Below the pieces are notes generated by a model. The model saw only the letters and a program-made list of their open reading frames with translations, did no database searches and was not told the origin of the DNA. Positions 1 through 64,000 of a stretch of DNA of 64,000 nt are shown one piece after another. The position numbers and the translations under genes are program-made. Every line of letters begins with the position of its first letter. The stretch's first letter is position 1. The stretch is taken from positions 248,001-312,000 of the forward strand of contig NZ_CP019304.1 of assembly GCF_001969265.1 (NCBI RefSeq), written 5' to 3'. The DNA is from Arthrobacter sp. QXT-31 (GTDB lineage: Bacteria > Actinomycetota > Actinomycetes > Actinomycetales > Micrococcaceae).

Positions 1-2
1 CG

Positions 3-104
3 ATCGCCGCACCTGTCTTCACGGCCGCACACGCCCTCATGATGAGACAGGGAGAAAAGGGCCTCGTAAAAGCCCTAGCGAAGCAGGCAACAGCGAACGC
101 ATAG
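3..104 (+). CDS. 3' end of an unidentified protein (cut by window edge)
   Basis: One forward frame is open from the window edge to a TAG at 102-104. It encodes 33 residues ending KALAKQATANA, an alanine/lysine-rich stretch that looks like a C-terminal amphipathic helix. No start is visible, so the gene begins left of the window. The family cannot be recognised from this tail. Its stop codon abuts the palindrome at 104-117. It could also be a chance open frame. Confidence 0.45.
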   Translation: MAAPVFTAAHALMMRQGEKGLVKALAKQATANA

Positions 105-117
105 TAGACCCGTCTAC
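104..117 (+). promoter_or_regulatory. Palindromic operator GTAGACCCGTCTAC, copy 1
   Basis: Perfect 6-bp arms (GTAGAC/GTCTAC) flank a CC spacer. It lies 111 bp upstream of the DUF2236/ImmA cassette. The identical 14 bp recur at 38212-38225 in the regulatory region near the right end of the element. Two identical copies in intergenic DNA suggest a repressor site. That an XRE regulator binds it is inference. Confidence 0.6.
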
Positions 118-228
118 AATCGACTAGCCACGCGGATTCAACAGTCCTACCATGGAGGTGGTCAGCCGAGCTGGGGAGCTGAGGCCCCTCCTTCGAGCGC
201 GGACTTTCAGGCACGGGAAAGGGGCACG

Positions 229-1122
229 ATGAATCTTCATGAGTCGCTCGCCGCGAGCCTCCGCCACCAGGAAGGTGCCCAGCCACAAGACTGGGAAGCC
301 ACCTTCCGCAACATGGCTCTCTTCGACCTCGCAGCGGACATGGAACTCGGCTTCTTCCTTTCGTACTACCGCAATTTCGCCATCCCGAGCATCGCTTCCA
401 CTCTGCACAGCAACGCGGAAATCCAGCAACGCCCCATGAAGCGCTCCTACGACACCGCCATCGTCATCTACGAACTGATCGCCACAGGACTGGACAGCGA
501 GCGCGGCCGCGAAATGGTCGCCCTGCTCAACCGGGTCCACCGCAACGTCCCCGGAAGCAAAGACGATTTCCTCTACGTCCTCCTCACGCTGCTGGTAGTT
601 CCGATCCGCTGGACCCAGCAACACGCCTGGCGCCACCCCACAGCTGCAGAGCTCGCGGCCGCCTCACGCTTTTTCGCCGAGCTGGGCTCCCGGATGAACA
701 TCGCAGACATGCCCCGAACATACGCTGACGCCGAGGCTTTCTTCGACGCCTACGAGGCCGCGCATGTCGCGCCATCCCCCGAGGGTCAGCACCTGATGGA
801 CGCCACGGTCCAGGTCTTCCAAAGCCGGTTGCCGGCGCCCTTGCGCCGCTTGGCGAAACAGATCATCAGCACAATGCTCGACGACGACCGCCTCACCGCG
901 GCGCTCGGCCTCCCCAACTCGAGCCGGACTTCCCGAGCCGCCCTCAAAACTGGACTGATAATTCGCAACGCGATCCGCCGTCGTCGTCCGCTGAAAGAGC
1001 AGCCGCATTTCACGCCCGGCAAAGCCGGGTCGTCCCTGTACCCGAACGGGTATTCCCTGGACCAGATCGGTCCGGTCAATGTTCCCCACTCCCCCACGGC
1101 CCGAAGCAATGAACTATCGTGA
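229..1122 (+). CDS. DUF2236 (MpaB/latex-clearing oxygenase-like) protein
   Basis: A 297-residue mostly helical soluble protein that I read as DUF2236, the family of MpaB and rubber oxygenase Lcp, whose studied members are haem b oxygenases. The marks are the NRVHRNV motif at residues 101-107, whose His is a candidate haem ligand, preceded by a KRSYDT segment near 71-76 and followed by aromatic-rich helices. AAAGGGG precedes the ATG. The stop overlaps the next start, so it is translationally coupled to the ImmA/IrrE gene. Its substrate is unknown; association with a peptidase and a membrane protein suggests a small sensing or toxic system rather than catabolism. The family call is from motif memory and moderately sure. 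Confidence 0.6.
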   Translation: MNLHESLAASLRHQEGAQPQDWEATFRNMALFDLAADMELGFFLSYYRNFAIPSIASTLHSNAEIQQRPMKRSYDTAIVIYELIATGLDSERGREMVALLNRVHRNVPGSKDDFLYVLLTLLVVPIRWTQQHAWRHPTAAELAAASRFFAELGSRMNIADMPRTYADAEAFFDAYEAAHVAPSPEGQHLMDATVQVFQSRLPAPLRRLAKQIISTMLDDDRLTAALGLPNSSRTSRAALKTGLIIRNAIRRRRPLKEQPHFTPGKAGSSLYPNGYSLDQIGPVNVPHSPTARSNELS

Positions 1123-1591
1123 AGCCCGAAAGTTAGCCCGGCGAGCGGAGCACGGCTTCGGTCTGCCCGACGACGCGACGCTTCTGTACATTCAGAACAA
1201 ACTGGAAATGCAACGCGGGCGGCCCATCATCGTCGACGAACTCCCCGGCATGCGCGGATCAGAATTGTGCGGCGTCTGGCTCATCTGCGCCGACCGCGAC
1301 ATAGTCCTGCATGCAACAGTGAAATCCAGCTGGCATCGGCAACAGATCATCCTGCACGAGTTCAGCCACATGATCCTCCAGCATGACCTCTTGGAACCTA
1401 CCGAAGACTTGGTCACGGCATTCCTCCCGGACCTCGGCGTCGAGGTTCTCCGCGCTCTCGGCCGCCGCAGCTACACCGACGACGCCGAATTCACAGCCGA
1501 GGCCCTCGCCGACCAGCTTGCAATGCGGATCATCAACAGCGAGGTACCCAGCCTGCCCGAGCCTCTGGCCTTTCGCCGAGTGTTCGGCTGA
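1109..1591 (+). CDS. ImmA/IrrE-type metallopeptidase
   Basis: A 160-residue zincin-like protein with HEFSH at residues 83-87, the HExxH zinc motif of ImmA/IrrE peptidases, and a downstream acidic helix (FTAEALADQLAM) that could give the third ligand. Such enzymes usually cleave a partner XRE-type repressor. The ATG at 1109 was preferred to 1079 because it overlaps the upstream stop (1120-1122) as coupled genes do. The stop TGA shares its last base with the next ATG (TGATG at 1589-1593). No repressor is adjacent; an EspR-like XRE gene lies at 37210-37713 near another copy of the palindrome found upstream of this operon. Confidence 0.8.
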   Translation: MNYREARKLARRAEHGFGLPDDATLLYIQNKLEMQRGRPIIVDELPGMRGSELCGVWLICADRDIVLHATVKSSWHRQQIILHEFSHMILQHDLLEPTEDLVTAFLPDLGVEVLRALGRRSYTDDAEFTAEALADQLAMRIINSEVPSLPEPLAFRRVFG

Positions 1592-2586
1592 TGGAAGCCG
1601 TCCCCGCAGCCGCGCTGTGGGTGCTTACTGTCCTTCGGCTGCCCATCGCCCGAGATCCTGACCGCGGTAGCGTATTTCGCGCGACTATCCTGGCCGCAAT
1701 TGCCTGCACACTTTATGTCCCCGCCGTCTACTACGGCATCGACCCGGTTCTCGGTGGTCAGAACCGCGTTGGGCTTGCCACTCTCCTATCTCTGCTCCTT
1801 GGGTTTTGGCAGTTTCGAACTGCCATCCTCCTGGCTGCGGTCACGGATAAAGAAGTACGACGGCGGCAACTCACGTTGGGACGATGGGGTGCGGGCGCCG
1901 CCTGCACGGCTGTTACTGCAGGATTTCTCACCAGCCGCGTAGATGTCACCGATCCCAACCTGCCACTTACATACGGTGATCAGCCCGGGATGGCAGTCTT
2001 CCTCTGGACCGGCTCGGCCTTCATCATGTGGATCTGCGTCGACATAGCCCGGGTATGCAGGAGCAACGTTCCGCATATGCATACCCCGGTGTTTCGATCG
2101 GCGTTCACCCTCATCGCCGTCGGTTGTGTCTTGTTCGCTCTTGTTCTGCTCGACCGGCTGCTCTACGGGGCGGTCATCAACGTTGAAGGCACCGCCAGCC
2201 CGACGGCTGCTGTCCTCACCAGCTTCTATTGGGTGGGCGAAACGTGCGCCGTACTCCTAGTCAGCCTCGGGCTACTTCTCCCCCGGCTGGCGGGGCGACT
2301 CAAGCACGGCACGTTCGGGCTGCGCACCAGACTGTTGCTGTGGGAGATCAGTCCCATATGGAACCGCATAGCCTTTGGCCAGCACGAGTTAGTTTTGCAG
2401 GATAGACGCGCCAGCCGGCTGTCGTTCTTCTGCAGGCACGCCGAAACCCAGCTTCACCGGTGGTTGGTAGAAATACGTGACTGTGAAATGGCCAACCCCG
2501 AAGCTTCACGGCGCCTGGACGCCCACGACCGGACCGTCGTCGAACGCGCCGAACATGCACTCGAAGGGCGATCCGCGCACAGCTGA
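1591..2586 (+). CDS. MAB_1171c-like (DUF6545) integral membrane protein
   Basis: A 331-residue protein with about seven hydrophobic segments in its first 230 residues, then a roughly 100-residue soluble tail rich in Arg, His and Glu. This layout matches the actinobacterial MAB_1171c putative transporter family (DUF6545), which I recall being encoded next to ImmA/IrrE and XRE genes. Start and upstream stop overlap as TGATG. The transporter label is historical; a membrane sensor or effector is as likely. It is the last gene of the cassette; a 288-bp non-coding stretch follows. Confidence 0.65.
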   Translation: MEAVPAAALWVLTVLRLPIARDPDRGSVFRATILAAIACTLYVPAVYYGIDPVLGGQNRVGLATLLSLLLGFWQFRTAILLAAVTDKEVRRRQLTLGRWGAGAACTAVTAGFLTSRVDVTDPNLPLTYGDQPGMAVFLWTGSAFIMWICVDIARVCRSNVPHMHTPVFRSAFTLIAVGCVLFALVLLDRLLYGAVINVEGTASPTAAVLTSFYWVGETCAVLLVSLGLLLPRLAGRLKHGTFGLRTRLLLWEISPIWNRIAFGQHELVLQDRRASRLSFFCRHAETQLHRWLVEIRDCEMANPEASRRLDAHDRTVVERAEHALEGRSAHS

Positions 2587-2874
2587 CCCAATAATCCTCC
2601 CCAGACGAACTGCGGCCTCTAGGGTCATGCCGTGGTGCCCGCGCTTACCCATGAATGAGAAAAAGCAACTTCGCTGTTTGTCATTCCGATCCCGATCATC
2701 GCTGGGCAGGTCCTTCGCACAACTGGGGCAGCGCGCCGTTCACGAACAAGTTCGTTCGGTGCTCCTCCGTCGCTTCGTCCGGACTCGAAAAGGCCAGCCG
2801 TGGCTCTCCAATCAGAATGGCGCCGAAATCTGGCGGCGCATCCGCGGTCCGCCGGCCGATGAAGGAGAAGGATC

Positions 2875-3903
2875 ATGGAAGAGCTCACCATCCGCACCCC
2901 AGCCGACGTTCTCAGTTTCGTTGGCCACACCCTGGGTTTCTGGCCTCGCGAAAGCCTGGTCTGCATCACTTTGTCGGATAAGCACGTTGGCGCGACACTC
3001 CGCGTTGATCTGCCGAAGCCAGGCACTGAGATCAGTTACGCTCAGACCGTCGCTGGATACCTGGCCCATGACACCAACGCCGAAAGTGTGCTCTTTGCCG
3101 TGTATACCTCCCAAGCCGAGCAGGCCGGGCCGGTCAAGCCGCAGGCGGCAACTATTGCGGCGCTGACTGGTGCCCTCGCCGAACGCGGGATGTCCATCCG
3201 AGATGGCCTCTTGGTCGGAGACGAACGTGTCTCTCAATACGATGGAAGCCCCGAGGAAGGTCGGTCGCTCCCACTGGCTGCCACGCAGTCCAGCCAAATC
3301 AACGCGGAATTCGTCTACCGCGGCAGCACCATCCAGCCGACCAACCGGATCACTTTGCCGGCCTCAACCAAGGAAACGGAAACCACGGACGCTGTCCGCG
3401 ACCGTGTAGCGGAACTCGGAGGTCTGAAAGTCGGGGAAGCGCTCGAGCAGGCCAGGGCGCGCTGGACGGAAATGCTTGAGTCGCACAGCTACCCGGACCG
3501 GGATGAAATCGTGAACCTGATTGCGGATCTCCAATTCCCCGTTATCCGTGACAGGCTGATGGCCGACATCCCGGGCATTGACGAACGAATGGACCGGATC
3601 CTCCTAGCCCAGACCCACGACAAGCCACAATGGTCTCGCGTCGAATGGGCGCAGCAGCTGCTCCTCCATGCCTACACGCACAGCAGCACGAAGCATTCGG
3701 CTCCCATCCTCACGGCAGTGGCCTTCATCAACTGGTGGGAAGGCAGAGGCAGCAAGGCGCACCAGTTCCTCCAGCTCGCCCTCGAGGCTGACCCTGCCTA
3801 CCACTTGGCCAGGGTCAGCGATCTCATGATCGGCTCCGGAGTGGTGGCCGGCTGGAACATGGACAAGGGAACGGCTTACCGGGATCCAGGGCTGGGAGTC
3901 TGA
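2875..3903 (+). CDS. DUF4192 domain protein
   Basis: A 342-residue soluble protein. The N-terminus (IRTPADVLSFVGHTLGFWP followed by RESLVCITL) is the typical opening of DUF4192, common in actinobacterial chromosomes and mobile elements and of unknown function. A late alpha-helical part (about residues 260-330) resembles the C-terminal segment often seen in the family. GAAGGAGAAGG just before the ATG is a strong ribosome site. It converges on the zinc-ribbon gene, their 3' ends overlapping by 28 bp. The 288 bp upstream show no convincing gene and probably hold the promoter. Confidence 0.75.
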   Translation: MEELTIRTPADVLSFVGHTLGFWPRESLVCITLSDKHVGATLRVDLPKPGTEISYAQTVAGYLAHDTNAESVLFAVYTSQAEQAGPVKPQAATIAALTGALAERGMSIRDGLLVGDERVSQYDGSPEEGRSLPLAATQSSQINAEFVYRGSTIQPTNRITLPASTKETETTDAVRDRVAELGGLKVGEALEQARARWTEMLESHSYPDRDEIVNLIADLQFPVIRDRLMADIPGIDERMDRILLAQTHDKPQWSRVEWAQQLLLHAYTHSSTKHSAPILTAVAFINWWEGRGSKAHQFLQLALEADPAYHLARVSDLMIGSGVVAGWNMDKGTAYRDPGLGV

Positions 3904-5708
3904 CGTGGTCTCTTGGTCTGCGTCCCAGCACGATGAACCACAGTGTCGCAAGGACTGAGATCATGGGTGCCGCTGCAGGCGGCCTGTTGCAGGCGTATAC
4001 CTCCGACTGGGCCGACTTGGTTCAGTCGGAGGACCGACTGCCTGACGACGTCAAGGACCTTCTCCGCGTCTGTCTGCCCTCCAGCTCCGTGCTGCGTGTC
4101 GACGGTGCCCAGGCCTGGTCTAGGGGGCATGTCCGGGAGAGATTCGTCAGCGCGTCGACCGTTTGCCCTGACACGGATCACGAACCATCCGGCGTCAATA
4201 AGGGCCTTTGTCTTGGCGATGTCTTCCGTGAGCTGATCGCGGTGATAGAACCAGCCGTCGTACTCGATGACTAAGCGAAGTTCGTCTGAGAGCATGTCAC
4301 ACCTGGACCAATGTCGTTGCCTGGTGCTCCCCCACGGGACGGGCAGGGAGACGTTGAGCTGAAGATCCGGGATCATTTCTGAAAGCTGGTTGAACAACTC
4401 CAGTTCTGGCTTGGAGATGCGGTTTACACATCGGGGGCAGCCGGCCCCAACACCGGTCCGGCTGCTGATGTTCGCAAGCCACTCATGGCCGCACTTGCCA
4501 AGCCACCAAACCTTGAGGTTGAGGCCGGATGTGACCTCCGTGGGTTGGAGAGCTCCGTTTTTGGTCGGGTGCCATTCCGCGGCGACGTCGGGGAACCTGG
4601 ATGCGAAGTCGTTGTCGCCCACTGCGATCTGCAGTCCGCGGCAGAACGGACAGCCAGTTCCAGCGTTCGCCCTCAGGGTGACCGTAGCCTCCCACTCATG
4701 GCCGCAGGTTCCCGACCACCAGACTTTTTTCATACTCCCGTGGGTGACCTGTTCCGGCGTGAGTGAACCATTCTTCGTCTGATGCCACTGGGCCACAAGC
4801 TCTCGATTCCTGGAAGCAAGGTCGTTATACCCGGGAAGGACTTTCAGTCCGCGGCAAACGGGGCATCCCCTGCCGGAGGTGATCTTGTAGGGGCTCGCCT
4901 CCCAGTCGTGGCCGCAGGGCCCCGACCACCAGTACTTTTTGCCGGATCCGGCTGTAACGTCCCGCGGCGTAATCGGGCCGTTCCACGTCGGGTGCCACCA
5001 CGCTGCTGCGTCCGGGTGTGTCGTTTCAAGGTCGTTGGCACCCGGAAGGATTCTTCTGACTGAACAGATCGGACATCCGTTGGCGCCGTGAGTACGGTCG
5101 ACGGCTCTTGCTTTCCAAGGGTGACCGAGACGGCAAATCCACCAGTACGACGTTGTGCTGCCAGGCGATACCGATTCGGGACTGATGTCACCATTTCTAG
5201 ACAGATTCCATTCAGCAGCAACCTCAGGGAATCTCGCCTTCAGGTCATTGAAGCCCGTGAGGAACTTCCTGCTCGAGCAGTAGGGGCAGCCGGACCGCAT
5301 GTAAGTTCGACCACTGACGGAGGACTTCCACTCGTGGCCGCAGCTGCCCAGCCACCAGACCAGCCGGCTGGTACTGCTTGCGCACTGCTCGGGACGGGAC
5401 GCGCCGTTCTTTGATGGGTGCCACTCTGAAGCTATTTTCGAATAGATGGTGGCCAGATCGTTGATACCGGAGACAATCAGGTGGCCCGAACATACAGGAC
5501 ACCCTGCGCCTTTGGTGGTGCGGCTCCTGTATTCTGACTTCCACTCATGGCCGCACGGACCCAGCCACCAAACCTTCTTGCCGCTCCCATAGGATAGTTC
5601 CCCGAACCGGAGTTCGCCGTTTTTCGTGGGGTGCCACTCGTTCGCGAGTAATTTCGCCAGCTCTCGTCCCGCATGTGCTGCCCCCGCGGTCGGCTCTCCT
5701 ATTCCCAT
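3876..5708 (-). CDS. Six-repeat zinc-ribbon protein with Vsr/DUF559-like nuclease end
   Basis: A 610-residue protein built of six tandem repeats of about 70 residues (roughly 18-430). Each has a WHPTKNG-like start, a Trp-Trp pair, CGHEW and GCPxC, giving CGH/CxxC zinc-ribbon or treble-clef units as in the 'probable zinc-ribbon' family PF14311 (DUF4379). After the sixth, residues about 435-520 contain LRLVIEYDGWFYH, then IAKTKALIDAGWFVIRVR, the core of Vsr/DUF559-type endonucleases (acidic residue after a beta strand, Lys/Arg strand later). Zinc repeats may read DNA while the nuclease cuts. Repeat 3 has a shifted Cys (ICRLGH). The last 80 residues look unrelated to the domain. A defence or element-maintenance role is inference. 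Confidence 0.75.
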   Translation of the reverse strand: MGIGEPTAGAAHAGRELAKLLANEWHPTKNGELRFGELSYGSGKKVWWLGPCGHEWKSEYRSRTTKGAGCPVCSGHLIVSGINDLATIYSKIASEWHPSKNGASRPEQCASSTSRLVWWLGSCGHEWKSSVSGRTYMRSGCPYCSSRKFLTGFNDLKARFPEVAAEWNLSRNGDISPESVSPGSTTSYWWICRLGHPWKARAVDRTHGANGCPICSVRRILPGANDLETTHPDAAAWWHPTWNGPITPRDVTAGSGKKYWWSGPCGHDWEASPYKITSGRGCPVCRGLKVLPGYNDLASRNRELVAQWHQTKNGSLTPEQVTHGSMKKVWWSGTCGHEWEATVTLRANAGTGCPFCRGLQIAVGDNDFASRFPDVAAEWHPTKNGALQPTEVTSGLNLKVWWLGKCGHEWLANISSRTGVGAGCPRCVNRISKPELELFNQLSEMIPDLQLNVSLPVPWGSTRQRHWSRCDMLSDELRLVIEYDGWFYHRDQLTEDIAKTKALIDAGWFVIRVRANGRRADESLPDMPPRPGLGTVDTQHGAGGQTDAEKVLDVVRQSVLRLNQVGPVGGIRLQQAACSGTHDLSPCDTVVHRAGTQTKRPRQTPSPGSR

Positions 5709-5783
5709 CTCATGTCCGGCCAGACAAATACGTTTTCCACCGTTCCCCTCAATCCTTACAGCCGCGGTTCACCCGTCCGTGAG

Positions 5784-6488
5784 TCAGCCGCGCTGAAGGT
5801 ATGCCAGCATCTCTGGCGTGGTCAGGAGGACCCGCGGCGATGCAGATTTGCTCTGGATAATGATGCCGTCCAGCTTCTGTCCGGAGTCCAGTAGTTTCGC
5901 GACCCATGCGGCCCGCTGTTTGTTCACGTACCCAATTTTCTTCGCTGGACGGCCTATGTAGATGGCGACGGCGTTGGCGTCGTGTTCATTGTCGGGTTCA
6001 CGTACTGCCTGGATGCGCTGTCCGTTCCGGAACCTGAAGGGCTTGTCCGGGTCCTGGTAAAAGCCCAGGCCAACCAGGCGGAACGCGAAAATCTTGAAAT
6101 GGCGCAGGGCGAGGATCTTGTAATCGACCAGCTCCCCGTCGGGCAAGGCCAGGTCGAGACCGTTGTTGGAGGCCACCAGCCGCAGAGGCGGCATACCGTC
6201 AGAGCCGGCCACCAGTTGGCCCTTGGCAGCTTCCGGCGGAAGATAGCCCGCGCGGTAGCTTTTGACGCTTTGACCGGCGGCTGTCGCCCTGGCTTTCTCT
6301 GCCTCGTAGTTGCGCACTGCCGGCGGGTGCGGCGACGGAACCCTTGGTTGTTCACGTACCCGTTCTGCAACCACAGCAGGCGGAGTTGCCCTTTCCGGCG
6401 TTCCCGCTGACAGAACGTCATGCTCGGACACCGTCACGGATTTCGCGGGCCCGCCGAAGGCGGCCCTCACCTTGTCCCAAATCCCCAT
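5784..6488 (-). CDS. HIRAN-domain protein
   Basis: A 234-residue protein starting MGIWDKVRAAFGG at 6488. Residues about 20-80 are low complexity, rich in Pro, Ala and Arg. The C-terminal half carries a HIRAN-like fold: VREPDNEHDANAVAIYI followed by KKIGYVNKQRAAWVAKLLD. HIRAN domains occur in HLTF/Rad5 helicases, where they bind 3' DNA ends, and as stand-alone modules in bacterial mobile elements. No helicase is fused here. It may recognise damaged or single-stranded DNA during transfer or defence. The start was chosen because upstream residues are unrelated. Confidence 0.75.
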   Translation of the reverse strand: MGIWDKVRAAFGGPAKSVTVSEHDVLSAGTPERATPPAVVAERVREQPRVPSPHPPAVRNYEAEKARATAAGQSVKSYRAGYLPPEAAKGQLVAGSDGMPPLRLVASNNGLDLALPDGELVDYKILALRHFKIFAFRLVGLGFYQDPDKPFRFRNGQRIQAVREPDNEHDANAVAIYIGRPAKKIGYVNKQRAAWVAKLLDSGQKLDGIIIQSKSASPRVLLTTPEMLAYLQRG

Positions 6489-6610
6489 GCGCAGACTGTA
6501 TCGACTATTGCAACGAATGCCGTGCCCGAACCGCTGGAAGCAGTCCTTTTGCCTAAGTGACGCATCACCACTGTTGGTCAATGGGGAGGTCACGTATTCG
6601 CGACAGGCGA

Positions 6611-6817
6611 TTATCCGAGGCTCTCGAACACCATAGTTGCTTGGATGCGGTCACCGCCGGCGAGACCCTTGCTTCCGCTGCTCGCAGTGGTAATCGTGTG
6701 GAGCCGATAGCCCTTCGCGGCCTGAGCGTTGATGGTCTTCTCCAACTCAGTCAGGTTACCCGCACCGGTTCCCCACAGTTTTTCTTTCAAAATCACCTGC
6801 AGGACGACATAGTGCAC
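6611..6817 (-). CDS. Small DUF4177-like protein
   Basis: A 68-residue protein beginning with GTG (VHYVVLQVILKEK). An AAGGAAG ribosome site lies seven bases upstream, which favours this start over an ATG 18 bases earlier that lies upstream of the ribosome site. The pattern of a YVVLQV strand, an ELEKTINAQAAKGYRLHTI helix-strand and a final strand (ATMVFESL) fits DUF4177, short alpha/beta proteins of unknown role. Confidence 0.6.
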   Translation of the reverse strand: MHYVVLQVILKEKLWGTGAGNLTELEKTINAQAAKGYRLHTITTASSGSKGLAGGDRIQATMVFESLG

Positions 6818-7527
6818 GGCACAGCTTCCTTCCATCGCTGGTCAACTGGGAGCAATGCTAATTGATGCTTCACGCTCCCCAGCGGCGGATGGCGACGGCG
6901 CGTCGTCAGTTTCCAGCGTGATCAATCATTGACTCCTTCACTGATGCGGCCGACAGGGGGATCTGGTTCAGCATCCCACTCAAGGTACCCGTTGTAACGA
7001 TCATTCTCGTATACGCCGACGCCTCGGACGTTTCCTGCTTCATTTGCTGCATTAGCGATGGAACGGCTAAGCGCGGTATTTCGGTGAGGCCAACAGACAG
7101 CTTGATCACGAGCGGGGTACCTCGTCGCTCTGCTAATGACAGGGGAATATCCATCGTTCGGACAGACCGCTTTTGTGAGGCCTTATCTGCCGTCCTTAAT
7201 GGACGCTGCTCACCATTGTCCCTGGGTGTTCAAAGCATGCAGGTTGTCCCCAACAGCAGCAAAACGCCTAACGATGGAGGCTGCCCTCCAGTCCCGCCGG
7301 CGCAAGCCGGAAGGCACCCGACCGCCGTTCCGGTGGCCAATCTTCCGAAACCAGTGTCGTCTCCGCAGGGGTCTCCAAAAAACCGGACCCGGCCGGACTC
7401 TGCATTGGCTCCCAGTGCGGCTCTGCTTCCCAGCGCGTCAACTTCCTCACACCTCTGGCATCCAAGGCGGCCGTCGTGAGGGCGGCTCACGGACAAATCA
7501 TGTTGCAAGACAAAGCCGCGCTTATGA
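6818..7527. other. Long intergenic region, candidate oriT
   Basis: About 700 bp between the leftward DUF4177 gene and the rightward relaxase operon. Several open frames cross it, but none has both a ribosome site and a protein-like sequence. The least bad is a leftward 82-codon frame at 6906-7154 with no ribosome site. Transfer origins of MobF elements usually lie just upstream of the relaxase operon, so the nick region and operon promoter are expected here. I could not point to a nick site. Confidence 0.4.
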
Positions 7528-8049
7528 ATGAGCGTGCGTAAAAGAATTTGTTCCGAATGCCGAGAGAGCTTCGAACCGAGTCGCTCTTCTCAACGCTTCT
7601 GCTCTATTCGCTGCGCCAACAGACAGCGCGATCGGCGACGTCGGCAGCGGCTCTCCGGATCAACACCGATAGCCTCCGCGGCATCACGTGACGGGTCCGA
7701 ACTCGCCACGCCCACGCGTCGAGACCGAGCAACAGCCGGAGCGACTCGCGTCCAAGGCCCGAGCAGCAGAGTCGTGGCTTCGCTCCACGCCCAGCTCCGA
7801 CTTCAAGCCGTAGACATCGAGGGCCTCGAAGCCGAGGCCGCGGAGCAACGGGCCACGGCCCAAGACCTGCGCCGAGAGCTAGGCCGACTCCAAGCCATTC
7901 AGAAAACTGATGCCCAGGATCTGGTCCACGTCGCCGGCAAGCTACTGGCCCTCAGTCGGGCCGCCGGCATCGAACTCGACCCCAAGTCCAAGGAGCTGTT
8001 CCGCCGCCGCGGATGGAGCAGCACGGCCCAGAGAGGACAACAGCCATGA
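7528..8049 (+). CDS. Zinc-finger/coiled-coil protein, probable relaxosome accessory
   Basis: A 173-residue protein. Residues 8-29 hold a Cys4 pattern (CSEC, then CSIRC), followed by a very basic stretch (RQRDRRRRQR), a low-complexity linker, and a heptad-rich helix at about 90-145 (LRLQAVDIEGLEAEAAEQRA onward). Its stop overlaps the relaxase ATG (ATGA at 8046-8049), so the two are coupled. The layout, a DNA-binding head plus a coiled-coil dimeriser just before a MobF relaxase, fits an accessory protein that brings the relaxase to oriT. Relation to a named family is not recognised. Confidence 0.6.
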   Translation: MSVRKRICSECRESFEPSRSSQRFCSIRCANRQRDRRRRQRLSGSTPIASAASRDGSELATPTRRDRATAGATRVQGPSSRVVASLHAQLRLQAVDIEGLEAEAAEQRATAQDLRRELGRLQAIQKTDAQDLVHVAGKLLALSRAAGIELDPKSKELFRRRGWSSTAQRGQQP

Positions 8050-11000
8050 CCATGTCCATCGCCCGTCTGTCCGCCCAGTCTGGCCTGAAGTACCTGTTCA
8101 AGACCACCATGATGGATGACCTGAAGATTGCTCCCGTGGATGCCACGAATTACTACCTGAAGTCGGGAACGCCGCCCGGCCGCTGGGTAGGTTCCGGCCT
8201 ACAAGGAATCAGTCGTGCAACTGGAGACGTCGTCACGGAAACGGACGCCAAAGCCGTCTTCGACGCTGCAGCTCATCCGGACACCGGCACCCCCCTGGGC
8301 CGTCCCCACGGCCAGCCGACGCTCGTCCAAAAGAGCGGGGGACGAACCGAAGCGCGTCACGCCGTCGTCGGATTCGACCTCACATTCAGCGTCCCAAAAT
8401 CCGTCTCGGCCCTCTGGGCTCTCAGCCCACGGAGCATCCAGGGCCAAATCCTCGAAACCCACCACCAAGCCGTCAGCGCCACCCTGCAATGGCTCGAAGC
8501 GTCAGTCATCCACACAAGGGCAGGCCGCAACGGCGTCGCTCACATCGGTACCCGGGGGGTGATTGCCGCCGCCTTCGACCACTGGGAATCACGTGCCGGC
8601 GATCCTCAACTGCACACCCATTTGGTCATCGCCAACCGAATCCAGCGCATCACCGACGGTGGCTGGGTGACCCTGGATTCTCGGACGCTCTACAAAGCGG
8701 CAGTCGCGGCCAGCGAGCACTACAACGGCCTCCTCTTCGACGCCCTGTGCCGGAACCTCGGCACAGAGACGGACTTCCGCAAGCCCGCCGCGAACACACA
8801 CAATCCCAGCCAGCAACTCGCCGGCGTCGACGATGCGCTGATTCGCGAGTTCTCCAACCGCTCCCGCCTCATCGACCTCGAAACCGACCGCCTCGTTGCC
8901 GAATGGACCGCCAGCCAGGGCACTCCCCCATCCGCGACAACCATCATCAAGCTCCGGCAGCAGGCCACCCTTTCAACCCGGACAGCCAAACCGGAAACAG
9001 TCGCACCGCTCCACGAACTCTCAGCGCGATGGCAGAAACGAGCAATCAACAAAGGCTTCAGCCCAAGCCATACTCTCGCCGCAACCGTTCGGCGCTCCCA
9101 CAGAACCCCATTCCGCTCCTGCGACTTCGCTCCATCCTGGATCGACGCCGTCGGGTCGCTGGCACGGGAGCGCGTAGCAATCAAACGCGCCACCTGGAAC
9201 CGGTGGAACCTCCTCGCGGAAGCCGAACGTGTTTGCGCCGAAATTCGCTGCAAGACAGCGGAGGACCGCAGCTCCATGATCGATGCTGTGGCCACGGCCG
9301 CGGAAAACCAGTCCGTGGCGCTCAACGAGCGCCGTTACACCGTCCCGGTCGATGCGCACTCTGATCTTCATTTCGCAGGACATTCGGTCTTCGATTTCCA
9401 GGGCTCCCGCCTGTTCACGGATGCAGGAACTCTTGCCGCCGAGGATGCCGTCATGGACGCAAGGAACGACGACCGCGGTCCGGCCGTGTGTGCGGAAGTC
9501 ACCATGGAATCGCTCGCCAGCTACAAGCACCGTGGGCGTCTTGGACTGCACACGGACCAACGCGCGGCTGCAGCCACTGTCCTGCTCAGCGGCAACCGGC
9601 TCGACGCCATCGTCGGCCCTGCTGGAACTGGCAAGACCACCACACTCGGTGCGGTCAAGGCAGCTTGGGAAGCAGAATTCGGCACCGGTACCGTGGTTGG
9701 CCTGGCACCGGCAGCAGCAAGCGCCGAGGTTCTGGGGCGAGAGCTTGCAATGACCACTGAGAATGTCGCCAAATGGCTCCATGAGTCCGCCGGCCAGGGA
9801 GCCGGCAACCGGGCTGTCCAGTTCTTCGATGTGGAGCGGCGTCTTACTCGTCACCAGGGCGACAGGAACCCCCACACCGTCCGGCTAGCGCAGAAAGCCG
9901 CATTGCTCGCTGCCGAACAGGACAGGTGGCGTTTTCATCGGAACCAGCTGGTCGTCGTCGACGAAGCCTCGATGGTGTCTACTCTTCAGCTGGCCGCCTT
10001 GGTACAGCAGGCGCGAGACTCCGGGGCGAAGGTCCTGCTGGTGGGCGACCCGGGACAATTGGACGCCATTGATGCCGGCGGTATCCTTGGCTGGCTGGAC
10101 CGTCAAGGCAAGACGTCCCGGCTGACGACTATTTGGCGGTTCGAGCAGGCCTGGGAGCAAGGTGCATCGCTGATGCTCCGATCGGGAGATTTTTCCGCCG
10201 TTGCTGAGTACAACCGTCACGGTCGCCTTCGACACGGCTCGTACCTGGACATGGTTGATCAGGCCTATCTCAATTGGCAGGCGGACATCAAAGCGGGCAA
10301 GTCCTCCATTCTCATTGCAGCCGAGAATGACACGGTAAGCATGCTCAATCAGCGTGCCCAGGCTGACCGGGTAATCCAAGGTGACGCAGATGCAGAGCAA
10401 GCCGTGCCGATCGGGAATGGATCACATGCAGGCCGCGGTGACGCCGTCATCGCCCGCCAGAATGATCGCACAATCGTGGACAGCAACGGAGACTTCATCC
10501 GGAACGGAACAATGCTCGACGTCGTCCGTTCAGACCGGCGCCACGGTTCCCTGACCGCCGTGCGCCGGGACACAGGTGCAACCATTTCCTTGACCCGCGA
10601 CTACCTCGAGAGTTCAGCTGAGCTGGGATATGCGACAACTGCCCACCGTTCGCAGGGCCTGACGGTGGACACAGGACATACCGTCGTGACGCAGGGTCGT
10701 CTCACACGAGAGCTGCTGTATGTGAGCATGACCCGTGGACGCGTGGGAAACCATGCCTATGTCAGCGAGAGCAATCCGCTGGAGGACGAACCTCTGGACC
10801 CCGCCATGCAAGCCACATGGCAGCAGATCCTGGGCGAGGTCCTTGCTGCCGAGGGCGCTGAACGGACGGCCCACGAAGTCCGCGACGCGGAAAGGACGAA
10901 AGCGGATAGCTTGCAGCGCCTCAGTGCTGAGTTCGACTATCTCGCGCAAATCGCCGCTGCCGAGGACCTGCCGGCATTCCTCGAGACGTACTCCCCCGGC

Positions 11001-11615
11001 TCAGTGGCTGAGCTGCAGCAGTCTCCATCCTGGGGCGCGACTGTTGTGGCCTGGCGCCGCTCTGTTCAAGTCAGCCGTCCAAGCGCCGAGCGTGTAGTGA
11101 AGGTCGCCCTGGGAACCAGCGAATCGGCCAAAGACGTGGCAGCCGTGGTCCATTCCCGGCTCCGGCGTTTCCTGTCCGAGATGCCCAGTATCGAGGAAGA
11201 TCTGTTGGCGCCTGTGCACACCTCACGCCCTGACCTGACTAACCTGCTCAGCCAGGTCCAAGAGCGGATACAACACAGGACGGATCAGGTCACCAAGGAC
11301 GCCCTCATGCACGACGCTGAATGGAAACGGAATCTTATGGAGAGTCTGGACGTGGACGTCCGGTCAGATGACGCACTCGACGTCGTAAGCCGAGTCGCGA
11401 CCTTCAGGGACAGATGGGGCATTGAAGATTCACCGCTTCCTTTGGGACCCGTTCCTGCAGCGCACGAGTGGGAGCAACGGGAGCAACGTGCACACGTTGA
11501 ACGCTTCATTGGTCAATTGCGTCATCGGTCAGCTGGCCAGCCCCACGGCCAGGTTTGCGTTGGAGAAGCGGTTACACAAGCTGAACGGCTAATGAATGTC
11601 GGATGGCAGCTCTAA
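8046..11615 (+). CDS. MobF-family conjugative relaxase-helicase (TrwC/TraA type)
   Basis: A 1189-residue bifunctional protein that would nick one strand at oriT, stay bound through a tyrosine and unwind DNA for transfer. The N-terminal TrwC relaxase domain shows an early NYY tyrosine pair (about residue 36), FDLTFSVPKSVSALWAL and the metal-binding LHTHLVIAN (about 188-196). The RecD-like helicase follows: Walker A GPAGTGKTTT near 524, Walker B VVVDEAS near 635, and late motifs AHRSQG and YVSMTRGR (about 890). The 280-residue tail is helical and unassigned. The start at 8046 is set by the ATGA overlap and GAGAGGA upstream; 8052 is also possible. Confidence 0.95.
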   Translation: MTMSIARLSAQSGLKYLFKTTMMDDLKIAPVDATNYYLKSGTPPGRWVGSGLQGISRATGDVVTETDAKAVFDAAAHPDTGTPLGRPHGQPTLVQKSGGRTEARHAVVGFDLTFSVPKSVSALWALSPRSIQGQILETHHQAVSATLQWLEASVIHTRAGRNGVAHIGTRGVIAAAFDHWESRAGDPQLHTHLVIANRIQRITDGGWVTLDSRTLYKAAVAASEHYNGLLFDALCRNLGTETDFRKPAANTHNPSQQLAGVDDALIREFSNRSRLIDLETDRLVAEWTASQGTPPSATTIIKLRQQATLSTRTAKPETVAPLHELSARWQKRAINKGFSPSHTLAATVRRSHRTPFRSCDFAPSWIDAVGSLARERVAIKRATWNRWNLLAEAERVCAEIRCKTAEDRSSMIDAVATAAENQSVALNERRYTVPVDAHSDLHFAGHSVFDFQGSRLFTDAGTLAAEDAVMDARNDDRGPAVCAEVTMESLASYKHRGRLGLHTDQRAAAATVLLSGNRLDAIVGPAGTGKTTTLGAVKAAWEAEFGTGTVVGLAPAAASAEVLGRELAMTTENVAKWLHESAGQGAGNRAVQFFDVERRLTRHQGDRNPHTVRLAQKAALLAAEQDRWRFHRNQLVVVDEASMVSTLQLAALVQQARDSGAKVLLVGDPGQLDAIDAGGILGWLDRQGKTSRLTTIWRFEQAWEQGASLMLRSGDFSAVAEYNRHGRLRHGSYLDMVDQAYLNWQADIKAGKSSILIAAENDTVSMLNQRAQADRVIQGDADAEQAVPIGNGSHAGRGDAVIARQNDRTIVDSNGDFIRNGTMLDVVRSDRRHGSLTAVRRDTGATISLTRDYLESSAELGYATTAHRSQGLTVDTGHTVVTQGRLTRELLYVSMTRGRVGNHAYVSESNPLEDEPLDPAMQATWQQILGEVLAAEGAERTAHEVRDAERTKADSLQRLSAEFDYLAQIAAAEDLPAFLETYSPGSVAELQQSPSWGATVVAWRRSVQVSRPSAERVVKVALGTSESAKDVAAVVHSRLRRFLSEMPSIEEDLLAPVHTSRPDLTNLLSQVQERIQHRTDQVTKDALMHDAEWKRNLMESLDVDVRSDDALDVVSRVATFRDRWGIEDSPLPLGPVPAAHEWEQREQRAHVERFIGQLRHRSAGQPHGQVCVGEAVTQAERLMNVGWQL

Positions 11616-11635
11616 ACTGGACGCGGGGGTAATCA

Positions 11636-12175
11636 GTGGGTGTGAATCCAGTCCTGAAGCCGAAGCTTGCGACACCCGCACTGATCCTCATCAGTGCGGC
11701 CACGCTGATCTGCGTCGTTACTCTTCTAGTGTCTATTGCGGCAACCTGGCCGCCAGAGCGGCCCTCCGTGATGTCGGCTCTTGCACTTCTTCTCGCAGTG
11801 ATCACTGTTGGTGCAACCTGGCTGACTCGGGTACGTCGGCTGCGTACTTGGACGGCGGCGGCAAGGGAGAGGTGGAAGAACTTCGATGAGGCGAAGCACC
11901 TACACGGCACGACGGCGGAGGTCACCGTGCTGAGCGTCGATGCCCTTGAGCCCACAGGATCTTGGATCACCATCAAGTGGAACCGCTTTGACCATATTCA
12001 GACAGCCTGGATCGAGGCGTTGAGTGAACCAATATGGCCAGGCTCCGTGCTACTGATCTCGCCAGACGTGGCCCAGGTGAGACCCGGAGCGCCGTGGCCA
12101 CGCAGTTACTACATTCAGGCTTCCGCTTGTATTGCGTGGGCGCCAAGCACCTCAATGATGACACGGCCTCATTGA
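11636..12175 (+). CDS. Small membrane protein of unknown function
   Basis: A 179-residue protein starting GTG (VGVNPVLKPKL). Two transmembrane helices span about 12-33 and 43-62; a basic stretch follows and then a beta-rich soluble domain with VTVLSVDALEPTGSWITIKW, resembling a small OB- or NfeD-like barrel. It lies 20 bp after the relaxase and is probably co-transcribed. No family is recognised. An entry-exclusion or transfer-associated membrane role is only a guess. Confidence 0.5.
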   Translation: MGVNPVLKPKLATPALILISAATLICVVTLLVSIAATWPPERPSVMSALALLLAVITVGATWLTRVRRLRTWTAAARERWKNFDEAKHLHGTTAEVTVLSVDALEPTGSWITIKWNRFDHIQTAWIEALSEPIWPGSVLLISPDVAQVRPGAPWPRSYYIQASACIAWAPSTSMMTRPH

Positions 12176-12516
12176 TCTCCCGTCAAATGCTGCACACAAT
12201 CTGCCGAAGCCCGCTAGTTCTCGGGCGATAGGCCGCGCTACCTATGTGGGTGGGCATGCCCTGAGAATCTGGCCAGCGGCCGGCCCACCCCCACTTCGGC
12301 ATCAGGGTGTCCGGGGTGACCCGTACACCCTGCTCACACACGCTAGGGACTTCTCGCCGTGCTACTCGGCAGCGATGATAGGGCGGTCAGTAACCGACTC
12401 CAGGAGAGTTGCCGGCTCCGGACGGCCAAACAGCCCGGCTACCGGTGACTGACGCTTCGACAAGGAGTCCTGCCTTCATTAACCAATGAACAGACTCATT
12501 GCTAGATCGTTGGTAT
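12176..12516. other. Convergent intergenic region
   Basis: About 340 bp between the 3' ends of the relaxase operon and the SIR2 gene. GC-rich inverted segments near 12250-12300 (GGGTGGGC versus GCCCACCC) could terminate transcription from both sides. No gene with a ribosome site is seen. Confidence 0.4.
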
Positions 12517-15500
12517 TTATTTACTTTCGCCTGTGCCGGTACTGCCGCCAATGAATCCCCTCGCCCTCGCCGCTTGCACTATCGGTTGAACAGCTGTATC
12601 GCCGAGGGCGCCGCGTAACGCATCGATCAGCTCTTTCACCTGATGAACGATGGAGTAAGTGCTAGGCGAAGAGTTGCGAATGCGTTCCGCGAAGTGTGAA
12701 ACCACAACCGAGCCATGAGCTGAGAGCGCATCTTCCGGGAAGTGCGGGACGAAGAACCGACTGCCCAGACCGATGCTGTGGTCGCCGAGCAGTTGGATCA
12801 CCTCAGGAATAGCATCGCCAAGGTAAGGGACGACGTCAGCCCAGGTGGTCAGTTCTTCTACGTCTTGGGTCCTCGGCACGCCGCTCAATCTAGCGGTGAG
12901 GTGGTCGCGAAGCCATCGCTTCCACACTTCGGCGCCGTCAATCCCGTCGGCACGGAGGAACCGGGCAACCGCTTGAGCAAACTCCGCTGCGTAGGCCCCG
13001 TTGTCGGCGAGCACACTCTGATCGAGCAGTGATTGGCGCGATTCTTGAGTGATGCCAGCGAAAGACACGATTGAGGCGACTAGAGCGAAGAATTGACTGC
13101 GGAGATGGGACCCCAGCGGGTCCAGCCGGGACCACTCTGCGATCGTGCTGTCTAGGAGACCGGCCTCGAGCAGTTTGTCGTTGTAGCGGGGGTGATGTAA
13201 GTAAGGATTCCAAGCCAACGCCGCAGTCGTGTCTTCGCGGAATAGTGGAAGTACATGCTCGGTGGTGAACGTCGCGTCGGCGGCGAATAAAAAGAATAAG
13301 TGGCTCGCCACAGCAGGTCGAGTGGCGTCGAGCGCGTGCGGCGGCCCCTCTAGTAGTTGTGTCAGCGCGTCGCGCTCGTCATCGTTGAGGCCTGACCAGT
13401 CATCACGATGTTTTCGCCAGCGCCGATCAACCTCGACCATCCAGTACTGGGCAAGGTCTCCTGGCCAGGAATTGAGGTAGAGCGGTGCCATCCCGTTTGG
13501 GTCTACCCCCGAGGAATAGGTGAATGAGTGGCCGCGTTCCTTCCAGAGCTGAAGGGCGATGCGACGCATGGCAGCGAGGGCCGGTGTCTCATCATTCTCG
13601 ATCTGCTTGCGAACCTGCTCCAGTAGGAAGCGGCTGACTGATCGAGCGAATTCCGGATTTGGGACTACTGTTGCAACTCGTTCGACGATAGCGGTGGCGG
13701 TCCCACCCAAGGTCGCCTTTGCCCAGCCGTCGACAGTAGCTCGGCGAAGGTCGTTTGCCAGAGCATCAAGCTCGCTCCAGTCATCCATGAGTGCCCAGAG
13801 TTGTTCGCCGAGTTCTGGTCGGGCCTCAGCCACCCTGCTAACGAGAGAAAGAGCGTCGCGCCAGTCCGGTTCGTCGAAGTTCCGTTCCGAGTAGTCCCGA
13901 GCGAGGAGGTCTTCGACGGCGGCGGCGGGGTCCGTTTCAAAGGACCTTATGAAGTCTTCCGGTTCCATCGGCAGTTTCCCGCCCCAGGTGCCGCTCGTCG
14001 TCCAGCTGTCGAAATCGGGATGCTCACGCGGGGCGAAGTCAGGGTTTGTCGCCTGTACTGCTGCAAGTGCTGTGCCAGCCTCTGACCATCCAGGCGCGAT
14101 TTGGGCCAGCCATACCAGCAGGTTGTAGATTGCGTATTGCCTGTGCCGATCAATGTCGGGGATGTCTTCGGGGAGGCTTGGCCCTGCCTGCACGGCCGCA
14201 AGAAGGTGATCGCGGGCTGCTTTCGATGCTTTTTCAGCCGCCACCTCAAGCACGCGGTAGGTCTCGTGTTTGAGGCCGGTTTCAAAGAGAACAAATCGTT
14301 CGAGCAACCAGGAGATCTTCTCATCGGCTGTCCGCGAGGCGTCAATGACGATCAGATGTAGCGCGAGACGACGGAAGAGTGTTCGGCCGAGCGACCACCA
14401 CCGCTCGGGCAGGTCAGGCCGTGCTGGCAGGGCTTTCTCACCGTATCCCCGTAGTCCATCGATGACTGCGTCGATGGGGTCGCGAAACTGATCTTGCTCG
14501 TGTGGTTCGATTGCCGAGCGACTGAAGTTCAGCGGATCCCACACGCGCTGGCCGTGGTAGGCATCGAGCAGGTCGTAAGCGGCACTCAGCGATTCTTCCA
14601 ACAATGCTTCCAGCTTCAAGTCGCCAGGTGGCGTCACCTCGACGACCTTCAGTACGTGGGCAGTGAGGCTGTCCTCCTCGGTGTTCCAGTGCACTCCGGC
14701 GTCGGGAAAAGTTGTGAGATCCTCGGAGTCATCAAAGTGCCATCGTCGTTTGAGGACGAGATAAGCCCTCAGAGCTGCCCGAAGCACCGTTGGGTCCTCT
14801 GGAGAGTCTTCTGGCAGGTATGACAGAAGACTCTCGGTGGTAACCGGCGCGGAGTGACCGCGGACTGAGGTCGTGAGGAACGCCTTCCACCGACGCCCGG
14901 CCTCAGCATCCAGCTTGCTTAGTTCGCCCGCTGCCCAACCGGCAACACGGAAGAGGCCGTTGCCAAACGCTTGGCCCAACCGCTGCACCGTCTGAAGCGC
15001 GGCTCCGTGAAGTTCCGGTAACGCGATGAAGCTGTGGCAGAACCAGTTTCCGAGGATGGTAGCCGCGGCGTCTCCGTCCTGACCATTGAAGATCGCCTTA
15101 AACTCCGGCAGACCCTCCGCCCAGTGGAGCCATGCGACTTGTAGACTCGGTTCAACAGCTGTGACCGCCTGGACGAATTCGCGAGCACCGCTAGCTGTCT
15201 GAAGTTGATCGACGAGGTAGTCGTAGTCGACTGGGGTGAGCGTTGGGCCGCCCTCAACAACTTCGACAATCCGAGCGCTGTGCTCGGTCTGGCCCATCCG
15301 GGCGCGGAGATCCCACGCCTCGAGTGCAGCCACGAGCGCACTGTGATCGTGACCTTGGACTGGGTAACCTATCGGCTGCACTCCGAGCCTGGACCACTTA
15401 GAGTGATTGACCTCGTCGGCCTTGGTGAAGGCGTATCGCGGCGTTCCTGATGGCAGCCCAAGCGCGAGATATCGCATGATTGGGTCATCGTGGCTGTATC

Positions 15501-16083
15501 CGACGAAGAGCACCGTGAATCTCTGAAACATCGGCAGCAGGAACCGGGTAGCCCATGCACCAGTGAGGTACGCCCGACCGAAGTCTCGGTCGGTAAGAAC
15601 AAGCTCCCTAGGTTCGCGGAGCACCGAACCGTGAAGATGGACTATACCGGTGAAATCTTCACCGAGCGGTAGGGCTGGGCCGATCCACGTGTCGGAAACC
15701 TCAATGCCTCCAGCGGTTGCCGCTGACGAAAGGTGGCTATCGAAGTTCGTGGTGACGAGCCGCAACTGTCCGACTGAAGAAGCGATCCGAACGAGCGCTG
15801 CGTGGGTGCTGTTCGGGGCGGAGTCCTGACGAGCGATGAGATCGCGGGTGTGTCTGTGCGTGTCGAAGCCCTCCGGCAGCGATCCCAGAAAGAAATCGAG
15901 CGCAACTCCCTCGTCGAGGGGTACGCGGGCCATTTCAGCCAACTGGCCAGCCAGCTTGTCGAAGAGCGGAAGACCTGACGGAGCGTCGACCGAAGCCCCC
16001 GCGCCAACGAAAAGTACCAAGCGCCCTTCAGATTGTGCGTCGAGAACGGGCTGCGGCAAGTTAACATCGCTCGTTATCCACAT
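12517..16083 (-). CDS. Large SIR2-domain protein, probable anti-phage defence
   Basis: A 1188-residue protein with an N-terminal SIR2 NAD-binding domain: FVGAGASVD (GAGAS at 27-31), TTNFD (111-115), the catalytic-type HLHG (149-152) and FVGYSHDDPIMRY. About 900 residues of helical sequence without a visible P-loop follow, so it is not an STAND NTPase; it may belong with DUF4020-type SIR2 proteins. Defence sirtuins of this shape deplete NAD+ on phage infection, causing abortive infection. ATG 16083 was chosen because GGGGGGA lies just upstream; ATG 16098 is also possible. It stands alone between relaxase and transfer operons, where elements often carry defence cargo. Confidence 0.85.
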   Translation of the reverse strand: MWITSDVNLPQPVLDAQSEGRLVLFVGAGASVDAPSGLPLFDKLAGQLAEMARVPLDEGVALDFFLGSLPEGFDTHRHTRDLIARQDSAPNSTHAALVRIASSVGQLRLVTTNFDSHLSSAATAGGIEVSDTWIGPALPLGEDFTGIVHLHGSVLREPRELVLTDRDFGRAYLTGAWATRFLLPMFQRFTVLFVGYSHDDPIMRYLALGLPSGTPRYAFTKADEVNHSKWSRLGVQPIGYPVQGHDHSALVAALEAWDLRARMGQTEHSARIVEVVEGGPTLTPVDYDYLVDQLQTASGAREFVQAVTAVEPSLQVAWLHWAEGLPEFKAIFNGQDGDAAATILGNWFCHSFIALPELHGAALQTVQRLGQAFGNGLFRVAGWAAGELSKLDAEAGRRWKAFLTTSVRGHSAPVTTESLLSYLPEDSPEDPTVLRAALRAYLVLKRRWHFDDSEDLTTFPDAGVHWNTEEDSLTAHVLKVVEVTPPGDLKLEALLEESLSAAYDLLDAYHGQRVWDPLNFSRSAIEPHEQDQFRDPIDAVIDGLRGYGEKALPARPDLPERWWSLGRTLFRRLALHLIVIDASRTADEKISWLLERFVLFETGLKHETYRVLEVAAEKASKAARDHLLAAVQAGPSLPEDIPDIDRHRQYAIYNLLVWLAQIAPGWSEAGTALAAVQATNPDFAPREHPDFDSWTTSGTWGGKLPMEPEDFIRSFETDPAAAVEDLLARDYSERNFDEPDWRDALSLVSRVAEARPELGEQLWALMDDWSELDALANDLRRATVDGWAKATLGGTATAIVERVATVVPNPEFARSVSRFLLEQVRKQIENDETPALAAMRRIALQLWKERGHSFTYSSGVDPNGMAPLYLNSWPGDLAQYWMVEVDRRWRKHRDDWSGLNDDERDALTQLLEGPPHALDATRPAVASHLFFLFAADATFTTEHVLPLFREDTTAALAWNPYLHHPRYNDKLLEAGLLDSTIAEWSRLDPLGSHLRSQFFALVASIVSFAGITQESRQSLLDQSVLADNGAYAAEFAQAVARFLRADGIDGAEVWKRWLRDHLTARLSGVPRTQDVEELTTWADVVPYLGDAIPEVIQLLGDHSIGLGSRFFVPHFPEDALSAHGSVVVSHFAERIRNSSPSTYSIVHQVKELIDALRGALGDTAVQPIVQAARARGFIGGSTGTGESK

Positions 16084-16223
16084 TTGGCGTCCCCCCATGT
16101 CTATTGCAAGCGACTGCCGCAGTCTACCCGCTCGCTTCGACGATAGGACACATGAGGACCATGCATGTATTTCCGCCGCACGATCGGTTTGGTCCGGCGA
16201 AATGGCTCGCGGCCGAGGCAGGC

Positions 16224-16263
16224 GAGTGATCTGGCCTCCCACAAAGTTGAGGCCAGATCACTC
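16224..16263 (-). terminator. 15-bp-arm hairpin between SIR2 and ssb
   Basis: Arms GAGTGATCTGGCCTC (16224-16238) and GAGGCCAGATCACTC (16249-16263) are perfectly complementary around a 10-nt loop. It lies just past the ssb stop and upstream of the SIR2 start, with no T-run. It may end or weaken transfer-operon read-through into SIR2, or protect the mRNA end. Confidence 0.6.
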
Positions 16264-16269
16264 ACTTCG

Positions 16270-16779
16270 CTAGAAGTTGATCTCATTCCGCGCTTTTGCC
16301 CCTAAAGGGGGCAAAAACACCGGACCCTTGAGAGAGACGTTGTACGCCGGTCCCTCAGGTTCTGTCGGGGCCGCTTCACGCCCGGTTTGAATCTCCGGAG
16401 ACGGCGCCGCAGCTGCGGCATGCGACGAACGCTGGTACGCCGCCGTGCCAAACCGCAGATCGGGCCCGATGGTGTCGGCGACAATTCGGCGGGCTTCGCG
16501 GCGTTCGCCGTCCTTCTCATACGAACGGAATTCCAACTCACCCGCGACGGTGACCGGGTCACCCTTCTTCAGCGATGTCGCCGCGTTCTCTGCCAGCGCT
16601 CGAAACGCCGAGACGTTGTGGAAGACGGGTTCCCCGTCCTGCCATGTGCCGTCCGCCCCCTGGATTCGCTGATTGACAGCGACCCTCAGCTTGGCGTGCG
16701 CCACCCCGCTTTCACCAACGGTCAGCTCAGGATCGGCAACTAAGTTGCCCGCGATGTTGATCGGGATCTTCGTACCCAT
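16270..16779 (-). CDS. ssb: Single-stranded DNA-binding protein
   Basis: A 169-residue OB-fold SSB: IPINIAGNLVADPEL, then AVNQRIQGADGTW, FHNVSAFRALAENAATSLKK and DPVTVAGELEFRSYEKDG, matching the core of bacterial SSBs (about 1-115). The C-terminal half is divergent and lacks the usual acidic DDDIPF tip that recruits replication proteins, ending NEINF instead. It is the last gene of the leftward transfer operon, after the ArdC-like gene, and would coat transferred single strands in the recipient. GGGAGAAG precedes the ATG. Confidence 0.9.
   Translation of the reverse strand: MGTKIPINIAGNLVADPELTVGESGVAHAKLRVAVNQRIQGADGTWQDGEPVFHNVSAFRALAENAATSLKKGDPVTVAGELEFRSYEKDGERREARRIVADTIGPDLRFGTAAYQRSSHAAAAAPSPEIQTGREAAPTEPEGPAYNVSLKGPVFLPPLGAKARNEINF
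16299..16321 (-). terminator. Hairpin overlapping the ssb 3' end
   Basis: TTTTGCCCC and GGGGCAAAA form 9-bp arms around TAAAG inside the last codons of ssb. Together with the hairpin at 16224-16263 it makes a double barrier at the end of the transfer operon. Confidence 0.45.
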
Positions 16780-16839
16780 TTACTTCTCCCTTCAGGAGCC
16801 AGCGGGACTCTCCCGCCGGACAGATATACGCAGTCAACG

Positions 16840-17997
16840 TCAGGGTCCAGCCATCACCGGCCCATCGGTCGACGGCGGCCGCCCCACCCCGACGTAAGTC
16901 GCCGTAGTGTCCAGCCGCGGGTCCGCCTCGACGACCGTGATTTTTCCGCCGAATCCCCGCGGATGCGTTATTTCGAGAATTCCCTTGCTCGCAGCAGTAA
17001 CGCGGCCCAGTACCGACTTCGCGATGTCCACGCGGGAGCCAGGAAGCTTGCTGCCCGTCTCTTGGGAGATCACATCCTTCTCCGCGTCGAGGACGGCATC
17101 AGCCCAACCAGCCAGGTAGGTGGCCGATTGGGGGCCTCGGTCGATTCCATGGACCTTCAGCACCGTGTACGCCACTGATTCGGCTTCAACTTCGGCCAGT
17201 CCACGGTGGTCGGCACTGCTCCCGTAGAGGCGTCCCAGCCTGTCATCGGGCCCATGAAGCAGCACGTGCCCGAGCTCATGTGCGAGGACCGCTGTCCGCT
17301 CCTCAGAGCTGAGCCAAGCACCAACCTGTACCCGGTGTTCGGCGAAATCCGTGAAGCCACTGGTCAGCCCATACTGCGCATCCGTGACGTCGACCTTGAA
17401 TCCATGACTCCTCGCTACAGCTTCCAGAGAACCCCATAGTTCAGCGGCATCAACCCCGGATCCGAGACCCCGCGGCACCAGCAGCGGAGTACCCTGCGTC
17501 TGAGACACATCGAAGACTGCCTGGCCGCGCCATCCAGTGATGACCGTCTTCTTTCCTTCGTCGACCGCTCCGCGTGGCAGCTGCCCGTCCATAGGGATGC
17601 GCTGCCGCGTACCGTCGGGAAGCGTCACCTGCTGCACTCGCGCCGTGCGTGGAGCGATCACCCAGAGTGCGTGTTCGCCTCTCGTCACCGTACGGCCGTG
17701 GCGGGACCACTCCTTATACCCAGCGACAAGCGTGGGTTCCTCGGTGCCGCGTTGGGCCATCTGCATCATGAGCAATGCGACGTTGCCGCCCGAGTATCGC
17801 CACAAAGTTGACGAGGCGTTCAGTAGAACCTGCCAGTGCGACGGCGACTCCACAGCCTTCTCCAGGATCTTGTGGAGACCCTCCGTCAAAGTGGAGATGC
17901 GCTCTTCCGGTGTCATACGCGTAGTGCCGGACTCCTTGGCGTCAGTCGGGACATCGGCCGTAACGGCGCTCCATGCGTCTTCAGGTTTAGGGGCCAC
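16840..17997 (-). CDS. ArdC-like antirestriction protein with zincin domain
   Basis: A 385-residue protein. Residues about 30-190 resemble the ArdC N-terminal single-strand-binding domain (TEGLHKILEK, SGGNVALLMMQMAQRG, VAGYKEWSRHGRTV). The C-terminal part is a metallopeptidase-like domain with HELGH at 240-244 and a helix with AEVEAESVAYTVLKVHGID that could give the third ligand. ArdC proteins ride into recipients and shield incoming DNA from restriction. It sits between the DUF4913 and ssb genes, as expected for an early-transfer gene. The start is GTG 17997 with AAGGAAGG upstream; ATG at codon 28 is an alternative. Confidence 0.85.
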   Translation of the reverse strand: MAPKPEDAWSAVTADVPTDAKESGTTRMTPEERISTLTEGLHKILEKAVESPSHWQVLLNASSTLWRYSGGNVALLMMQMAQRGTEEPTLVAGYKEWSRHGRTVTRGEHALWVIAPRTARVQQVTLPDGTRQRIPMDGQLPRGAVDEGKKTVITGWRGQAVFDVSQTQGTPLLVPRGLGSGVDAAELWGSLEAVARSHGFKVDVTDAQYGLTSGFTDFAEHRVQVGAWLSSEERTAVLAHELGHVLLHGPDDRLGRLYGSSADHRGLAEVEAESVAYTVLKVHGIDRGPQSATYLAGWADAVLDAEKDVISQETGSKLPGSRVDIAKSVLGRVTAASKGILEITHPRGFGGKITVVEADPRLDTTATYVGVGRPPSTDGPVMAGP

Positions 17998-18085
17998 GAC
18001 AGCCGCCTTCCTTGCTCCTTGGGAATCCGCGGGAACCTCTTTGCGGATACCAATTCATGTCGTCACCTGCGCCAGCAACATGACC

Positions 18086-18595
18086 TCAGAATTCGTACCC
18101 AAGCTGCTGTGACGCCGCCTGCCACTCGCTAAACTCCGGCGTGTCCGTCAGGAGGATTCTCGGCGTCGGGTCCTTATGAGCCTGCAGCCCGACACAACCG
18201 GCAGTCCTGGTATGAGTCCGCAGACGTTCGACGGCGTGGGGCAGCCTTTCGTGAAAGGCCAAGGGTCCGAAACCAGAATCGTCGCTGGCGTACGAGGCCA
18301 GTTCCGCGCGTTGCAGGGCATAGAGCTCAGCGACGATCTCAGAGTGGCGCCACCAACAATCCGGGATTACCGACGTTGTCAGCTGATAGGTGGCCACCAG
18401 CCAGCGGACCCATGCTGCCAGAGCGGTCCACACGCTTCGGGCTTGCTCGCCGGTCAATTCACGCCAACGATATGTCACACCGGCGGTCCGGCCAGGTGGA
18501 CGCAACGCAGAGCGAAAGAGCTCCGCGGTCAGCTCGTCGTCGTCCCCTCCGACTGAGGGGATCTCAAAGTGTTCGACGTCGTCACTACTGATCAT
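18086..18595 (-). CDS. DUF4913-like conjugation-operon protein
   Basis: A 169-residue protein with YRWRELTGEQARSVWTALAAW, then IPDCWWRHSEIVAELYALQ and FGPLAFHERLPHAVERL, the pattern of DUF4913 proteins found in actinobacterial conjugative elements. Function is unknown. Its start overlaps the end of the coupling-protein gene by 11 bp, so it probably works with the transfer machinery. Confidence 0.65.
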   Translation of the reverse strand: MISSDDVEHFEIPSVGGDDDELTAELFRSALRPPGRTAGVTYRWRELTGEQARSVWTALAAWVRWLVATYQLTTSVIPDCWWRHSEIVAELYALQRAELASYASDDSGFGPLAFHERLPHAVERLRTHTRTAGCVGLQAHKDPTPRILLTDTPEFSEWQAASQQLGYEF

Positions 18596-20393
18596 CGTTC
18601 ACGTCACCTGCCGCTTGCTGTCTCAAGATATGACCGTCTGCCAGGGCCTGTTCGACCTCCCGTTTGGAGCGGCCAAGCTCGGCGGCGTCTTTGCGCTTGT
18701 GCCATTCCCGCAGATCCAGGAGGATCGGGCGGCTTCGTCGTCCGAGCATGAGCGCGGTGCCCGCCGGTAGGCGACGGATCTCGTGGAGCGGAAGAACCGG
18801 GCTTTCTCGGATCTGCTCCCCGTCCTGACGCCCTTGCGAGGACCAGGACCGGGTGTTGAGGGTGATGCTCCGTTCCCCCAGCAGTCCAGCCAGGGAGCGC
18901 AGATCACGTTCGTCGGAGCCGCCGCCGAAGATCACCTTGATGATGGCGGAGTCCCAGATGGTGGCTGCCTCATCGACGGACCAGCCGGTGCGTGCCTGGG
19001 AGAGGGACTGCAGGACAACAAGAGTGGAGATCCCGATGCCACCGCCGTCAGAAAGTACGATGGGCAGCCCCGGCCACGGAGCCAGGTTGGCAATCTCGTC
19101 AAGGATGAGGGACAGCGGTGGGTCGAGCCTGCCTCCCGGCGCCACAAAGGCCATCTCCCGGGCAGCGTTGTCGATGTCATCGATCAAGGCTGAAAGATAT
19201 GGCCCCGCCGCTGCGGCTCCCGCCCGGGTGCCGATCAGATAGAGGGTGCCGCGGTCCCGAATGAACTCCTTGGGCTCGAATTCCTCAGATTCGTCCTGGG
19301 GATCCAGGGCGGCAAGCACTTTGGGCGACGACAGGGGCGCAACCGCCGCCGAGACGCCGATCCACGAGTTGGAGGTGTTTCTCGGGTCGTCCTCGAGGAT
19401 ACCCATCAGATCTGCCTGCCAGCCCAGCGCTGCTTCTTTACGGCTCAGGATTTCGAGTGCTTCCCGTGCAAGAACCGGGCTGGACGACCAGCGGCGAAAC
19501 GCGCGGACCCCTTCCCCGGACAAGGCGGCGGCGTGGAGAAGGCACTGCAGGATGATCAGCGAGCGCTTCTGCCATGCGGCGTTCTCGCCTTTCATCTCGG
19601 TGTCCGCGGTGATGACGAGGGCGCGGCGGGTGGCGATGTCGGGGTTTTCGCATCCGCGGACAGGTGACCAGCGGAGGGTTGACGGCAACCCGGACATACC
19701 CTGCGGGTCGAACACAGTAACTGGCCGGCCACCGGTAGATCGGGCTTTCATGGTCACGGCCAGGTTGTCGGCACGTGTGGACGTTGTCACCACAGCACCC
19801 GGCGCATCGAGGATTGCGTTGATGATCACGTAGAGCCCCTTACCTGAGCGGGGAGCACCTTGGATGACCATCGACTCCTCCGTGGAGACATGGATCGTGA
19901 CACCGCGGGAACGGCCCAGCGTCCAGGCCACGTCCTGAATCCGGGGCTTGGTCAACCCTGGCCTTGTGACCTTTCCTCGTCTCCGAACAGCTCGGCTTCC
20001 GAAGTCCTGTTGAATTTCCGCGCGTCGGGCGATTCCTTCGCGGTTGAGAATGTCCAGGCGCAGCCATGCGCCTGATTGCTTCCACCTTCGCCATAGCACC
20101 CCACACCCAACGGCGAGCGCGGCCAGGGTGAGAAGCACTGGCCCGACGATCCACCAGATGGTGCCGGTCCCGACGTCGCACTGCTTCGGCTCACGGATGA
20201 TCCAATCGATTCGGCCGGCAAAGAGCCCGACGACGGCGGCAGGGTTGAACGGCGGCGGCCTACTACCGCCGCAGCGCCAAGACATAGCCAGATTTGCAGC
20301 GGCCTGGACCAGGAAGCAGAGACAGATGTAGCCGGCCGCGGAAACGAGTCCGGCGGTGAGCAGAGGATTTTCGGTACCTCGACGGGAACTCAT
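18585..20393 (-). CDS. Type IV coupling protein (VirD4/TraG)
   Basis: A 602-residue inner-membrane ATPase that would pass the relaxase-DNA complex to the secretion channel. N-terminal membrane segments lie at about 10-35 and 80-102. Walker A GAPRSGKG is at 179-186, and LSLILDEIANLAPWPGLP is the Walker B region with the TraM/relaxosome-recognition segment after it. The C-terminus is charged and helical. GAGGAC precedes the ATG at 20393. It is the fifth gene of the leftward operon. Confidence 0.9.
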   Translation of the reverse strand: MSSRRGTENPLLTAGLVSAAGYICLCFLVQAAANLAMSWRCGGSRPPPFNPAAVVGLFAGRIDWIIREPKQCDVGTGTIWWIVGPVLLTLAALAVGCGVLWRRWKQSGAWLRLDILNREGIARRAEIQQDFGSRAVRRRGKVTRPGLTKPRIQDVAWTLGRSRGVTIHVSTEESMVIQGAPRSGKGLYVIINAILDAPGAVVTTSTRADNLAVTMKARSTGGRPVTVFDPQGMSGLPSTLRWSPVRGCENPDIATRRALVITADTEMKGENAAWQKRSLIILQCLLHAAALSGEGVRAFRRWSSSPVLAREALEILSRKEAALGWQADLMGILEDDPRNTSNSWIGVSAAVAPLSSPKVLAALDPQDESEEFEPKEFIRDRGTLYLIGTRAGAAAAGPYLSALIDDIDNAAREMAFVAPGGRLDPPLSLILDEIANLAPWPGLPIVLSDGGGIGISTLVVLQSLSQARTGWSVDEAATIWDSAIIKVIFGGGSDERDLRSLAGLLGERSITLNTRSWSSQGRQDGEQIRESPVLPLHEIRRLPAGTALMLGRRSRPILLDLREWHKRKDAAELGRSKREVEQALADGHILRQQAAGDVNDDQ

Positions 20394-20402
20394 GGGCAGT
20401 CC

Positions 20403-21857
20403 TCAGAGCATCCGGGCGTCGGTGCCGAATACTTTCAACTCATCGGTCGTCACTCGGTTCGCCACGATGAAGGACCGGTTTCCAACCTTCCAGAGTCCAA
20501 CGCCCTTGGGGAGGTTCTCTACGTGCTCGCATTCAGCCTCAGAAAGTCCAAGTGCTTCCTTGGTCAGACGCATGGCATCGTGCTTTTGCCGGTAGATGAT
20601 CCTGGTATCTGCTTCAGTAAGCAGGCCGAGGGCTTTCTGTCGGTGACCGCTGGTGCTGTCGCCGATTTCATTGAGGTCAGCCACTTTGTGCATGATGAGC
20701 AGGTTCGCGATGCCGTACGTCCGCGCCAGGCGCCACTGTTCGCTCATCTTGGCGAGCATGTAGGGGTCGGCCAGCATGCGCCAGCCTTCGTCGTAGACCA
20801 CAAGCCGTTTGCCGCCGTCGGGATTGGTGACGGCCGCCTCGAGCCATGTGGCACCGCACGCGGCCGCGAGCGCGAGTGCTTGTTCGGAAGCGCCGATAAG
20901 TGCTGACGTGTCCATCACCATCATGGGTGCGTCGGCGTCGAAGGCAACGGTGGAAGGAGCGTCGAACATTCCTTCCAGGTCACCGGAGACCGTGCGCCGG
21001 AGAGAGTGTGCAACCGCCAGTCCGCCATCCTTGCCAACCAGCCCGACTGTTTCCTTGGACGGATTCAGGAGGTGGTCAAGCACCATCGGCAACGTCGGGT
21101 TCGAGTTCTCGGCAACGGTCTCTGTCAGTGCCATGTCCAAGGCCGTGTGCTCCACGGGCCGTAACGGCATGCCCTGCCGCATCAGAGAGACCAGCGCCAC
21201 GAGCAGGTAGCGACGGCGTTGACGCACCACAGCCTGCCACTGGGCCTCGCTCAGGGCACTTGAGCGCGGACCGGCGTCGAGCGGGTTGACGCGGGCCGGC
21301 CGGCCTGGACCGACTGAAATGACCTTGCCGCCGACCGCGTTGGCAACTGCGACCCATTCGCCCTTGGGGTCTGATGCGACGGCGGCTTTCCGCCCAAGGG
21401 TTATGGACCTGGCAACCAAGGACTTTCCGCACATTGACTTCCCGGTCCCGACGGTTCCTATGACGACGATCGAGGGGCCACTGATGACGCCCTTGTCATA
21501 GAGAATCCATGGGTCGTAGGAAAACGCCCCCGACCCGAAGACGTCCGTACCGATGTAGGTACCCTCGTGGCCCAGTCCTGATTCGGTGATAAACGGGTAG
21601 GCCGCTGCGAAAGTCATCGTGGACGCGCGGTGGGGTGCAGGGCGCAGGCGGTGAGGACCGCGGAGGGACTTCGGTTCTCGGCTCCCCCAGTCGCCGCCGC
21701 GCTCAGTCTTATCCAGCCGGGCGCCAAGCTTCTCGCTGAGGTTCTGAATCAGGGACCCGGAGACCGGGCTTGCGTTGGCGTCCTTTAGCCGTGGTCCCTT
21801 CTGCCGCCGCTTCGCGCCCGATGGCATGTACTGAACAGCCTGCGTTGCGCGCTTCAC
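20403..21857 (-). CDS. VirB4-like conjugation ATPase
   Basis: A 484-residue protein with Walker A GTVGTGKS at about 134-141, followed by SDPKGEW and INPLD-like (VNPLDAGPRS) segments, and a late KRLVVYDEGWRMLADPYM Walker B region, as in VirB4/TraC/TraE ATPases. The start is set at GTG 21857 because it forms a GTGA overlap with the upstream stop; an ATG at 21905 would overlap far more. The VirB4 N-terminal domain is missing here and seems to be supplied by the preceding SCO6880-like gene, a split common in actinobacterial systems. Confidence 0.85.
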   Translation of the reverse strand: MKRATQAVQYMPSGAKRRQKGPRLKDANASPVSGSLIQNLSEKLGARLDKTERGGDWGSREPKSLRGPHRLRPAPHRASTMTFAAAYPFITESGLGHEGTYIGTDVFGSGAFSYDPWILYDKGVISGPSIVVIGTVGTGKSMCGKSLVARSITLGRKAAVASDPKGEWVAVANAVGGKVISVGPGRPARVNPLDAGPRSSALSEAQWQAVVRQRRRYLLVALVSLMRQGMPLRPVEHTALDMALTETVAENSNPTLPMVLDHLLNPSKETVGLVGKDGGLAVAHSLRRTVSGDLEGMFDAPSTVAFDADAPMMVMDTSALIGASEQALALAAACGATWLEAAVTNPDGGKRLVVYDEGWRMLADPYMLAKMSEQWRLARTYGIANLLIMHKVADLNEIGDSTSGHRQKALGLLTEADTRIIYRQKHDAMRLTKEALGLSEAECEHVENLPKGVGLWKVGNRSFIVANRVTTDELKVFGTDARML

Positions 21858-23356
21858 CGTAGCCCCCGCCCGAACGGGAGCCCCCCGGCCACGAACGCTG
21901 CCCACTGCTGGCCAGCCAGCAGCCGCAATTCAACGAAGGCGCCCGCGGCGGCCGACTCCAGTTCTTGCCTGTACCGGGCCAGATCTTCGATCGTCGATCC
22001 GGTGATCGTCACGTAAGCGGCTGGCCGCACATCCCCGTGGCCCGCCACGATCTCTTCTTCGCGCTGTGCGACTTCTTCCTCCTCCGCCTTCTGCTCGCGG
22101 GTAAGTGGTCTGTCGAAGCGCGTGTTGATCCGTCTCCGGGTCTCATGGGCCTCCTGGGCAGAACGAATGTCGCGGAGTGCTTCAGTTGTCGGCACAGTCC
22201 GGATCACCTGGGTCACCGTGTGGCGGAATTCACCGACGTAGATAAGGGGGTGGAGAAAGCCCGGGAAGACCTTCTGCCGCGGCCATTCGGCTATCCAGAA
22301 CGTTTGGTGAAAGCCGGTGTCCGTCCGCACATACGTCCAGTGCTCCTCGACCGCCATGGGCGCAGCGAGGACGCTGGAAGTGGGCTCCGGCTGGTTCTGC
22401 CCCTCCGGTTCCGTTAGTACGCCGGCTTGTTGCCTGCCCGTGGTTGCTGCGGATGCTGGATCAAAGGCAGCCCGAACGATGTTGAGAAGGCCTGCCTCCG
22501 GCAGCCACTGGTCGACGCTGACGCTGTGTGTTCCTAAGGCGGTAGTCATAGCCTCGACTTCCAGCCGGAGTACCCGTTCGACGCCGAGGACTCCCCCGCC
22601 TGCCTCCCGTATCCGACGTCGGGCCTTGGCAATGTCCAGAACCAGAGTTAGCAACAACTCGTGACTCATGGCGGAACCAGCGGCAGCAATCAAGTCCTCG
22701 TAAGAGCGCTCGCCCCAGGTGCGTTCGTCGGAGTCACCGGTTTGCCGGCGGACTGTGCCTTCGTAGAAGTCACGAAGGGCCGAGGAGGGATACGGGACCG
22801 TGTAGTCCTGAACGGCGATCCTGGCCACGCAGCCCCGCTGGGCCAATCCTGCCTGTACCCTGGACCACGCCTGCACGGCCCAGGCTTTATCGTCGCCGTC
22901 CATGAGTGCGAACGACTTGGTGCTGCAGCGCAGTACGGCTATTGCCTCTTTGCCGCGGGAGTCCACTACGAACGACTCCCCGCGGGAAGCGCGGCGCAGC
23001 TCCAGGTTCCCCAACCCGCCCGGAAGCGCCAGCCGCCCAGCAAGGACAGGCCGCTCCGGCCGCATCAGGTAGCGGGTCTGTTTTGCGGCCAACCTGTAGA
23101 AGAACAGCACGGCATGGCTGATCCACACTGGGTAGGGAATCCGTGAGTACTGCAGCAATCCGAGCAGTATCAGAACTAGCCATAGCGGCCCGGCCGTGAA
23201 AAGGCCAACGGGTCCGCGCACTGCCGAAGCCACACAGCCCACGAGAACACCGGCCGCGAGCAGGAGCAGTTGGTACCATTTCAGGCCCATGAACAGGCCT
23301 CGGCGCTCGTACCGGGGGAACTTGACGGGTTCAAGAGTTCGAGAGTTTTCAGACAT
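21854..23356 (-). CDS. SCO6880-like conjugation protein (membrane, VirB3/VirB4-N-like)
   Basis: A 500-residue protein starting MSENSRTLEPVKFP. Two membrane helices span about 25-70 (YQLLLLAAGVLVGCVASAV, then LWLVLILLGLLQY), followed by a large soluble part including KSFALMDGDDKAWAVQAWSR. This is the pattern of SCO6880 proteins, which precede a VirB4-type ATPase in actinobacterial transfer operons and combine VirB3- and VirB4-N-like parts. Its ATG overlaps the TrbL-like stop by 8 bp, and its stop overlaps the ATPase GTG. Confidence 0.8.
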   Translation of the reverse strand: MSENSRTLEPVKFPRYERRGLFMGLKWYQLLLLAAGVLVGCVASAVRGPVGLFTAGPLWLVLILLGLLQYSRIPYPVWISHAVLFFYRLAAKQTRYLMRPERPVLAGRLALPGGLGNLELRRASRGESFVVDSRGKEAIAVLRCSTKSFALMDGDDKAWAVQAWSRVQAGLAQRGCVARIAVQDYTVPYPSSALRDFYEGTVRRQTGDSDERTWGERSYEDLIAAAGSAMSHELLLTLVLDIAKARRRIREAGGGVLGVERVLRLEVEAMTTALGTHSVSVDQWLPEAGLLNIVRAAFDPASAATTGRQQAGVLTEPEGQNQPEPTSSVLAAPMAVEEHWTYVRTDTGFHQTFWIAEWPRQKVFPGFLHPLIYVGEFRHTVTQVIRTVPTTEALRDIRSAQEAHETRRRINTRFDRPLTREQKAEEEEVAQREEEIVAGHGDVRPAAYVTITGSTIEDLARYRQELESAAAGAFVELRLLAGQQWAAFVAGGLPFGRGLR

Positions 23357-24746
23357 GGGTATCACTGTCAATCGGAGGCTTGGCCGTGGTTGGGGGGCGG
23401 ATGGGAGAAGGCGGCGCAGCCGCATCCGGAGAAGCAGTGGCAGCGGTGGGCGCCTTCGAAGGCGGGGACTGCGGCCCTTCCCTTATGGCGCTTGGCGGCG
23501 TTCCATTGCCGGACGCTCCCGGGTTCCAGTCCGGCTCACTGACGCCGCGTCGCGCTCGCGGAAACGATGCACCCTGACCCGACGTACCGCCGCCGAGCAT
23601 TAGAGCCGTGGTGTTCCCGCCGGAAGTGCGGGACGGCGTAGTGCCCATCAGTTGTTCCGGCAACGGCACCCTCGGCGGCAGCGCCCGAGTTGGAAACTGA
23701 GGCCGGCTCGACTGAACCGGCCGATTTGCGGCCGAGCGGCTGGCCAAGGCAGCCAGCGTCAAGTGTCCGCCCGTTTGGCGGGTGATCTGCCTGGCAGCAA
23801 AACCGGAGCTTCGGGAAAGGACATGCCCGCCGCCAGCGGTTTGGGCGGCAGCGGCCAGCTCGCCACCAGCGAAACTAACGAGTCGCAATGCCATCAATGG
23901 TGCGCCACAGGCCAGTGCCATGCCTACGACGCCGGCAGCGAGTCCGGCGAACGACTTGGAGTCGGCGAAAAGCTTGATGGCCACGGCAAGCACCGTCGCG
24001 GCGAGCGGTTTGGCGATAAGCAAAGCCACCACAATCTCGCCCCACCGCCGCGCCCACGATTGCGTCTTCTCCCAGGGCATCAGCATGAGAGCCACGGGTG
24101 CGACGGCGGCGAGCAAGATGAGGGCGAAAGACCGAAAGATCATCGAGCACATCAGGATGAAGGCCAGAATCCAGACAACGATAACGGCCATCGCCGTCAC
24201 GACTACGGCACCCCCTGCGCCCCCACTTGTCCCGGGAGCCAACGAGACAACATTCCAGTCTCTGCCCGAGTCTGCCGGCGCCTTCTCGAAGCCGAAGAGC
24301 CGCATGAACAGGACATAGGGGTCCGTAGCCAGGGAGTCCAGAAGCGCTGTTGCGGCCAAATCCCCAACCTTCGTGAGCTCCCGGACCAGGTAGACAGCAC
24401 CGGCCACCATCGGAACCGCGGCGGCACCGCCAACCAACGCACGGATCAGGCGGCGGGGCTGCTGGCTGATCAGTCCGGACAACAACTGGAGGATCATGGC
24501 AATGACGAGCGGTGTCATCATGACGACGACCCACCAGTTCGTCAGCCCCTTGACGGAGTCCCACTGGGAATCGTCAATGTCAGACGCGCCAAACGCACCC
24601 GTGATGAAGGACCATATCCAGGAAGCGACGTTTTCGAGAAGGTCGGCGAAGAACGCCGTGATGGAACTCTGGACACCGTCGTTCGCCTGCGAGACGAGAC
24701 CGCAGCCGGGCGGCCACCATCCGTTCAGATCGCACTCAACCGGCAT
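23349..24746 (-). CDS. TrbL/VirB6-like polytopic transfer protein
   Basis: A 465-residue protein with about six to eight transmembrane segments between residues 30 and 310, then a Pro/Ser/Ala-rich cytoplasmic tail. This matches TrbL/VirB6 proteins that form the inner-membrane part of a type IV secretion channel. The start MPVECDLNGWWPPGCG contains two Cys that may be disulfide-linked outside. It is the second gene of the operon, 12 bp after the small membrane protein. Confidence 0.8.
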   Translation of the reverse strand: MPVECDLNGWWPPGCGLVSQANDGVQSSITAFFADLLENVASWIWSFITGAFGASDIDDSQWDSVKGLTNWWVVVMMTPLVIAMILQLLSGLISQQPRRLIRALVGGAAAVPMVAGAVYLVRELTKVGDLAATALLDSLATDPYVLFMRLFGFEKAPADSGRDWNVVSLAPGTSGGAGGAVVVTAMAVIVVWILAFILMCSMIFRSFALILLAAVAPVALMLMPWEKTQSWARRWGEIVVALLIAKPLAATVLAVAIKLFADSKSFAGLAAGVVGMALACGAPLMALRLVSFAGGELAAAAQTAGGGHVLSRSSGFAARQITRQTGGHLTLAALASRSAANRPVQSSRPQFPTRALPPRVPLPEQLMGTTPSRTSGGNTTALMLGGGTSGQGASFPRARRGVSEPDWNPGASGNGTPPSAIREGPQSPPSKAPTAATASPDAAAPPSPIRPPTTAKPPIDSDTHV

Positions 24747-24758
24747 GACCGATGTTGC

Positions 24759-25046
24759 CTAGAACCCGAGCGGGAACGCTGTCTGGGACCAAAGGATGTA
24801 GCCATTGATGCCGCCCAAAATGGCAGCTACGGGGCCAGTCCAGAGCAGGATCATGCCGCCCCCGGAAGCCAACCGAGAGGACTGGCTCAGCTTGCCGGCG
24901 AGGAGCATGGCTGCTCCGATGATCGCCACGATCGCGATGACGACGAAGGCTCCTACGAGGATGCCGCCGCCGATCTGTTTGAGCGACTCAAGAAAGGGAA
25001 AATCAGCGTTTGGGGTGATGCCAGGATCCACCGCTGCGAGAAACAT
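24759..25046 (-). CDS. Two-helix membrane protein (DUF6112/VirB2-like)
   Basis: A 95-residue protein from ATG 25046: a short N-terminus, helix one at about 24-48 (GILVGAFVVIAIVAIIGAAM), a short basic loop and helix two at about 60-85. Size, topology and position first in the operon, before TrbL- and SCO6880-like genes, suggest a pilin-like VirB2 or DUF6112 subunit. A longer in-frame extension upstream to 25175 is rich in His and Ser and not typical of a protein start, so it was left out. Confidence 0.65.
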   Translation of the reverse strand: MFLAAVDPGITPNADFPFLESLKQIGGGILVGAFVVIAIVAIIGAAMLLAGKLSQSSRLASGGGMILLWTGPVAAILGGINGYILWSQTAFPLGF

Positions 25047-25243
25047 TGCACGCTCCGTCTGTCGACTTCCATGGGAATGAGCAGATTGGCTCACGACTTC
25101 ATGGAGGTGGTGGGGCCGCGGAACATGACTAGACGTAGATTTGGCAGGTTCAGATTCAAAACGTTTCTCAGCCACCGGTGCTAGAGGCTTGGTCAGTCGA
25201 GAGTCGGCCCTACTATTCGAATATATGTTCTAAGATTGGTCCT

Positions 25244-25528
25244 GTGATCAAGAGTGGTTCCCCTGACGACCTCGAGCGAATGATGGCCCGCATGGACGCC
25301 GACAAGAGCCGGCCGATAGATGACCCGGCCCCAATCAGGGACTTCCCTAAGTATGGCCGGCCACTCGTGTACGTAAGCGGCATCTACGGGAAGGCCGTGG
25401 CCTGGACGCACACGTACGGTCTGATTGAGTGGCTTGACCCCTCGGGCAAATACCATCTGGGATGGGCCCACTCATCAAGCATCAAGCGGGTTACGCCGGA
25501 AGAGTGGAAGGGCAGCAGCAAACTCTAG
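25244..25528 (+). CDS. Small conserved-looking hypothetical protein
   Basis: A 94-residue protein, divergent from the transfer operon. Its second half is strand-rich with many aromatics (GRPLVYVSGIYGKAVAWTHT, then YGLIEWLDPSGKYHLGWAH), like a small SH3- or Tudor-like barrel. GTG 25244 was preferred; a TAAGAT hexamer nine bases upstream could be a -10 element, which would make the transcript nearly leaderless. GTG 25178 is also in frame. Not recognised further. Confidence 0.5.
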   Translation: MIKSGSPDDLERMMARMDADKSRPIDDPAPIRDFPKYGRPLVYVSGIYGKAVAWTHTYGLIEWLDPSGKYHLGWAHSSSIKRVTPEEWKGSSKL

Positions 25529-26181
25529 GGTGTGGCGTCAGCGGGTCAGCGATCTAGCCTTCATGGCGCGCATCGAGGTCCGGAACAGCGTCCAAGAATT
25601 TCACACTGTTCCAAAACTTGGGACTGGCGTGGTCACCATGAATGGTAGGGCCCATGCTGAGGTCATGTCGCGTCGCCGGGATAGGCCCCTCGGCAGGCCG
25701 CCGTATCTGCCTCATAACTAACAATGATTACGGTGATTTCATCTGAAAGTTGCGAGACATAGTTGCGAGAATTTCCTGATCGCAATGGAACTTGCAGGGT
25801 TCCGCGGAAGTCAGACCTATGCCGTGGAAGCACCTAGTCGCCAGTGAGACGTCTCGTAGCCCAAGGGTTGGGAGACATAGTATGCGCACCGTATGCGCCA
25901 ACCGCCATTTTGAGCTGCGATACGTCCAGATTATTTTTAATAAGTTCACTGATTATTCCTCGCCGGTGAATCTGTCGCTCCGGCACGAAGTGCCCTAAAG
26001 GCGCAGGCTGCAGCGGACCGCAGTTCTGGCACGGGACGCCTCTGGCCGCGGACCGCCGCCTCCTGCCGAGGACCCCTGGGCCGGCCGACCGGGGGGTTCT
26101 TATCCTCGCGAAAGCTGTCCAAGAGGCATGGCGGGGATGGGGGGGCGGGCTGGAACGGCCACTTGCGCGGTGTTAACTGAA
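25529..26181. other. Non-coding junction region before the stress cargo
   Basis: About 650 bp without a convincing gene. It has locally AT-rich parts (25920-25970), a direct repeat of AGTTGCGAGA at 25748-25757 and 25761-25770, and a GC-rich hairpin-like stretch near 26060-26100 (CCCCTGGG onward). It separates the transfer operon promoter region from the stress genes and may mark the left edge of the cargo. Confidence 0.4.
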
Positions 26182-26214
26182 GTGCTAAAAAATCTATATC
26201 AGCGGATAGAGATT
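26182..26214 (+). promoter_or_regulatory. Stress box a (hsp20-1)
   Basis: GTGCTA, 3 nt, AATCT-N14-AGATT. It lies 32 bp before the hsp20 ATG at 26247. The spacing of GTGCTA to GATAGA (17 nt) could be a -35/-10 pair, with the AATCT/AGATT inverted repeat between and over them, as at MerR-type promoters. Shared with four other sites. Confidence 0.7.
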
Positions 26215-26246
26215 ATCCTTTTTACTGATGATCTGGGAGGTATGTG

Positions 26247-26672
26247 ATGTTGATGATGAATGATCCGTTCCGGCAGCTGGACCGGCTGGCCCAGCAGATG
26301 CTGGGCACGGCCGCGCACCCGGCGGCCATGCCACTGGATGCCTGGCGGGAAGAGAACGAGTTCGTCGTCGCGGTCGACTTGCCGGGCGTGGACGTGGACG
26401 CGATCGATGTTGATGTTGAGCGGAACGTCCTGACCATCCGGGCTGAGCGGAAGAACGGCGCCCCCGAAGGTGCCGAGCTGGTGGCCGGTGAGCGCCCGCA
26501 GGGCGTCTTCAGCCGGCAGCTGGTTTTGGGTGAGGCGCTGGATGCAGACAACGTGAAGGCCGGATATGACGGCGGGGTGCTGACCCTGCGCATCCCGGTC
26601 GCCGCCAAAGCGCAGCCGCGGAAGATCGAAATCACCAGCGGACACGGCGCCCAGCAGCAGCTCAGCGCCTAA
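26247..26672 (+). CDS. Small heat-shock protein Hsp20, copy 1
   Basis: A 141-residue alpha-crystallin chaperone that would hold unfolding proteins without ATP. A short N-terminus ([17 protein letters not shown]) precedes the crystallin domain at about 35-130: FVVAVDLPGVDVDAIDVDVE, then VLTIRAERK, the GVFSRQLVLGE loop and the signature strand [10 protein letters not shown]. The C-terminus ends PRKIEITSG, where an I-x-I anchor is visible. GGGAGG lies six bases before ATG 26247; GTG 26244 is in frame. It is driven by stress box a and closed by a strong hairpin. Confidence 0.95.
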   Translation: MLMMNDPFRQLDRLAQQMLGTAAHPAAMPLDAWREENEFVVAVDLPGVDVDAIDVDVERNVLTIRAERKNGAPEGAELVAGERPQGVFSRQLVLGEALDADNVKAGYDGGVLTLRIPVAAKAQPRKIEITSGHGAQQQLSA

Positions 26673-26688
26673 CCGCGGCAGCCAGGGT

Positions 26689-26740
26689 GGTGGTGCGTTC
26701 CCCGGTACCCGGGGAACGCACCACCAGCCCCTTTCGGGGA
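26689..26740 (+). terminator. Very strong hairpin after hsp20-1
   Basis: A 17-bp perfect stem (26689-26705 with 26709-26725) and a 3-nt loop, then a second small hairpin CCCC-TTTC-GGGG. It starts 16 bp after the hsp20 stop. There is no long T-run, as is usual in high-GC actinobacteria. Confidence 0.8.
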
Positions 26741-26782
26741 AGGTAATTACTCCGGGCATAGGGGAGGAAGTGTTTTGCCGCG

Positions 26783-27547
26783 ATGCCAGTCACACGCAAT
26801 GTTGCCTGGGACGGGCGTTTGGAGTCATTCAAGGGCAGGGATACCGTGCAGTACGTGCTCACTGCTGCCTCCATGGCCAGCACGTGCGCCGCCTGCAGGA
26901 CGCCTTTGGAGCCCGGTGAGCCGCTCTCACTGCTGGTGAACGTGACAGAAAGCACTGCCCCGGACGGGACCCATTACGTCACCTTCACCGACTGCGTCTG
27001 TCACCGCCGCTGCAGCGGCCCTGGCCTGAGCGTCGAGCAGGGCCAGTGGGCTCCCAACGAACTCACCCCCGTGGCCGCACGGATGGTTTTGACGCAGGCG
27101 TCCGGCAGCGGGCGGGAACGGCCGGTACCGGTGCTGGCCTACACCCTGGTCCCGGTGGTGGCGTTCCGTGAGGGTGGTGGTGACCTGACCTCGGCGCTGG
27201 TCTCGGTTCTGCTCTTTCACGGTTTTCAGCTGGCCTTGAGTCCGGATTTCGGCGACCTGGTCGAGGATGCCGTGGAAACGTCGGCCAGCTGCAGCATAGC
27301 TGTCACACGCGAGGGTCTGATGACCTTCAGCATCGGCGGCAGACTCCTGTTCCGGGATCAGCTGCGCCCCGATAATCCGGATGACGCCCTGTGGCTTGAG
27401 GGGGTGCGGGGCGGCGACCATGTCCTGGTCATCAGCGGGGACAACCTGGTCATCACAGCGGCCGGCCTGGACCTGCGTCACGCCGCCGCCCAGGGCACAC
27501 TGGTCGCCGGTGCAGTCCCTGTACGAACGGCCCCGGTGCGCACCTAG
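26783..27547 (+). CDS. Hypothetical protein with Cys-rich N-terminus
   Basis: A 254-residue protein. Near residues 34-77 it has CAACRTPLEPGEP and CVCHRRC, giving a possible four-Cys zinc site. The remainder is alpha/beta with PVLAYTLVPVVAFREGGGDLT onward and no known motif. GAGGAAG lies 13 bases before the ATG; a later ATG (MASTCAACR, 26867) is possible. It has no stress box and follows the hsp20-1 terminator, converging on the next gene. Not recognised. Confidence 0.55.
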   Translation: MPVTRNVAWDGRLESFKGRDTVQYVLTAASMASTCAACRTPLEPGEPLSLLVNVTESTAPDGTHYVTFTDCVCHRRCSGPGLSVEQGQWAPNELTPVAARMVLTQASGSGRERPVPVLAYTLVPVVAFREGGGDLTSALVSVLLFHGFQLALSPDFGDLVEDAVETSASCSIAVTREGLMTFSIGGRLLFRDQLRPDNPDDALWLEGVRGGDHVLVISGDNLVITAAGLDLRHAAAQGTLVAGAVPVRTAPVRT

Positions 27548-27584
27548 GCATCAGTCCCCACAGATCAGCCCCCAAAGAGGCGCC

Positions 27585-27977
27585 TCAGTCCACGAGCGGT
27601 GGTGGGCCGAAGAGGAATTCGTTGGCGTGGGACACGGCCTTGCGGAACGCGTCGTTCCTTAGGGTCACCAGATGCTCGGAATCTTCAATGCCGGGTTCCA
27701 GGAAGCCGGTAAAGCCGGGCCGCAGCATCCAGATATCCCCTGCCGGCGGCAGGTAGAACACCCCGAAGGAACGGTGCTGGCTGTCCTTCTCGTCGGTCCA
27801 GATGGGGACCACGGCCAGGGCGGCGCCGGTGGCGGGGTTGATCCACTGCGCCCGGGGCAGTGGTTCCTCGTGGGCCTCGGGATCCAAAAACGGTGCCGTG
27901 CCCTTGCCCCAGCGCTCCTCGAAGCGCTCGTGGAAGGCCGGGATCAGGTGGGAGTCGTAGCGGCGCCAGTCGCTCAT
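27585..27977 (-). CDS. Hypothetical protein, third gene of the hsp20-2 operon
   Basis: A 130-residue soluble protein rich in aromatics and Pro (MSDWRRYDSHLIPAFHERFE; GVFYLPPAGDIWMLRPGFTG). GAAGGAGGAA gives a strong ribosome site. It lies 37 bp after the J-domain gene on the same strand, so it is likely part of the box-e operon hsp20, J protein, this gene. No family recognised; a client- or cofactor-type role with the chaperones is inference. Confidence 0.6.
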   Translation of the reverse strand: MSDWRRYDSHLIPAFHERFEERWGKGTAPFLDPEAHEEPLPRAQWINPATGAALAVVPIWTDEKDSQHRSFGVFYLPPAGDIWMLRPGFTGFLEPGIEDSEHLVTLRNDAFRKAVSHANEFLFGPPPLVD

Positions 27978-28014
27978 CGTAAGGGTTCCTCCTTCAGATT
28001 CGGCATAGTGTTGC

Positions 28015-28455
28015 TTAGCTCCACGGGCCGCTCTCCCAGCGGACCGGAGTGACGCGCAGCGGCGGCTCCCTGCGCCGGACTATGCGGACCGGGACCACCT
28101 GCGGGCCGCTGGCGCGGCGTCCTTCCGGGGTCGGGCGTTCCTCCCGCTGCCCGGACACCGCAGGGTCCCCCGTTGCCGTTTTCTGCTGGTCCGGAGGGCG
28201 GCTTTCCCCGGCCTCGGGTCCGGTACGCCTGGTCCGCGCCGTTTCCCGGTCGTAGGCGTGCCGGCGCCCGGGGTCCCGGAGCACGGAAAAGGCTTCCATG
28301 ATCAGCTGCAGTTCCGCCGGTACGGCGTCAGCGCCGCCGACGTCCGGGTGGTGGCGGCGCACCAGCGCCCGGTAGGCGCGCGCGATTTCCTGCGGCGATG
28401 CGCCCCGGGAAACGTGCAGCACCGCGTAATGGTCCGGGACGGGAACGGTCATCAT
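28015..28455 (-). CDS. Short J-domain (DnaJ-like) co-chaperone
   Basis: A 147-residue protein with an N-terminal J domain (about 8-70): DHYAVLHVSRGASPQEIARA, RALVRRHHPDVGG with the HPD triad at 36-38, and FSVLRDPGRRHAYD. The J domain would stimulate DnaK ATPase. There is no Gly/Phe region, zinc centre or substrate domain; the tail is basic and disordered. It sits 137 bp after hsp20-2 in the same direction. GGGGGTG precedes two tandem ATGs (28455, 28452). Confidence 0.9.
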   Translation of the reverse strand: MMTVPVPDHYAVLHVSRGASPQEIARAYRALVRRHHPDVGGADAVPAELQLIMEAFSVLRDPGRRHAYDRETARTRRTGPEAGESRPPDQQKTATGDPAVSGQREERPTPEGRRASGPQVVPVRIVRRREPPLRVTPVRWESGPWS

Positions 28456-28591
28456 GAACACCCCCAGCCACCGAAAGGGCCGGTGCAGGGCAGCTTTCCG
28501 GCGGCCCGGTCCCCGGTCTGAGCCTCTCCCGGGCCGGGTGAAGTCCCAAGCCGGGGAACGGGCGGCCGCCCCCTCGCATGCGCCGCAGGGG

Positions 28592-29017
28592 CTAGGTTTC
28601 GATCTGCTGTTGCTGGCCCTTGCTTTCGATCTCGATCTTCCGCGGCTTGGCCTGCTCGGCAACCGGAATACGCAGCGTCAGCACGCCGACGTCGTAGCTG
28701 GCCTTGATATTGTCCGTATCCAGGGTGTCACCGAGAATGAGCTGGCGGCTGAAGACACCGCGCGGCCGTTCGGAAACCACCAGCTCGACGTTGGGCTGCG
28801 TGGCGTCACGGCGCTCCGCCCGAACGGTGAGGACGTTCCGTTCAACGTTCAGATCCACGTCGTCAGGAGAGATCCCGGGCAGGTCAAACGCCACCACAAA
28901 CTCCCCATCTTCCTGCCACGCGTCCATCGGCATGGCCGCCGGACGGGCCGCTGTTCCGAAGACCTGCTGGGTGAGCCGGTCCAGCTCACGGAACGGGTCA
29001 GTACGGATCAACATCAT
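28592..29017 (-). CDS. Small heat-shock protein Hsp20, copy 2
   Basis: A 141-residue alpha-crystallin chaperone close to copies 1 and 3: [61 protein letters not shown] and [10 protein letters not shown], with [10 protein letters not shown] at the end. Ribosome site GGGAGTGGG; ATG 29017 with a second ATG at the next codon. It is first in a leftward operon with the J-domain gene and divergent from the HspR-like regulator, with stress box e between them. Confidence 0.95.
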
Positions 29018-29067
29018 TTCCCACTCCCTTCAGCATCCAGGTTTCATGGCTACCCACCGCCATGGTT

Positions 29068-29102
29068 TATCTGTGACGGTGAATATAGATTTTTTATAGC
29101 AC
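29068..29102 (-). promoter_or_regulatory. Stress box e (hsp20-2 operon)
   Basis: Read leftward: GTGCTA (29102-29097), 5 nt, AATCT (29091-29087), N14, AGATA (29072-29068). It lies 50 bp before the hsp20-2 ATG and beside the palindrome at 29099-29119. The most divergent copy in the N14 part. Confidence 0.65.
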
Positions 29103-29119
29103 CAGTGCGAAACTGGTGC
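29099..29119 (+). promoter_or_regulatory. Palindrome at the regulator promoter
   Basis: GCACCAGT-GCGAA-ACTGGTGC, perfect 8-bp arms with a 5-nt spacer, overlapping the GTGCTA end of box e and 33 bp before the regulator ATG at 29152. It could be an autoregulatory operator of the MerR-type gene or a 5' mRNA hairpin. Confidence 0.5.
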
Positions 29120-29151
29120 AAGAGGAACAGCGGGCATTGACGGGACAGCAG

Positions 29152-29466
29152 ATGACAAACCAACGCAGCAGCGGGCGCGCCCTGTACGCCATATCGGTCG
29201 TGGCGGAACTCCTGGGAACAGGCCAGCAGAACATCCGGCTCTATGAACGCCGCGGCCTGCTCACCCCGAAAAGGACCGAAGGCGGCACCCGCCAATACAG
29301 CGAAGCGGACCTTGCCGTTCTGCGTCGCATCGGAGAGCTCCTGGATGACGGGCTCAACCTCGCCGGCGTTGCTAAGGTGCTCGAACTGGAAATGGACAAC
29401 GCACGCCTCCGGCGCCTACTCAAGCGCGCCCGCACCTCCGCGCAGCAGGACAACCAAAAGGAATAG
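29152..29466 (+). CDS. HspR-like MerR-family regulator
   Basis: A 104-residue protein. ALYAISVVAELLGTGQQNIR is the helix-turn-helix, LYERRGLLTPKRTEGGTRQY the MerR wing, and LRRIGELLDDGLNLAGVAKV with LELEMDNARLRRLLKR the dimer helix. This is the arrangement of HspR, the repressor of dnaK and other heat-shock operons in actinobacteria. No HAIR-type site (CTTGAGT-N7-ACTCAAG) was seen near these genes, so it may read the GTGCTA/AATCT box instead. ATG 29152 was preferred; GTG 29116 lies inside the palindrome and lacks a ribosome site. The universal stress gene follows 8 bp later. Confidence 0.85.
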   Translation: MTNQRSSGRALYAISVVAELLGTGQQNIRLYERRGLLTPKRTEGGTRQYSEADLAVLRRIGELLDDGLNLAGVAKVLELEMDNARLRRLLKRARTSAQQDNQKE

Positions 29467-29474
29467 GGCAAAAG

Positions 29475-30299
29475 GTGACGATTAGCGCGGTGCTGGCTGT
29501 CGGTTACGACGGCTCCGAACAGTCCCTCCTTGCCCTGAAGTGGGCGGCGGATTACGCCACGGCCGCACGGACCGGGCTGCGGATCATCCATGCCTGGATC
29601 TGGCCACTCTTCACACAGGACGTGGGACCGGTCAAAGGGGTGGCTGACAGCGGATTGCGTCACGCAGCCGAAGTCATTCTCGACGAAGGCTGCAAACTCG
29701 CAGCGGAAATCTCACCAAACCTGAAGGTGGAGCCCCGCATGGTGGCCGGACTGCCGGCGGCCGTCCTGCGCCAGGAGTCCCTCGACGCAAGCCTGCTGGT
29801 GGTTGGAAGCCGCGGACTGGGCGGCCTGCTCGGCAAACTGGTCGGTTCCGTCTCCCTTGACCTGGCCGGAGGATCCCCCTGCCCCCTCGTCGTCGTGCGG
29901 AGCCGGCGCGGGGAAGGCCAACCGGTAGTCGCCTGCGTGGACGGGCACCTGCGCAGCAGCAAGGTTCTGGAGCAATCAGTGCGTGCAGCCCGGGCCCTTG
30001 ACACAGGGCTGCAGATCGTTCATGCAGAACAGCCCGAACCGCCCTGGAAGGCACACACTGCCCCGACAGCGCATTCCAAGGCTGTGCTGCACAACGCCAT
30101 GCTCTGGGTACAGGCGATGGACCCGGACCTGGCCGCCACAGAACAACTGCTGAGCAGGCAACCCGTGTCGGCCGCGCTGATCGATGCAGGGGCAGACGCC
30201 GAACTGTTGGTCCTCGGTGCCCACGGACGGCAAGGCCACCCCGGAACGCTAACGTCTGTTCTGACTCAGGCACGCTGCAACATCCTGATCGCCCGATAG
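29475..30299 (+). CDS. Universal stress protein with two Usp domains
   Basis: A 274-residue tandem UspA protein. Domain one (about 1-140) has AVGYDGSEQSLLALKWAADY and LLVVGSRGLGGLLGKLVGSV, the G-x2-G-x9-G-S/T type ATP-binding loop. Domain two (about 145-274) has PVVACVDGHLRSSKVLEQSV and ELLVLGAHGRQGHP, a weaker loop. Such proteins bind ATP and support survival in stasis and heat. Start GTG 29475, 8 bp after the regulator, so the two are probably one operon. Confidence 0.9.
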   Translation: MTISAVLAVGYDGSEQSLLALKWAADYATAARTGLRIIHAWIWPLFTQDVGPVKGVADSGLRHAAEVILDEGCKLAAEISPNLKVEPRMVAGLPAAVLRQESLDASLLVVGSRGLGGLLGKLVGSVSLDLAGGSPCPLVVVRSRRGEGQPVVACVDGHLRSSKVLEQSVRAARALDTGLQIVHAEQPEPPWKAHTAPTAHSKAVLHNAMLWVQAMDPDLAATEQLLSRQPVSAALIDAGADAELLVLGAHGRQGHPGTLTSVLTQARCNILIAR

Positions 30300-30757
30300 C
30301 GCTTGGGCCAGGGTCCCGGGGACAGTGGCGGGCTCAACGTAAGGTTCTTGCAGTTAAGGGCTATGTGGAACCCTGCTACGGGCTTGACCGTCAGCCCTCC
30401 CGGTCCGCGGGGTGACACGAGTGTCAACGGCAATTTTGTAATGAACCGGGCGCGGCATGTTGGTTTACGGCGGCCCTTGGCTGCACGAAAGTCACCGCGG
30501 GCGTGTTGCGGCTGGCCTTTAGTCATCTCCGCCCGGGACCTCCGTCTGGTTCGGGCTGTCCAATGGGCGGTTACGGCCGGAGCTGGATCGGGTTCTCTCC
30601 TGCGCTGGTCCCAACGCTCAGCCGGTCAGGACGCGTCCTTGCCCTGATGAGCCTCCGGCGTGCCGGAGGCCCCCGCCGGCGGGATGGACTGCCAGCCCAG
30701 CGGCCTGAAAGCGGTGACTCGCTTAAACCGCAGGCAGATGGCCGCCGTTCGTCAGGA
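30300..30757. other. Intergenic region with hairpins, possible IS remnant
   Basis: About 460 bp without a supportable gene. It holds a palindrome TGACACGAGTGTCA (30413-30426), followed by CAACGGCAATTTTGTAATGA, which recalls ends of some insertion sequences, and a hairpin CCTCCGGC-GT-GCCGGAGG (30652-30669) that could end transcription. No transposase frame is seen. Confidence 0.35.
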
Positions 30758-31078
30758 TCATGTTTTGGGTGGGCGGCCGGTGGTGGCCCGGGAGATCCAT
30801 GACCTGATCCCTGGGTGCCGGCCGGAGGGTGCCTGCGGCAGGTTCCTGGTCTGTTCGTCGGTGAGTGAACAGTAAACGTGTGTGGTTGTCATCCGCTCGA
30901 TGGAGTCGCGCGCCACGAACCTGGGTCCCTGGCCCGTCCTGACGATGATTCCGTGAAGGATGAGACCTTTGTCGTCGTCCAGGACACGGTCCAGTGTTCC
31001 GAAAGCGCGTCCTGACCGGGAGACAACAGGTGTTCCTCTCCCCAGTGCCGTGTACGCAACCGGGCGGCCTTCTTCCAT
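30758..31078 (-). CDS. PRC-barrel-like small protein
   Basis: A 106-residue protein starting MEEGRPVAYTALGRG, with GTPVVSRSGRAFGTLDRVLD then GLILHGIIVRTGQG and RFVARDSIERM, the strand order of PRC-barrel domains found in photosynthetic reaction-centre H and RimM-like proteins and in many stress proteins. GGAGG lies ten bases before ATG 31078. It is 268 bp downstream of hsp20-3 on the same strand and may be read from box b. The last 25 residues are low complexity. Confidence 0.65.
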   Translation of the reverse strand: MEEGRPVAYTALGRGTPVVSRSGRAFGTLDRVLDDDKGLILHGIIVRTGQGPRFVARDSIERMTTTHVYCSLTDEQTRNLPQAPSGRHPGIRSWISRATTGRPPKT

Positions 31079-31345
31079 TACTCCCACACCTCCTTCGCCG
31101 GGTGACCGCGGCCGCACCGGGAGCGGCAAGCCGGGAGGATGACTGTAGCCCCCTGGCCCAGGCCGCGGATGAGCCGGCCCGGGCAGGCGGCGAAACGGTT
31201 CCCGGCCAGAACTGGCCGGAAACCGCCGGCGGGACGGCCCGTGCGCTGCTGCTGCATGTGCGCTAAATAGGCGCGGTGGCGTTCCTTCTGTGCCTTCCCG
31301 CCCAACGAGGCAGCGTTGGCGTGTAACGGGAACCGTCCCGGTCTG

Positions 31346-31771
31346 TTAGGCAGCGTCAATCTGGCGCTGCTGGCCTCCTTTGACTTCGATATCGATCTTT
31401 CGCGGCTTTGCCTGCGCCGCGACGGGGATGCGCAGGGTCAGGACGCCGGCGTCGTAATCGGCCGTCATCTTCTCCGTGTCCATGGCATCCCCCAGGATGA
31501 GCTGGCGGCTAAAGACACCGCGCGGCCGCTCCGACACGACCATCTCCGTGCCCTCCCCGGCAGGGTCCTTCCGTTCTGCGCTCACGGTCAGGACGTTCCT
31601 GTCCACGCCCAGGTCAATGGAGCTGACGTCCACGCCGGGCAGGTCCAGTGCAAAGATGTAGTCATCGCCGTCGCGCCAGGCGTCCATTGGCATGGCCGCC
31701 GGGTGGGCGACGGTGCCCAGCACCTGCTCGGCCAGGCGGTCCAGCTGACGGAATGGATCGAGCATCAACAT
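31346..31771 (-). CDS. Small heat-shock protein Hsp20, copy 3
   Basis: A 141-residue alpha-crystallin chaperone: [70 protein letters not shown] and a C-terminal [15 protein letters not shown] lies six bases before ATG 31771. It is driven by stress box b, 29 bp upstream, divergent from the tRNA-Lys. All three copies keep the GVFSRQL and LTLRIPVA segments. Confidence 0.95.
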
Positions 31772-31800
31772 GGCATACCTCCTTGATCACCATCGATCCA

Positions 31801-31833
31801 GATCTGTATCCGCTGACATAGATTTAATAGCAC
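31801..31833 (-). promoter_or_regulatory. Stress box b (hsp20-3)
   Basis: Read leftward: GTGCTA (31833-31828), 3 nt, AATCT (31824-31820), N14, AGATC (31805-31801). The middle TCAGCGGATA is identical to that of box a and nearly that of box d. Confidence 0.7.
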
Positions 31834-31904
31834 TGCCCCGCCCGGTCCGCAAGGGGTATCCGGCAATTTTTTGGCCGGTGGCCTCTTGCTTGCGCCCGTC
31901 GGCG

Positions 31905-31938
31905 GTGCTAATAAAATCTATAGCGGACGATGCAGATT
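31905..31938 (+). promoter_or_regulatory. Stress box c (tRNA-Lys)
   Basis: GTGCTA (31905-31910), 4 nt, AATCT (31915-31919), N14, AGATT (31934-31938). It points right toward tRNA-Lys, whose mature 5' end is 59 bp downstream, and back to back with box b, 71 bp away. Confidence 0.65.
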
Positions 31939-31997
31939 GACTGGGGTTGGCGAGTGAACTGTCGGGAAGCAGTGATGGGATGCTTTCAGGCAAAGGT

Positions 31998-32070
31998 GCA
32001 CCTGTAGCTCAGCCGGTAGAGCAGGGGACTTTTAATCCTCGGGTCGTGGGTTCGAGCCCCACCGGGTGCA
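31998..32070 (+). tRNA. tRNA-Lys(UUU)
   Basis: A 73-nt gene that folds well: acceptor GCACCTG with CGGGTGC, D stem GCTC/GAGC, anticodon arm GGGGA-CTTTTAA-TCCTC with anticodon TTT, T arm GTGGG-TTCGAGC-CCCAC, discriminator A, CCA not encoded. It lies within the stress cargo, downstream of box c and upstream of a small protein gene. The AAA codon it prefers is rare in such GC-rich genomes. Confidence 0.9.
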
Positions 32071-32152
32071 CCCCTGAATGCGCCTGCTGCGCCGGCCGCT
32101 CCCGCTTTCCAGCCGCTGCCCTTCGTGCCGTGCAGCCCATGAAAGGTGGTGG

Positions 32153-32407
32153 ATGCAGATGAACGCGGAACTGCAGCGGTTGCGCGCCCTGGCGGCGATG
32201 ATGGCAAACGCCGAAACTACCCTGGACGTGGCCCGCCGGACGCTGCGGGAATGCTCGGCGGCGCTGCTGCGCACCGGAGAGGCCACCCTTGCCGAGGTCA
32301 GTGAAGCCACCGGCCTGAACCAGGGCGAACTGCTGGACCTGCTCAGCCGGAACCATCCGGGAAGGGAACCGGTCTGGAATAAACCTCGGCCCGGCGGTCT
32401 GTCCTGA
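32153..32407 (+). CDS. Small helical protein with HTH-like end
   Basis: An 84-residue protein, starting MQMNAELQRLRALAAMMANA. All helical; the second half, TGEATLAEVSEATGLNQGEL followed by LDLLSRN, looks like a winged or simple HTH. GAAAGGTGG precedes ATG 32153; ATG 32159 is possible. It follows tRNA-Lys by 82 bp and may share its transcript from box c. No family recognised. Confidence 0.6.
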   Translation: MQMNAELQRLRALAAMMANAETTLDVARRTLRECSAALLRTGEATLAEVSEATGLNQGELLDLLSRNHPGREPVWNKPRPGGLS

Positions 32408-32925
32408 CGGTCAGGGCGGTGCACCAGCGGACATCACATCATCCCGGGATGACCAGCCAGCACCTGGCCACAGTGCGTTTTCCGGGAATAAACAGAGGTG
32501 TGAAATCCATGCCGGAGCCCGGCGCCGCCCGCAACGTCGTCACGCCAGGCAGGAACGCAGGAAGACACCCTTCCACAAATCCGGGCACGCCCTGCCGGGG
32601 AATGCTGCAGCCAGGAGCCGACCCGATAAGGAAAATCTCCATCATCCCCAGGGGGTCGGTCCCCGGGAGTGACCCTGTCATGAGGCAGCAGGCATCCGGC
32701 AGTACCCCGGCAGCCGAGGCAAGCGGGCCAGCGGCGGGCCACGCCAAGCCGCCGGCCGGCCCTGCCCAGTCCGGCACGAGAGGTACATTCCCATGCTTAC
32801 GCTCGGCACCGACAGCCGCACCCCGCACCTGAGACCTTGTGAGGAGGCCAAGGCCCAGGCGGCCTGCACCCGCTGTGGTCGCGGAACGGCGGTTATAAAA
32901 ATCTCTTGCCAGTAATTTGCTGCCG
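32408..32925. other. Intergenic region, no supported gene
   Basis: About 520 bp. A forward frame from ATG 32509 (AGAGGTG nine bases upstream) encodes a Pro/Gly/Ala-rich sequence without recognisable structure and is probably not a gene. Two AT-rich spots near 32890-32945 lead into box d. Confidence 0.4.
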
Positions 32926-32959
32926 GTGCTATTTAAATCTATGGCAGCGGATACAGATC
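32926..32959 (+). promoter_or_regulatory. Stress box d
   Basis: GTGCTA (32926-32931), 4 nt, AATCT (32936-32940), N14, AGATC (32955-32959). It lies 56 bp before the gene at 33016. Confidence 0.7.
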
Positions 32960-33015
32960 AGACGTCATTTCAGATTTGCTCCGTATCAAGACGGGAATCG
33001 ATCAGGGAGGGAACC

Positions 33016-33336
33016 ATGGCGATTCAATACATGGATGACGGTTTTGCCCCGCACGTGGACCGCGGGCTCGCCACAGCAAGGACCCGGCTTGAACCAGGCC
33101 AACTGGGCCCGGACCGGAACGGGGAGGCTGAGAAGCATTCGCGGTCCATGGTCGAACACATCCTCGCCCTTGAACCCGAACGTGTCCCGGCCGTCACTGC
33201 CGAACTGTTCACCGAAGCGATTGCCATCGCCAATGCAGTCCGCCAGGCACAGGGACGGGGGCCGGTCACTTCCTTCCGGGCAAGGGACTTCTGGGAAATC
33301 CTCAAAGACCTAATCGACAGTGTCCTGGAACAGTAA
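33016..33336 (+). CDS. Hypothetical protein controlled by stress box d
   Basis: A 106-residue acidic helical protein: MAIQYMDDGFAPHVDRGLAT, HILALEPERVPAVTAELFTE and FRARDFWEILKDLIDSVLEQ. AGGGAGGG lies just before the ATG. It has the same upstream box as the hsp20 genes, which ties it to the stress response. Not recognised; it has no signal peptide or membrane segment. Confidence 0.65.
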   Translation: MAIQYMDDGFAPHVDRGLATARTRLEPGQLGPDRNGEAEKHSRSMVEHILALEPERVPAVTAELFTEAIAIANAVRQAQGRGPVTSFRARDFWEILKDLIDSVLEQ

Positions 33337-33442
33337 ACCCGGGCGCAAGGGACGCCGCGCCGACGCCGGTCCGGACAGCGGGTCGCACAGACAGGACACC
33401 AATGTTGCGGTGAAGCCGTTACCGAGAGAGGTGTTACAGGTG

Positions 33443-33574
33443 GTGAGGATCGCCGTGGCAGTGGGCAGTACCCGCCCCGGGGCGCCGAGGAAGGGAGGTC
33501 GCAACCTGAGTCATGGCCCGGGCAACCAGCCGGGGAGGTGCCGACTTCGAACTCCTTGACCCGGCAGACTACAA
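33443..33574 (+). pseudogene. N-terminal remnant of an NADPH-dependent FMN reductase
   Basis: GTG 33443 opens VRIAVAVGSTRPG, the flavin-phosphate loop at the start of NADPH-dependent FMN reductases. The next expected part, MARATSRGGADFELLDPADY, lies in another frame (from 33513), with a stop (33507) before it in that frame. The typical ELVDLADY segment is matched, after which similarity ends at about 33574. So only the first 45 or so residues survive, frameshifted. AGGTG precedes the GTG. Confidence 0.65.
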
Positions 33575-33940
33575 CCAATCATCTGCGGCGCTGTAGTCGG
33601 GCCAATCGACCGGCCGACTGAAATCGTGGCAGGTCTTCCGATTGACGGGGCATTGCGAATCGTACGCCGGTCTTCGGTCCTGTGCACTTCCGATAGCCAG
33701 GTGCTAGCACAATGGCTTAAACCCCCCGAAGGTCCCCACCCCTGGCCGGAGATGGTGAAGGGCAGCACACTTGACCGATTCAACCGCGATGCATCACCAG
33801 TAGCTTTGACACTCGTGGAGCCGGTCGTCGTCGAGGTATCCGCGGACAGTTCCTGGTCGGGACAAGCCTTCAGACACGCTCTGCGCTCCATAAGGGTTCG
33901 CCCGGAGCTTCCGCCGGAGGAGGTTCCGCTGCCGCGCTAA
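33572..33940 (+). pseudogene. C-terminal remnant of an ATP-dependent DNA ligase
   Basis: An open frame reads GPIDRPTEIVAGLPIDGALR, then HPWPEMVKG, LTLVEPVVVEVSADSSWSG and FRHALRSIRVRPEL, the C-terminal OB-fold end of actinobacterial ATP-dependent DNA ligases (LigC/LigD type). The nucleotidyltransferase domain with the active lysine is absent. The fragment joins directly to the FMN-reductase remnant in a different frame, pointing to a deletion joint at about 33573. A start at GTG 33626 could make a 104-residue product, but no catalytic part would be present. Confidence 0.75.
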
Positions 33941-33956
33941 CTCCAGCGGCACAACT

Positions 33957-35072
33957 TCACCTCAACAGATCGAAGTACGCGGTGTCCGAATTCCAAGCGA
34001 TTGGGTGCAGCAGAGTTCCCACCGCGGGATTGAGGGCGCTGTACATCTTGCCGTCGCCGGCGTAAATGCCCACGTGCCCCCAGTTGTTCGGGCCCTGGGC
34101 GTTCTGAACAACCAGGTCCCCCGGCTGTGGGGTGCGAGTCCTCACGCCCACCCTCCACTGCTCGACGCGCGGTAAATTGATTCCTGCCTGCCGGTAGATC
34201 CATTGCACGTAGCCGGAGCAATCCCATGCCTTGAACGCCGTTCCGCCCCAAACGTACTTGCCCCCGAGACCTTCCTGAGTGAACCGCAGTATGTCCTTTC
34301 GGATCTGACCAAGATGCGCGTGCTGTAGGGCCGACGTGGAGGCATCGGGCGCCTCGATGCAGCTATTTGTGGCCACACCGTCGCCGAGCGAGTCGACAAT
34401 GGCGGAGGCCTGACGCTCCCACCGGGCATACAGCTCAGGAAATGCTGAAACCTGAACCGCCTGTGCAGCCTGACCTTTACTCATAAACTGCCAGCCCGGA
34501 ACATCCAGCAACCCTCGAGGGCTGCCGTGATTCGGCCCACTCGGACCGCCATAGAACGCTCGCACGTTGTAAATCGGGTCCATTAGCTGCTCGACACTCC
34601 CCCAGCCCGCCGCCGGACGCTGCTGGGCGGTGCCAAGGGAATCGTGGTCGCTGCCGACGCCGTCATGGGAAAAGCGAAGGGACGCAGGAACATTCGAGTT
34701 AGCCAGGACCCTAAGGCTGGACTCCTGCAGTGCCATCATGATCGCAACGATCTGGCCATCACGAGGCACGCCCAACTGTTTTCCGACGGACAGGTACCCC
34801 CGCGCAACGGCGGCTTGGCGGGGGGACAGCCCGGTTGGCGCCTCACTGCCAGGAACGACATTCACAGGAACTGCATCTTCGGTGGCCACGCCACCGCTCA
34901 GGCCTTCTGGCCGGCAAGCTGGCGCCGCACTCACACCGTCTATGCCAAATACCGCCACGCACGCGGAAAACGCAAAAGCACCCACCATAACAAGGGCTGT
35001 AGCTGCGGTCACCAACGCCCGTAGAAGCACAAGGCGCTTGGCCACGGCCGCAAGCATGGCCGGTGCCGGCAT
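33957..35072 (-). CDS. Secreted NlpC/P60 peptidoglycan hydrolase for conjugation
   Basis: A 371-residue protein. A membrane anchor or signal lies at about 12-45 (LVLLRALVTAATALVMVGAF), followed by a lysozyme-like or helical linker region with ALQESSLRVLANSN and GTAQQRPAAGWGSVEQLMDP, and a C-terminal NlpC/P60 domain with catalytic Cys in WDCSGYV (C285) and His in WGHVGIYAG (H333). It would open the cell wall for the transfer channel. Its ATG overlaps the upstream stop (TGATG), so it is coupled to the TcpC-like gene. Confidence 0.9.
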   Translation of the reverse strand: MPAPAMLAAVAKRLVLLRALVTAATALVMVGAFAFSACVAVFGIDGVSAAPACRPEGLSGGVATEDAVPVNVVPGSEAPTGLSPRQAAVARGYLSVGKQLGVPRDGQIVAIMMALQESSLRVLANSNVPASLRFSHDGVGSDHDSLGTAQQRPAAGWGSVEQLMDPIYNVRAFYGGPSGPNHGSPRGLLDVPGWQFMSKGQAAQAVQVSAFPELYARWERQASAIVDSLGDGVATNSCIEAPDASTSALQHAHLGQIRKDILRFTQEGLGGKYVWGGTAFKAWDCSGYVQWIYRQAGINLPRVEQWRVGVRTRTPQPGDLVVQNAQGPNNWGHVGIYAGDGKMYSALNPAVGTLLHPIAWNSDTAYFDLLR

Positions 35073-35785
35073 CAGTAGACGATCCTGCCCGCAGCAGCGT
35101 AGAAGCCGACCACAACGCAATGATCAGCGGGAGCCGTATCAGCCGGCGGACAGTTCATCATGACGCTGACCGGCACGGTGTAAACGTTGCGGGAAGAGCT
35201 CGTTTGGTCCAGAACCCGCAGGGAAACCGTGCACACATGCAATCCGGCCCACGGAGCCGGCCGCTCGCGCACCTTGGCCAGCTCGACGTCGCAGCGAAGA
35301 TACTGCACCACCGCGCTCCGGCGCGCCTGCTGCCCAGCCAAAGAGGCGTAGCTTCCAGCATTGATCCCGGTTGCTTCGAACTCCTGCACAAAGACCGCTA
35401 GCGGGTTGGATCCGTCAGGCAGTACGTTCCACCAGCTGCGAAGCGTGGAGTAGACCTCAGAGTAGGATGCCGCCCGCGTATCCCACGTATAGATCGCCTT
35501 CGCGGCCGCCGAGGCTAACTTGCGATAGTCGACAGTTCGGGGTTTTTCCGGCATTGCGCTGCTCGTGATGGAAGGCTTCGTCGCTGGCGCCTCCGCCTGC
35601 AGGGGTTTCGTCGGTTCCGGGGATGCCGCCACGGTCCGAGACGAAGGGGCAGGCTGGGTTGCCGGCGCCTCCATAGGACGCGAAAGAACGAAAATGACCG
35701 TGGTCAGGGTCATGAGTGCGATGACAATAGACCACCATCGACGCCTGCCTGCTCCGGGGAGCGACCTGATCCGCGATAACCACAT
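35072..35785 (-). CDS. VirB8/TcpC-like conjugation protein
   Basis: A 237-residue protein with a basic N-terminus, one membrane helix at about 18-36 (WWSIVIALMTLTTVIFVLS), a Pro/Ala/Thr-rich linker, then an extracytoplasmic domain (about 85-237) with LASAAAKAIYTWDTRAASYS and a C-terminal beta sheet. Bitopic proteins with such NTF2-like outer domains (VirB8, TcpC) assemble Gram-positive transfer channels, and the gene is coupled to the wall hydrolase. Two Cys in the outer domain may pair. Confidence 0.65.
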   Translation of the reverse strand: MWLSRIRSLPGAGRRRWWSIVIALMTLTTVIFVLSRPMEAPATQPAPSSRTVAASPEPTKPLQAEAPATKPSITSSAMPEKPRTVDYRKLASAAAKAIYTWDTRAASYSEVYSTLRSWWNVLPDGSNPLAVFVQEFEATGINAGSYASLAGQQARRSAVVQYLRCDVELAKVRERPAPWAGLHVCTVSLRVLDQTSSSRNVYTVPVSVMMNCPPADTAPADHCVVVGFYAAAGRIVY

Positions 35786-35833
35786 TCCTGCCTCCTCACC
35801 TACTCATGACAAGATGACCGGCCCTAGACATGA

Positions 35834-36739
35834 TCAGGCAACGCCTTGCATCCCAGCCCGGATGATTCTCCAGGCGGCCTGATACAGCCGGCGTGCGAAA
35901 CCGATCTGAACTGCCACATAGCGCTGAGTCACGCCAAGCTCCGCGGCCAACGCTTGCAAAGCCTTGGTTCGTTCTGGCCCACGCACTCCAGGGCGGACAA
36001 TCACGGCGGCAGTTCGGCGGAGCACCACTGTGGGCAGGCACGCTGCTGCCCGCTCGCAGAGCTCGCTGATGCTGCAGACCGCGTCCAGCTCAACCTCGAG
36101 GGCCTTTTCCACGGTCCGAGCCGTCTGGCGTACCACCGTGGCCGCATGCCACCGTCGGCGATCTTGCGGCGACGGCGGACCGTATCGGCGTGGTCCACCA
36201 AGGCTGGCGAGGGCGAGTTCCCAATCTCTCGCTGAGACGCTGCTCCGGGTTAGTTCAATAATCGTTCGCGCCCACTCCTGGTCGACGATTTTCTCGCAAC
36301 TCCGACCCCCAGCCCGGTCCATGCCAAGGAGCACGGCAGCGTCCAGAGACGCCGTTCCGTTGCAGGCCGCAGGATCACCGAGTAGTGGGTAGGTCTTATG
36401 GCTCATCTCCCAGCGGATGTGAGAGGCGCACACGTTCGTGCAGATTCCCTGGACCCATGCGCCGAAGGGAACGCCGGGGAGTTGGCGATAGCGGCCCCGC
36501 GCTACTCCGTCCCACACGGCGACTCTTATGTCTTGCAGTACGTCGTCCGCGTCGGAGGCCCGGCCTATGCGACCTAGGTGCGAAACGACATATCCACGCA
36601 CGCTTTCAACGGCGACCATTATCTGATCCACCGGGATCGCAGCTGCAGCGGCCTCTGGGGCCCTGCGCAGGGAAACATCGAAGTCAATCTTGATTTCGTG
36701 ATCTTGCCGGGCTTGATCTGCCCTGGTTTCGACTCGCAT
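35834..36739 (-). CDS. Sigma-70-family (ECF-like) sigma factor
   Basis: A 301-residue protein from ATG 36739 with GGTGAAG upstream. Region 2 is clear at about 45-110: VRGYVVSHLGRIGRASDADD, VLQDIRVAVWDG, and FGAWVQGICTNVCASHIRW. The C-terminal part LQALAAELGVTQRYVAVQIG is a plausible region-4 helix-turn-helix. Between them is an unusual 130-residue insert. It lies immediately before the TcpC-like gene in the same direction and could switch on transfer genes. No anti-sigma gene is seen. Confidence 0.75.
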   Translation of the reverse strand: MRVETRADQARQDHEIKIDFDVSLRRAPEAAAAAIPVDQIMVAVESVRGYVVSHLGRIGRASDADDVLQDIRVAVWDGVARGRYRQLPGVPFGAWVQGICTNVCASHIRWEMSHKTYPLLGDPAACNGTASLDAAVLLGMDRAGGRSCEKIVDQEWARTIIELTRSSVSARDWELALASLGGPRRYGPPSPQDRRRWHAATVVRQTARTVEKALEVELDAVCSISELCERAAACLPTVVLRRTAAVIVRPGVRGPERTKALQALAAELGVTQRYVAVQIGFARRLYQAAWRIIRAGMQGVA

Positions 36740-36932
36740 GGTCTTCACCGCTTTGCGTAGACGATCCAATAAGTTCCGGCGCCCAGCGAGTCCGGCGCCT
36801 CTGGTGTGGTGGCAAATGATCAGGGCCAACCACGACTACAAAGAGACTACGGAAACTATTGTCAAAGATAACTAAAGTATCGTCAAGACTGTGAGACTTA
36901 CTTTTCCAGCGGCCTTCGATAAGAATGGTCCT

Positions 36933-37256
36933 ATGCCTAGAATTACGCAGCCTCACGACGACGCCTGGTCCGCAGACGTCGAGGCTGCCGTGGCCACGTT
37001 CGGCAACAGAGCACGTAATGAGATCCTGCGCTATCTTTCAGCGCATGGCCCGGCAACCAGGGGGGATATCGTGGCGGCGGTCAGCGCCGGCGAGCCGAGC
37101 GTCGCGAAGCACTTGCTTGCGCTTGAGGACGCTGGCGCCGTTGCAGTCGACGTGGAACCCGGAAGACGGCACGGCAGGTCACCCCGATATTCAGCAAACC
37201 CAGCACGGATCAGGGAACTTCTGGCTGCCCACCTTGAGTATCTTCTGGAGGACTAG
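36933..37256 (+). CDS. ArsR-like winged-helix regulator
   Basis: A 107-residue protein starting MPRITQPHDDAW. Residues 30-100 form a winged helix: FGNRARNEILRYLSAHGPAT, RGDIVAAVSAGEPSVAKHLL and a Gly/Arg wing (EPGRRHGRSPRY). No metal-binding Cys. Divergent from the sigma factor; the AT-rich region 36840-36890 between them carries repeated TTGTCAA/CGTCAA words. It overlaps the 3' end of the XRE gene by 47 bp. Confidence 0.7.
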   Translation: MPRITQPHDDAWSADVEAAVATFGNRARNEILRYLSAHGPATRGDIVAAVSAGEPSVAKHLLALEDAGAVAVDVEPGRRHGRSPRYSANPARIRELLAAHLEYLLED

Positions 37257-37713
37257 CGGCAGCTTGCTCGACCTCGGGATGCCGCCCAATGTCCTTGTTC
37301 AGATATTCAGAGATAGCCCTCAACGTCTCAGGCGACACGTCCCCCAGGGTCCGGGCGGCGAAGGACTTCACTCGAGCCGCCCTCAGAGACTTAACGAATT
37401 CGAGCTGCGAATCAATGCGCTCGGGCAGCTCGGTGTCGTTCCCGAGCAGATACGACGGATCGACCTTGAAGATGCTGCACAACCCCGCGAGCAAACCCGG
37501 ATCCCTGACCAGGCGGCCTGTTCCCTCTTTCATATAAAACCAGCGTGCACGGGACAACTTGATGCCCCTATCCGCGAGCTCGGCCTGAACTTCCCTGAAG
37601 GTCAAGGGCTTGCCCCGTTCGGCCACCGCAGCATCGAGCAGCAGATTCAGCCGACGTGCCAGCTGGGCCTGCGGGGACAGTGCATCACCACGCCCAGACT
37701 CGGCACCCCACAT
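37210..37713 (-). CDS. EspR-like XRE-family regulator
   Basis: A 167-residue protein. LARRLNLLLDAAVAERGKPL, TFREVQAELADRGIKLSRAR, RLVRDPGLLAGLCSIFKVDP and SYLLGN form an XRE helix-turn-helix of the kind seen in mycobacterial EspR. The helical C-terminus (SQLEFVKSLRAARVKSFAAR, then a Pro/Glu tail) should dimerise. GAGGAGG precedes ATG 37713. Such regulators often partner ImmA/IrrE peptidases; the peptidase of this element is at 1109-1591, near a copy of the palindrome found at 38203-38234. Confidence 0.75.
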   Translation of the reverse strand: MWGAESGRGDALSPQAQLARRLNLLLDAAVAERGKPLTFREVQAELADRGIKLSRARWFYMKEGTGRLVRDPGLLAGLCSIFKVDPSYLLGNDTELPERIDSQLEFVKSLRAARVKSFAARTLGDVSPETLRAISEYLNKDIGRHPEVEQAAASPPEDTQGGQPEVP

Positions 37714-37754
37714 GGACCCCTCCTCGATCAACAACCGGGGACCGGCGGTGCCTG

Positions 37755-38096
37755 TCAGTACCCGCGACTCCCCTCCGCCCCAGTATTCCCTGAGTCGTTC
37801 GAGTCGGCAATCAACTGCTCAATCCGGGCGTCCAGGTAAGACACCAGCACGAAGCCTGCCGACGGCGGAGCTGGTACGTCCCGAATTCCCGGAGCAGCCA
37901 GATCCTGGCAAATCTGTAAAACGGCCCGCGGCAGCACGCGGTGAGCATCCAGCTGGAAGCAAACTTCCGTAAGGACGTCTCTCAGCGCGCGCAAGACTTC
38001 TACCTGCTCTCCCGTCGAACCGTGGTGCCAGTAGCGATCCGCAGCGAGGATTCTGGCCGCCTCCCGGAACGCTGTAATTTGCGGATGGTCCTGCAT
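37755..38096 (-). CDS. Hypothetical helical protein beside the XRE gene
   Basis: A 113-residue protein, from ATG 38096 (GAGGGG upstream): MQDHPQITAFREAARILAAD, YWHHGSTGEQVEVLRALRDV and FVLVSYLDARIEQLIADSND. All helical, no known motif. It lies 41 bp upstream of the XRE gene on the same strand, so the two likely form one operon read from the palindrome region. Confidence 0.55.
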   Translation of the reverse strand: MQDHPQITAFREAARILAADRYWHHGSTGEQVEVLRALRDVLTEVCFQLDAHRVLPRAVLQICQDLAAPGIRDVPAPPSAGFVLVSYLDARIEQLIADSNDSGNTGAEGSRGY

Positions 38097-38202
38097 GTCG
38101 TGCCCCTCACCCGTCAGGAGGCATGCCGCCACCCGACTATCCGATCCTGTTCAAGATCATTTCCACGGCGCGCCTCTTCCAACATGATCGCGTCGAGAGT
38201 AA

Positions 38203-38234
38203 CCTGCTGCTGTAGACCCGTCTACAGCAGCAGG
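38203..38234. promoter_or_regulatory. Perfect 32-bp inverted repeat containing palindrome copy 2
   Basis: Fifteen-bp arms (CCTGCTGCTGTAGAC and GTCTACAGCAGCAGG) flank CC. The central 14 bp (38212-38225) equal the site at 104-117. It stands between the leftward XRE operon (start 38096) and the rightward HTH gene (start 38266), as a shared operator would. Confidence 0.75.
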
Positions 38235-38265
38235 TTCCCGCAAATTCTTGGGTTGTGGTCTCTCC

Positions 38266-38541
38266 ATGTCGAACATCCTGATGAACCGGACGCGAAGCCA
38301 AATCATCCGTTTCCTACTGCGGAACGGCCCATCAACCTGCGGTCAGATTGGTACTGGGCTTCGCGCGTCACCGTCCGCAATTCGCCGACAACTGTTGCTC
38401 CTGCGGCGAGCCGGCTTGGTGCAGCACTCGGCCAGTCATTTCGACGCTTTGCCCGAACAAGTCCAGCGGCAGGTTGAAGCCCTCGCAGAAAGCTTCACCG
38501 GCACCGTCATGCCGCCCGTTGGCTCTTCCCCCATGAACTAG
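38266..38541 (+). CDS. Small winged-helix DNA-binding protein
   Basis: A 91-residue protein: MNRTRSQIIRFLLRNGPSTC, GQIGTGLRASPSAIRRQLLL and LRRAGLVQHSASHF, an ArsR/MarR-like winged helix without sensor residues. It starts 31 bp after the 32-bp inverted repeat and is the first of three small HTH genes before the integrase. Probably controls excision or maintenance. Confidence 0.65.
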   Translation: MSNILMNRTRSQIIRFLLRNGPSTCGQIGTGLRASPSAIRRQLLLLRRAGLVQHSASHFDALPEQVQRQVEALAESFTGTVMPPVGSSPMN

Positions 38542-38585
38542 GAACCGAGCTGGCCATCGTGCTGGCAAGCACGACGGAGACCCTT

Positions 38586-38801
38586 ATGACCTCACTTCCA
38601 GAACGCAGTCACAACACCGAAGCCGCGGATGAAACATGGCTGACTCCCAAGGAAATCTGCGCGCAGCTACAGATCCCTGAGCAGACTTTCTACCAGTGGC
38701 GTGCCAAGCACGTCGGGCCACGCGCGTATCGAATCGGCCGGCACCTTCGAATCAACCGCAGCGACTTTGTCGCCTGGCTCGCCCTGCACGCCGAGGAATA
38801 G
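38586..38801 (+). CDS. Excisionase-like HTH protein
   Basis: A 71-residue protein starting MTSLPERSHNTE. TWLTPKEICAQLQIPEQTFY then QWRAKHVGPRAYRIGRHLRI and NRSDFVAWL match the MerR-like HTH of phage and plasmid excisionases (AlpA/HTH_17). ACGGAG lies upstream. As the closest typical Xis candidate to the integrase it may set the direction of recombination. Confidence 0.75.
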   Translation: MTSLPERSHNTEAADETWLTPKEICAQLQIPEQTFYQWRAKHVGPRAYRIGRHLRINRSDFVAWLALHAEE

Positions 38802-38992
38802 ATCTCGAGCCCTGGACTATGAACAGCGGTCCCCATGCCCGAGGAACATGGTCGCACCTCATGGCGCCCCAGGGACCGCAAGCAAACCCTCCCTTCGACA
38901 ATCCGGTCATGCAGCCGCTGGTTACTTGCTCCATGAGCTAGTGCTGAACAAACAGGGGGCAACGCCGCCATCGACGAAGGGACCGAAGCAGC

Positions 38993-39238
38993 ATGAAACT
39001 CGAATTCTTCGAACCGGCCGAGGCGGCATCAGTCCTCAAATGTTCCGAGGCGTGGCTCCGCGACGGGGCGACCAAGGGCGAGTTCCCCCATTCAGTCTGG
39101 GGCAAGGGGAAGATCGTGTTTACCTCGGTCCACCTGAAAGAGATTGCCCAGTTGCGCGAAGTCCGACGCACAGCTCAGTCGCCATCATCCGTCCGGGTCA
39201 TTGGGAGCCGGGCGCAGGCTCGCCAGAAATCCTCGTAG
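38993..39238 (+). CDS. Second MerR-like HTH protein
   Basis: An 81-residue protein: MKLEFFEPAEAASVLKCSEA, WLRDGATKGEFPHSVWGKGK, IVFTSVHLKEIAQLREV, an HTH_17/excisionase-like fold with a short basic tail. The gene ends 17 bp from the convergent integrase stop. Two Xis-like genes in a row suggest one acts in excision and the other in regulation or replication. Confidence 0.65.
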   Translation: MKLEFFEPAEAASVLKCSEAWLRDGATKGEFPHSVWGKGKIVFTSVHLKEIAQLREVRRTAQSPSSVRVIGSRAQARQKSS

Positions 39239-39255
39239 CTGTCGCACGTGCCGGT

Positions 39256-40386
39256 CTAACTACGCCAGATCACGGCGGATCTCTCGACCGCGTCAGCGGC
39301 ATCCTGGAGGGCTTGCGGCATCAGGTGGCCGTAGACCTGCTCCGTCGTACGAGTGGATGCGTGCCCCAGCCGCCGGGAGACCGTGAACAGGGAAACGCCA
39401 TCCTGGATCAGCCAGGACGCATGGGTATGGCGCAGATCGTGGATTCGCGGCGACTTCTTAAGGCCGCGGGCCTGCGCCGCCGCCACTGCGGGGACCCAGT
39501 AGTGATGCCAGTAAAGCTTGTGAATGATCCGCTCACCCTTGGGCGTCGTGAACAGCAAGTCTGAACCAGGTCGGCTGGCCACGAGTGGGACGAGAATTTC
39601 CACCAACTGAGGGTTTAGCGATACGGTGCGCTTGCCTGCACCCGTCTTGGTCGCACCAATGTAGAACTCCGAATTGGTGCCGCGTTTCCACGCCTTATTG
39701 ATCCGCATAGTTGCCGGCTTGGACATGAGGTCGATGTCCCCCACGGTTACGGCAGTTGCCTCTCCAAAGCGTAGTCCCGTCATAACCAGGAACTCTGTAA
39801 ACGCCTTGTACCGCTCCCCCATGCACTCGAGGATGAGCCCGAATTCAGCATGCGTCAGGAACCGGGCCTCGTCCTCCGCCTTCTCACTGGACGGAAGCTG
39901 AACACGCTGGCACGGGTTGTCCTTCCGGTAGCGCAGCATCACTGCCGTCTCCATGGCCCCATAGATCAGGGCATGGTTGTTCTTGATCGTCTTAGGCGAC
40001 CTACCCTTAGCCTGCATTGACTTGATCCAGTGGGTCACGTGCCGATAGTCAAGCTTGTCGACTGGAATGTGCCCTATGACGTCGGCGATGTGCAGCTTCA
40101 GCATCGTTTGGTACGTGTGGACAGTCCCTACGGAGGGTCGCACCAATAAATCGATGTGTTCCTGGATTACCGCAGCCACAGTCGGGGCCTTCGTCTGATT
40201 CTTGACCATCGCGTGCTGCGCGATCTCGAACGATTGATCGTTCGCGTCCAGGAGCCGTTTCAGGGTTTGGGCTTCAGCCGCGGTAGAGAAGGTGATTCCT
40301 TCTTGCTTCCGCGTTTTCGGGTTGCGCCAGCGGACTGTGAACGAGGTGGATCCGTCCGCTTTTTTTCGCTCCCAAATGCTGGCCAT
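39256..40386 (-). CDS. Tyrosine integrase of the element
   Basis: A 376-residue tyrosine recombinase. An N-terminal arm-binding part (ADGSTSFTVRWRNPKTRK) and a SAM-like core-binding domain (65-150) precede the catalytic domain with Arg in MTGLRFGEA (R206), HDLRH (H316, R319), H342 in LGHAST and the nucleophile Y352 in TEQVYGHL. It would insert the circular element at the tRNA-Leu gene. The ATG at 40386 lies 89 bp from the tRNA 3' end. No clear ribosome site is seen. Confidence 0.95.
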   Translation of the reverse strand: MASIWERKKADGSTSFTVRWRNPKTRKQEGITFSTAAEAQTLKRLLDANDQSFEIAQHAMVKNQTKAPTVAAVIQEHIDLLVRPSVGTVHTYQTMLKLHIADVIGHIPVDKLDYRHVTHWIKSMQAKGRSPKTIKNNHALIYGAMETAVMLRYRKDNPCQRVQLPSSEKAEDEARFLTHAEFGLILECMGERYKAFTEFLVMTGLRFGEATAVTVGDIDLMSKPATMRINKAWKRGTNSEFYIGATKTGAGKRTVSLNPQLVEILVPLVASRPGSDLLFTTPKGERIIHKLYWHHYWVPAVAAAQARGLKKSPRIHDLRHTHASWLIQDGVSLFTVSRRLGHASTRTTEQVYGHLMPQALQDAADAVERSAVIWRS

Positions 40387-40474
40387 GGGCAAAATTTTAG
40401 GCCTGGTGTGCACAGAAAACGAGCTTTTGTGCACACCCTCAGCCTGAACCCGGCCCTGACCTGCGAAAACACTG

Positions 40475-40500
40475 TGCCCGAGGTGGGACTCGAACCCACA
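40475..40500 (-). other. Probable attachment site core (tRNA-Leu 3' end)
   Basis: The 3' part of the tRNA (T arm and acceptor) faces the integrase, so this is the likely att core that restores the tRNA after insertion. The other copy must lie left of the window; no second copy was found within it. The exact crossover is not visible. Confidence 0.55.
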
Positions 40501-40556
40501 CACCTTTCGATACCGCATTTTGAGTGCGGCGCGTCTGCCAATTCCGCCACTCGGGC
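40475..40556 (-). tRNA. tRNA-Leu(CAA)
   Basis: An 82-nt class II tRNA on the - strand. Acceptor GCCCGAG pairs with CTCGGGC, discriminator A at 40475, anticodon arm CCGCA-CTCAAAA-TGCGG with anticodon CAA, a long variable arm, and T arm GTGGG-TTCGAGT-CCCAC. It is the integration target of the element and still looks intact. Confidence 0.92.
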
Positions 40557-40761
40557 GCGGAGTACACGGAGTAACAATCGTAGGCTCACAGCGAAGTGTG
40601 AGCAACGCAGCCACTACCAGTGCGCGGATTTACTCTACAGGCAGATAGGCTAAAACCAGAATCGCGCCACCGCCGTCGCAACAAGCCATGCCGATCCAAG
40701 TACAAGCGCGGGGCCCAACTAAGATAGTCATAGTCCCGCCGTACCTTTTCAAGGAGATCCC

Positions 40762-41367
40762 GTGTCAGAACCGACGGAGTCAAACAAAACGTCCCAGCCG
40801 GCGCGCCGCGTCGTAGTGGCCGAAGACGAAACCCTTATCCGCCTCGACATCATCGAAATCCTGCGCGGTGAAGGCTACGACGTCATCGGCGAGGCCGACA
40901 ACGGCGAGAAGGCCGTGCAGCTGGCCGAGGAGCTCAAGCCGGACCTGGTCCTCATGGACGTAAAGATGCCTGTCATGGACGGCATCTCCGCCGCAGAGAA
41001 GATCGTCAAGGCCCGCATCGCCCCCGTCGTCCTCCTCACCGCCTTCAGCCAGAAGGAACTCGTGGAGCGCGCCCGCGACGCCGGCGCCATGGCCTACGTG
41101 GTGAAGCCCTTCACGCCCGCTGACCTGATCCCCGCCCTGGAGATCGCACTGTCACGCCACGAGGAGATCAAGGCCCTTGAGTCCGAGGTCACCGACCTGC
41201 AGGAGCAGTTCGCCACCCGCAAGCTCGTGGAACGCGCGAAGAGCCTGCTGACCACCAAGATGGGCCTGACGGAACCGGAAGCCTTCCGATGGATCCAGAA
41301 GACCTCGATGGACCGCCGCCTCAGCATGCGCGAAGTGGCCGAGACCATCATCAACCAGGTCAACTAA
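40762..41367 (+). CDS. pdtaR: ANTAR response regulator (PdtaR type)
   Basis: A 201-residue response regulator. Receiver domain at about 12-125 with VVVAEDETLIRLDI, phosphoacceptor Asp in LVLMDVKMPVMDG and a KPF lysine. C-terminal ANTAR RNA-binding domain with LVERAKSLLTTKMGLTEPEA and IQKTSMDRRLSMREVA. In mycobacteria its partner is the PdtaS kinase and it controls by antitermination. AAGGAG lies five bases before GTG 40762. It is the first chromosomal gene right of the element and ends in a strong hairpin. Confidence 0.92.
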   Translation: MSEPTESNKTSQPARRVVVAEDETLIRLDIIEILRGEGYDVIGEADNGEKAVQLAEELKPDLVLMDVKMPVMDGISAAEKIVKARIAPVVLLTAFSQKELVERARDAGAMAYVVKPFTPADLIPALEIALSRHEEIKALESEVTDLQEQFATRKLVERAKSLLTTKMGLTEPEAFRWIQKTSMDRRLSMREVAETIINQVN

Positions 41368-41385
41368 CGCCAAAGGCAGCAAGAG

Positions 41386-41416
41386 CGAAGGACCCCGGCA
41401 GCGCCGGGGTCCTTCG
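41386..41416 (+). terminator. Terminator after pdtaR
   Basis: CGAAGGACCCCGGC and GCCGGGGTCCTTCG form a 14-bp stem with AGC loop, 19 bp after the stop. Confidence 0.85.
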
Positions 41417-41463
41417 CGTTAAAGGGGTCCTGCCGCATTAAGGAAGGGGTCCTTCCGCACTAA
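41406..41463 (+). repeat. Three tandem GGGGTCCTT-type repeats
   Basis: GGGGTCCTTCGCGTTAA, GGGGTCCTGCCGCATTAA and GGGGTCCTTCCGCACTAA follow each other at about 20-bp period between the pdtaR and pyk 3' ends. The first is part of the terminator arm. It looks like a short intergenic repeat family grown from a terminator. Confidence 0.6.
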
Positions 41464-41478
41464 ACGGACCAAAAAGAA

Positions 41479-41516
41479 AGGATCCCCGCCACCAGTCAAC
41501 TGGCGCCGGGGATCCT
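41479..41516 (-). terminator. Terminator after pyk
   Basis: AGGATCCCCG and CGGGGATCCT are complementary, with an inner CCAGT/ACTGG stem, giving a hairpin 16 bp past the pyk stop on the - strand. Together with 41386-41416 it insulates the convergent genes. Confidence 0.8.
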
Positions 41517-41531
41517 CCCTGACAGGTCAGG

Positions 41532-43049
41532 CTACTCAGCGGGAGCTGCCGCCTTGTCCTTGTTCTTCTTCTTCTTTTCCGGCCACGGGCCGAGCTTTTC
41601 CTTCTTCTCGGTCACATCGCCCGTGCGGGACGTGTCGGCGAGGTCGCCCACCTTGTGGACCTTGAGCGAGTTGGTCGAACCCGCCTTGCCCGGAGGGGAA
41701 CCGGCAGCGATGACCACGAGGTCGCCGTCTTCCACCAGTTCCATGTCCAGCAGGCTGCGGTCCACCTGTGCCGTCATCTCATCCGTGTGGCCCACCATGG
41801 CAACCAGCTGCGGCTGGATGCCCCAGGTCAGCGCCAGCTGGTTCCACACATGCTCCACCGGGGTGAACGCGAAAACCGGCTTGATCGGGCGGAGGCGGGA
41901 CAGGCGGCGCGCCGAATCACCGGACTGCGTGAACGTACAGATGTACTTGGCGTCCAGCTGGTCGGCGATTTCGACGGCGGCACGGGTGATCGCGCCACCA
42001 CGGGTCTTGGGCTTGGTCCCCAGCGGGGGGACGCGCTCGAGGCCGTGCTCTTCGGTGGACTCGATGATCCGGGCCATGGTCTTGACCGTCTCGATCGGGT
42101 ACTTGCCCACGCTCGTCTCGCCGGAGAGCATGACTGCGTCGGCGCCGTCGAGCACGGCGTTGGCGCAGTCGGAGGCCTCGGCGCGGGTCGGGCGCGGGTT
42201 GTCGATCATGGACTCCAGCACCTGGGTGGCCACGATGACCGGCTTGGCCCAGCGGCGCGCCAGTTCAATGGCACGCTTCTGCACGATCGGCACTTCCTCC
42301 AGCGGAAGCTCCACGCCCAGGTCGCCACGGGCCACCATGATCGCGTCGAACGCGTCGATGATTTCGTGGAGCTGGTCCACGGCCTGCGGCTTTTCGATCT
42401 TGGCGATCACCGGAACGCGGCGGCCTTCTTCGTCCATGATCTCGTGGACGCGCTTGATGTCGGCGGCGTCACGCACGAAGGACAGGGCAACCAGGTCCAC
42501 GCCGCGGCGGATGGCCCAGCGCAGGTCGTCCTCGTCCTTTTCGCTCAGCGCGGGGACGTTCACGGCAACACCGGGCAGGTTGATGCCCTTGTTGTTGGAC
42601 ACGTAGCCGCCCACCGTCACCTTGGCAACGACCTTGACGTCGTCAACCTCAACGGCGCGCAGCGCCACCTTGCCGTCGTCGATCAGCAGGGCATCGCCCG
42701 GCTTGACGTCCTCGGTGAGGCTCTTCAGGGTGGTGGAGCAGATCTCCTTGGTGCCCGGCACGTCCTCCGTGGTGATCGTGAAGATATCCCCCACGGCCAG
42801 CAGGTGCGGACCGTCAACGAAGCGGCCCAGGCGGATCTTCGGCCCCTGCAGGTCGGCCATGATCGCCACAGCCTTGCCCAGGTCGGCCGCCGCCTTGCGG
42901 ACGTTCTCGTAGGTGTTGTCGTGCACGGAGTAGTCACCGTGGCTCATGTTCATGCGGGCTACATCAACGCCGGCTTCCAGCACCGCGAGGGTGTTTTCGT
43001 AGCTGGCAATGGCCGGTCCGAAGGTGGCCACAATCTTTGCGCGTCTCAT
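41532..43049 (-). CDS. pyk: Pyruvate kinase
   Basis: A 505-residue enzyme converting phosphoenolpyruvate and ADP to pyruvate and ATP, the last step of glycolysis. Seen: MRRAKIVATFGPA, MNMSHGDY, the metal/substrate segment IMVARGDLGVELPLEEVP, and MLSGETSVGKYPIETVKTM. The C-terminal domain ends with an unusual Lys-rich tail (EKKKKNKDK). Standard length, single gene, leftward. Confidence 0.97.
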   Translation of the reverse strand: MRRAKIVATFGPAIASYENTLAVLEAGVDVARMNMSHGDYSVHDNTYENVRKAAADLGKAVAIMADLQGPKIRLGRFVDGPHLLAVGDIFTITTEDVPGTKEICSTTLKSLTEDVKPGDALLIDDGKVALRAVEVDDVKVVAKVTVGGYVSNNKGINLPGVAVNVPALSEKDEDDLRWAIRRGVDLVALSFVRDAADIKRVHEIMDEEGRRVPVIAKIEKPQAVDQLHEIIDAFDAIMVARGDLGVELPLEEVPIVQKRAIELARRWAKPVIVATQVLESMIDNPRPTRAEASDCANAVLDGADAVMLSGETSVGKYPIETVKTMARIIESTEEHGLERVPPLGTKPKTRGGAITRAAVEIADQLDAKYICTFTQSGDSARRLSRLRPIKPVFAFTPVEHVWNQLALTWGIQPQLVAMVGHTDEMTAQVDRSLLDMELVEDGDLVVIAAGSPPGKAGSTNSLKVHKVGDLADTSRTGDVTEKKEKLGPWPEKKKKNKDKAAAPAE

Positions 43050-43133
43050 ATACCTACCCTATTGGTCACTTGCATTGGTTAAGTTGTCACGGAGATGAAT
43101 TCCCCGGGTCGGCCGCCACGAAGGAAGGCGCGC

Positions 43134-44583
<1,450 letters not shown>

Positions 44584-44591
<8 letters not shown>

Positions 44592-47500
44592 CGGTCACCT
44601 CCAGGATTCGAGACCAAACTTCTTCGCCGTCGGGGTCGAGGCCCTCTTCGATGGCGTCAAGCCTGGTTTGCAGCACTGCGGCGTAGTCGCGCGGCAGCAC
44701 CTTGGTTATGCGGGCAGCGGTGTCGTCGAAGTTGTCGAGCAGACGCGCGGCCAGCTGGGATTCGGTTTCCTCCACGTGCTTGACCAGCAGGCCGTGGACG
44801 ATGTCGCGGTCCTCGGCGTCCAGCTCGAGGAGCTGGAGTTCGCCGGACTGCAGGGCTTCCTTGTTGACCCGGGCACTGTCGAGGTCCAGTACATAGGCCG
44901 TACCGCCGGACATGCCCGCGCCGAAGTTGCGGCCGGTGCGGCCGATGATCAGCGTCTGGCCGCCGGTCATGTACTCGCAGCCGTGGTCGCCGATGCCTTC
45001 AACAACAGCCGTGGCGCCGGAGTTGCGGACCAGGAAGCGTTCGCCCACCTGGCCGCGCAGGAACAGCTCGCCACTCGTGGCACCGTAGCCGATCACATTG
45101 CCGGCCACGACGTTCCGCTCAGCCTGGAACACGTTGGTGCGGTCCGGGCGGACGATGATCCGGCCGCCGGAGAGGCCCTTGCCCACGTAGTCGTTGGAGT
45201 CGCCGTACAGGCGCAGCGTGATGCCGGCAGGCAGGAAGGCACCCAGCGACTGGCCGGCCGTGCCGTTCAGCGTGATGTCAATGGTATCCGTGGCCAGCAC
45301 GTCCGTGCCGAACTTCTTTGTCACCTCGTGGCCGAGCATGGTGCCGACGGACCGGTCGGTGTTGATCACGTCAACGGTGATCTTCACTGGGGCACGGTCA
45401 GTCAGTGCCTCGGCGGCCATGGTGATCAGCCGCTGGTCGAAGTGCTTGTCCAGCTCGTGGTTCTGGCCGGTCAGGTTCCGCAGCGGGGCATCGTCGTCGA
45501 ACTCGAGGCCGTGCAGGATCGGATCCAGGTCCAGGCCTTCGGCCTTCCAGTGGCTGATCGCGTCGCGGGTGTCCAGCACCTCGGCGTGGCCGATCGCTTC
45601 CTCGATGCTCCGGAAACCAAGCTCCGCGAGAATCTCGCGGACTTCCTCGGCCAGGAATTCGAAGAAGTTGACCACGAACTCGGGCTTGCCGCTGAAGCGG
45701 GCCCGAAGCTCGGGGTTCTGCGTGGCGACGCCGACCGGGCAGGTATCCAGGTGGCAGACACGCATCATGATGCAGCCCTCAACCACCAGCGGAGCCGTGG
45801 CGAAGCCGAATTCCTCACCGCCGAGCAGGGCAGCGATAACGACGTCGCGTCCCGTCTTGAGCTGGCCATCCACCTGCACCACCACGCGGTCGCGCAGGCC
45901 GTTGAGCATGAGGGTCTGCTGGGTCTCTGCGAGACCCAGCTCCCACGGCACACCGGCGTGCTTGAGCGAGTTCAGCGGCGAGGCGCCGGTACCGCCGTCG
46001 TGCCCGGAAACAAGCACGACGTCGGCCTTGGCCTTGGTAACGCCGGCGGCAACTGTGCCGATGCCCACCTCGGAGACGAGCTTGACATGCACCCGGGCAG
46101 AGGGGTTCGCGCGTTTGGCATCGTAGATGAGCTGCGCGAGGTCCTCGATCGAGTAGATGTCGTGGTGCGGGGGCGGGGAGATGAGTCCGACGCCGGGAGT
46201 CGAGTGGCGGGTGCGGGCAACCCAGGGGTAGACCTTCTGGGCCATCAGCTGCCCGCCTTCGCCGGGCTTGGCGCCCTGCGCCATCTTGATCTGGATGTCG
46301 TCGGCGTTGGTCAGGTACAGGCTCGTGACGCCGAAGCGGCCGGACGCGATCTGCTTGACGGCGGAACGGCGCTCGGGATCGAGCAGGCGCTCCACGTCCT
46401 CGCCGCCTTCACCGGTGTTGGACTTGCCGCCCAGCCGGTTCATGGCGATCGCGAGGGTCTCGTGTGCTTCCTTGGAGATGGAGCCGTAGCTCATGGCACC
46501 CGTGGAGAAGCGCTTGACGATGCTGGAGACCGGCTCGACTTCCTCGAGCGGCACGGCGGGGCGCACGCCGTCCTTGAACTTGAGCAGACCGCGCAGGGTC
46601 ATCAGGTTCTCGGACTGGTCATCCACGCCCTTGGTGTAGGCCTTGAAGATGTCATAGCGGCGCTCACGCGTGGCGTGCTGCAGCCGGAACACCGTCTCCG
46701 GGTTGAAGAGGTGCGGCTCGCCGTCGCGGCGCCACTGGTACTCGCCGCCGCCGAGCAGCGGCCGGTGCGGCTGTTCAATGCCGCCCTCCGGGTAGGCCAT
46801 CTGGTGGCGCGCGGACACCTCGGCCGCGATGACGTCAAGGCCCACGCCGCCCAGCTGGGAGTGCGTGCCGGCGAAGAATTCGTCCACGAGCTCCTGGCCC
46901 AGGCCCAGCGCTTCGAACGTCTGGGCGCCGGTGTAGGACGCCACGGTGGAGATGCCCATCTTGGACATGATCTTCAGGACACCCTTGCCGAGGCCCTTGA
47001 TCAGGTTGTAGACACCGTCCTGCGGGGTCACGCCCACCACGTCGCCGGCAGCGATGAGCTGCTCGACGGATTCCATGGCCAAGTACGGGTTCACGGCGGA
47101 CGCGCCGTAACCGATGAGCACGGCCACGTGGTGCGTCTCGCGGACGTCGCCCGCCTCGACCACCAGGGCGGTCTTGGTGCGGTTGGCGCTGCGCAGCAGG
47201 TGGTGGTGCACGGCGCTGACCAGCAGCAGGGACGGGATCGGTGCCCACTGGGCGTTGGAGTCGCGGTCGGAGAGGACCACGTACTGCACGCCGCGGTTGA
47301 TGGCGCCGGAAACCTGCTCGCAGATTTCGGTGAGCCGTGCGCGCAGCGCCGCTTCGCCGCCCTCGGGGCGGTAGAGGCCGCGGACCCGCATGGCCACCTT
47401 GTCGCCGTCGGCGTTCTCGATGTTGGCGATCTTTGCCAGCTGGTCGTTGTTGATCACCGGGAACGGCAGCGAAACCTGCGGCTGGCGCACCTGCTTGGTG

Positions 47501-49200
47501 TCCAGGAGGTTGCCGTTCGGGCCAATGGCACACGTCAGGGAGGTGACCAGCTCTTCACGGATGGCATCCAGCGGCGGGTTGGTCACCTGCGCGAAGGACT
47601 GCACGAAGTAGTCGAAGAGCAGGCGCGGGCGCTTGGACAGCACGGCCACCGGGGTGTCGGAGCCCATGGCACCCAGGGGCTCGGCGCCGGTCCGGGCCAT
47701 CGGGCCCAGCAGGATCTTCAGCTCTTCGGTGGTGTAGCCGAAGGTGCGCTGGCGGATGTTCACGGACGCGGCGGTGTGCACCACGTGCTCGCGCTCGGGC
47801 AGCTCGTTGAGGTCGATCAGGTTGTCCTTGACCCACTCGGCCCAGGGGTTGGCCGCGGCGACCTCGGCCTTGACCTCGTCATCGCCGATGATGCGGCCAG
47901 CCTCGGTGTCCACGAGGAACATCTTGCCGGGCGAAACACGGCCCTTCTTGACCACCTTGGACGGCTCGACCTCGATCACGCCCACCTCGGAAGCGAAGAC
48001 GACCAGGCCGTCCTCGGTGATCCAGTAGCGGCCGGGACGCAGGCCGTTGCGGTCAAGGGTGGCACCCACGAGGTTGCCGTCGGTGAACGACACAGCGGCC
48101 GGACCGTCCCACGGCTCCATCAGGAGGGAGTGGTACTCGTAGAACGCGCGGCGTGCCGGATCCATCGTGGCGTGGTTTTCCCAGGCCTCGGGGATCATCA
48201 TCATGATCGCGTGCGTGATGGGGCGGCCGGAGAGCCACAGCAGTTCGGCCACTTCGTCGAAGGAGGCCGAGTCGGATGCACCGGGGGTGCAGATCGGGAA
48301 CAGCTCTTCCGGCGAGTCGCCCAGCAGCGGGTTGGCAAGCTGCGACTGGCGGGCGCGCATCCAGTTCCGGTTGCCCTTGACGGTGTTGATTTCACCGTTG
48401 TGGGCAATGGTGCGGAACGGCTGGGCAAGCGGCCAGGACGGGAAGGTGTTGGTGGAGAAGCGGGAGTGGACGATCGCCAGCTTGGTCTTGAAGCGCTTGT
48501 CCGAAAGGTCCGGGTAGAACGGCTCCAGCTGGGCGGTGGTGAGCATGCCCTTGTAGACGATGGTCCGCGAGGACAGCGACGGGAAGTAGACGCCGAACTT
48601 GTTCTGGGCACGCTTGCGGATGCGCCAGGCGCGGCCGTCCAGGTCGTTGCGGTCCAGCTGCTCGCCGGTTGCGGAGGCGAAGAACGGCTGGGAGAAGTAC
48701 GGCATGCAGGCGCGCGCCATGGCTCCGACCAGGTCGGCGACGACGGGAACTTCACGCCAGCCAAGGACCGTCAGGCCCTCATCTGCAGCCAAGGCCTCGA
48801 TGCCTGCCTTGGCGGCATCGGCCTCGCGCTGCTCAGCCGGCAGGAAGGCAGTACCCACCACGTACTGCCCCGGAGCCGGAAGTTCGAATTCGGTGACAGC
48901 ACGGAAGAACTCGTCCGGCACCTGCATCAGGAGGCCGGCGCCGTCGCCCGTTCCCTCATCGGCGCCGACGGCGCCGCGGTGCTCGAGGTTGCGCAGGGCC
49001 GTCAAGGCTGCCTCGACGATGTCGTAGCCGGGCTCACCGCGCAGCGTAGCAATAATCGCAAGACCGCAGGCGTCCTTCTCCTGCTCCGGGTTGTAGAGCC
49101 CGGATGCCTCTGGGAGCGCCGCGAACCGCTTGAACGGCGACATGGCGGCGTCCGGCTGGTTCGTTTCGGACCAGCTGGGGCCTGAAAGAGTTTGGGTCAT
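44584..49200 (-). CDS. gltB: Glutamate synthase large subunit
   Basis: A 1538-residue enzyme making two glutamates from glutamine and 2-oxoglutarate. The N-terminal amidotransferase starts at Cys in [13 protein letters not shown] after a propeptide of roughly 40 residues that is probably removed. The FMN/synthase part has [20 protein letters not shown] and the 3Fe-4S region [15 protein letters not shown]. The C-terminal beta-helix domain is present. ATG 49200 follows GGAGGAAGGA. First gene of a gltBD operon. Confidence 0.97.
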
Positions 49201-49466
49201 GGGAGACGTCCTTCCTCCTGATCGTGCGTATGGAAGGGACAACGTTGGCCCCACTCAGCGCGCCACTGTGATGGGCACAACAAAGTGTTACTGCTTACTG
49301 GAAATTGTAGGGCAGGCCTACCTGCAGAACTAACAGTTACACAGGCTTCTGCCCCGGGCTTGACCCCGCCAGCAGCTCTATGCTGACCGGAGTTGCCTCT
49401 GCCACGACGTTGTGGTGGTGGGCGCTCCGAGCGGTAACTCTCTGCTGCCCTGGGTACCGGTGCCTT

Positions 49467-50729
49467 CTAGCGCGAGCTGTCGGCGTCCGGCGCGGTTCCG
49501 GTGTCTGTGCCACCGGGCTTTCCGGTGTTCCGCGACTCCGCGGCGGTTGGGGTGCCGCCGGTGGATGCCGGGACTGCTTCCGTTTGGGCAGAAGCTAGCC
49601 CGGAACCGTTTTGGTTATCAGGGAGATTACCACGCGATTCACTATCTGAGACAACGGCGTCCGTATCACGGGCTGGATGGCCGGTCACATTCGGAGCGGA
49701 AGCGGAGCCGCGTGGCGTCTCCGAACCAGCTGCCAAACCCTCATTTTCAGCGCTGGCCGGCTGGTCGCCGTCGGCCTTCCCAGCCGCCACAGCGGCGGGC
49801 TCCCGGCCCGGCAGGTAGACACTGTCGGGGTTGCCGCCCTTGCGCCGGCCCAGCACGATGAATACGGCAAGAGCCGCGATGAACACGAAGATGCTGGTCC
49901 AGACGTTCAGCCGGGTGGTGATGCCGAACAGGCTGATCTGCTCGGCGTCGTCGATCCGCATGGCCTCGATCCAGACCCGGCCCAGCGTGTAGTACATGGC
50001 GTACAGCCAGAAGAGCCGGCCGCGGCGGAAGTGGAACCGCCGGTCCAGCGCCAGGAGGATCAGCACCCCCGCGATGTTCCAGAGGGATTCATAGAGGAAC
50101 GTGGGGTGGAAGAGGGTGTCGGCGGGGTAGCCGGCCGGGAAGTTGGCGTTGTCGGCGTCCACCTGGAGGCCCCAGGGCTGCGTGGTGGGACCGCCGAAGA
50201 GTTCCTGGTTGAAGTAGTTTCCCCACCGGCCGATGGCCTGCGCCAGCAGCAGCCCGGGGGCTGCCGCATCCATGAACGCCGTGAGCTTGACCCCGGCGCG
50301 GCGGCAGCCGATCCAGGCGCCGAAGGCACCCAGCACCACGGCGCCCCAGATTCCGAGGCCGCCGCGCTGGATCTGTGGGATCAGCGACAGGTCCCCGGTG
50401 CCGTCGAAGCCCGGACCGAAGTACGCGTCCGGCGACGAGAACACGTGGTAGAGCCGGCCGCCGATGATGCCGAACGGGATGGCCCAGATGGCGATGTCCC
50501 AGACGCTGCCTTCAGGCGCCCCCCGCTTGGCCCAGCGGACGGACGTCAGCCACAGGCCGACGACGATGCCCGCCAGGATGCACAGGGCGTAGGCGTGGAT
50601 GCGGAGCGATCCCCACGGCAGCGGAATGTCGAATCCGGACCAGTCCGGGCTCGGAATACTTGCGGGCACCATGCCGGCTGGAAGCAGGCCGGCCTGAACC
50701 AGCGTGGCTGCGGTGAGGAGCGTCTGCAT
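49467..50729 (-). CDS. lgt: Prolipoprotein diacylglyceryl transferase
   Basis: A 420-residue membrane enzyme that attaches diacylglycerol to lipoprotein Cys. About seven helices in the first 290 residues, with GGRLYHVFSS and the lgt signature AIGRWGNYFNQELFGGPT. Residues about 300-420 are a disordered Ser/Pro/Gly/Glu-rich tail absent from Gram-negative Lgt but usual in actinobacteria. It follows trpA at 8 bp, a common actinobacterial order. ATG 50729. Confidence 0.95.
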   Translation of the reverse strand: MQTLLTAATLVQAGLLPAGMVPASIPSPDWSGFDIPLPWGSLRIHAYALCILAGIVVGLWLTSVRWAKRGAPEGSVWDIAIWAIPFGIIGGRLYHVFSSPDAYFGPGFDGTGDLSLIPQIQRGGLGIWGAVVLGAFGAWIGCRRAGVKLTAFMDAAAPGLLLAQAIGRWGNYFNQELFGGPTTQPWGLQVDADNANFPAGYPADTLFHPTFLYESLWNIAGVLILLALDRRFHFRRGRLFWLYAMYYTLGRVWIEAMRIDDAEQISLFGITTRLNVWTSIFVFIAALAVFIVLGRRKGGNPDSVYLPGREPAAVAAGKADGDQPASAENEGLAAGSETPRGSASAPNVTGHPARDTDAVVSDSESRGNLPDNQNGSGLASAQTEAVPASTGGTPTAAESRNTGKPGGTDTGTAPDADSSR

Positions 50730-50737
50730 GGCTGCGG

Positions 50738-51556
50738 TTACTTCCTGGTCAGTCCGGTACTGAGGTCTTTGGTCAGCTTGGCGACGGCGTCCACTCCGCC
50801 GTCGCGGACAGCTGCCACGAGCGCCGAGCCGACAATCACGCCGTCGGCGTAGGCGGCGATCTCCGCCACCTGCTCCGCCGTGGATACGCCGAGGCCGACG
50901 CACACGCGCTCCGCTCCGGCCGCCTTGGCCGCGGCCACCAAACCGTTGGCAGCATCGCTCACGGCCGTCCGTGCGCCGGTGACGCCCATGATGGAGACGG
51001 CATAGATGAAGCCGCGGCTCGCGTCCACGGTCCGGCGCATCCGCTCAGGGGTGGAGGAAGGCGCCACCAGGAAGACACGGTCCAGGCCGTACTTCTCCGA
51101 AGCTTCCATCCACTCGGCCGCCTCGTCAGGAATCAGGTCCGGAGTAATGAGCCCCGCTCCCCCGGCCTCGGCCAGGCGCCGCGAGAACTCGTCCACGCCC
51201 ATGCGCATCACGGGATTCCAGTACGTCATGACCAGGACGGCGGCGTCGGTCTGGCTGGTGATGCCGGCGACGACGTCAAAGACCTGCCGGACGTGGAACC
51301 CCTTGGCCAGCGCCTCAGTGGTGGCCGCCTGGATGACCGGGCCGTCCATGACCGGGTCCGAGTAGGGGATGCCGATCTCAATCAGGTCGGCGCCGTTGCG
51401 CGCCAGGGCGATGCCCGCGGCGATGGTTTCCTCGACGCTGGGGTACCCGGCGGGCAGGTAGCCGATCAGGGCCGCGCGACCTTCCGCGCGGGCCTTGTCG
51501 ATGGCAATAGCCGACTTGCTGGTGATCTGCTTGTGGGTGGTGTCCGCTGCGGTCAC
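50738..51556 (-). CDS. trpA: Tryptophan synthase alpha chain
   Basis: A 272-residue TIM barrel that splits indole-glycerol phosphate. Seen: [32 protein letters not shown] with the catalytic Glu and Asp, [22 protein letters not shown] and [12 protein letters not shown] 51556 overlaps the trpB stop as GTGA; an upstream extension to 51619 is not trpA-like. Confidence 0.96.
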
Positions 51557-52872
51557 AGCTGCTCCCCTTCCTTGCCGATGGTCGCCTCGGCCGAGTCCTT
51601 GTCCAGCAGGTCGAACCATTCCGCGGCGGTTGCCACGTCCTTGTCTCCCCTGCCGGACAGGTTCACAATCACGATCTTCTCAGCGGCGTCGCCGCCTTCG
51701 GCCGCCAGCCGCTGGCCCACCTTGATGGCACCGGCGAGGGCGTGGGAGGACTCGATCGCGGGGATGATGCCCTCGGTCCGGCACAGCAGCCGGAAGGCGT
51801 CCATGGCTTCGCTGTCCGTAATCGGCTCGTAGCTGACGCGTCCGATGTCCGCGAGGTAGGAGTGTTCCGGCCCGACGCCGGGGTAGTCCAGCCCGGCGGA
51901 GATGGAGTGCGACTCGATGGTCTGGCCGTCGTCGTCCTGCATAAGGTAGGACCGGGCGCCGTGCAGCACGCCGGGCCGGCCCAGCGTGATCGTGGCCGCG
52001 TGGCGGCCCGTCTCGACGCCGTCGCCGCCGGCCTCAAAGCCGTAGATCTTCACGGACGGGTCGTCCAGGAAGCCGTGGAAGATGCCGATGGCGTTGGAGC
52101 CGCCGCCGATGCAGGCGCAGACGGCATCCGGCAGCCGGCCGGTCTGCTCAAGGATCTGCTCGCGTGCCTCGTCGCCAATGACTTCGTGGAAGTAGCGGAC
52201 CAGGGCCGGGAACGGGTGGGCGCCGGCTGCCGTGCCCAGCAGGTAGTGGGTGTTGCCGACGTTGGCCACCCAGTCGCGCAAAGCCTCGTTGATCGCGTCC
52301 TTCAGGGTCTGCGACCCGTTGGTGACGGGGATGACGGTGGCGCCCAGGAGCTCCATCCGCGCCACGTTCAGCGCCTGCCGGCGACAGTCCTCGGCGCCCA
52401 TGTACACCACGCATTCCAGGCCCAGCAGCGCCGCGGCCGTCGCGCTGGCCACGCCGTGCTGCCCGGCGCCGGTCTCGGCAATGACCCGGGTCTTGCCCAT
52501 CCGCTTGGCAAGCAGCGCCTGGCCCAGCACGTTGTTAATCTTGTGTGAGCCGGTGTGGTTCAGGTCCTCGCGCTTGAGGAAGATCCGGACACCGCCGGCG
52601 TGCTCGGCAAAGCGCTTGGCCTCGGTCAGGAGCGAGGGCCGGCCGGAGTAGTTCTTGTTCAGCTCCGCGATCTGGGCGGTGAACTCGGGATCGGCTTTGG
52701 CCTTCTCGAACGTGTCCTCGAGCTCGTCCAGGGCGGCGATCAGTGACTCAGGCATCCAGCGGCCGCCGTACTCGCCGAAGTAGGGTCCCGGGGCGTGGCG
52801 CAGCGAGCTGCCTCCCTGCAGGAATGCGTCCACCGAGCCCTGGTCAGAGCCGGCTGTTGGCGCGTCGGCCAT
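51553..52872 (-). CDS. trpB: Tryptophan synthase beta chain
   Basis: A 439-residue PLP enzyme joining indole and serine. The PLP lysine lies in [25 protein letters not shown] and the phosphate loop GGGSNAIG are intact. ATG 52872 was chosen with GGTGAG upstream; ATGs at 52884 and 52893 are in frame. Coupled to trpA. Confidence 0.96.
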
Positions 52873-52966
52873 CAGTCTCACCATCCTGTTCACTTTTTCT
52901 GTTCGATGTCAGGCGCCATCCGCCCGCACGGTGTGCGGACAGACGGCACCACGGGTGGGTGGGAGC

Positions 52967-53785
52967 TCAGGCCCGGGCGGCGATGGCCGCGGCCCCGGCC
53001 GCTGTGAACTCCGCGATGCGTTCACGCGGGGTGGCGTCGCTGACGAGCGCCTCCCCCACGAGGATGGCGTTGGCGCCATGTGCCGCGTAGTGCGCGACGT
53101 CGTCGGCGTTCCGAACGCCCGACTCCGCCACCACCACGGCACCGGAAGGAATGCTGCCGGCGAGTGAGGCGAAAACGGAGCGGTCGACGTCGAGCGTCTT
53201 GAGGTTGCGGACGTTGACGCCGATGATCCGGGCGTCGGCAGCCACCGCGCGCTCGACTTCGTCCGGCGTGTGCGTTTCCACCAGCACGTTCATGCCGAGC
53301 TCACGGCTCAGGGCACTGAATTCGCGCAGCTGCTGGTCCGACAGGGCGGCGACGATCAGCAGGATGAGGTCCGCGCCGTGCGCGCGGGCTTCCCAGATCT
53401 GGTACTCGTCCAGCGTGAAGTCCTTGCGCAGCAGCGGGACATCCACCCGGGCACGGACGGCGTCCAGGTCGGCCAGCGACCCGTTGAACCGGCGCTGTTC
53501 GGTGAGCACGCTGATCACCGCGGCTCCGCCGTCGGCGTACTGAACGGCCAGCGACGCGGGGTCCGCGATGCTGGCGAGGTCGCCCTTGGAGGGGCTGCGG
53601 CGCTTGATCTCGGCGATGACTTTGAGCTCGCCGCGGTCCGCGGAGGCGCCGCCGAGCGCAGCCCAGGCGTCCCGGGCAGGAGCAGCCGCCAGGGCACGGT
53701 CCTTCAGTTCCGCGAGGGACACGAGGCGCTTGCGCCCCTCCATGTCCTCCCTGACACCGGCGTTGATGTCGTCGAGAACCGTCAC
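52967..53785 (-). CDS. trpC: Indole-3-glycerol phosphate synthase
   Basis: A 272-residue TIM barrel closing the indole ring in tryptophan synthesis. Seen: VIAEIKRRSPSKGDL (catalytic Lys), VPLLRKDFTLDEYQI, GVNVRNLKTLDVD and VVAESGV. Between the HGxxPAAW gene (2 bp apart) and trpB. Confidence 0.96.
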   Translation of the reverse strand: MTVLDDINAGVREDMEGRKRLVSLAELKDRALAAAPARDAWAALGGASADRGELKVIAEIKRRSPSKGDLASIADPASLAVQYADGGAAVISVLTEQRRFNGSLADLDAVRARVDVPLLRKDFTLDEYQIWEARAHGADLILLIVAALSDQQLREFSALSRELGMNVLVETHTPDEVERAVAADARIIGVNVRNLKTLDVDRSVFASLAGSIPSGAVVVAESGVRNADDVAHYAAHGANAILVGEALVSDATPRERIAEFTAAGAAAIAARA

Positions 53786-53787
53786 GG

Positions 53788-54072
53788 TTAGTGGCCGGAG
53801 TTCTTGATCTTGCTGCCGCCCACGCCGTAGCCTGCCTTGCGCATGATGAAGCCGGCCAGCAGGCCGAGGACCATGACGCCGATGCCGCTCCAGAAGATCG
53901 GGGTGTTCGCGATCACGAAGGCGATGGAGGCGATGAGGGCGCCGATGAGCATGACGATGACGCAGGTCCAGGCGGCCGGGCTGTTGCCGTGGCCGAGGTC
54001 GATGCTGTGGTCGATGCCGTGGTGCTGCTTGGGGGCCGCGGGCTTTGTACCGGAAACAGTGGCTTTGCTCAT
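53788..54072 (-). CDS. HGxxPAAW-motif membrane protein
   Basis: A 94-residue protein with the motif HGNSPAAW (28-35) and two membrane helices (about 36-55 and 60-78), then a Gly/Lys tail. Actinobacteria carry this small protein in the trp operon; its function is unknown. GAGGAG precedes ATG 54072. Confidence 0.85.
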   Translation of the reverse strand: MSKATVSGTKPAAPKQHHGIDHSIDLGHGNSPAAWTCVIVMLIGALIASIAFVIANTPIFWSGIGVMVLGLLAGFIMRKAGYGVGGSKIKNSGH

Positions 54073-54169
54073 GTGAATCTCCTCAGGATCAATACTGCTT
54101 ACATTCTGCCATTTTTTGCCGCGGCCTTCGGCATCGCGGCCGGGGTGCGTGCCTGCATGACCCGCCGGC

Positions 54170-54805
54170 TCAGGTGGGGTCGTCGCCCCGGGAGAGCCTG
54201 TCCCAGCTGTCGATCTCGTCCACGGGACCGGTCTGCTGGCCTGCGGGACCGGCCGCGGCGGTGTCGTACCTGGTGCGGGACTTCCAGTACCGTCCCGCCG
54301 GAACCACCAGCAGGCCGCACAAGGCCAGCAGCGAACCTGCGACGACGGCGAGCACCGGGAACGCACTGACGCTCACGTCCGCGCTGCCTCCCGAGACCCC
54401 GGTGGCCGCGGCGATGGATCCCTGGGCCGCGGCGAGGGGATCAGCGAGGACCGTCGCGGCAGCGGCGATGATGCCGGCAGCTGCGAGCACGATGATGGCG
54501 GTGATGATCCAGCGTCCGATTTTCCCCGCGATGGACGCCGCGAGACCGCCCGCCAGTGCGACGAGGGCCAGGGCCGTGACGGTTGTGGCAGCCTTGCTCC
54601 CCTGCACCTGAAGACCGCCCTCGCTGCCTGCCGCCTGGCCCAGCTGCTGCGGGTCGAGGTGGACGGTCAGCCAGGTCTGGGTGGTGGTGCCGAAGGCCGC
54701 CAGTGCAAGGGCCGCGATCAGCATCACCACAGTGGACTTGCGGGCCCACCCCGGAACCCTGCTGGGCGCCTTCGCCGGTGTGGCGGATCCTGCGGGACCC
54801 GCCAT
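54170..54805 (-). CDS. Trp-operon-associated membrane protein
   Basis: A 211-residue protein with four membrane helices (about 22-43, 75-95, 100-125 and 150-170), of the actinobacterial Trp_oprn_chp/TIGR02234 type. Its ATG overlaps the trpE stop (TGATG), so it is cotranslated. Function unknown; perhaps transport or complex support for tryptophan synthesis. Confidence 0.85.
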   Translation of the reverse strand: MAGPAGSATPAKAPSRVPGWARKSTVVMLIAALALAAFGTTTQTWLTVHLDPQQLGQAAGSEGGLQVQGSKAATTVTALALVALAGGLAASIAGKIGRWIITAIIVLAAAGIIAAAATVLADPLAAAQGSIAAATGVSGGSADVSVSAFPVLAVVAGSLLALCGLLVVPAGRYWKSRTRYDTAAAGPAGQQTGPVDEIDSWDRLSRGDDPT

Positions 54806-56382
54806 CAGGAGTTTGCCTCTTCCACCGGGCCGGGGGTGTTCACCGAATCGGGCGTGATGTTGTGCAGCGAACCGGCGGTATGGACCGCACGCAGCGGGGC
54901 CGCTGCCTTGTTGACGGTTTCCTGCGCCTCGGCCGGGTTGCTGGAGTCCGCCACGATGCCGCCGCCGGCCTGGACGTATGCGCGTCCCTCGCGCAGGAGC
55001 GCGGAACGGATAGCGATGGCCATGTCCATGTCACCGGCGAAGTCGAGATAGCCCACCACCCCGCCGTAGATGCCGCGCCGGTGCGGCTCGAGCTCATCGA
55101 GCAGACGCAGGGCGCGGGGCTTGGGGGCGCCGGAGAGGGTTCCGGCCGGGAAGGTGGCTTTAAGGACGTCGTAAGCCTTGGCCGTGGGGGCCAGGCGTCC
55201 GACGACGGTGGAGACCAGGTGCATGATGTGGCTGAACCGCTCCACCTCCATGAACTGGGTGACATCCACAGAGCCGGCCACGCATACCTTTGAGAGGTCG
55301 TTCCGGGAGAGGTCCACCAGCATGAGGTGCTCGGCGCGTTCCTTCTGGTCCGCGAGGAGTTCCTCGGCCAGCGCCTTGTCCGCGTCCACGGTCTTGCCGC
55401 GGGGCCGCGACCCGGCGATGGGGTGCGTGATGACGTCCTCGCCGGTGACGGTCACCAGCGCCTCCGGCGAGGACCCGACGATCGAGTACTCGCGGCCGGC
55501 GGCATCCTCGAGGCTGAAGATGTACATGTAGGGGCTCGGGTTGGTGTTGCGCAGCACCCGGTAGACATCCAGCGGCGACGCCCCGCACTCCATCTCGAAG
55601 CGGCGCGAGATGACCACCTGGAAGACTTCGCCGTCCACGATCGCCTCCTTGCCGCGGTCGAGGGCAGCGAGGTACTCGGGTTCGTGCCAGCGTTCCTGGA
55701 CGCTGGCGGCAAAATCGAGGGCGGCCGGTTCCAGCACGGACACCGGCTGGAGCACCGGGGTGCTGATGCGCGCCAGCAGTTCCTTCACACGCGCGACGGC
55801 GTCATGCCAGGCTTCGTCGACCCGCTCGGAGCTGTTGTCGAAGTTGATGGCGTTGGCTATCAGCAGCACCGTGCCGTCCATGTTGTCGTGGACGGCCATG
55901 TCGGTGACGAGGTTCAGTGCCAGTTCGGGAAGCTGCAGGTCGTCCTCGGGCGGGCTGGTCAGCTTTTCCCAGTGTCGGACCGTTTCCCAGCCCAGGAATC
56001 CCACCAAGCCGGAGGTGAAGGGCGGGAGCCCGTCGAACCGGTCGGTTCGCAGCGCCTCGATGGTGTCGCGGATGGCGTCAACAGGGTTTCCGTCCACTGG
56101 CACACCCGCCGGCGGCTCACCCAGCCAGTGCGCTTCTCCGTCCTTGGTGGTCAGTGTGGCGCGGGACCGCGAACCGATGAACGAGTAGCGGGACCAGGCA
56201 CCGCCGACAGCCGCCGACTCCATGAGGAAGGTGCCCGGCTGGCCCTGCGCCAGCTTCCGGTACAGCCCGATCGGTGTTTCAGCATCCGCCAGCACCTTCA
56301 GCCGGACAGGGATGACCCGGCTGTGGGCGGCGAGTTCCCGGAATTCTTCCAGGCCAGGGCTGATGATTCCGAGGTCCTGCAT
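54805..56382 (-). CDS. trpE: Anthranilate synthase component I
   Basis: A 525-residue enzyme turning chorismate into anthranilate. Seen: the N-terminal feedback region with LESAAVGGAWSRYSFIG-like FLMESAAVGGAWSRYSFIG, the chorismate-binding core EVFQVVISRRFEMECGASPL, HPIAGSRPRGKT and AGGGIVADSSNPAEAQET. It is followed by the operon to lgt. trpG and trpD are not in this cluster, as usual in the group. Confidence 0.96.
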   Translation of the reverse strand: MQDLGIISPGLEEFRELAAHSRVIPVRLKVLADAETPIGLYRKLAQGQPGTFLMESAAVGGAWSRYSFIGSRSRATLTTKDGEAHWLGEPPAGVPVDGNPVDAIRDTIEALRTDRFDGLPPFTSGLVGFLGWETVRHWEKLTSPPEDDLQLPELALNLVTDMAVHDNMDGTVLLIANAINFDNSSERVDEAWHDAVARVKELLARISTPVLQPVSVLEPAALDFAASVQERWHEPEYLAALDRGKEAIVDGEVFQVVISRRFEMECGASPLDVYRVLRNTNPSPYMYIFSLEDAAGREYSIVGSSPEALVTVTGEDVITHPIAGSRPRGKTVDADKALAEELLADQKERAEHLMLVDLSRNDLSKVCVAGSVDVTQFMEVERFSHIMHLVSTVVGRLAPTAKAYDVLKATFPAGTLSGAPKPRALRLLDELEPHRRGIYGGVVGYLDFAGDMDMAIAIRSALLREGRAYVQAGGGIVADSSNPAEAQETVNKAAAPLRAVHTAGSLHNITPDSVNTPGPVEEANS

Positions 56383-56441
56383 CGCTATTGGTTCTCCGTC
56401 TGTTTTTGAGTGAAAGCCTGTTGGGTGGGTGAGGTGGGCCG

Positions 56442-56885
56442 CTAGTTGGCCGGACCTGCCACAACGTCGAAATCCCGGCCGTCAAAGCAGGTGCGTGTAC
56501 CGGTGTGGCATGCTGCGCCCACCTGGTCCACCCGCACAAGGAGGGCGTCGCCGTCGCAGTCCAGGGCAACCGACTTGACCCACTGCACGTGGCCGGACGT
56601 ATCACCCTTGCGCCAATACTCCTGACGGGAGCGTGAGTAGAACGTCACGCGGCCGGTGGTCATGGTCCGGTTCAGGGCCTCGTCATCCATCCAGCCCAGC
56701 ATGAGGACCTCGTTGGTGTCGAACTGCTGCACGATGGCAGCCACGAGTCCGGCGCCGTCCCGCTTCAGCGCCGAGGCAATCTCGGCCGGCAGGGGGCTCC
56801 CCGGCAAAGGGCTCTGACCGGCGTCGGAGGAAGGGGCGCCGGCAGTTGCGGCGGTGGCGGGGCTGGGGGCGGGCTGCTCAGACAT
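56442..56885 (-). CDS. hisI: Phosphoribosyl-AMP cyclohydrolase
   Basis: A 147-residue enzyme of histidine synthesis. Seen: [32 protein letters not shown], the metal site [20 protein letters not shown] and CF. The first 45 residues (Pro/Ala/Ser-rich) are a non-conserved extension; ATG 56885 is chosen, with ATGs at 56906 and 56924 in frame. It lies 59 bp before trpE and may share its promoter. Confidence 0.94.
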
Positions 56886-56929
56886 CACGTCAAGTCTAGT
56901 GCCCATCCCGGGACGCTGGCACAAGCACG

Positions 56930-56961
56930 GGCCCGCAGGGGCTCTGAGGCACCTGCGGGCC
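56930..56961 (-). terminator. Hairpin after the secreted-protein gene
   Basis: GGCCCGCAGG and CCTGCGGGCC form a 10-bp stem with a 12-nt loop, 46 bp past the stop at 57008. Confidence 0.7.
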
Positions 56962-57007
56962 GTGCGGTGATCTGAATAAAGCCGTGATCTGAATGAAAAG
57001 GAACCCG

Positions 57008-57748
57008 TCAGGAAGCGGAACGCTTCACCACGATGTCGTCGATGTAGCTGTCACCCATCTGGCGCCCGTGCTCTGCGCCGAACTGGACCCTGCTCAGGAC
57101 CGTGGCGGGCAGATTCACCGTCCTGTTGAAAACCTGGACAGTCCCAAACCAGATCTGAACCGTGGACCGGGGGCCGTCAGCGCGGACCTGCATCCTGATG
57201 CGCTGCCACGTGTTCAGCGGCACGCTGGCGTTCTGGAGCTTGACATAGGTTACCGAGCCGCCGGGGTTGGCGGTCCGCAGCCACAGCTGTCCGTTGGCGT
57301 TGTTGCGGAAGACATCGGCCACGCGCGTCGTACCTGAGAAGAACCGGACGTAGGGAACATTGTTGCCGGCAAGGCCGCCGGTGGTGATGTTTACCCAGGC
57401 GTCCGTGCTGGCCCGCTTGGTCCCCGCGGGCAGCGCCAGCCGCATGTTCGCCACCGAGCCTGCTGTGTCCGTGGCCCGGATCCGAACAGAACATGTTCCG
57501 GAGTGCGCCTTGGGGCTGAACACCGCCACGGTTCCGGTCCCTGCAGTGCTCTTTACAAAGGGCGACAGGGTGTTTCCCTCGAAGTTGGTCGCCGTGACGA
57601 GCGTCCCGGTGAAGGTGGTGCTGGCCGGTGCCGCGAGGCCCGTCCGGCACGTTGCCGCCATGGCGGCGTTCGCGGAACCGAAGATCAGACTGCCCGATAC
57701 AAGCAGCCCCAGGCTGCCCAGTGTGCCAAATTTCCTTAGAGTGCTCAT
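57008..57748 (-). CDS. Secreted concanavalin-like (LamG-type) protein
   Basis: A 246-residue protein with a signal peptide (basic MSTLRKFG, hydrophobic core to about 24, cleavage near ANAAMAA). The mature part is beta-rich: [46 protein letters not shown]-like [15 protein letters not shown] and YIDDIVVKR at the end, the pattern of polysaccharide-lyase/LamG jelly-roll domains. No catalytic residue can be assigned; it may bind sugars on the surface. Single gene, ended by the hairpin at 56930. Confidence 0.75.
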
Positions 57749-58006
57749 AGCAATTCCTCACGCTACAGATGGAGTTTTCTTATTCGCTCCACTGCAGCCT
57801 TCCGTTCACTCCCGGAAGCAGACCAAAAGCGTCTGATGGTGCGCTGGAGCCCAGTTTGCGTGTGCACTCCCCCTGCAAATACTTAGAGCGCCAGCTTGGA
57901 AAAAACTTGGGAATTCTTGAAGGGTCCCCCGTTTCGGGCAGGGCACAAATTCACGGACATCAACAGACTGCGCAACTGCACCGGGGACGTGCTAGTTTTC
58001 CAAGTG

Positions 58007-58651
58007 ATGCATTTCGTCGATCCGTCCCGAGAAGTCCTGGCCGAGACCCTGCTGGCGGCCGGTCCTGACTCCCCCACGCTCTGCAAGGGCTGGAAGACCA
58101 GGGACCTCGCAGCGCACCTGTACCTGCGTGAGCGGAAGGCCGCCGTCGGGCTGGGCCTGATCATCAAGAGCCTGTCCAAGGCCTCGGACAAGGCAACCGC
58201 CCGCCTGGCGGGAAAACTCACCACGGCCGACGACTATGCCAAACTCGTGAACTCTTTCCGTGCAGGACCGCCAGCGCTGTCCCCCATGAAGATCAAGGCG
58301 CTGGATGAGAGCTCCAACCTGATCGAATACTTCGTCCACACCGAGGATGTCCGCCGGGCCGTTGACCGCTGGGCGCCCCGGGCCCTCGACGAGGAATACT
58401 CGGACGCCCTGTGGGATGAACTGGTCAAGCGGGCAGCTATCCTCTACCGCGGCGTGGACCTGGGCATCGTCCTGGTCAGCCCCTCCGGCCCCCGGCACGT
58501 CGCCAAGCGCGCACCGGTCTCCGTAGCCATCGTCGGCGAACCCGGCGAACTGCTGATGCACGCCCACGGCCGCACGCGCCACGCGCTGGTCACCTTCGAA
58601 GGCCAGCCGGATGCCGTCGCCCTCCTCCAGTCAGCCGAAGTCGGGCTCTAG
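58007..58651 (+). CDS. TIGR03085-like metal-binding (DinB/MDMPI-like) protein
   Basis: A 214-residue protein starting MHFVDPSREVLAETL. PDSPTLCKGWKTRDLAAHLY contains the first metal-type His, and SNLIEYFVHTEDVRRA the second region, as in actinobacterial maleylpyruvate isomerase-like proteins of TIGR03085. They may be mycothiol- or bacillithiol-type transferases; substrate unknown. ATG 58007 was preferred to a GTG one codon earlier. Confidence 0.85.
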   Translation: MHFVDPSREVLAETLLAAGPDSPTLCKGWKTRDLAAHLYLRERKAAVGLGLIIKSLSKASDKATARLAGKLTTADDYAKLVNSFRAGPPALSPMKIKALDESSNLIEYFVHTEDVRRAVDRWAPRALDEEYSDALWDELVKRAAILYRGVDLGIVLVSPSGPRHVAKRAPVSVAIVGEPGELLMHAHGRTRHALVTFEGQPDAVALLQSAEVGL

Positions 58652-58715
58652 AGACTGGGCCCACGCCCGCAGGGTTCCCTGCCCGAGCTTGCGAGGGATA
58701 GGGAGCGGGTGGGGA

Positions 58716-59492
58716 TTAGCGGACCTCGAAGCCGGCGTCGCGGATTGCCGTCTTGACCTGAGCCATCATGTCGTCCGGGCCCCAGTGGAAGATCGAAGCG
58801 GCAAGCACCGCGTCTGCTCCTGCCTGCACAGCGGGCGGGAAGTGCGCGGGCTCGCCCGCGCCGCCGGAAGCGATAATCGGAACCTTGACGGCGGCGCGGA
58901 CCAGCCGGATGAGCTCAAGGTCGAAGCCGTCCTTGGTGCCGTCGGCGTCGATGGAGTTCAGCAGGATCTCACCCACACCGCGGTCCGCTGCTTCCTTAGC
59001 CCAGGCGATCGCGTCGATCCCGGTGCCCTGCCGGCCACCGTGGGTGGTCACCTCAAAGCCCGACGGCGTGGGCTCGGATCCGGGACGGGTGCGCCTGGCG
59101 TCCACGGACAGCACCAGCACCTGGGAACCGAAGTGCCGGGTGATTTCGTCGATGACATCGGGGCGGGCCACAGCTGCAGTGTTGATGGAGGCCTTGTCGG
59201 CTCCAAACCGCAGCAGCTTGTCCACCTCCGCAACGCCGCGGACGCCGCCGCCGACCGTGAGTGGAATGAACACTTCCTCGGCGGTGCGCCGGACGACGTC
59301 GAACGTCGTTTCCCGGTTGCCGGAGGAGGCGGTCACATCGAGGAAGGTGAGTTCGTCGGCGCCGGCGTTGTCGTAGCGGTGCGCCAACTCAACGGGATCA
59401 CCGGCATCGCGGAGGCCCTCGAAATTGACGCCCTTGACCACGCGGCCGGCGTCCACGTCCAGGCAGGGGATAACGCGGACGGATACAGCCAT
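58716..59492 (-). CDS. hisF: Imidazole glycerol phosphate synthase cyclase subunit
   Basis: A 258-residue TIM barrel that uses ammonia from HisH. Seen: [18 protein letters not shown] (catalytic Asp), [31 protein letters not shown] (second Asp) and [18 protein letters not shown]. Downstream of hisG on the same strand. Confidence 0.96.
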
Positions 59493-59537
59493 GACTTCTC
59501 CTGTTGTACTGCTGGGGGTGTGCTGAGGGAAACCGGG

Positions 59538-60398
59538 TCAGATCCGGCAGGCGTGGATGCTGCTGACCAGGATGGCGCGGGCGCCGAGGTCGTACAGCTC
59601 GTCCATGATCCGGTTGGTTTCCTTCTTGGGCACCATGGAGCGCACGGCCACCCAGTCCGAATCGCGCAGCGGCGAGACGGTGGGTGATTCCAGGCCGGGA
59701 GTGAGGCCGGCGGCCTGCTCCACGAGTTCCTTGCGGATGTCGTAGTCCATGAGCACGTACTGCCGCGCCACCAGGACGCCCTGCAGGCGGCGGATCAGGA
59801 CGTCGATCTCCTTGGCCGTGCCGTTGGCAGCGCCGCCCTCGCCGGTGCGGCGGATGAGGACAGCCTCGGACTTGAGGATGGGGTCACCGAAGATTTCCAT
59901 GCCGGCGGCCTTGAGGGTGTTGCCGGTCTCGACGACGTCGGCAATGGCGTCCGCCACGCCGAGGCGTACGGAGGATTCCACGGCGCCGTCCAGCCGGACC
60001 ACCTTCGCCTTGATGCCGCGTTCCGCGAGATAGTCGCGCAGGAGCCCGTCGTAGCTGGTGGCGAGTCGCTTGCCCTCGAGTTCCTCCACGGTGCTGAAGT
60101 CGCCGACCGGGCCGGCGAAGCGGAATGTTGAGCCGGCAAACCCGAGCGGAAGCAGTTCCTCTGCCTCCACCTGTGCGTCCAGCAGGAGGTCACGGCCGGT
60201 GATGCCGACGTCGAGCGTTCCCTGCCCGACGTACACGGCGATGTCCCGCGGGCGGAGGAAGAAGAACTCGATGTCGTTGTCCGGATCCACCATGACCAGT
60301 TCACGGTTGTCCCGGCGCTGGCGGTAGCCCGCCTCGGACAGCATGGCGGAGGCGGCTTCGGACAGGGATCCCTTGTTGGGTACGGCTACACGCAGCAT
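59538..60398 (-). CDS. hisG: ATP phosphoribosyltransferase
   Basis: A 286-residue enzyme, the first step of histidine synthesis. Long form: [13 protein letters not shown] at the start, [52 protein letters not shown] and the C-terminal regulatory ACT-like domain with [20 protein letters not shown]. Overall typical of actinobacteria and feedback-inhibited by His. Confidence 0.96.
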
Positions 60399-60456
60399 TA
60401 GGAGGTCTTTCTGGTTTGGAAGGGTGGGTCAGTCAAGCGGGGCCACGCAGAGGCGG

Positions 60457-60720
60457 CTAGAGATGCTTGTAGACGTCTTCCAGGCTGAGGCCTTTGGCGA
60501 GCATCAGGACCTGCAGGTGGTACAGGAGCTGCGAGATCTCTTCGGCCGCGGCCTCGTCGGATTCATACTCGGCTGCCATCCAGACTTCGGCCGCTTCCTC
60601 CACGACCTTCTTGCCGATGCCGTGGATTCCCGAGTCCAGTTCGGCGACGGTCCGGGAGCCTTCGGGGCGGGTCGCTGCCTTCTCGCTCAGTTCGGCGAAC
60701 AGCGTCTCGAAATTCTTCAC
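60457..60720 (-). CDS. hisE: Phosphoribosyl-ATP pyrophosphatase
   Basis: An 87-residue all-helical enzyme, second step of histidine synthesis: [20 protein letters not shown] and [20 protein letters not shown] match the MazG-like active site with its Glu cluster. First gene of hisE-hisG-hisF. Confidence 0.95.
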
Positions 60721-60855
60721 GCCCTCCAGCCTACTTGCTCCGGGCAGGGGCCCGCGTGTCGGGCAGTTCCATGACGGCGGGGATGTGAGCGATTACACAC
60801 GGAGTGTGCTTGCGCCCGCATCCCCGCACGTGCCCTGGAACTGGGGAAATACGTT

Positions 60856-61356
<501 letters not shown>

Positions 61357-62058
61357 TCAGTCTTGTTCGTGTTCAAAAGTATCGGTGCCGGTGCGGGGAA
61401 GCCCCGCGGTCTCGGTGTCGAGGTTCAGCAGGTGGTCCATGCGGTCCTTCTTGGTCTGCAGGTACCGGAGGTTCTGTTCCCGGGACGGCACCTCGGTGGG
61501 CACCATCTCGACGACCCTTACGCCGGCCGTAGCCAGGCGGTTCTGCTTGTCCGGGTTGTTGCTCAGCAGCCGGATCTCATGCAGGCCCATCTCGGCCAGA
61601 ATCTGCGCCGCTGCCTTGTAGCAGCGGGCGTCGACGGGCAGTCCGAGCTGTTCGTTGGCCTCGACGGTGTCGAACCCGGCCTCCTGCAGGGCGTACGCCT
61701 TGATCTTGTTGGCCAGCCCGATGCCGCGGCCTTCCTGGCCGCGGAGGTACAGCAGCGTGCCGCCGTTCTCGGCGATCAGCTCCAGGGCGTAGGCGAGCTG
61801 TTCGCCGCAGTCACACCGGTAGGAGCCGAACACATCGCCGGTGAGGCATTCCGAATGCAGGCGCACGAGGGGCGCCTTGCCGTCCTTGGGAGGATTCGGG
61901 GAGCTGACCGCCAGGTGCTCGGCGCCGGTCACCAGATCGGTCCAGGCCTGGGTCACGAAATCACCGAATGCCGTGGGCAGCTGGACCACGGGCCCGCAGC
62001 TCACCGGATGCGGCTGCCGTCCGTTGCTGCTCGGTTCCGCTGCTTGAGGTGCCGTCAT
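61357..62058 (-). CDS. ribA: GTP cyclohydrolase II
   Basis: A 233-residue enzyme opening GTP for riboflavin synthesis. Zinc site [20 protein letters not shown], then [20 protein letters not shown] and [17 protein letters not shown], then LLSNNPDK. It is a separate protein, starting in an ATGA overlap with ribB, whereas many actinobacteria fuse the two as RibBA. Confidence 0.95.
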
Positions 62059-62819
62059 CGTGTTTCCCCTTCTCCGGCCGGACTGACTTCCAAAGTGCTC
62101 TCCTGTGAAGATACACGGTTGCCAGCTCCCAGATAGGCAACCAGGTCCTCAATGGAGATCAGGGGGCAGCCATGCTCGGCAGCGAAAACCCGGAGGCCGT
62201 CCAGCCGCATCATCTCCCCGTCGTCGTATACAACCTCGGCAATCACGCCCACCGGCTCCAGGCCGGCAAGCCGGCAGAGGTCGACGGCCGCTTCGGTGTG
62301 GCCGGGGCGTTCACGCACTCCCCCATTAACGGCCCGCAGCGGGAAAATATGCCCGGGGCGGGTCAGGGTCTCCGGACCGCTGTGGGGATCGGCGATGATG
62401 CGGGCCGTGAGGGCCCGGTCCGTGGCCGAGATGCCGGTGCTCACGCCGGTGGCGGCGTCGCAGGACACGGTGTAGGCAGTGCCCTTCGCGTCCTGGTTGA
62501 CCTCCACCATGGGCGGCAGTTCCAGCGCGTCGGCCCGGGCGCCGTCGAGCGGCACGCAGATGACGCCGGAGCTGTACCGGATGGTCCAGCCCATGAGCGC
62601 CGGTGTGGCGTGCTGGGCGGCGAAGATGATGTCGCCTTCGTTTTCCCGGTCCTCGTTGTCCACCACCAGCACCGGACGGCCGGCCGCCATGGCGCGGACA
62701 GCGTCCTCAATCGAGTCCAGCGTCATCGTGCCGGAGGTGACGTCGCCGGAAATCGCCGCGTCGAGTTTTGGCGCGCCGTCGAGATTTGGTGCGCCGTTCA
62801 GATTCAAGGTGCCGTTCAC
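62055..62819 (-). CDS. ribB: 3,4-dihydroxy-2-butanone 4-phosphate synthase
   Basis: A 254-residue enzyme making the four-carbon unit of riboflavin. Seen: [45 protein letters not shown] and [16 protein letters not shown]. The first 30 residues are a repeated Gly/Asn/Asp-rich extension ([20 protein letters not shown]). Overlaps ribE and ribA by 4 bp each. Confidence 0.95.
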
Positions 62820-63505
62820 CGCTGGACCTCCTGTGCTTTTGACACTGCAGCTGCTTCCGAAACTGCAGCACCTTCGATGCCGGCTGCCGGGCCTTCCGTG
62901 CGGAACGCGAGCAGCCGCTCTGTGTACTTTGCCAGCACATCCACCTCAAGGTTCACCCTGCTGCCGGCCGGCTTCGCGCCGAGGCCGGTCTCTGCAAGGG
63001 TGGTGGGGATGAGCCCCACCTCGAACCACGGCGCCGTCTCCGACGCCGGGCTGACTGCCGTGACGGTGAGGGAAACGCCGTCGATGGCGATGGAACCCTT
63101 TTCCGCGATGTAGCGTGCCAGGCGCTGGGGAACGCCGAACCGGAGCCGTTCCCAGTTCCCCTGCGGTTCGCGTTCGAGCAGTTCGCCGACGCCGTCCACG
63201 TGCCCTTGAACCACGTGGCCGTCAAGGCGTCCGCCGGCGGGGACGCAGCGTTCGAGGTTGACGGGGTCGCCCGCCGCAAGCTCGCCGATGGTGCTGCGGA
63301 TGAGGGTTTCGCCCATGACGTCGACGCTGAAGTCCTTGCCGTCGATGGCCGTGGCGGTCAGGCACACGCCGTTGACGGCGATCGAGCCGCCCAGCGGCAG
63401 CCCCTCCGCGGTGCCCGGGGCGTGCAGGCGCAGCGTTGCGCTCGTCTCCCCGTTCCGCTCCACGGACAGGACCTTCCCCTGTTCGGCGATAATTCCGGTG
63501 AACAT
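62816..63505 (-). CDS. ribE: Riboflavin synthase alpha chain
   Basis: A 229-residue enzyme with two lumazine-binding repeats: [34 protein letters not shown], then [20 protein letters not shown] and [15 protein letters not shown]. It forms riboflavin from two lumazines. The tail (about 205-229) is Ala/Glu-rich. Two bases separate it from ribD. Confidence 0.95.
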
Positions 63506-63508
63506 CAG

Positions 63509-64000
63509 TTAGCCTCCCATGGCTGTGCCCGCTGCTGTGCGGGCAGGTAGTGAATCGGTTGACGTAGCTTGCACCCCTGCGGCGTGTGCCGCCGGGGGCG
63601 GGTCTTGGGTTTGAGGCACCGTGGCTTCCTCCGGGAGCAGGTGCAGGCGGAGGTCCCTGCCGAGGAACTGGACCGCGCCGCCGGAGGCCCGGTCCCAGTC
63701 CCACCGCTGGGCGTCCTCCAGGGTTCCGATGCCGAGGCCGTTCAAAGCCGGCGTTCCGGAGCCCAGCAGCGTGGGGGCCAGGTAGACGATCAGCTCGTCC
63801 ACAAGGCCCTCGGCCAGGAAAGCGCTGAGGATCCTTGAGCCCCCCTCCACCATGACGTGCCGGGTGCCGGCGGCGAACAGCAGGTCGAGCGCCTCCCGCG
63901 GGTCACGGGTGGGCAGGTGCAGGACCTTGCCGTCATCGCCGCGGACGGCCGCGTCTTCCGGCACGTCGCGCAGTCCCATGACCGCGCGCAGCGGCTGCTT
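63509..64000 (-). CDS. ribD: Riboflavin deaminase/reductase, C-terminal part (cut by window edge)
   Basis: The 164 residues in the window continue past the right edge without a start. HVMVEGGSRILSAFLAEGLV, DELIVYLAPTLLGSG and LNGLGIG are from the reductase domain of RibD. A disordered Thr/Pro/Ala tail of about 35 residues follows. First known gene of the rib operon ribD-E-B-A-H. Any FMN riboswitch would lie right of the window. Confidence 0.93.
   Translation of the reverse strand, partial: KQPLRAVMGLRDVPEDAAVRGDDGKVLHLPTRDPREALDLLFAAGTRHVMVEGGSRILSAFLAEGLVDELIVYLAPTLLGSGTPALNGLGIGTLEDAQRWDWDRASGGAVQFLGRDLRLHLLPEEATVPQTQDPPPAAHAAGVQATSTDSLPARTAAGTAMGG

Follow-up and report, generated by a model that had tools for sequence, protein, structure and literature searches.

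A predicted HspR-like operator system of small heat-shock genes in Arthrobacter sp. QXT-31, expanded on mobile DNA

Within the 64,000-nucleotide stretch of Arthrobacter sp. QXT-31 DNA analysed here (the window), a cluster of small heat-shock protein genes is accompanied by five copies of a short sequence box, described in a first-pass annotation as GTGCTA, a gap of 3–5 nt and AATCT-N14-AGAT, and taken there to be the cluster's own. What does this box do, which protein reads it, and does it belong to the island? The features concerned are as follows (window coordinates and strand).

26182–26213, +, box 1 (predicted promoter −10 plus operator), faces hsp20 A
26250–26672, +, hsp20 A (PF00011, 75.5 bits; ATG start, GTG at 26244)
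26783–27547, +, 254-aa protein of unknown function (no Pfam or NCBIfam match; relatives in related islands)
27585–27977, −, 130-aa protein of unknown function (no Pfam match; belongs to the core hsp20 cluster)
28015–28455, −, J-domain protein (PF00226, 57.6 bits)
28592–29017, −, hsp20 B (PF00011, 83.2 bits)
29069–29102, −, box 2, in the divergent gap of hsp20 B and hspR2
29152–29466, +, hspR2, a short (104 aa) MerR-type, HspR-like protein and predicted box reader (PF13411)
29475–30299, +, tandem universal stress protein, Usp (PF00582, two stretches)
30758–31078, −, 106-aa protein, PRC-barrel-like only through a plasmid relative
31346–31771, −, hsp20 C (a DNA repeat of hsp20 B, 72–78%)
31802–31833, −, box 3, faces hsp20 C
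31905–31937, +, box 4, faces tRNA-Lys and p84
31997–32073, +, tRNA-Lys (anticodon UUU), second isoform (ARAGORN; Rfam RF00005, 68.9 bits; alignment)
32153–32407, +, p84, 84-aa small protein (weak HTH_35 match under the cut-off)
32443–32680, +, ftsH remnant (41% over 86 aa at 32443–32655)
32926–32958, +, box 5, faces u106
33016–33336, +, u106, 106-aa protein of unknown function (no Pfam match; also in plasmid operons)
33440–33575, +, remnant of an FMN-reductase-like gene (the gene after u106 in the second island)

The genes originally listed for this cluster hold up for Hsp20 A and B (by Pfam), the J-domain protein, the MerR/HspR-like regulator and the tandem Usp, and Hsp20 C is recognized by its DNA repeat with B; the PRC-barrel label is less secure, since Pfam gives no match for the 30758–31078 protein, although a plasmid relative with 62% identity carries that annotation.

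All five boxes lie where they had been placed, and their number is beyond chance: AATCT-N14-AGAT has seven matches in the window (at five places, two of which match on both strands) against 0.12 expected, GTGCTA-N3..5-AATCT has five against 0.02 expected, and none of 100 shuffled sequences equalled either count. The AATCT/AGAT spacing is 14 in all five, and GTGCTA precedes AATCT by 3–5 nt. From the last box base to the start, boxes 1–5 measure 36, 51, 30, 60 and 57 nt; this range of 30–60 nt is similar to the 29–59 bp first given (start codon choice differs). Box 4 faces a tRNA-Lys(UUU) gene and not a protein start. The whole 5.04-Mb genome holds ten exact copies of the box and none of its reversed control. 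The one-mismatch whole-genome search used the 5-nt spacing, so one-mismatch sites at other spacings were covered, for this genome, by a search with the palindromic pattern alone, which gave 11 matches, all in islands (control, 0). Altogether 12 box sites are known in the host, spread over two islands and a pair of core loci, and rather than lying at random genes all 12 face hsp20 (eight), the tRNA-Lys(UUU)/84-aa unit (two) or u106 (two). The second island also has an intact ftsH reading frame of 714 aa, to which positions 32530–32680 of the window remnant are 84% identical in DNA.

What kind of element is the box? In a set of 71 boxes, taken from loci chosen for having the box or p84 and with AATCT/AGAT fixed by the search, a TTGC −35 element, which lay outside the search pattern, precedes the −10 by a spacer of 17 nt in 61 and 18 nt in 8 (69 of 71), and dyad positions T7 and A18, also outside the pattern, pair in 94%. 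The box therefore reads as a housekeeping-type promoter, with its TTGC −35 and an extended −10 inside GTGC-TA, followed by the dyad AATCT-N14-AGAT. The first-pass idea of a shared promoter box is in this respect supported, with GTGCTA better read as promoter −10 than as part of an operator; GTGCTA as an operator half is ruled out because it holds its distance to the −35, whereas the gap to the dyad shifts by 2–5 nt. At locus L016 the target label "hsp20+tRNA" goes back to an overlapping, probably spurious tRNA-Val prediction.

The predicted reader has a MerR-type HTH (PF13411, 73.1 bits, cut-off 21.6), scores 85.6 bits against the NCBIfam HspR model NF047375, below its curated cut-off of 105, and is linked to hsp20 instead of lying in a dnaK-grpE-dnaJ operon; the canonical HspR of the same genome, whose gene follows dnaJ, scores 142 bits with that model. 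In a tree, hspR2 and dnaJ-linked hspR are split by a 100/99 branch, and the island copies of hspR2 group with core hspR2 of the genus. Among the matches listed, hspR2 is present in 192 of 206 genus genomes, and the 5-nt-spaced box (≤1 mismatch) in 186 of these 192 versus 0 of the 14 that lack hspR2; the reversed control matches in 2 of the 206. The six genus genomes with an hspR2 match and without a 5-nt-spaced box among the matches listed are G112, G232, G119, G014, G092 and G110, and the match in G092 does not adjoin hsp20. One of the 14, G055, has no hspR2 at E ≤ 1e-20, yet it has a strict 3-nt-spaced box before hsp20. At least one of the one-mismatch matches (G228 C2) looks like chance.

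Outside the genus, again among the matches listed, the box occurs in 9 of 18 genomes with hspR2 versus 0 of 18 without it (reversed control, 0 of 36 genomes), and each of the nine has one site, adjoining hspR2, although two of these matches (G388, G179) overlap a ribosome-binding-like AGGAGGT. All 18 of these hspR2 loci have hsp20 upstream on the opposite strand, close in 15; among the 15 divergent gaps, 7 reach only 7 of the 8 letters of ATCT-N14-AGAT, as do 5–20% of shuffles. The co-occurrence is partly due to common descent of one linked locus. It is this co-occurrence, with the placement of the box and the separate clade, from which we conclude that the MerR/HspR-like regulator is probably the box reader, as had been suggested.

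Contrary to the first-pass view, the box does not belong to the island alone: across the genus it precedes core hsp20 genes, and a related form is found ahead of hsp20 in other families of the order. A box private to the island is thereby rejected; its sequence marks it as a promoter-operator that small heat-shock genes use throughout the genus.

Family f4, whose genomes are small and may be bifidobacterial, was considered separately. Its 13 hsp20 upstream regions have the full ATCT-N14-AGAT in none and 7 of its 8 letters in one, so control of hsp20 by the box is rejected for this family; HAIR-like palindromes are found in seven of the 13 (six by script, one by eye).

The explanation that we favour, and hold to be likely, is a mobile heat-shock regulon in which HspR2 binds the dyad, represses hsp20 and its own gene, and releases them under stress. 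As we infer it, from HspR2 binding and repression through the heat signal and the role of DnaK to a benefit for the host, the palindromic operator directly downstream of the −10 in each box would be bound by an HspR2 dimer, repressing hsp20 and the divergent hspR2 gene; heat or folding stress would make HspR2 let go, the sensor perhaps being DnaK together with the cluster's J-protein. The range of HspR2 would be one neighbouring hsp20 outside the genus and one or two hsp20 genes in Arthrobacter core genomes, and in the mobile islands of this host, where the operator stands before five units, a single signal would induce three Hsp20 proteins, tRNA-Lys(UUU) with p84, and u106. Canonical HspR, also present in the host, could share box sites.

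Is the tRNA a real target? The island tRNA-Lys folds into a cloverleaf with a UUU anticodon (ARAGORN, Rfam, alignment), and its acceptor stem differs from that of the housekeeping tRNA-Lys. A stress-switched second tRNA-Lys(UUU), under an HspR2 operator shared with small heat-shock proteins, would mean that heat raises chaperones and one tRNA species together; it might make up for tRNA-Lys that is lost or cleaved during stress, or work in favour of island and stress messages. We advance this only tentatively. Lysine codons in 11 island genes (11 AAA, 24 AAG) gave no reason for the tRNA. There is about an even chance that the tRNA is carried along in the p84 leader as a passenger and plays no part in stress, which is compatible with the HspR2 explanation of the box. 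Plasmid relatives carry box-hsp20-u106-p84 without the tRNA, the six more distant p84 loci lack a tRNA too, and of 11 loci four have an altered tRNA beside an open p84 (an extra base in the anticodon loop and T arm in G249 and G209, one T-arm base short in G103, the 3′ part only in G234). Against a passenger, 7 of the 11 tRNAs look intact, the box is directly 5′ of nine of the 11, and in the 36 pairs of nine loci the tRNA bodies are 89–100% identical while the flanking 50 nt are less alike (≤78% identity upstream in 35 pairs, ≤72% downstream in 29). The p84 protein, found in 16 of 206 genus genomes, is modelled by AlphaFold2 as a long helix plus two short ones (mean pLDDT 83.6), which by our own reading may be HTH-like; a fold search with p84 gave no match at E ≤ 0.001.

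That the island lies inside a conjugative element, as first proposed, is borne out by the parts of an integrative conjugative element in the window, namely relaxase, coupling protein, transfer genes and integrase:

8013–11615, +, TrwC-type relaxase (PF08751, 255 bits)
18585–24746, −, transfer genes: TraG/TraD coupling protein, unknowns and a TrbL-like gene (TrbL match below the curated cut-off)
39256–40614, −, tyrosine integrase frame (PF00589, 84.9 bits), overlapping tRNA-Leu at 40474–40556

The integrase at tRNA-Leu is probably the right end of the element; attachment-site repeats were not found in the window or in the 40 kb to its left. One could suppose instead that the islands arose by ordinary duplication of the core locus and are not mobile stress islands, since island hspR2-hsp20-J-130aa shares 51–96% identity with the core cluster at C1:3,044,420, with the island hspR2 placed among core copies in the tree. 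We find this improbable: conjugation genes flank the window island, p84 is limited to those 16 of 206 genomes, and p84/tRNA, u106 and hsp20 A and C, for which no core copy was seen, are common to plasmids and other genomes.

Three other readings of the box concern its reader. The box could serve an alternative stress sigma factor as its promoter, the dyad being incidental, and it is indeed conserved as one block in front of stress genes; this is quite unlikely, however, given that the TTGC −35 at 17–18 nt and the TA-rich −10 resemble a housekeeping promoter, that the box tracks hspR2 in presence and location, and that the distance between dyad and GTGCTA varies by 2–5 nt. Membership of the MerR family would equally allow HspR2 to be a classical activator that untwists its promoter. 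MerR activators act at spacers of 19–20 nt, but here 69 of 71 boxes have a 17–18 nt spacer, with the dyad following the −10 instead of lying between −35 and −10, and we give this reading equally little weight. An assignment of the box to the canonical HspR, the one of the dnaK operon, is scarcely credible: the protein is in the host at its 142 bits, but HAIR is a different sequence (its exact pattern occurs once in the genome, and no site with ≤2 mismatches was found in the window), the 18 non-genus genomes lacking hspR2 have no box among the matches listed, and of the 13 hsp20 regions of f4 seven have HAIR-like palindromes and none the full dyad.

How does the proposed HspR2 regulon compare with known systems? 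HspR is a MerR-family heat-shock repressor with a palindromic operator, HAIR, and chaperone targets. HspR2 is like it in protein family, in its predicted palindromic operator and chaperone targets and probably in autoregulation, and unlike it in its sub-cut-off score, linkage to hsp20 and not dnaK, other operator and separate clade. In Streptomyces, RheA represses hsp18; the island likewise has a dedicated (here predicted) repressor adjoining a small heat-shock gene, although regulator family and operator differ. Among the titles and abstracts listed by a literature search that covered few papers of subscription journals, none dealt with the box, with a second, hsp20-linked HspR or with a heat-controlled tRNA-Lys. 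What appears to be new is an HspR-like operator system of a separate kind that has expanded on mobile DNA and has a tRNA gene as a predicted target. If this is correct, heat-shock control in a large bacterial order would gain another HspR-like repressor, acting at an operator of its own, and it would become clear how many of that order's small heat-shock genes are switched; a functional tRNA-Lys target would, in addition, link tRNA supply directly to a heat-shock repressor.

The likeness to transmissible stress-tolerance loci noted in the first-pass annotation holds in gene content. The transferable proteobacterial cluster tLST carries small Hsp20 genes, FtsH and a Mer-like gene (PMC8290217), and here too small Hsp20 genes and a Mer-like gene lie on a transferable island. 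As to FtsH, the window has the remnant described above, the second island the intact frame, and plasmids an annotated copy. The island differs from tLST in its regulator gene divergent to hsp20, its box at each unit, and its tRNA-Lys, Usp and J-protein; the ClpK/ClpG disaggregase of tLST was not seen among the island and element proteins scanned. Closer to home, Arthrobacter pSI-1 and the FW306-05-C plasmid have the same box with hsp20 A-like, u106, p84-like and FtsH genes, and Rhodococcus opacus pKNR carries hsp20 and a MerR gene in divergent orientation, together with a DnaJ gene and a box at three mismatches only. Unlike the island, the Arthrobacter plasmid and pKNR stretches have no tRNA, and a Streptomyces plasmid stretch has no box at ≤3 mismatches. 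With the proposed system, mobile actinobacterial stress islands would have a defined regulon of their own, as a counterpart to tLST.

A pattern search found all five copies of the box GTGCTA-N3..5-AATCT-N14-AGAT that the first-pass annotation had placed in the window. The numbers expected by chance per window are 0.12 for the AATCT-N14-AGAT half and 0.02 for the GTGCTA-N3..5-AATCT half, and none of 100 shuffles matched the observed half-box counts. The 5.04-Mb single-contig genome of this strain (C1, of which the window is bases 248001-312000) holds 10 strict copies and none of a reversed control; five of these lie in the window and five at C1:5,020,910-5,031,258, and a one-mismatch search at 5-nt spacing gave two further core sites, C1:3,044,763 and C1:3,398,740. 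In a first sample of 199 genomes, the strict box was present in this strain and in 89 of 120 members of the same genus (Arthrobacter as defined by GTDB), and in none of 78 genomes from other families.

Eight of the 12 sites known in this genome precede hsp20 genes (A, B and C in the window island and in a second box-rich island, plus one each at 3,044,763 and 3,398,740), two precede units composed of tRNA-Lys(UUU) and p84, and two precede u106 (p84, u106, u254 and u130 are small genes named by length in amino acids). The earlier claim that every box points at the start of a gene needs amending for the fourth, which by tRNA prediction faces a tRNA gene. The focal box faces hsp20 at 29 of 30 loci from relatives (L013-L042) and a tRNA/p84 unit at the other (L021). 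The targets of 71 distinct boxes (≤1 mismatch) from extracted Arthrobacter loci are hsp20 (54, one of which also has a probably spurious tRNA call), tRNA + p84 (nine), u106 (four), p84 (one), u254 (one) and none found (two), counts that are not an unbiased sample because the loci were chosen for holding a box or p84.

These 71 boxes have the appearance of a promoter joined to an operator. TTGC or TTGA lies upstream of the TA in GTGC-TA in 69 of them, at a distance of 17 nt (61 boxes) or 18 nt (eight); this −35 element is outside the search pattern and is therefore independent evidence for an extended −10 promoter of housekeeping type. In its downstream part the box forms a dyad whose outer letters were set by the search pattern, and its T7 and A18, which the pattern did not specify, still pair at 94% of sites. 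GTGCTA and AATCT are separated by 2 nt (three sites), 3 nt (34), 4 nt (three) or 5 nt (31), as expected if the two elements have separate duties. Repression is the likelier mode for the putative operator, since a promoter with a 17-nt spacer can work without MerR-type untwisting and the operator, just 3′ of the −10, is in a blocking position. By analogy with HspR, DnaK may take part in release from the operator, and the J-domain protein of the cluster would fit such DnaK-linked release.

The predicted reader of the box is the product of hspR2 (29152-29466), a short MerR-type, HspR-like gene whose divergent neighbour is hsp20 B, a box lying between the two. The same cluster (hspR2, a one-mismatch box, hsp20, a J-protein and a 129-aa protein) is present as a chromosomal locus at C1:3,044,420, and a canonical HspR (142 bits) is encoded downstream of dnaJ in the same genome. 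Among 206 genomes of the genus, 192 have an hspR2 match (E ≤ 1e-20) and 186 have a 5-nt-spaced box (≤1 mismatch); that box occurs in 0 of the 14 genomes without hspR2, six genomes have an hspR2 match and no such box, and the reversed control matched in two of the 206. G055 is an exception: it lacks an hspR2 match, yet a strict box with 3-nt spacing precedes hsp20 there. The sole exact copy in our strain of HAIR, the known site of canonical HspR, is at C1:640590 (L054, about 1501) and directly precedes a frame that by eye resembles a Clp ATPase, consistent with canonical HspR having a regulon of its own.

Does the pairing of hspR2 and box extend beyond the genus? Among the matches listed, hspR2 scored ≥76.8 bits in 18 non-genus genomes (best match 46-65% identity), and at all 18 loci an hsp20 lies upstream on the opposite strand, ≤182 nt away in 15. 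The 5-nt-spaced box (≤1 mismatch) is present in nine of these 18 genomes versus 0 of 18 without such a match (reversed control, 0 of 36), as one site each that always adjoins hspR2; two of the nine (G388 and G179) are weak, as the last half overlaps AGGAGGT. Of the 15 close gaps, eight match ATCT-N14-AGAT at 8 of 8 letters (reached by ≤1% of shuffles) and seven at 7 of 8 (reached by 5–20%). In another family (f4, possibly bifidobacteria; for bifidobacteria, hsp20 control is described as unsettled in PMC9004370), 0 of 13 hsp20 upstream regions had the full dyad and seven had HAIR-like palindromes. A tree of 28 hspR2 (one from a Rhodococcus plasmid) and five dnaJ-linked hspR sequences separates the two by a branch with support 100/99. 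Rhodococcus opacus plasmid pKNR (L127 5973-7019) has an hsp20 divergent to a MerR gene, a three-mismatch box between them and a DnaJ gene nearby; judging from it, the hspR2/box system may reach another order.

Within the genus, p84 was found in 16 of 206 genomes (17 loci). Of these loci, the 11 most similar (≥65% identity) carry tRNA-Lys(UUU), or what is left of it, immediately upstream, with ARAGORN calls at 10 (two with an undefined 4-base anticodon) and an intact tRNA-Lys, by eye, at seven; no tRNA was found upstream of p84 at the six more distant loci. A box lies directly 5′ of the tRNA at nine of the 11 (with one mismatch in G211 and 2-nt spacing in G276 and G211), and in G234 the 3′ portion of the tRNA follows straight on from a broken box, fused to it. 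The tRNAs of nine loci are 89–100% identical (36 pairs), while the upstream 50 nt are ≤78% identical in 35 pairs and the downstream 50 nt ≤72% in 29. This retention beside diverging flanks points to selection on tRNA-Lys in most carriers, and the altered copies to decay in some. The window tRNA-Lys is 86% identical to the housekeeping tRNA-Lys over 66 nt and differs in the acceptor stem. The island tRNA-Lys shared by the related genomes G249 (L058 1361-1435) and G209 (L059 1816-1890) has two additional bases, a T in the anticodon loop and a G in the T arm; ARAGORN gives it a 4-base anticodon, and it could be decayed or a shifted-frame reader. In G102 (L066 1280-1429) a tRNA-Gln(CTG) directly precedes tRNA-Lys, the p84 relative has an internal stop, and a box and hsp20 remnant lie further 5′ of the tRNA pair.

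The window island is flanked on the left by a TrwC relaxase, a TraG/TraD coupling protein and a TrbL-like protein, and on the right by an NlpC/P60 protein and a tyrosine integrase frame that overlaps tRNA-Leu, with pyruvate kinase and glutamate synthase beyond it. A search of the window and of the 40 kb to its left yielded no left attachment repeat. The conjugative element also encodes a 1241-aa protein with a SIR2-like domain (12517-16242), possibly an anti-phage gene, and, adjoining the transfer genes, a protein with ArdC N-terminal and metallopeptidase-like domains (16840-17997), possibly anti-restriction. The window and second islands have ten units in common (70–97% protein identity), with u106 relocated, and p84 is followed by a 714-aa FtsH frame in the second island, where the window has only an ftsH remnant. 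The second island (L012 24-1943) further contains an FMN-reductase-like gene, along with a 406-aa frame that by eye resembles a glycogen-debranching N-terminal domain, which are missing or broken in the window island. Nine other genomes have a close p84: in five (G276, G211, G234, G210 and G103) most of the hsp20 A/u254/u130/J/hsp20 B/hspR2 block adjoins it, in three (G249, G209 and G002) only hsp20 C accompanies the tRNA/p84 unit, and G102 has remnants. The Arthrobacter plasmids pSI-1 (typed mobilizable) and that of FW306-05-C (typed conjugative) have one box each (spacing 3 and 2 nt), which precedes hsp20, u106 and a gene resembling p84 (49% and 42%); FtsH and a further hsp20 lie near this operon.

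Repressors of the HspR type and mobile stress loci have been described before; the literature searched contained no report of an AATCT-N14-AGAT operator, a second hsp20-linked HspR or a tRNA in such a regulon. The likeness to the transmissible stress-tolerance locus (tLST) lies in small Hsp20, FtsH and a Mer-like gene, which are features of the tLST, the Mer-like gene being its first (PMC8290217).
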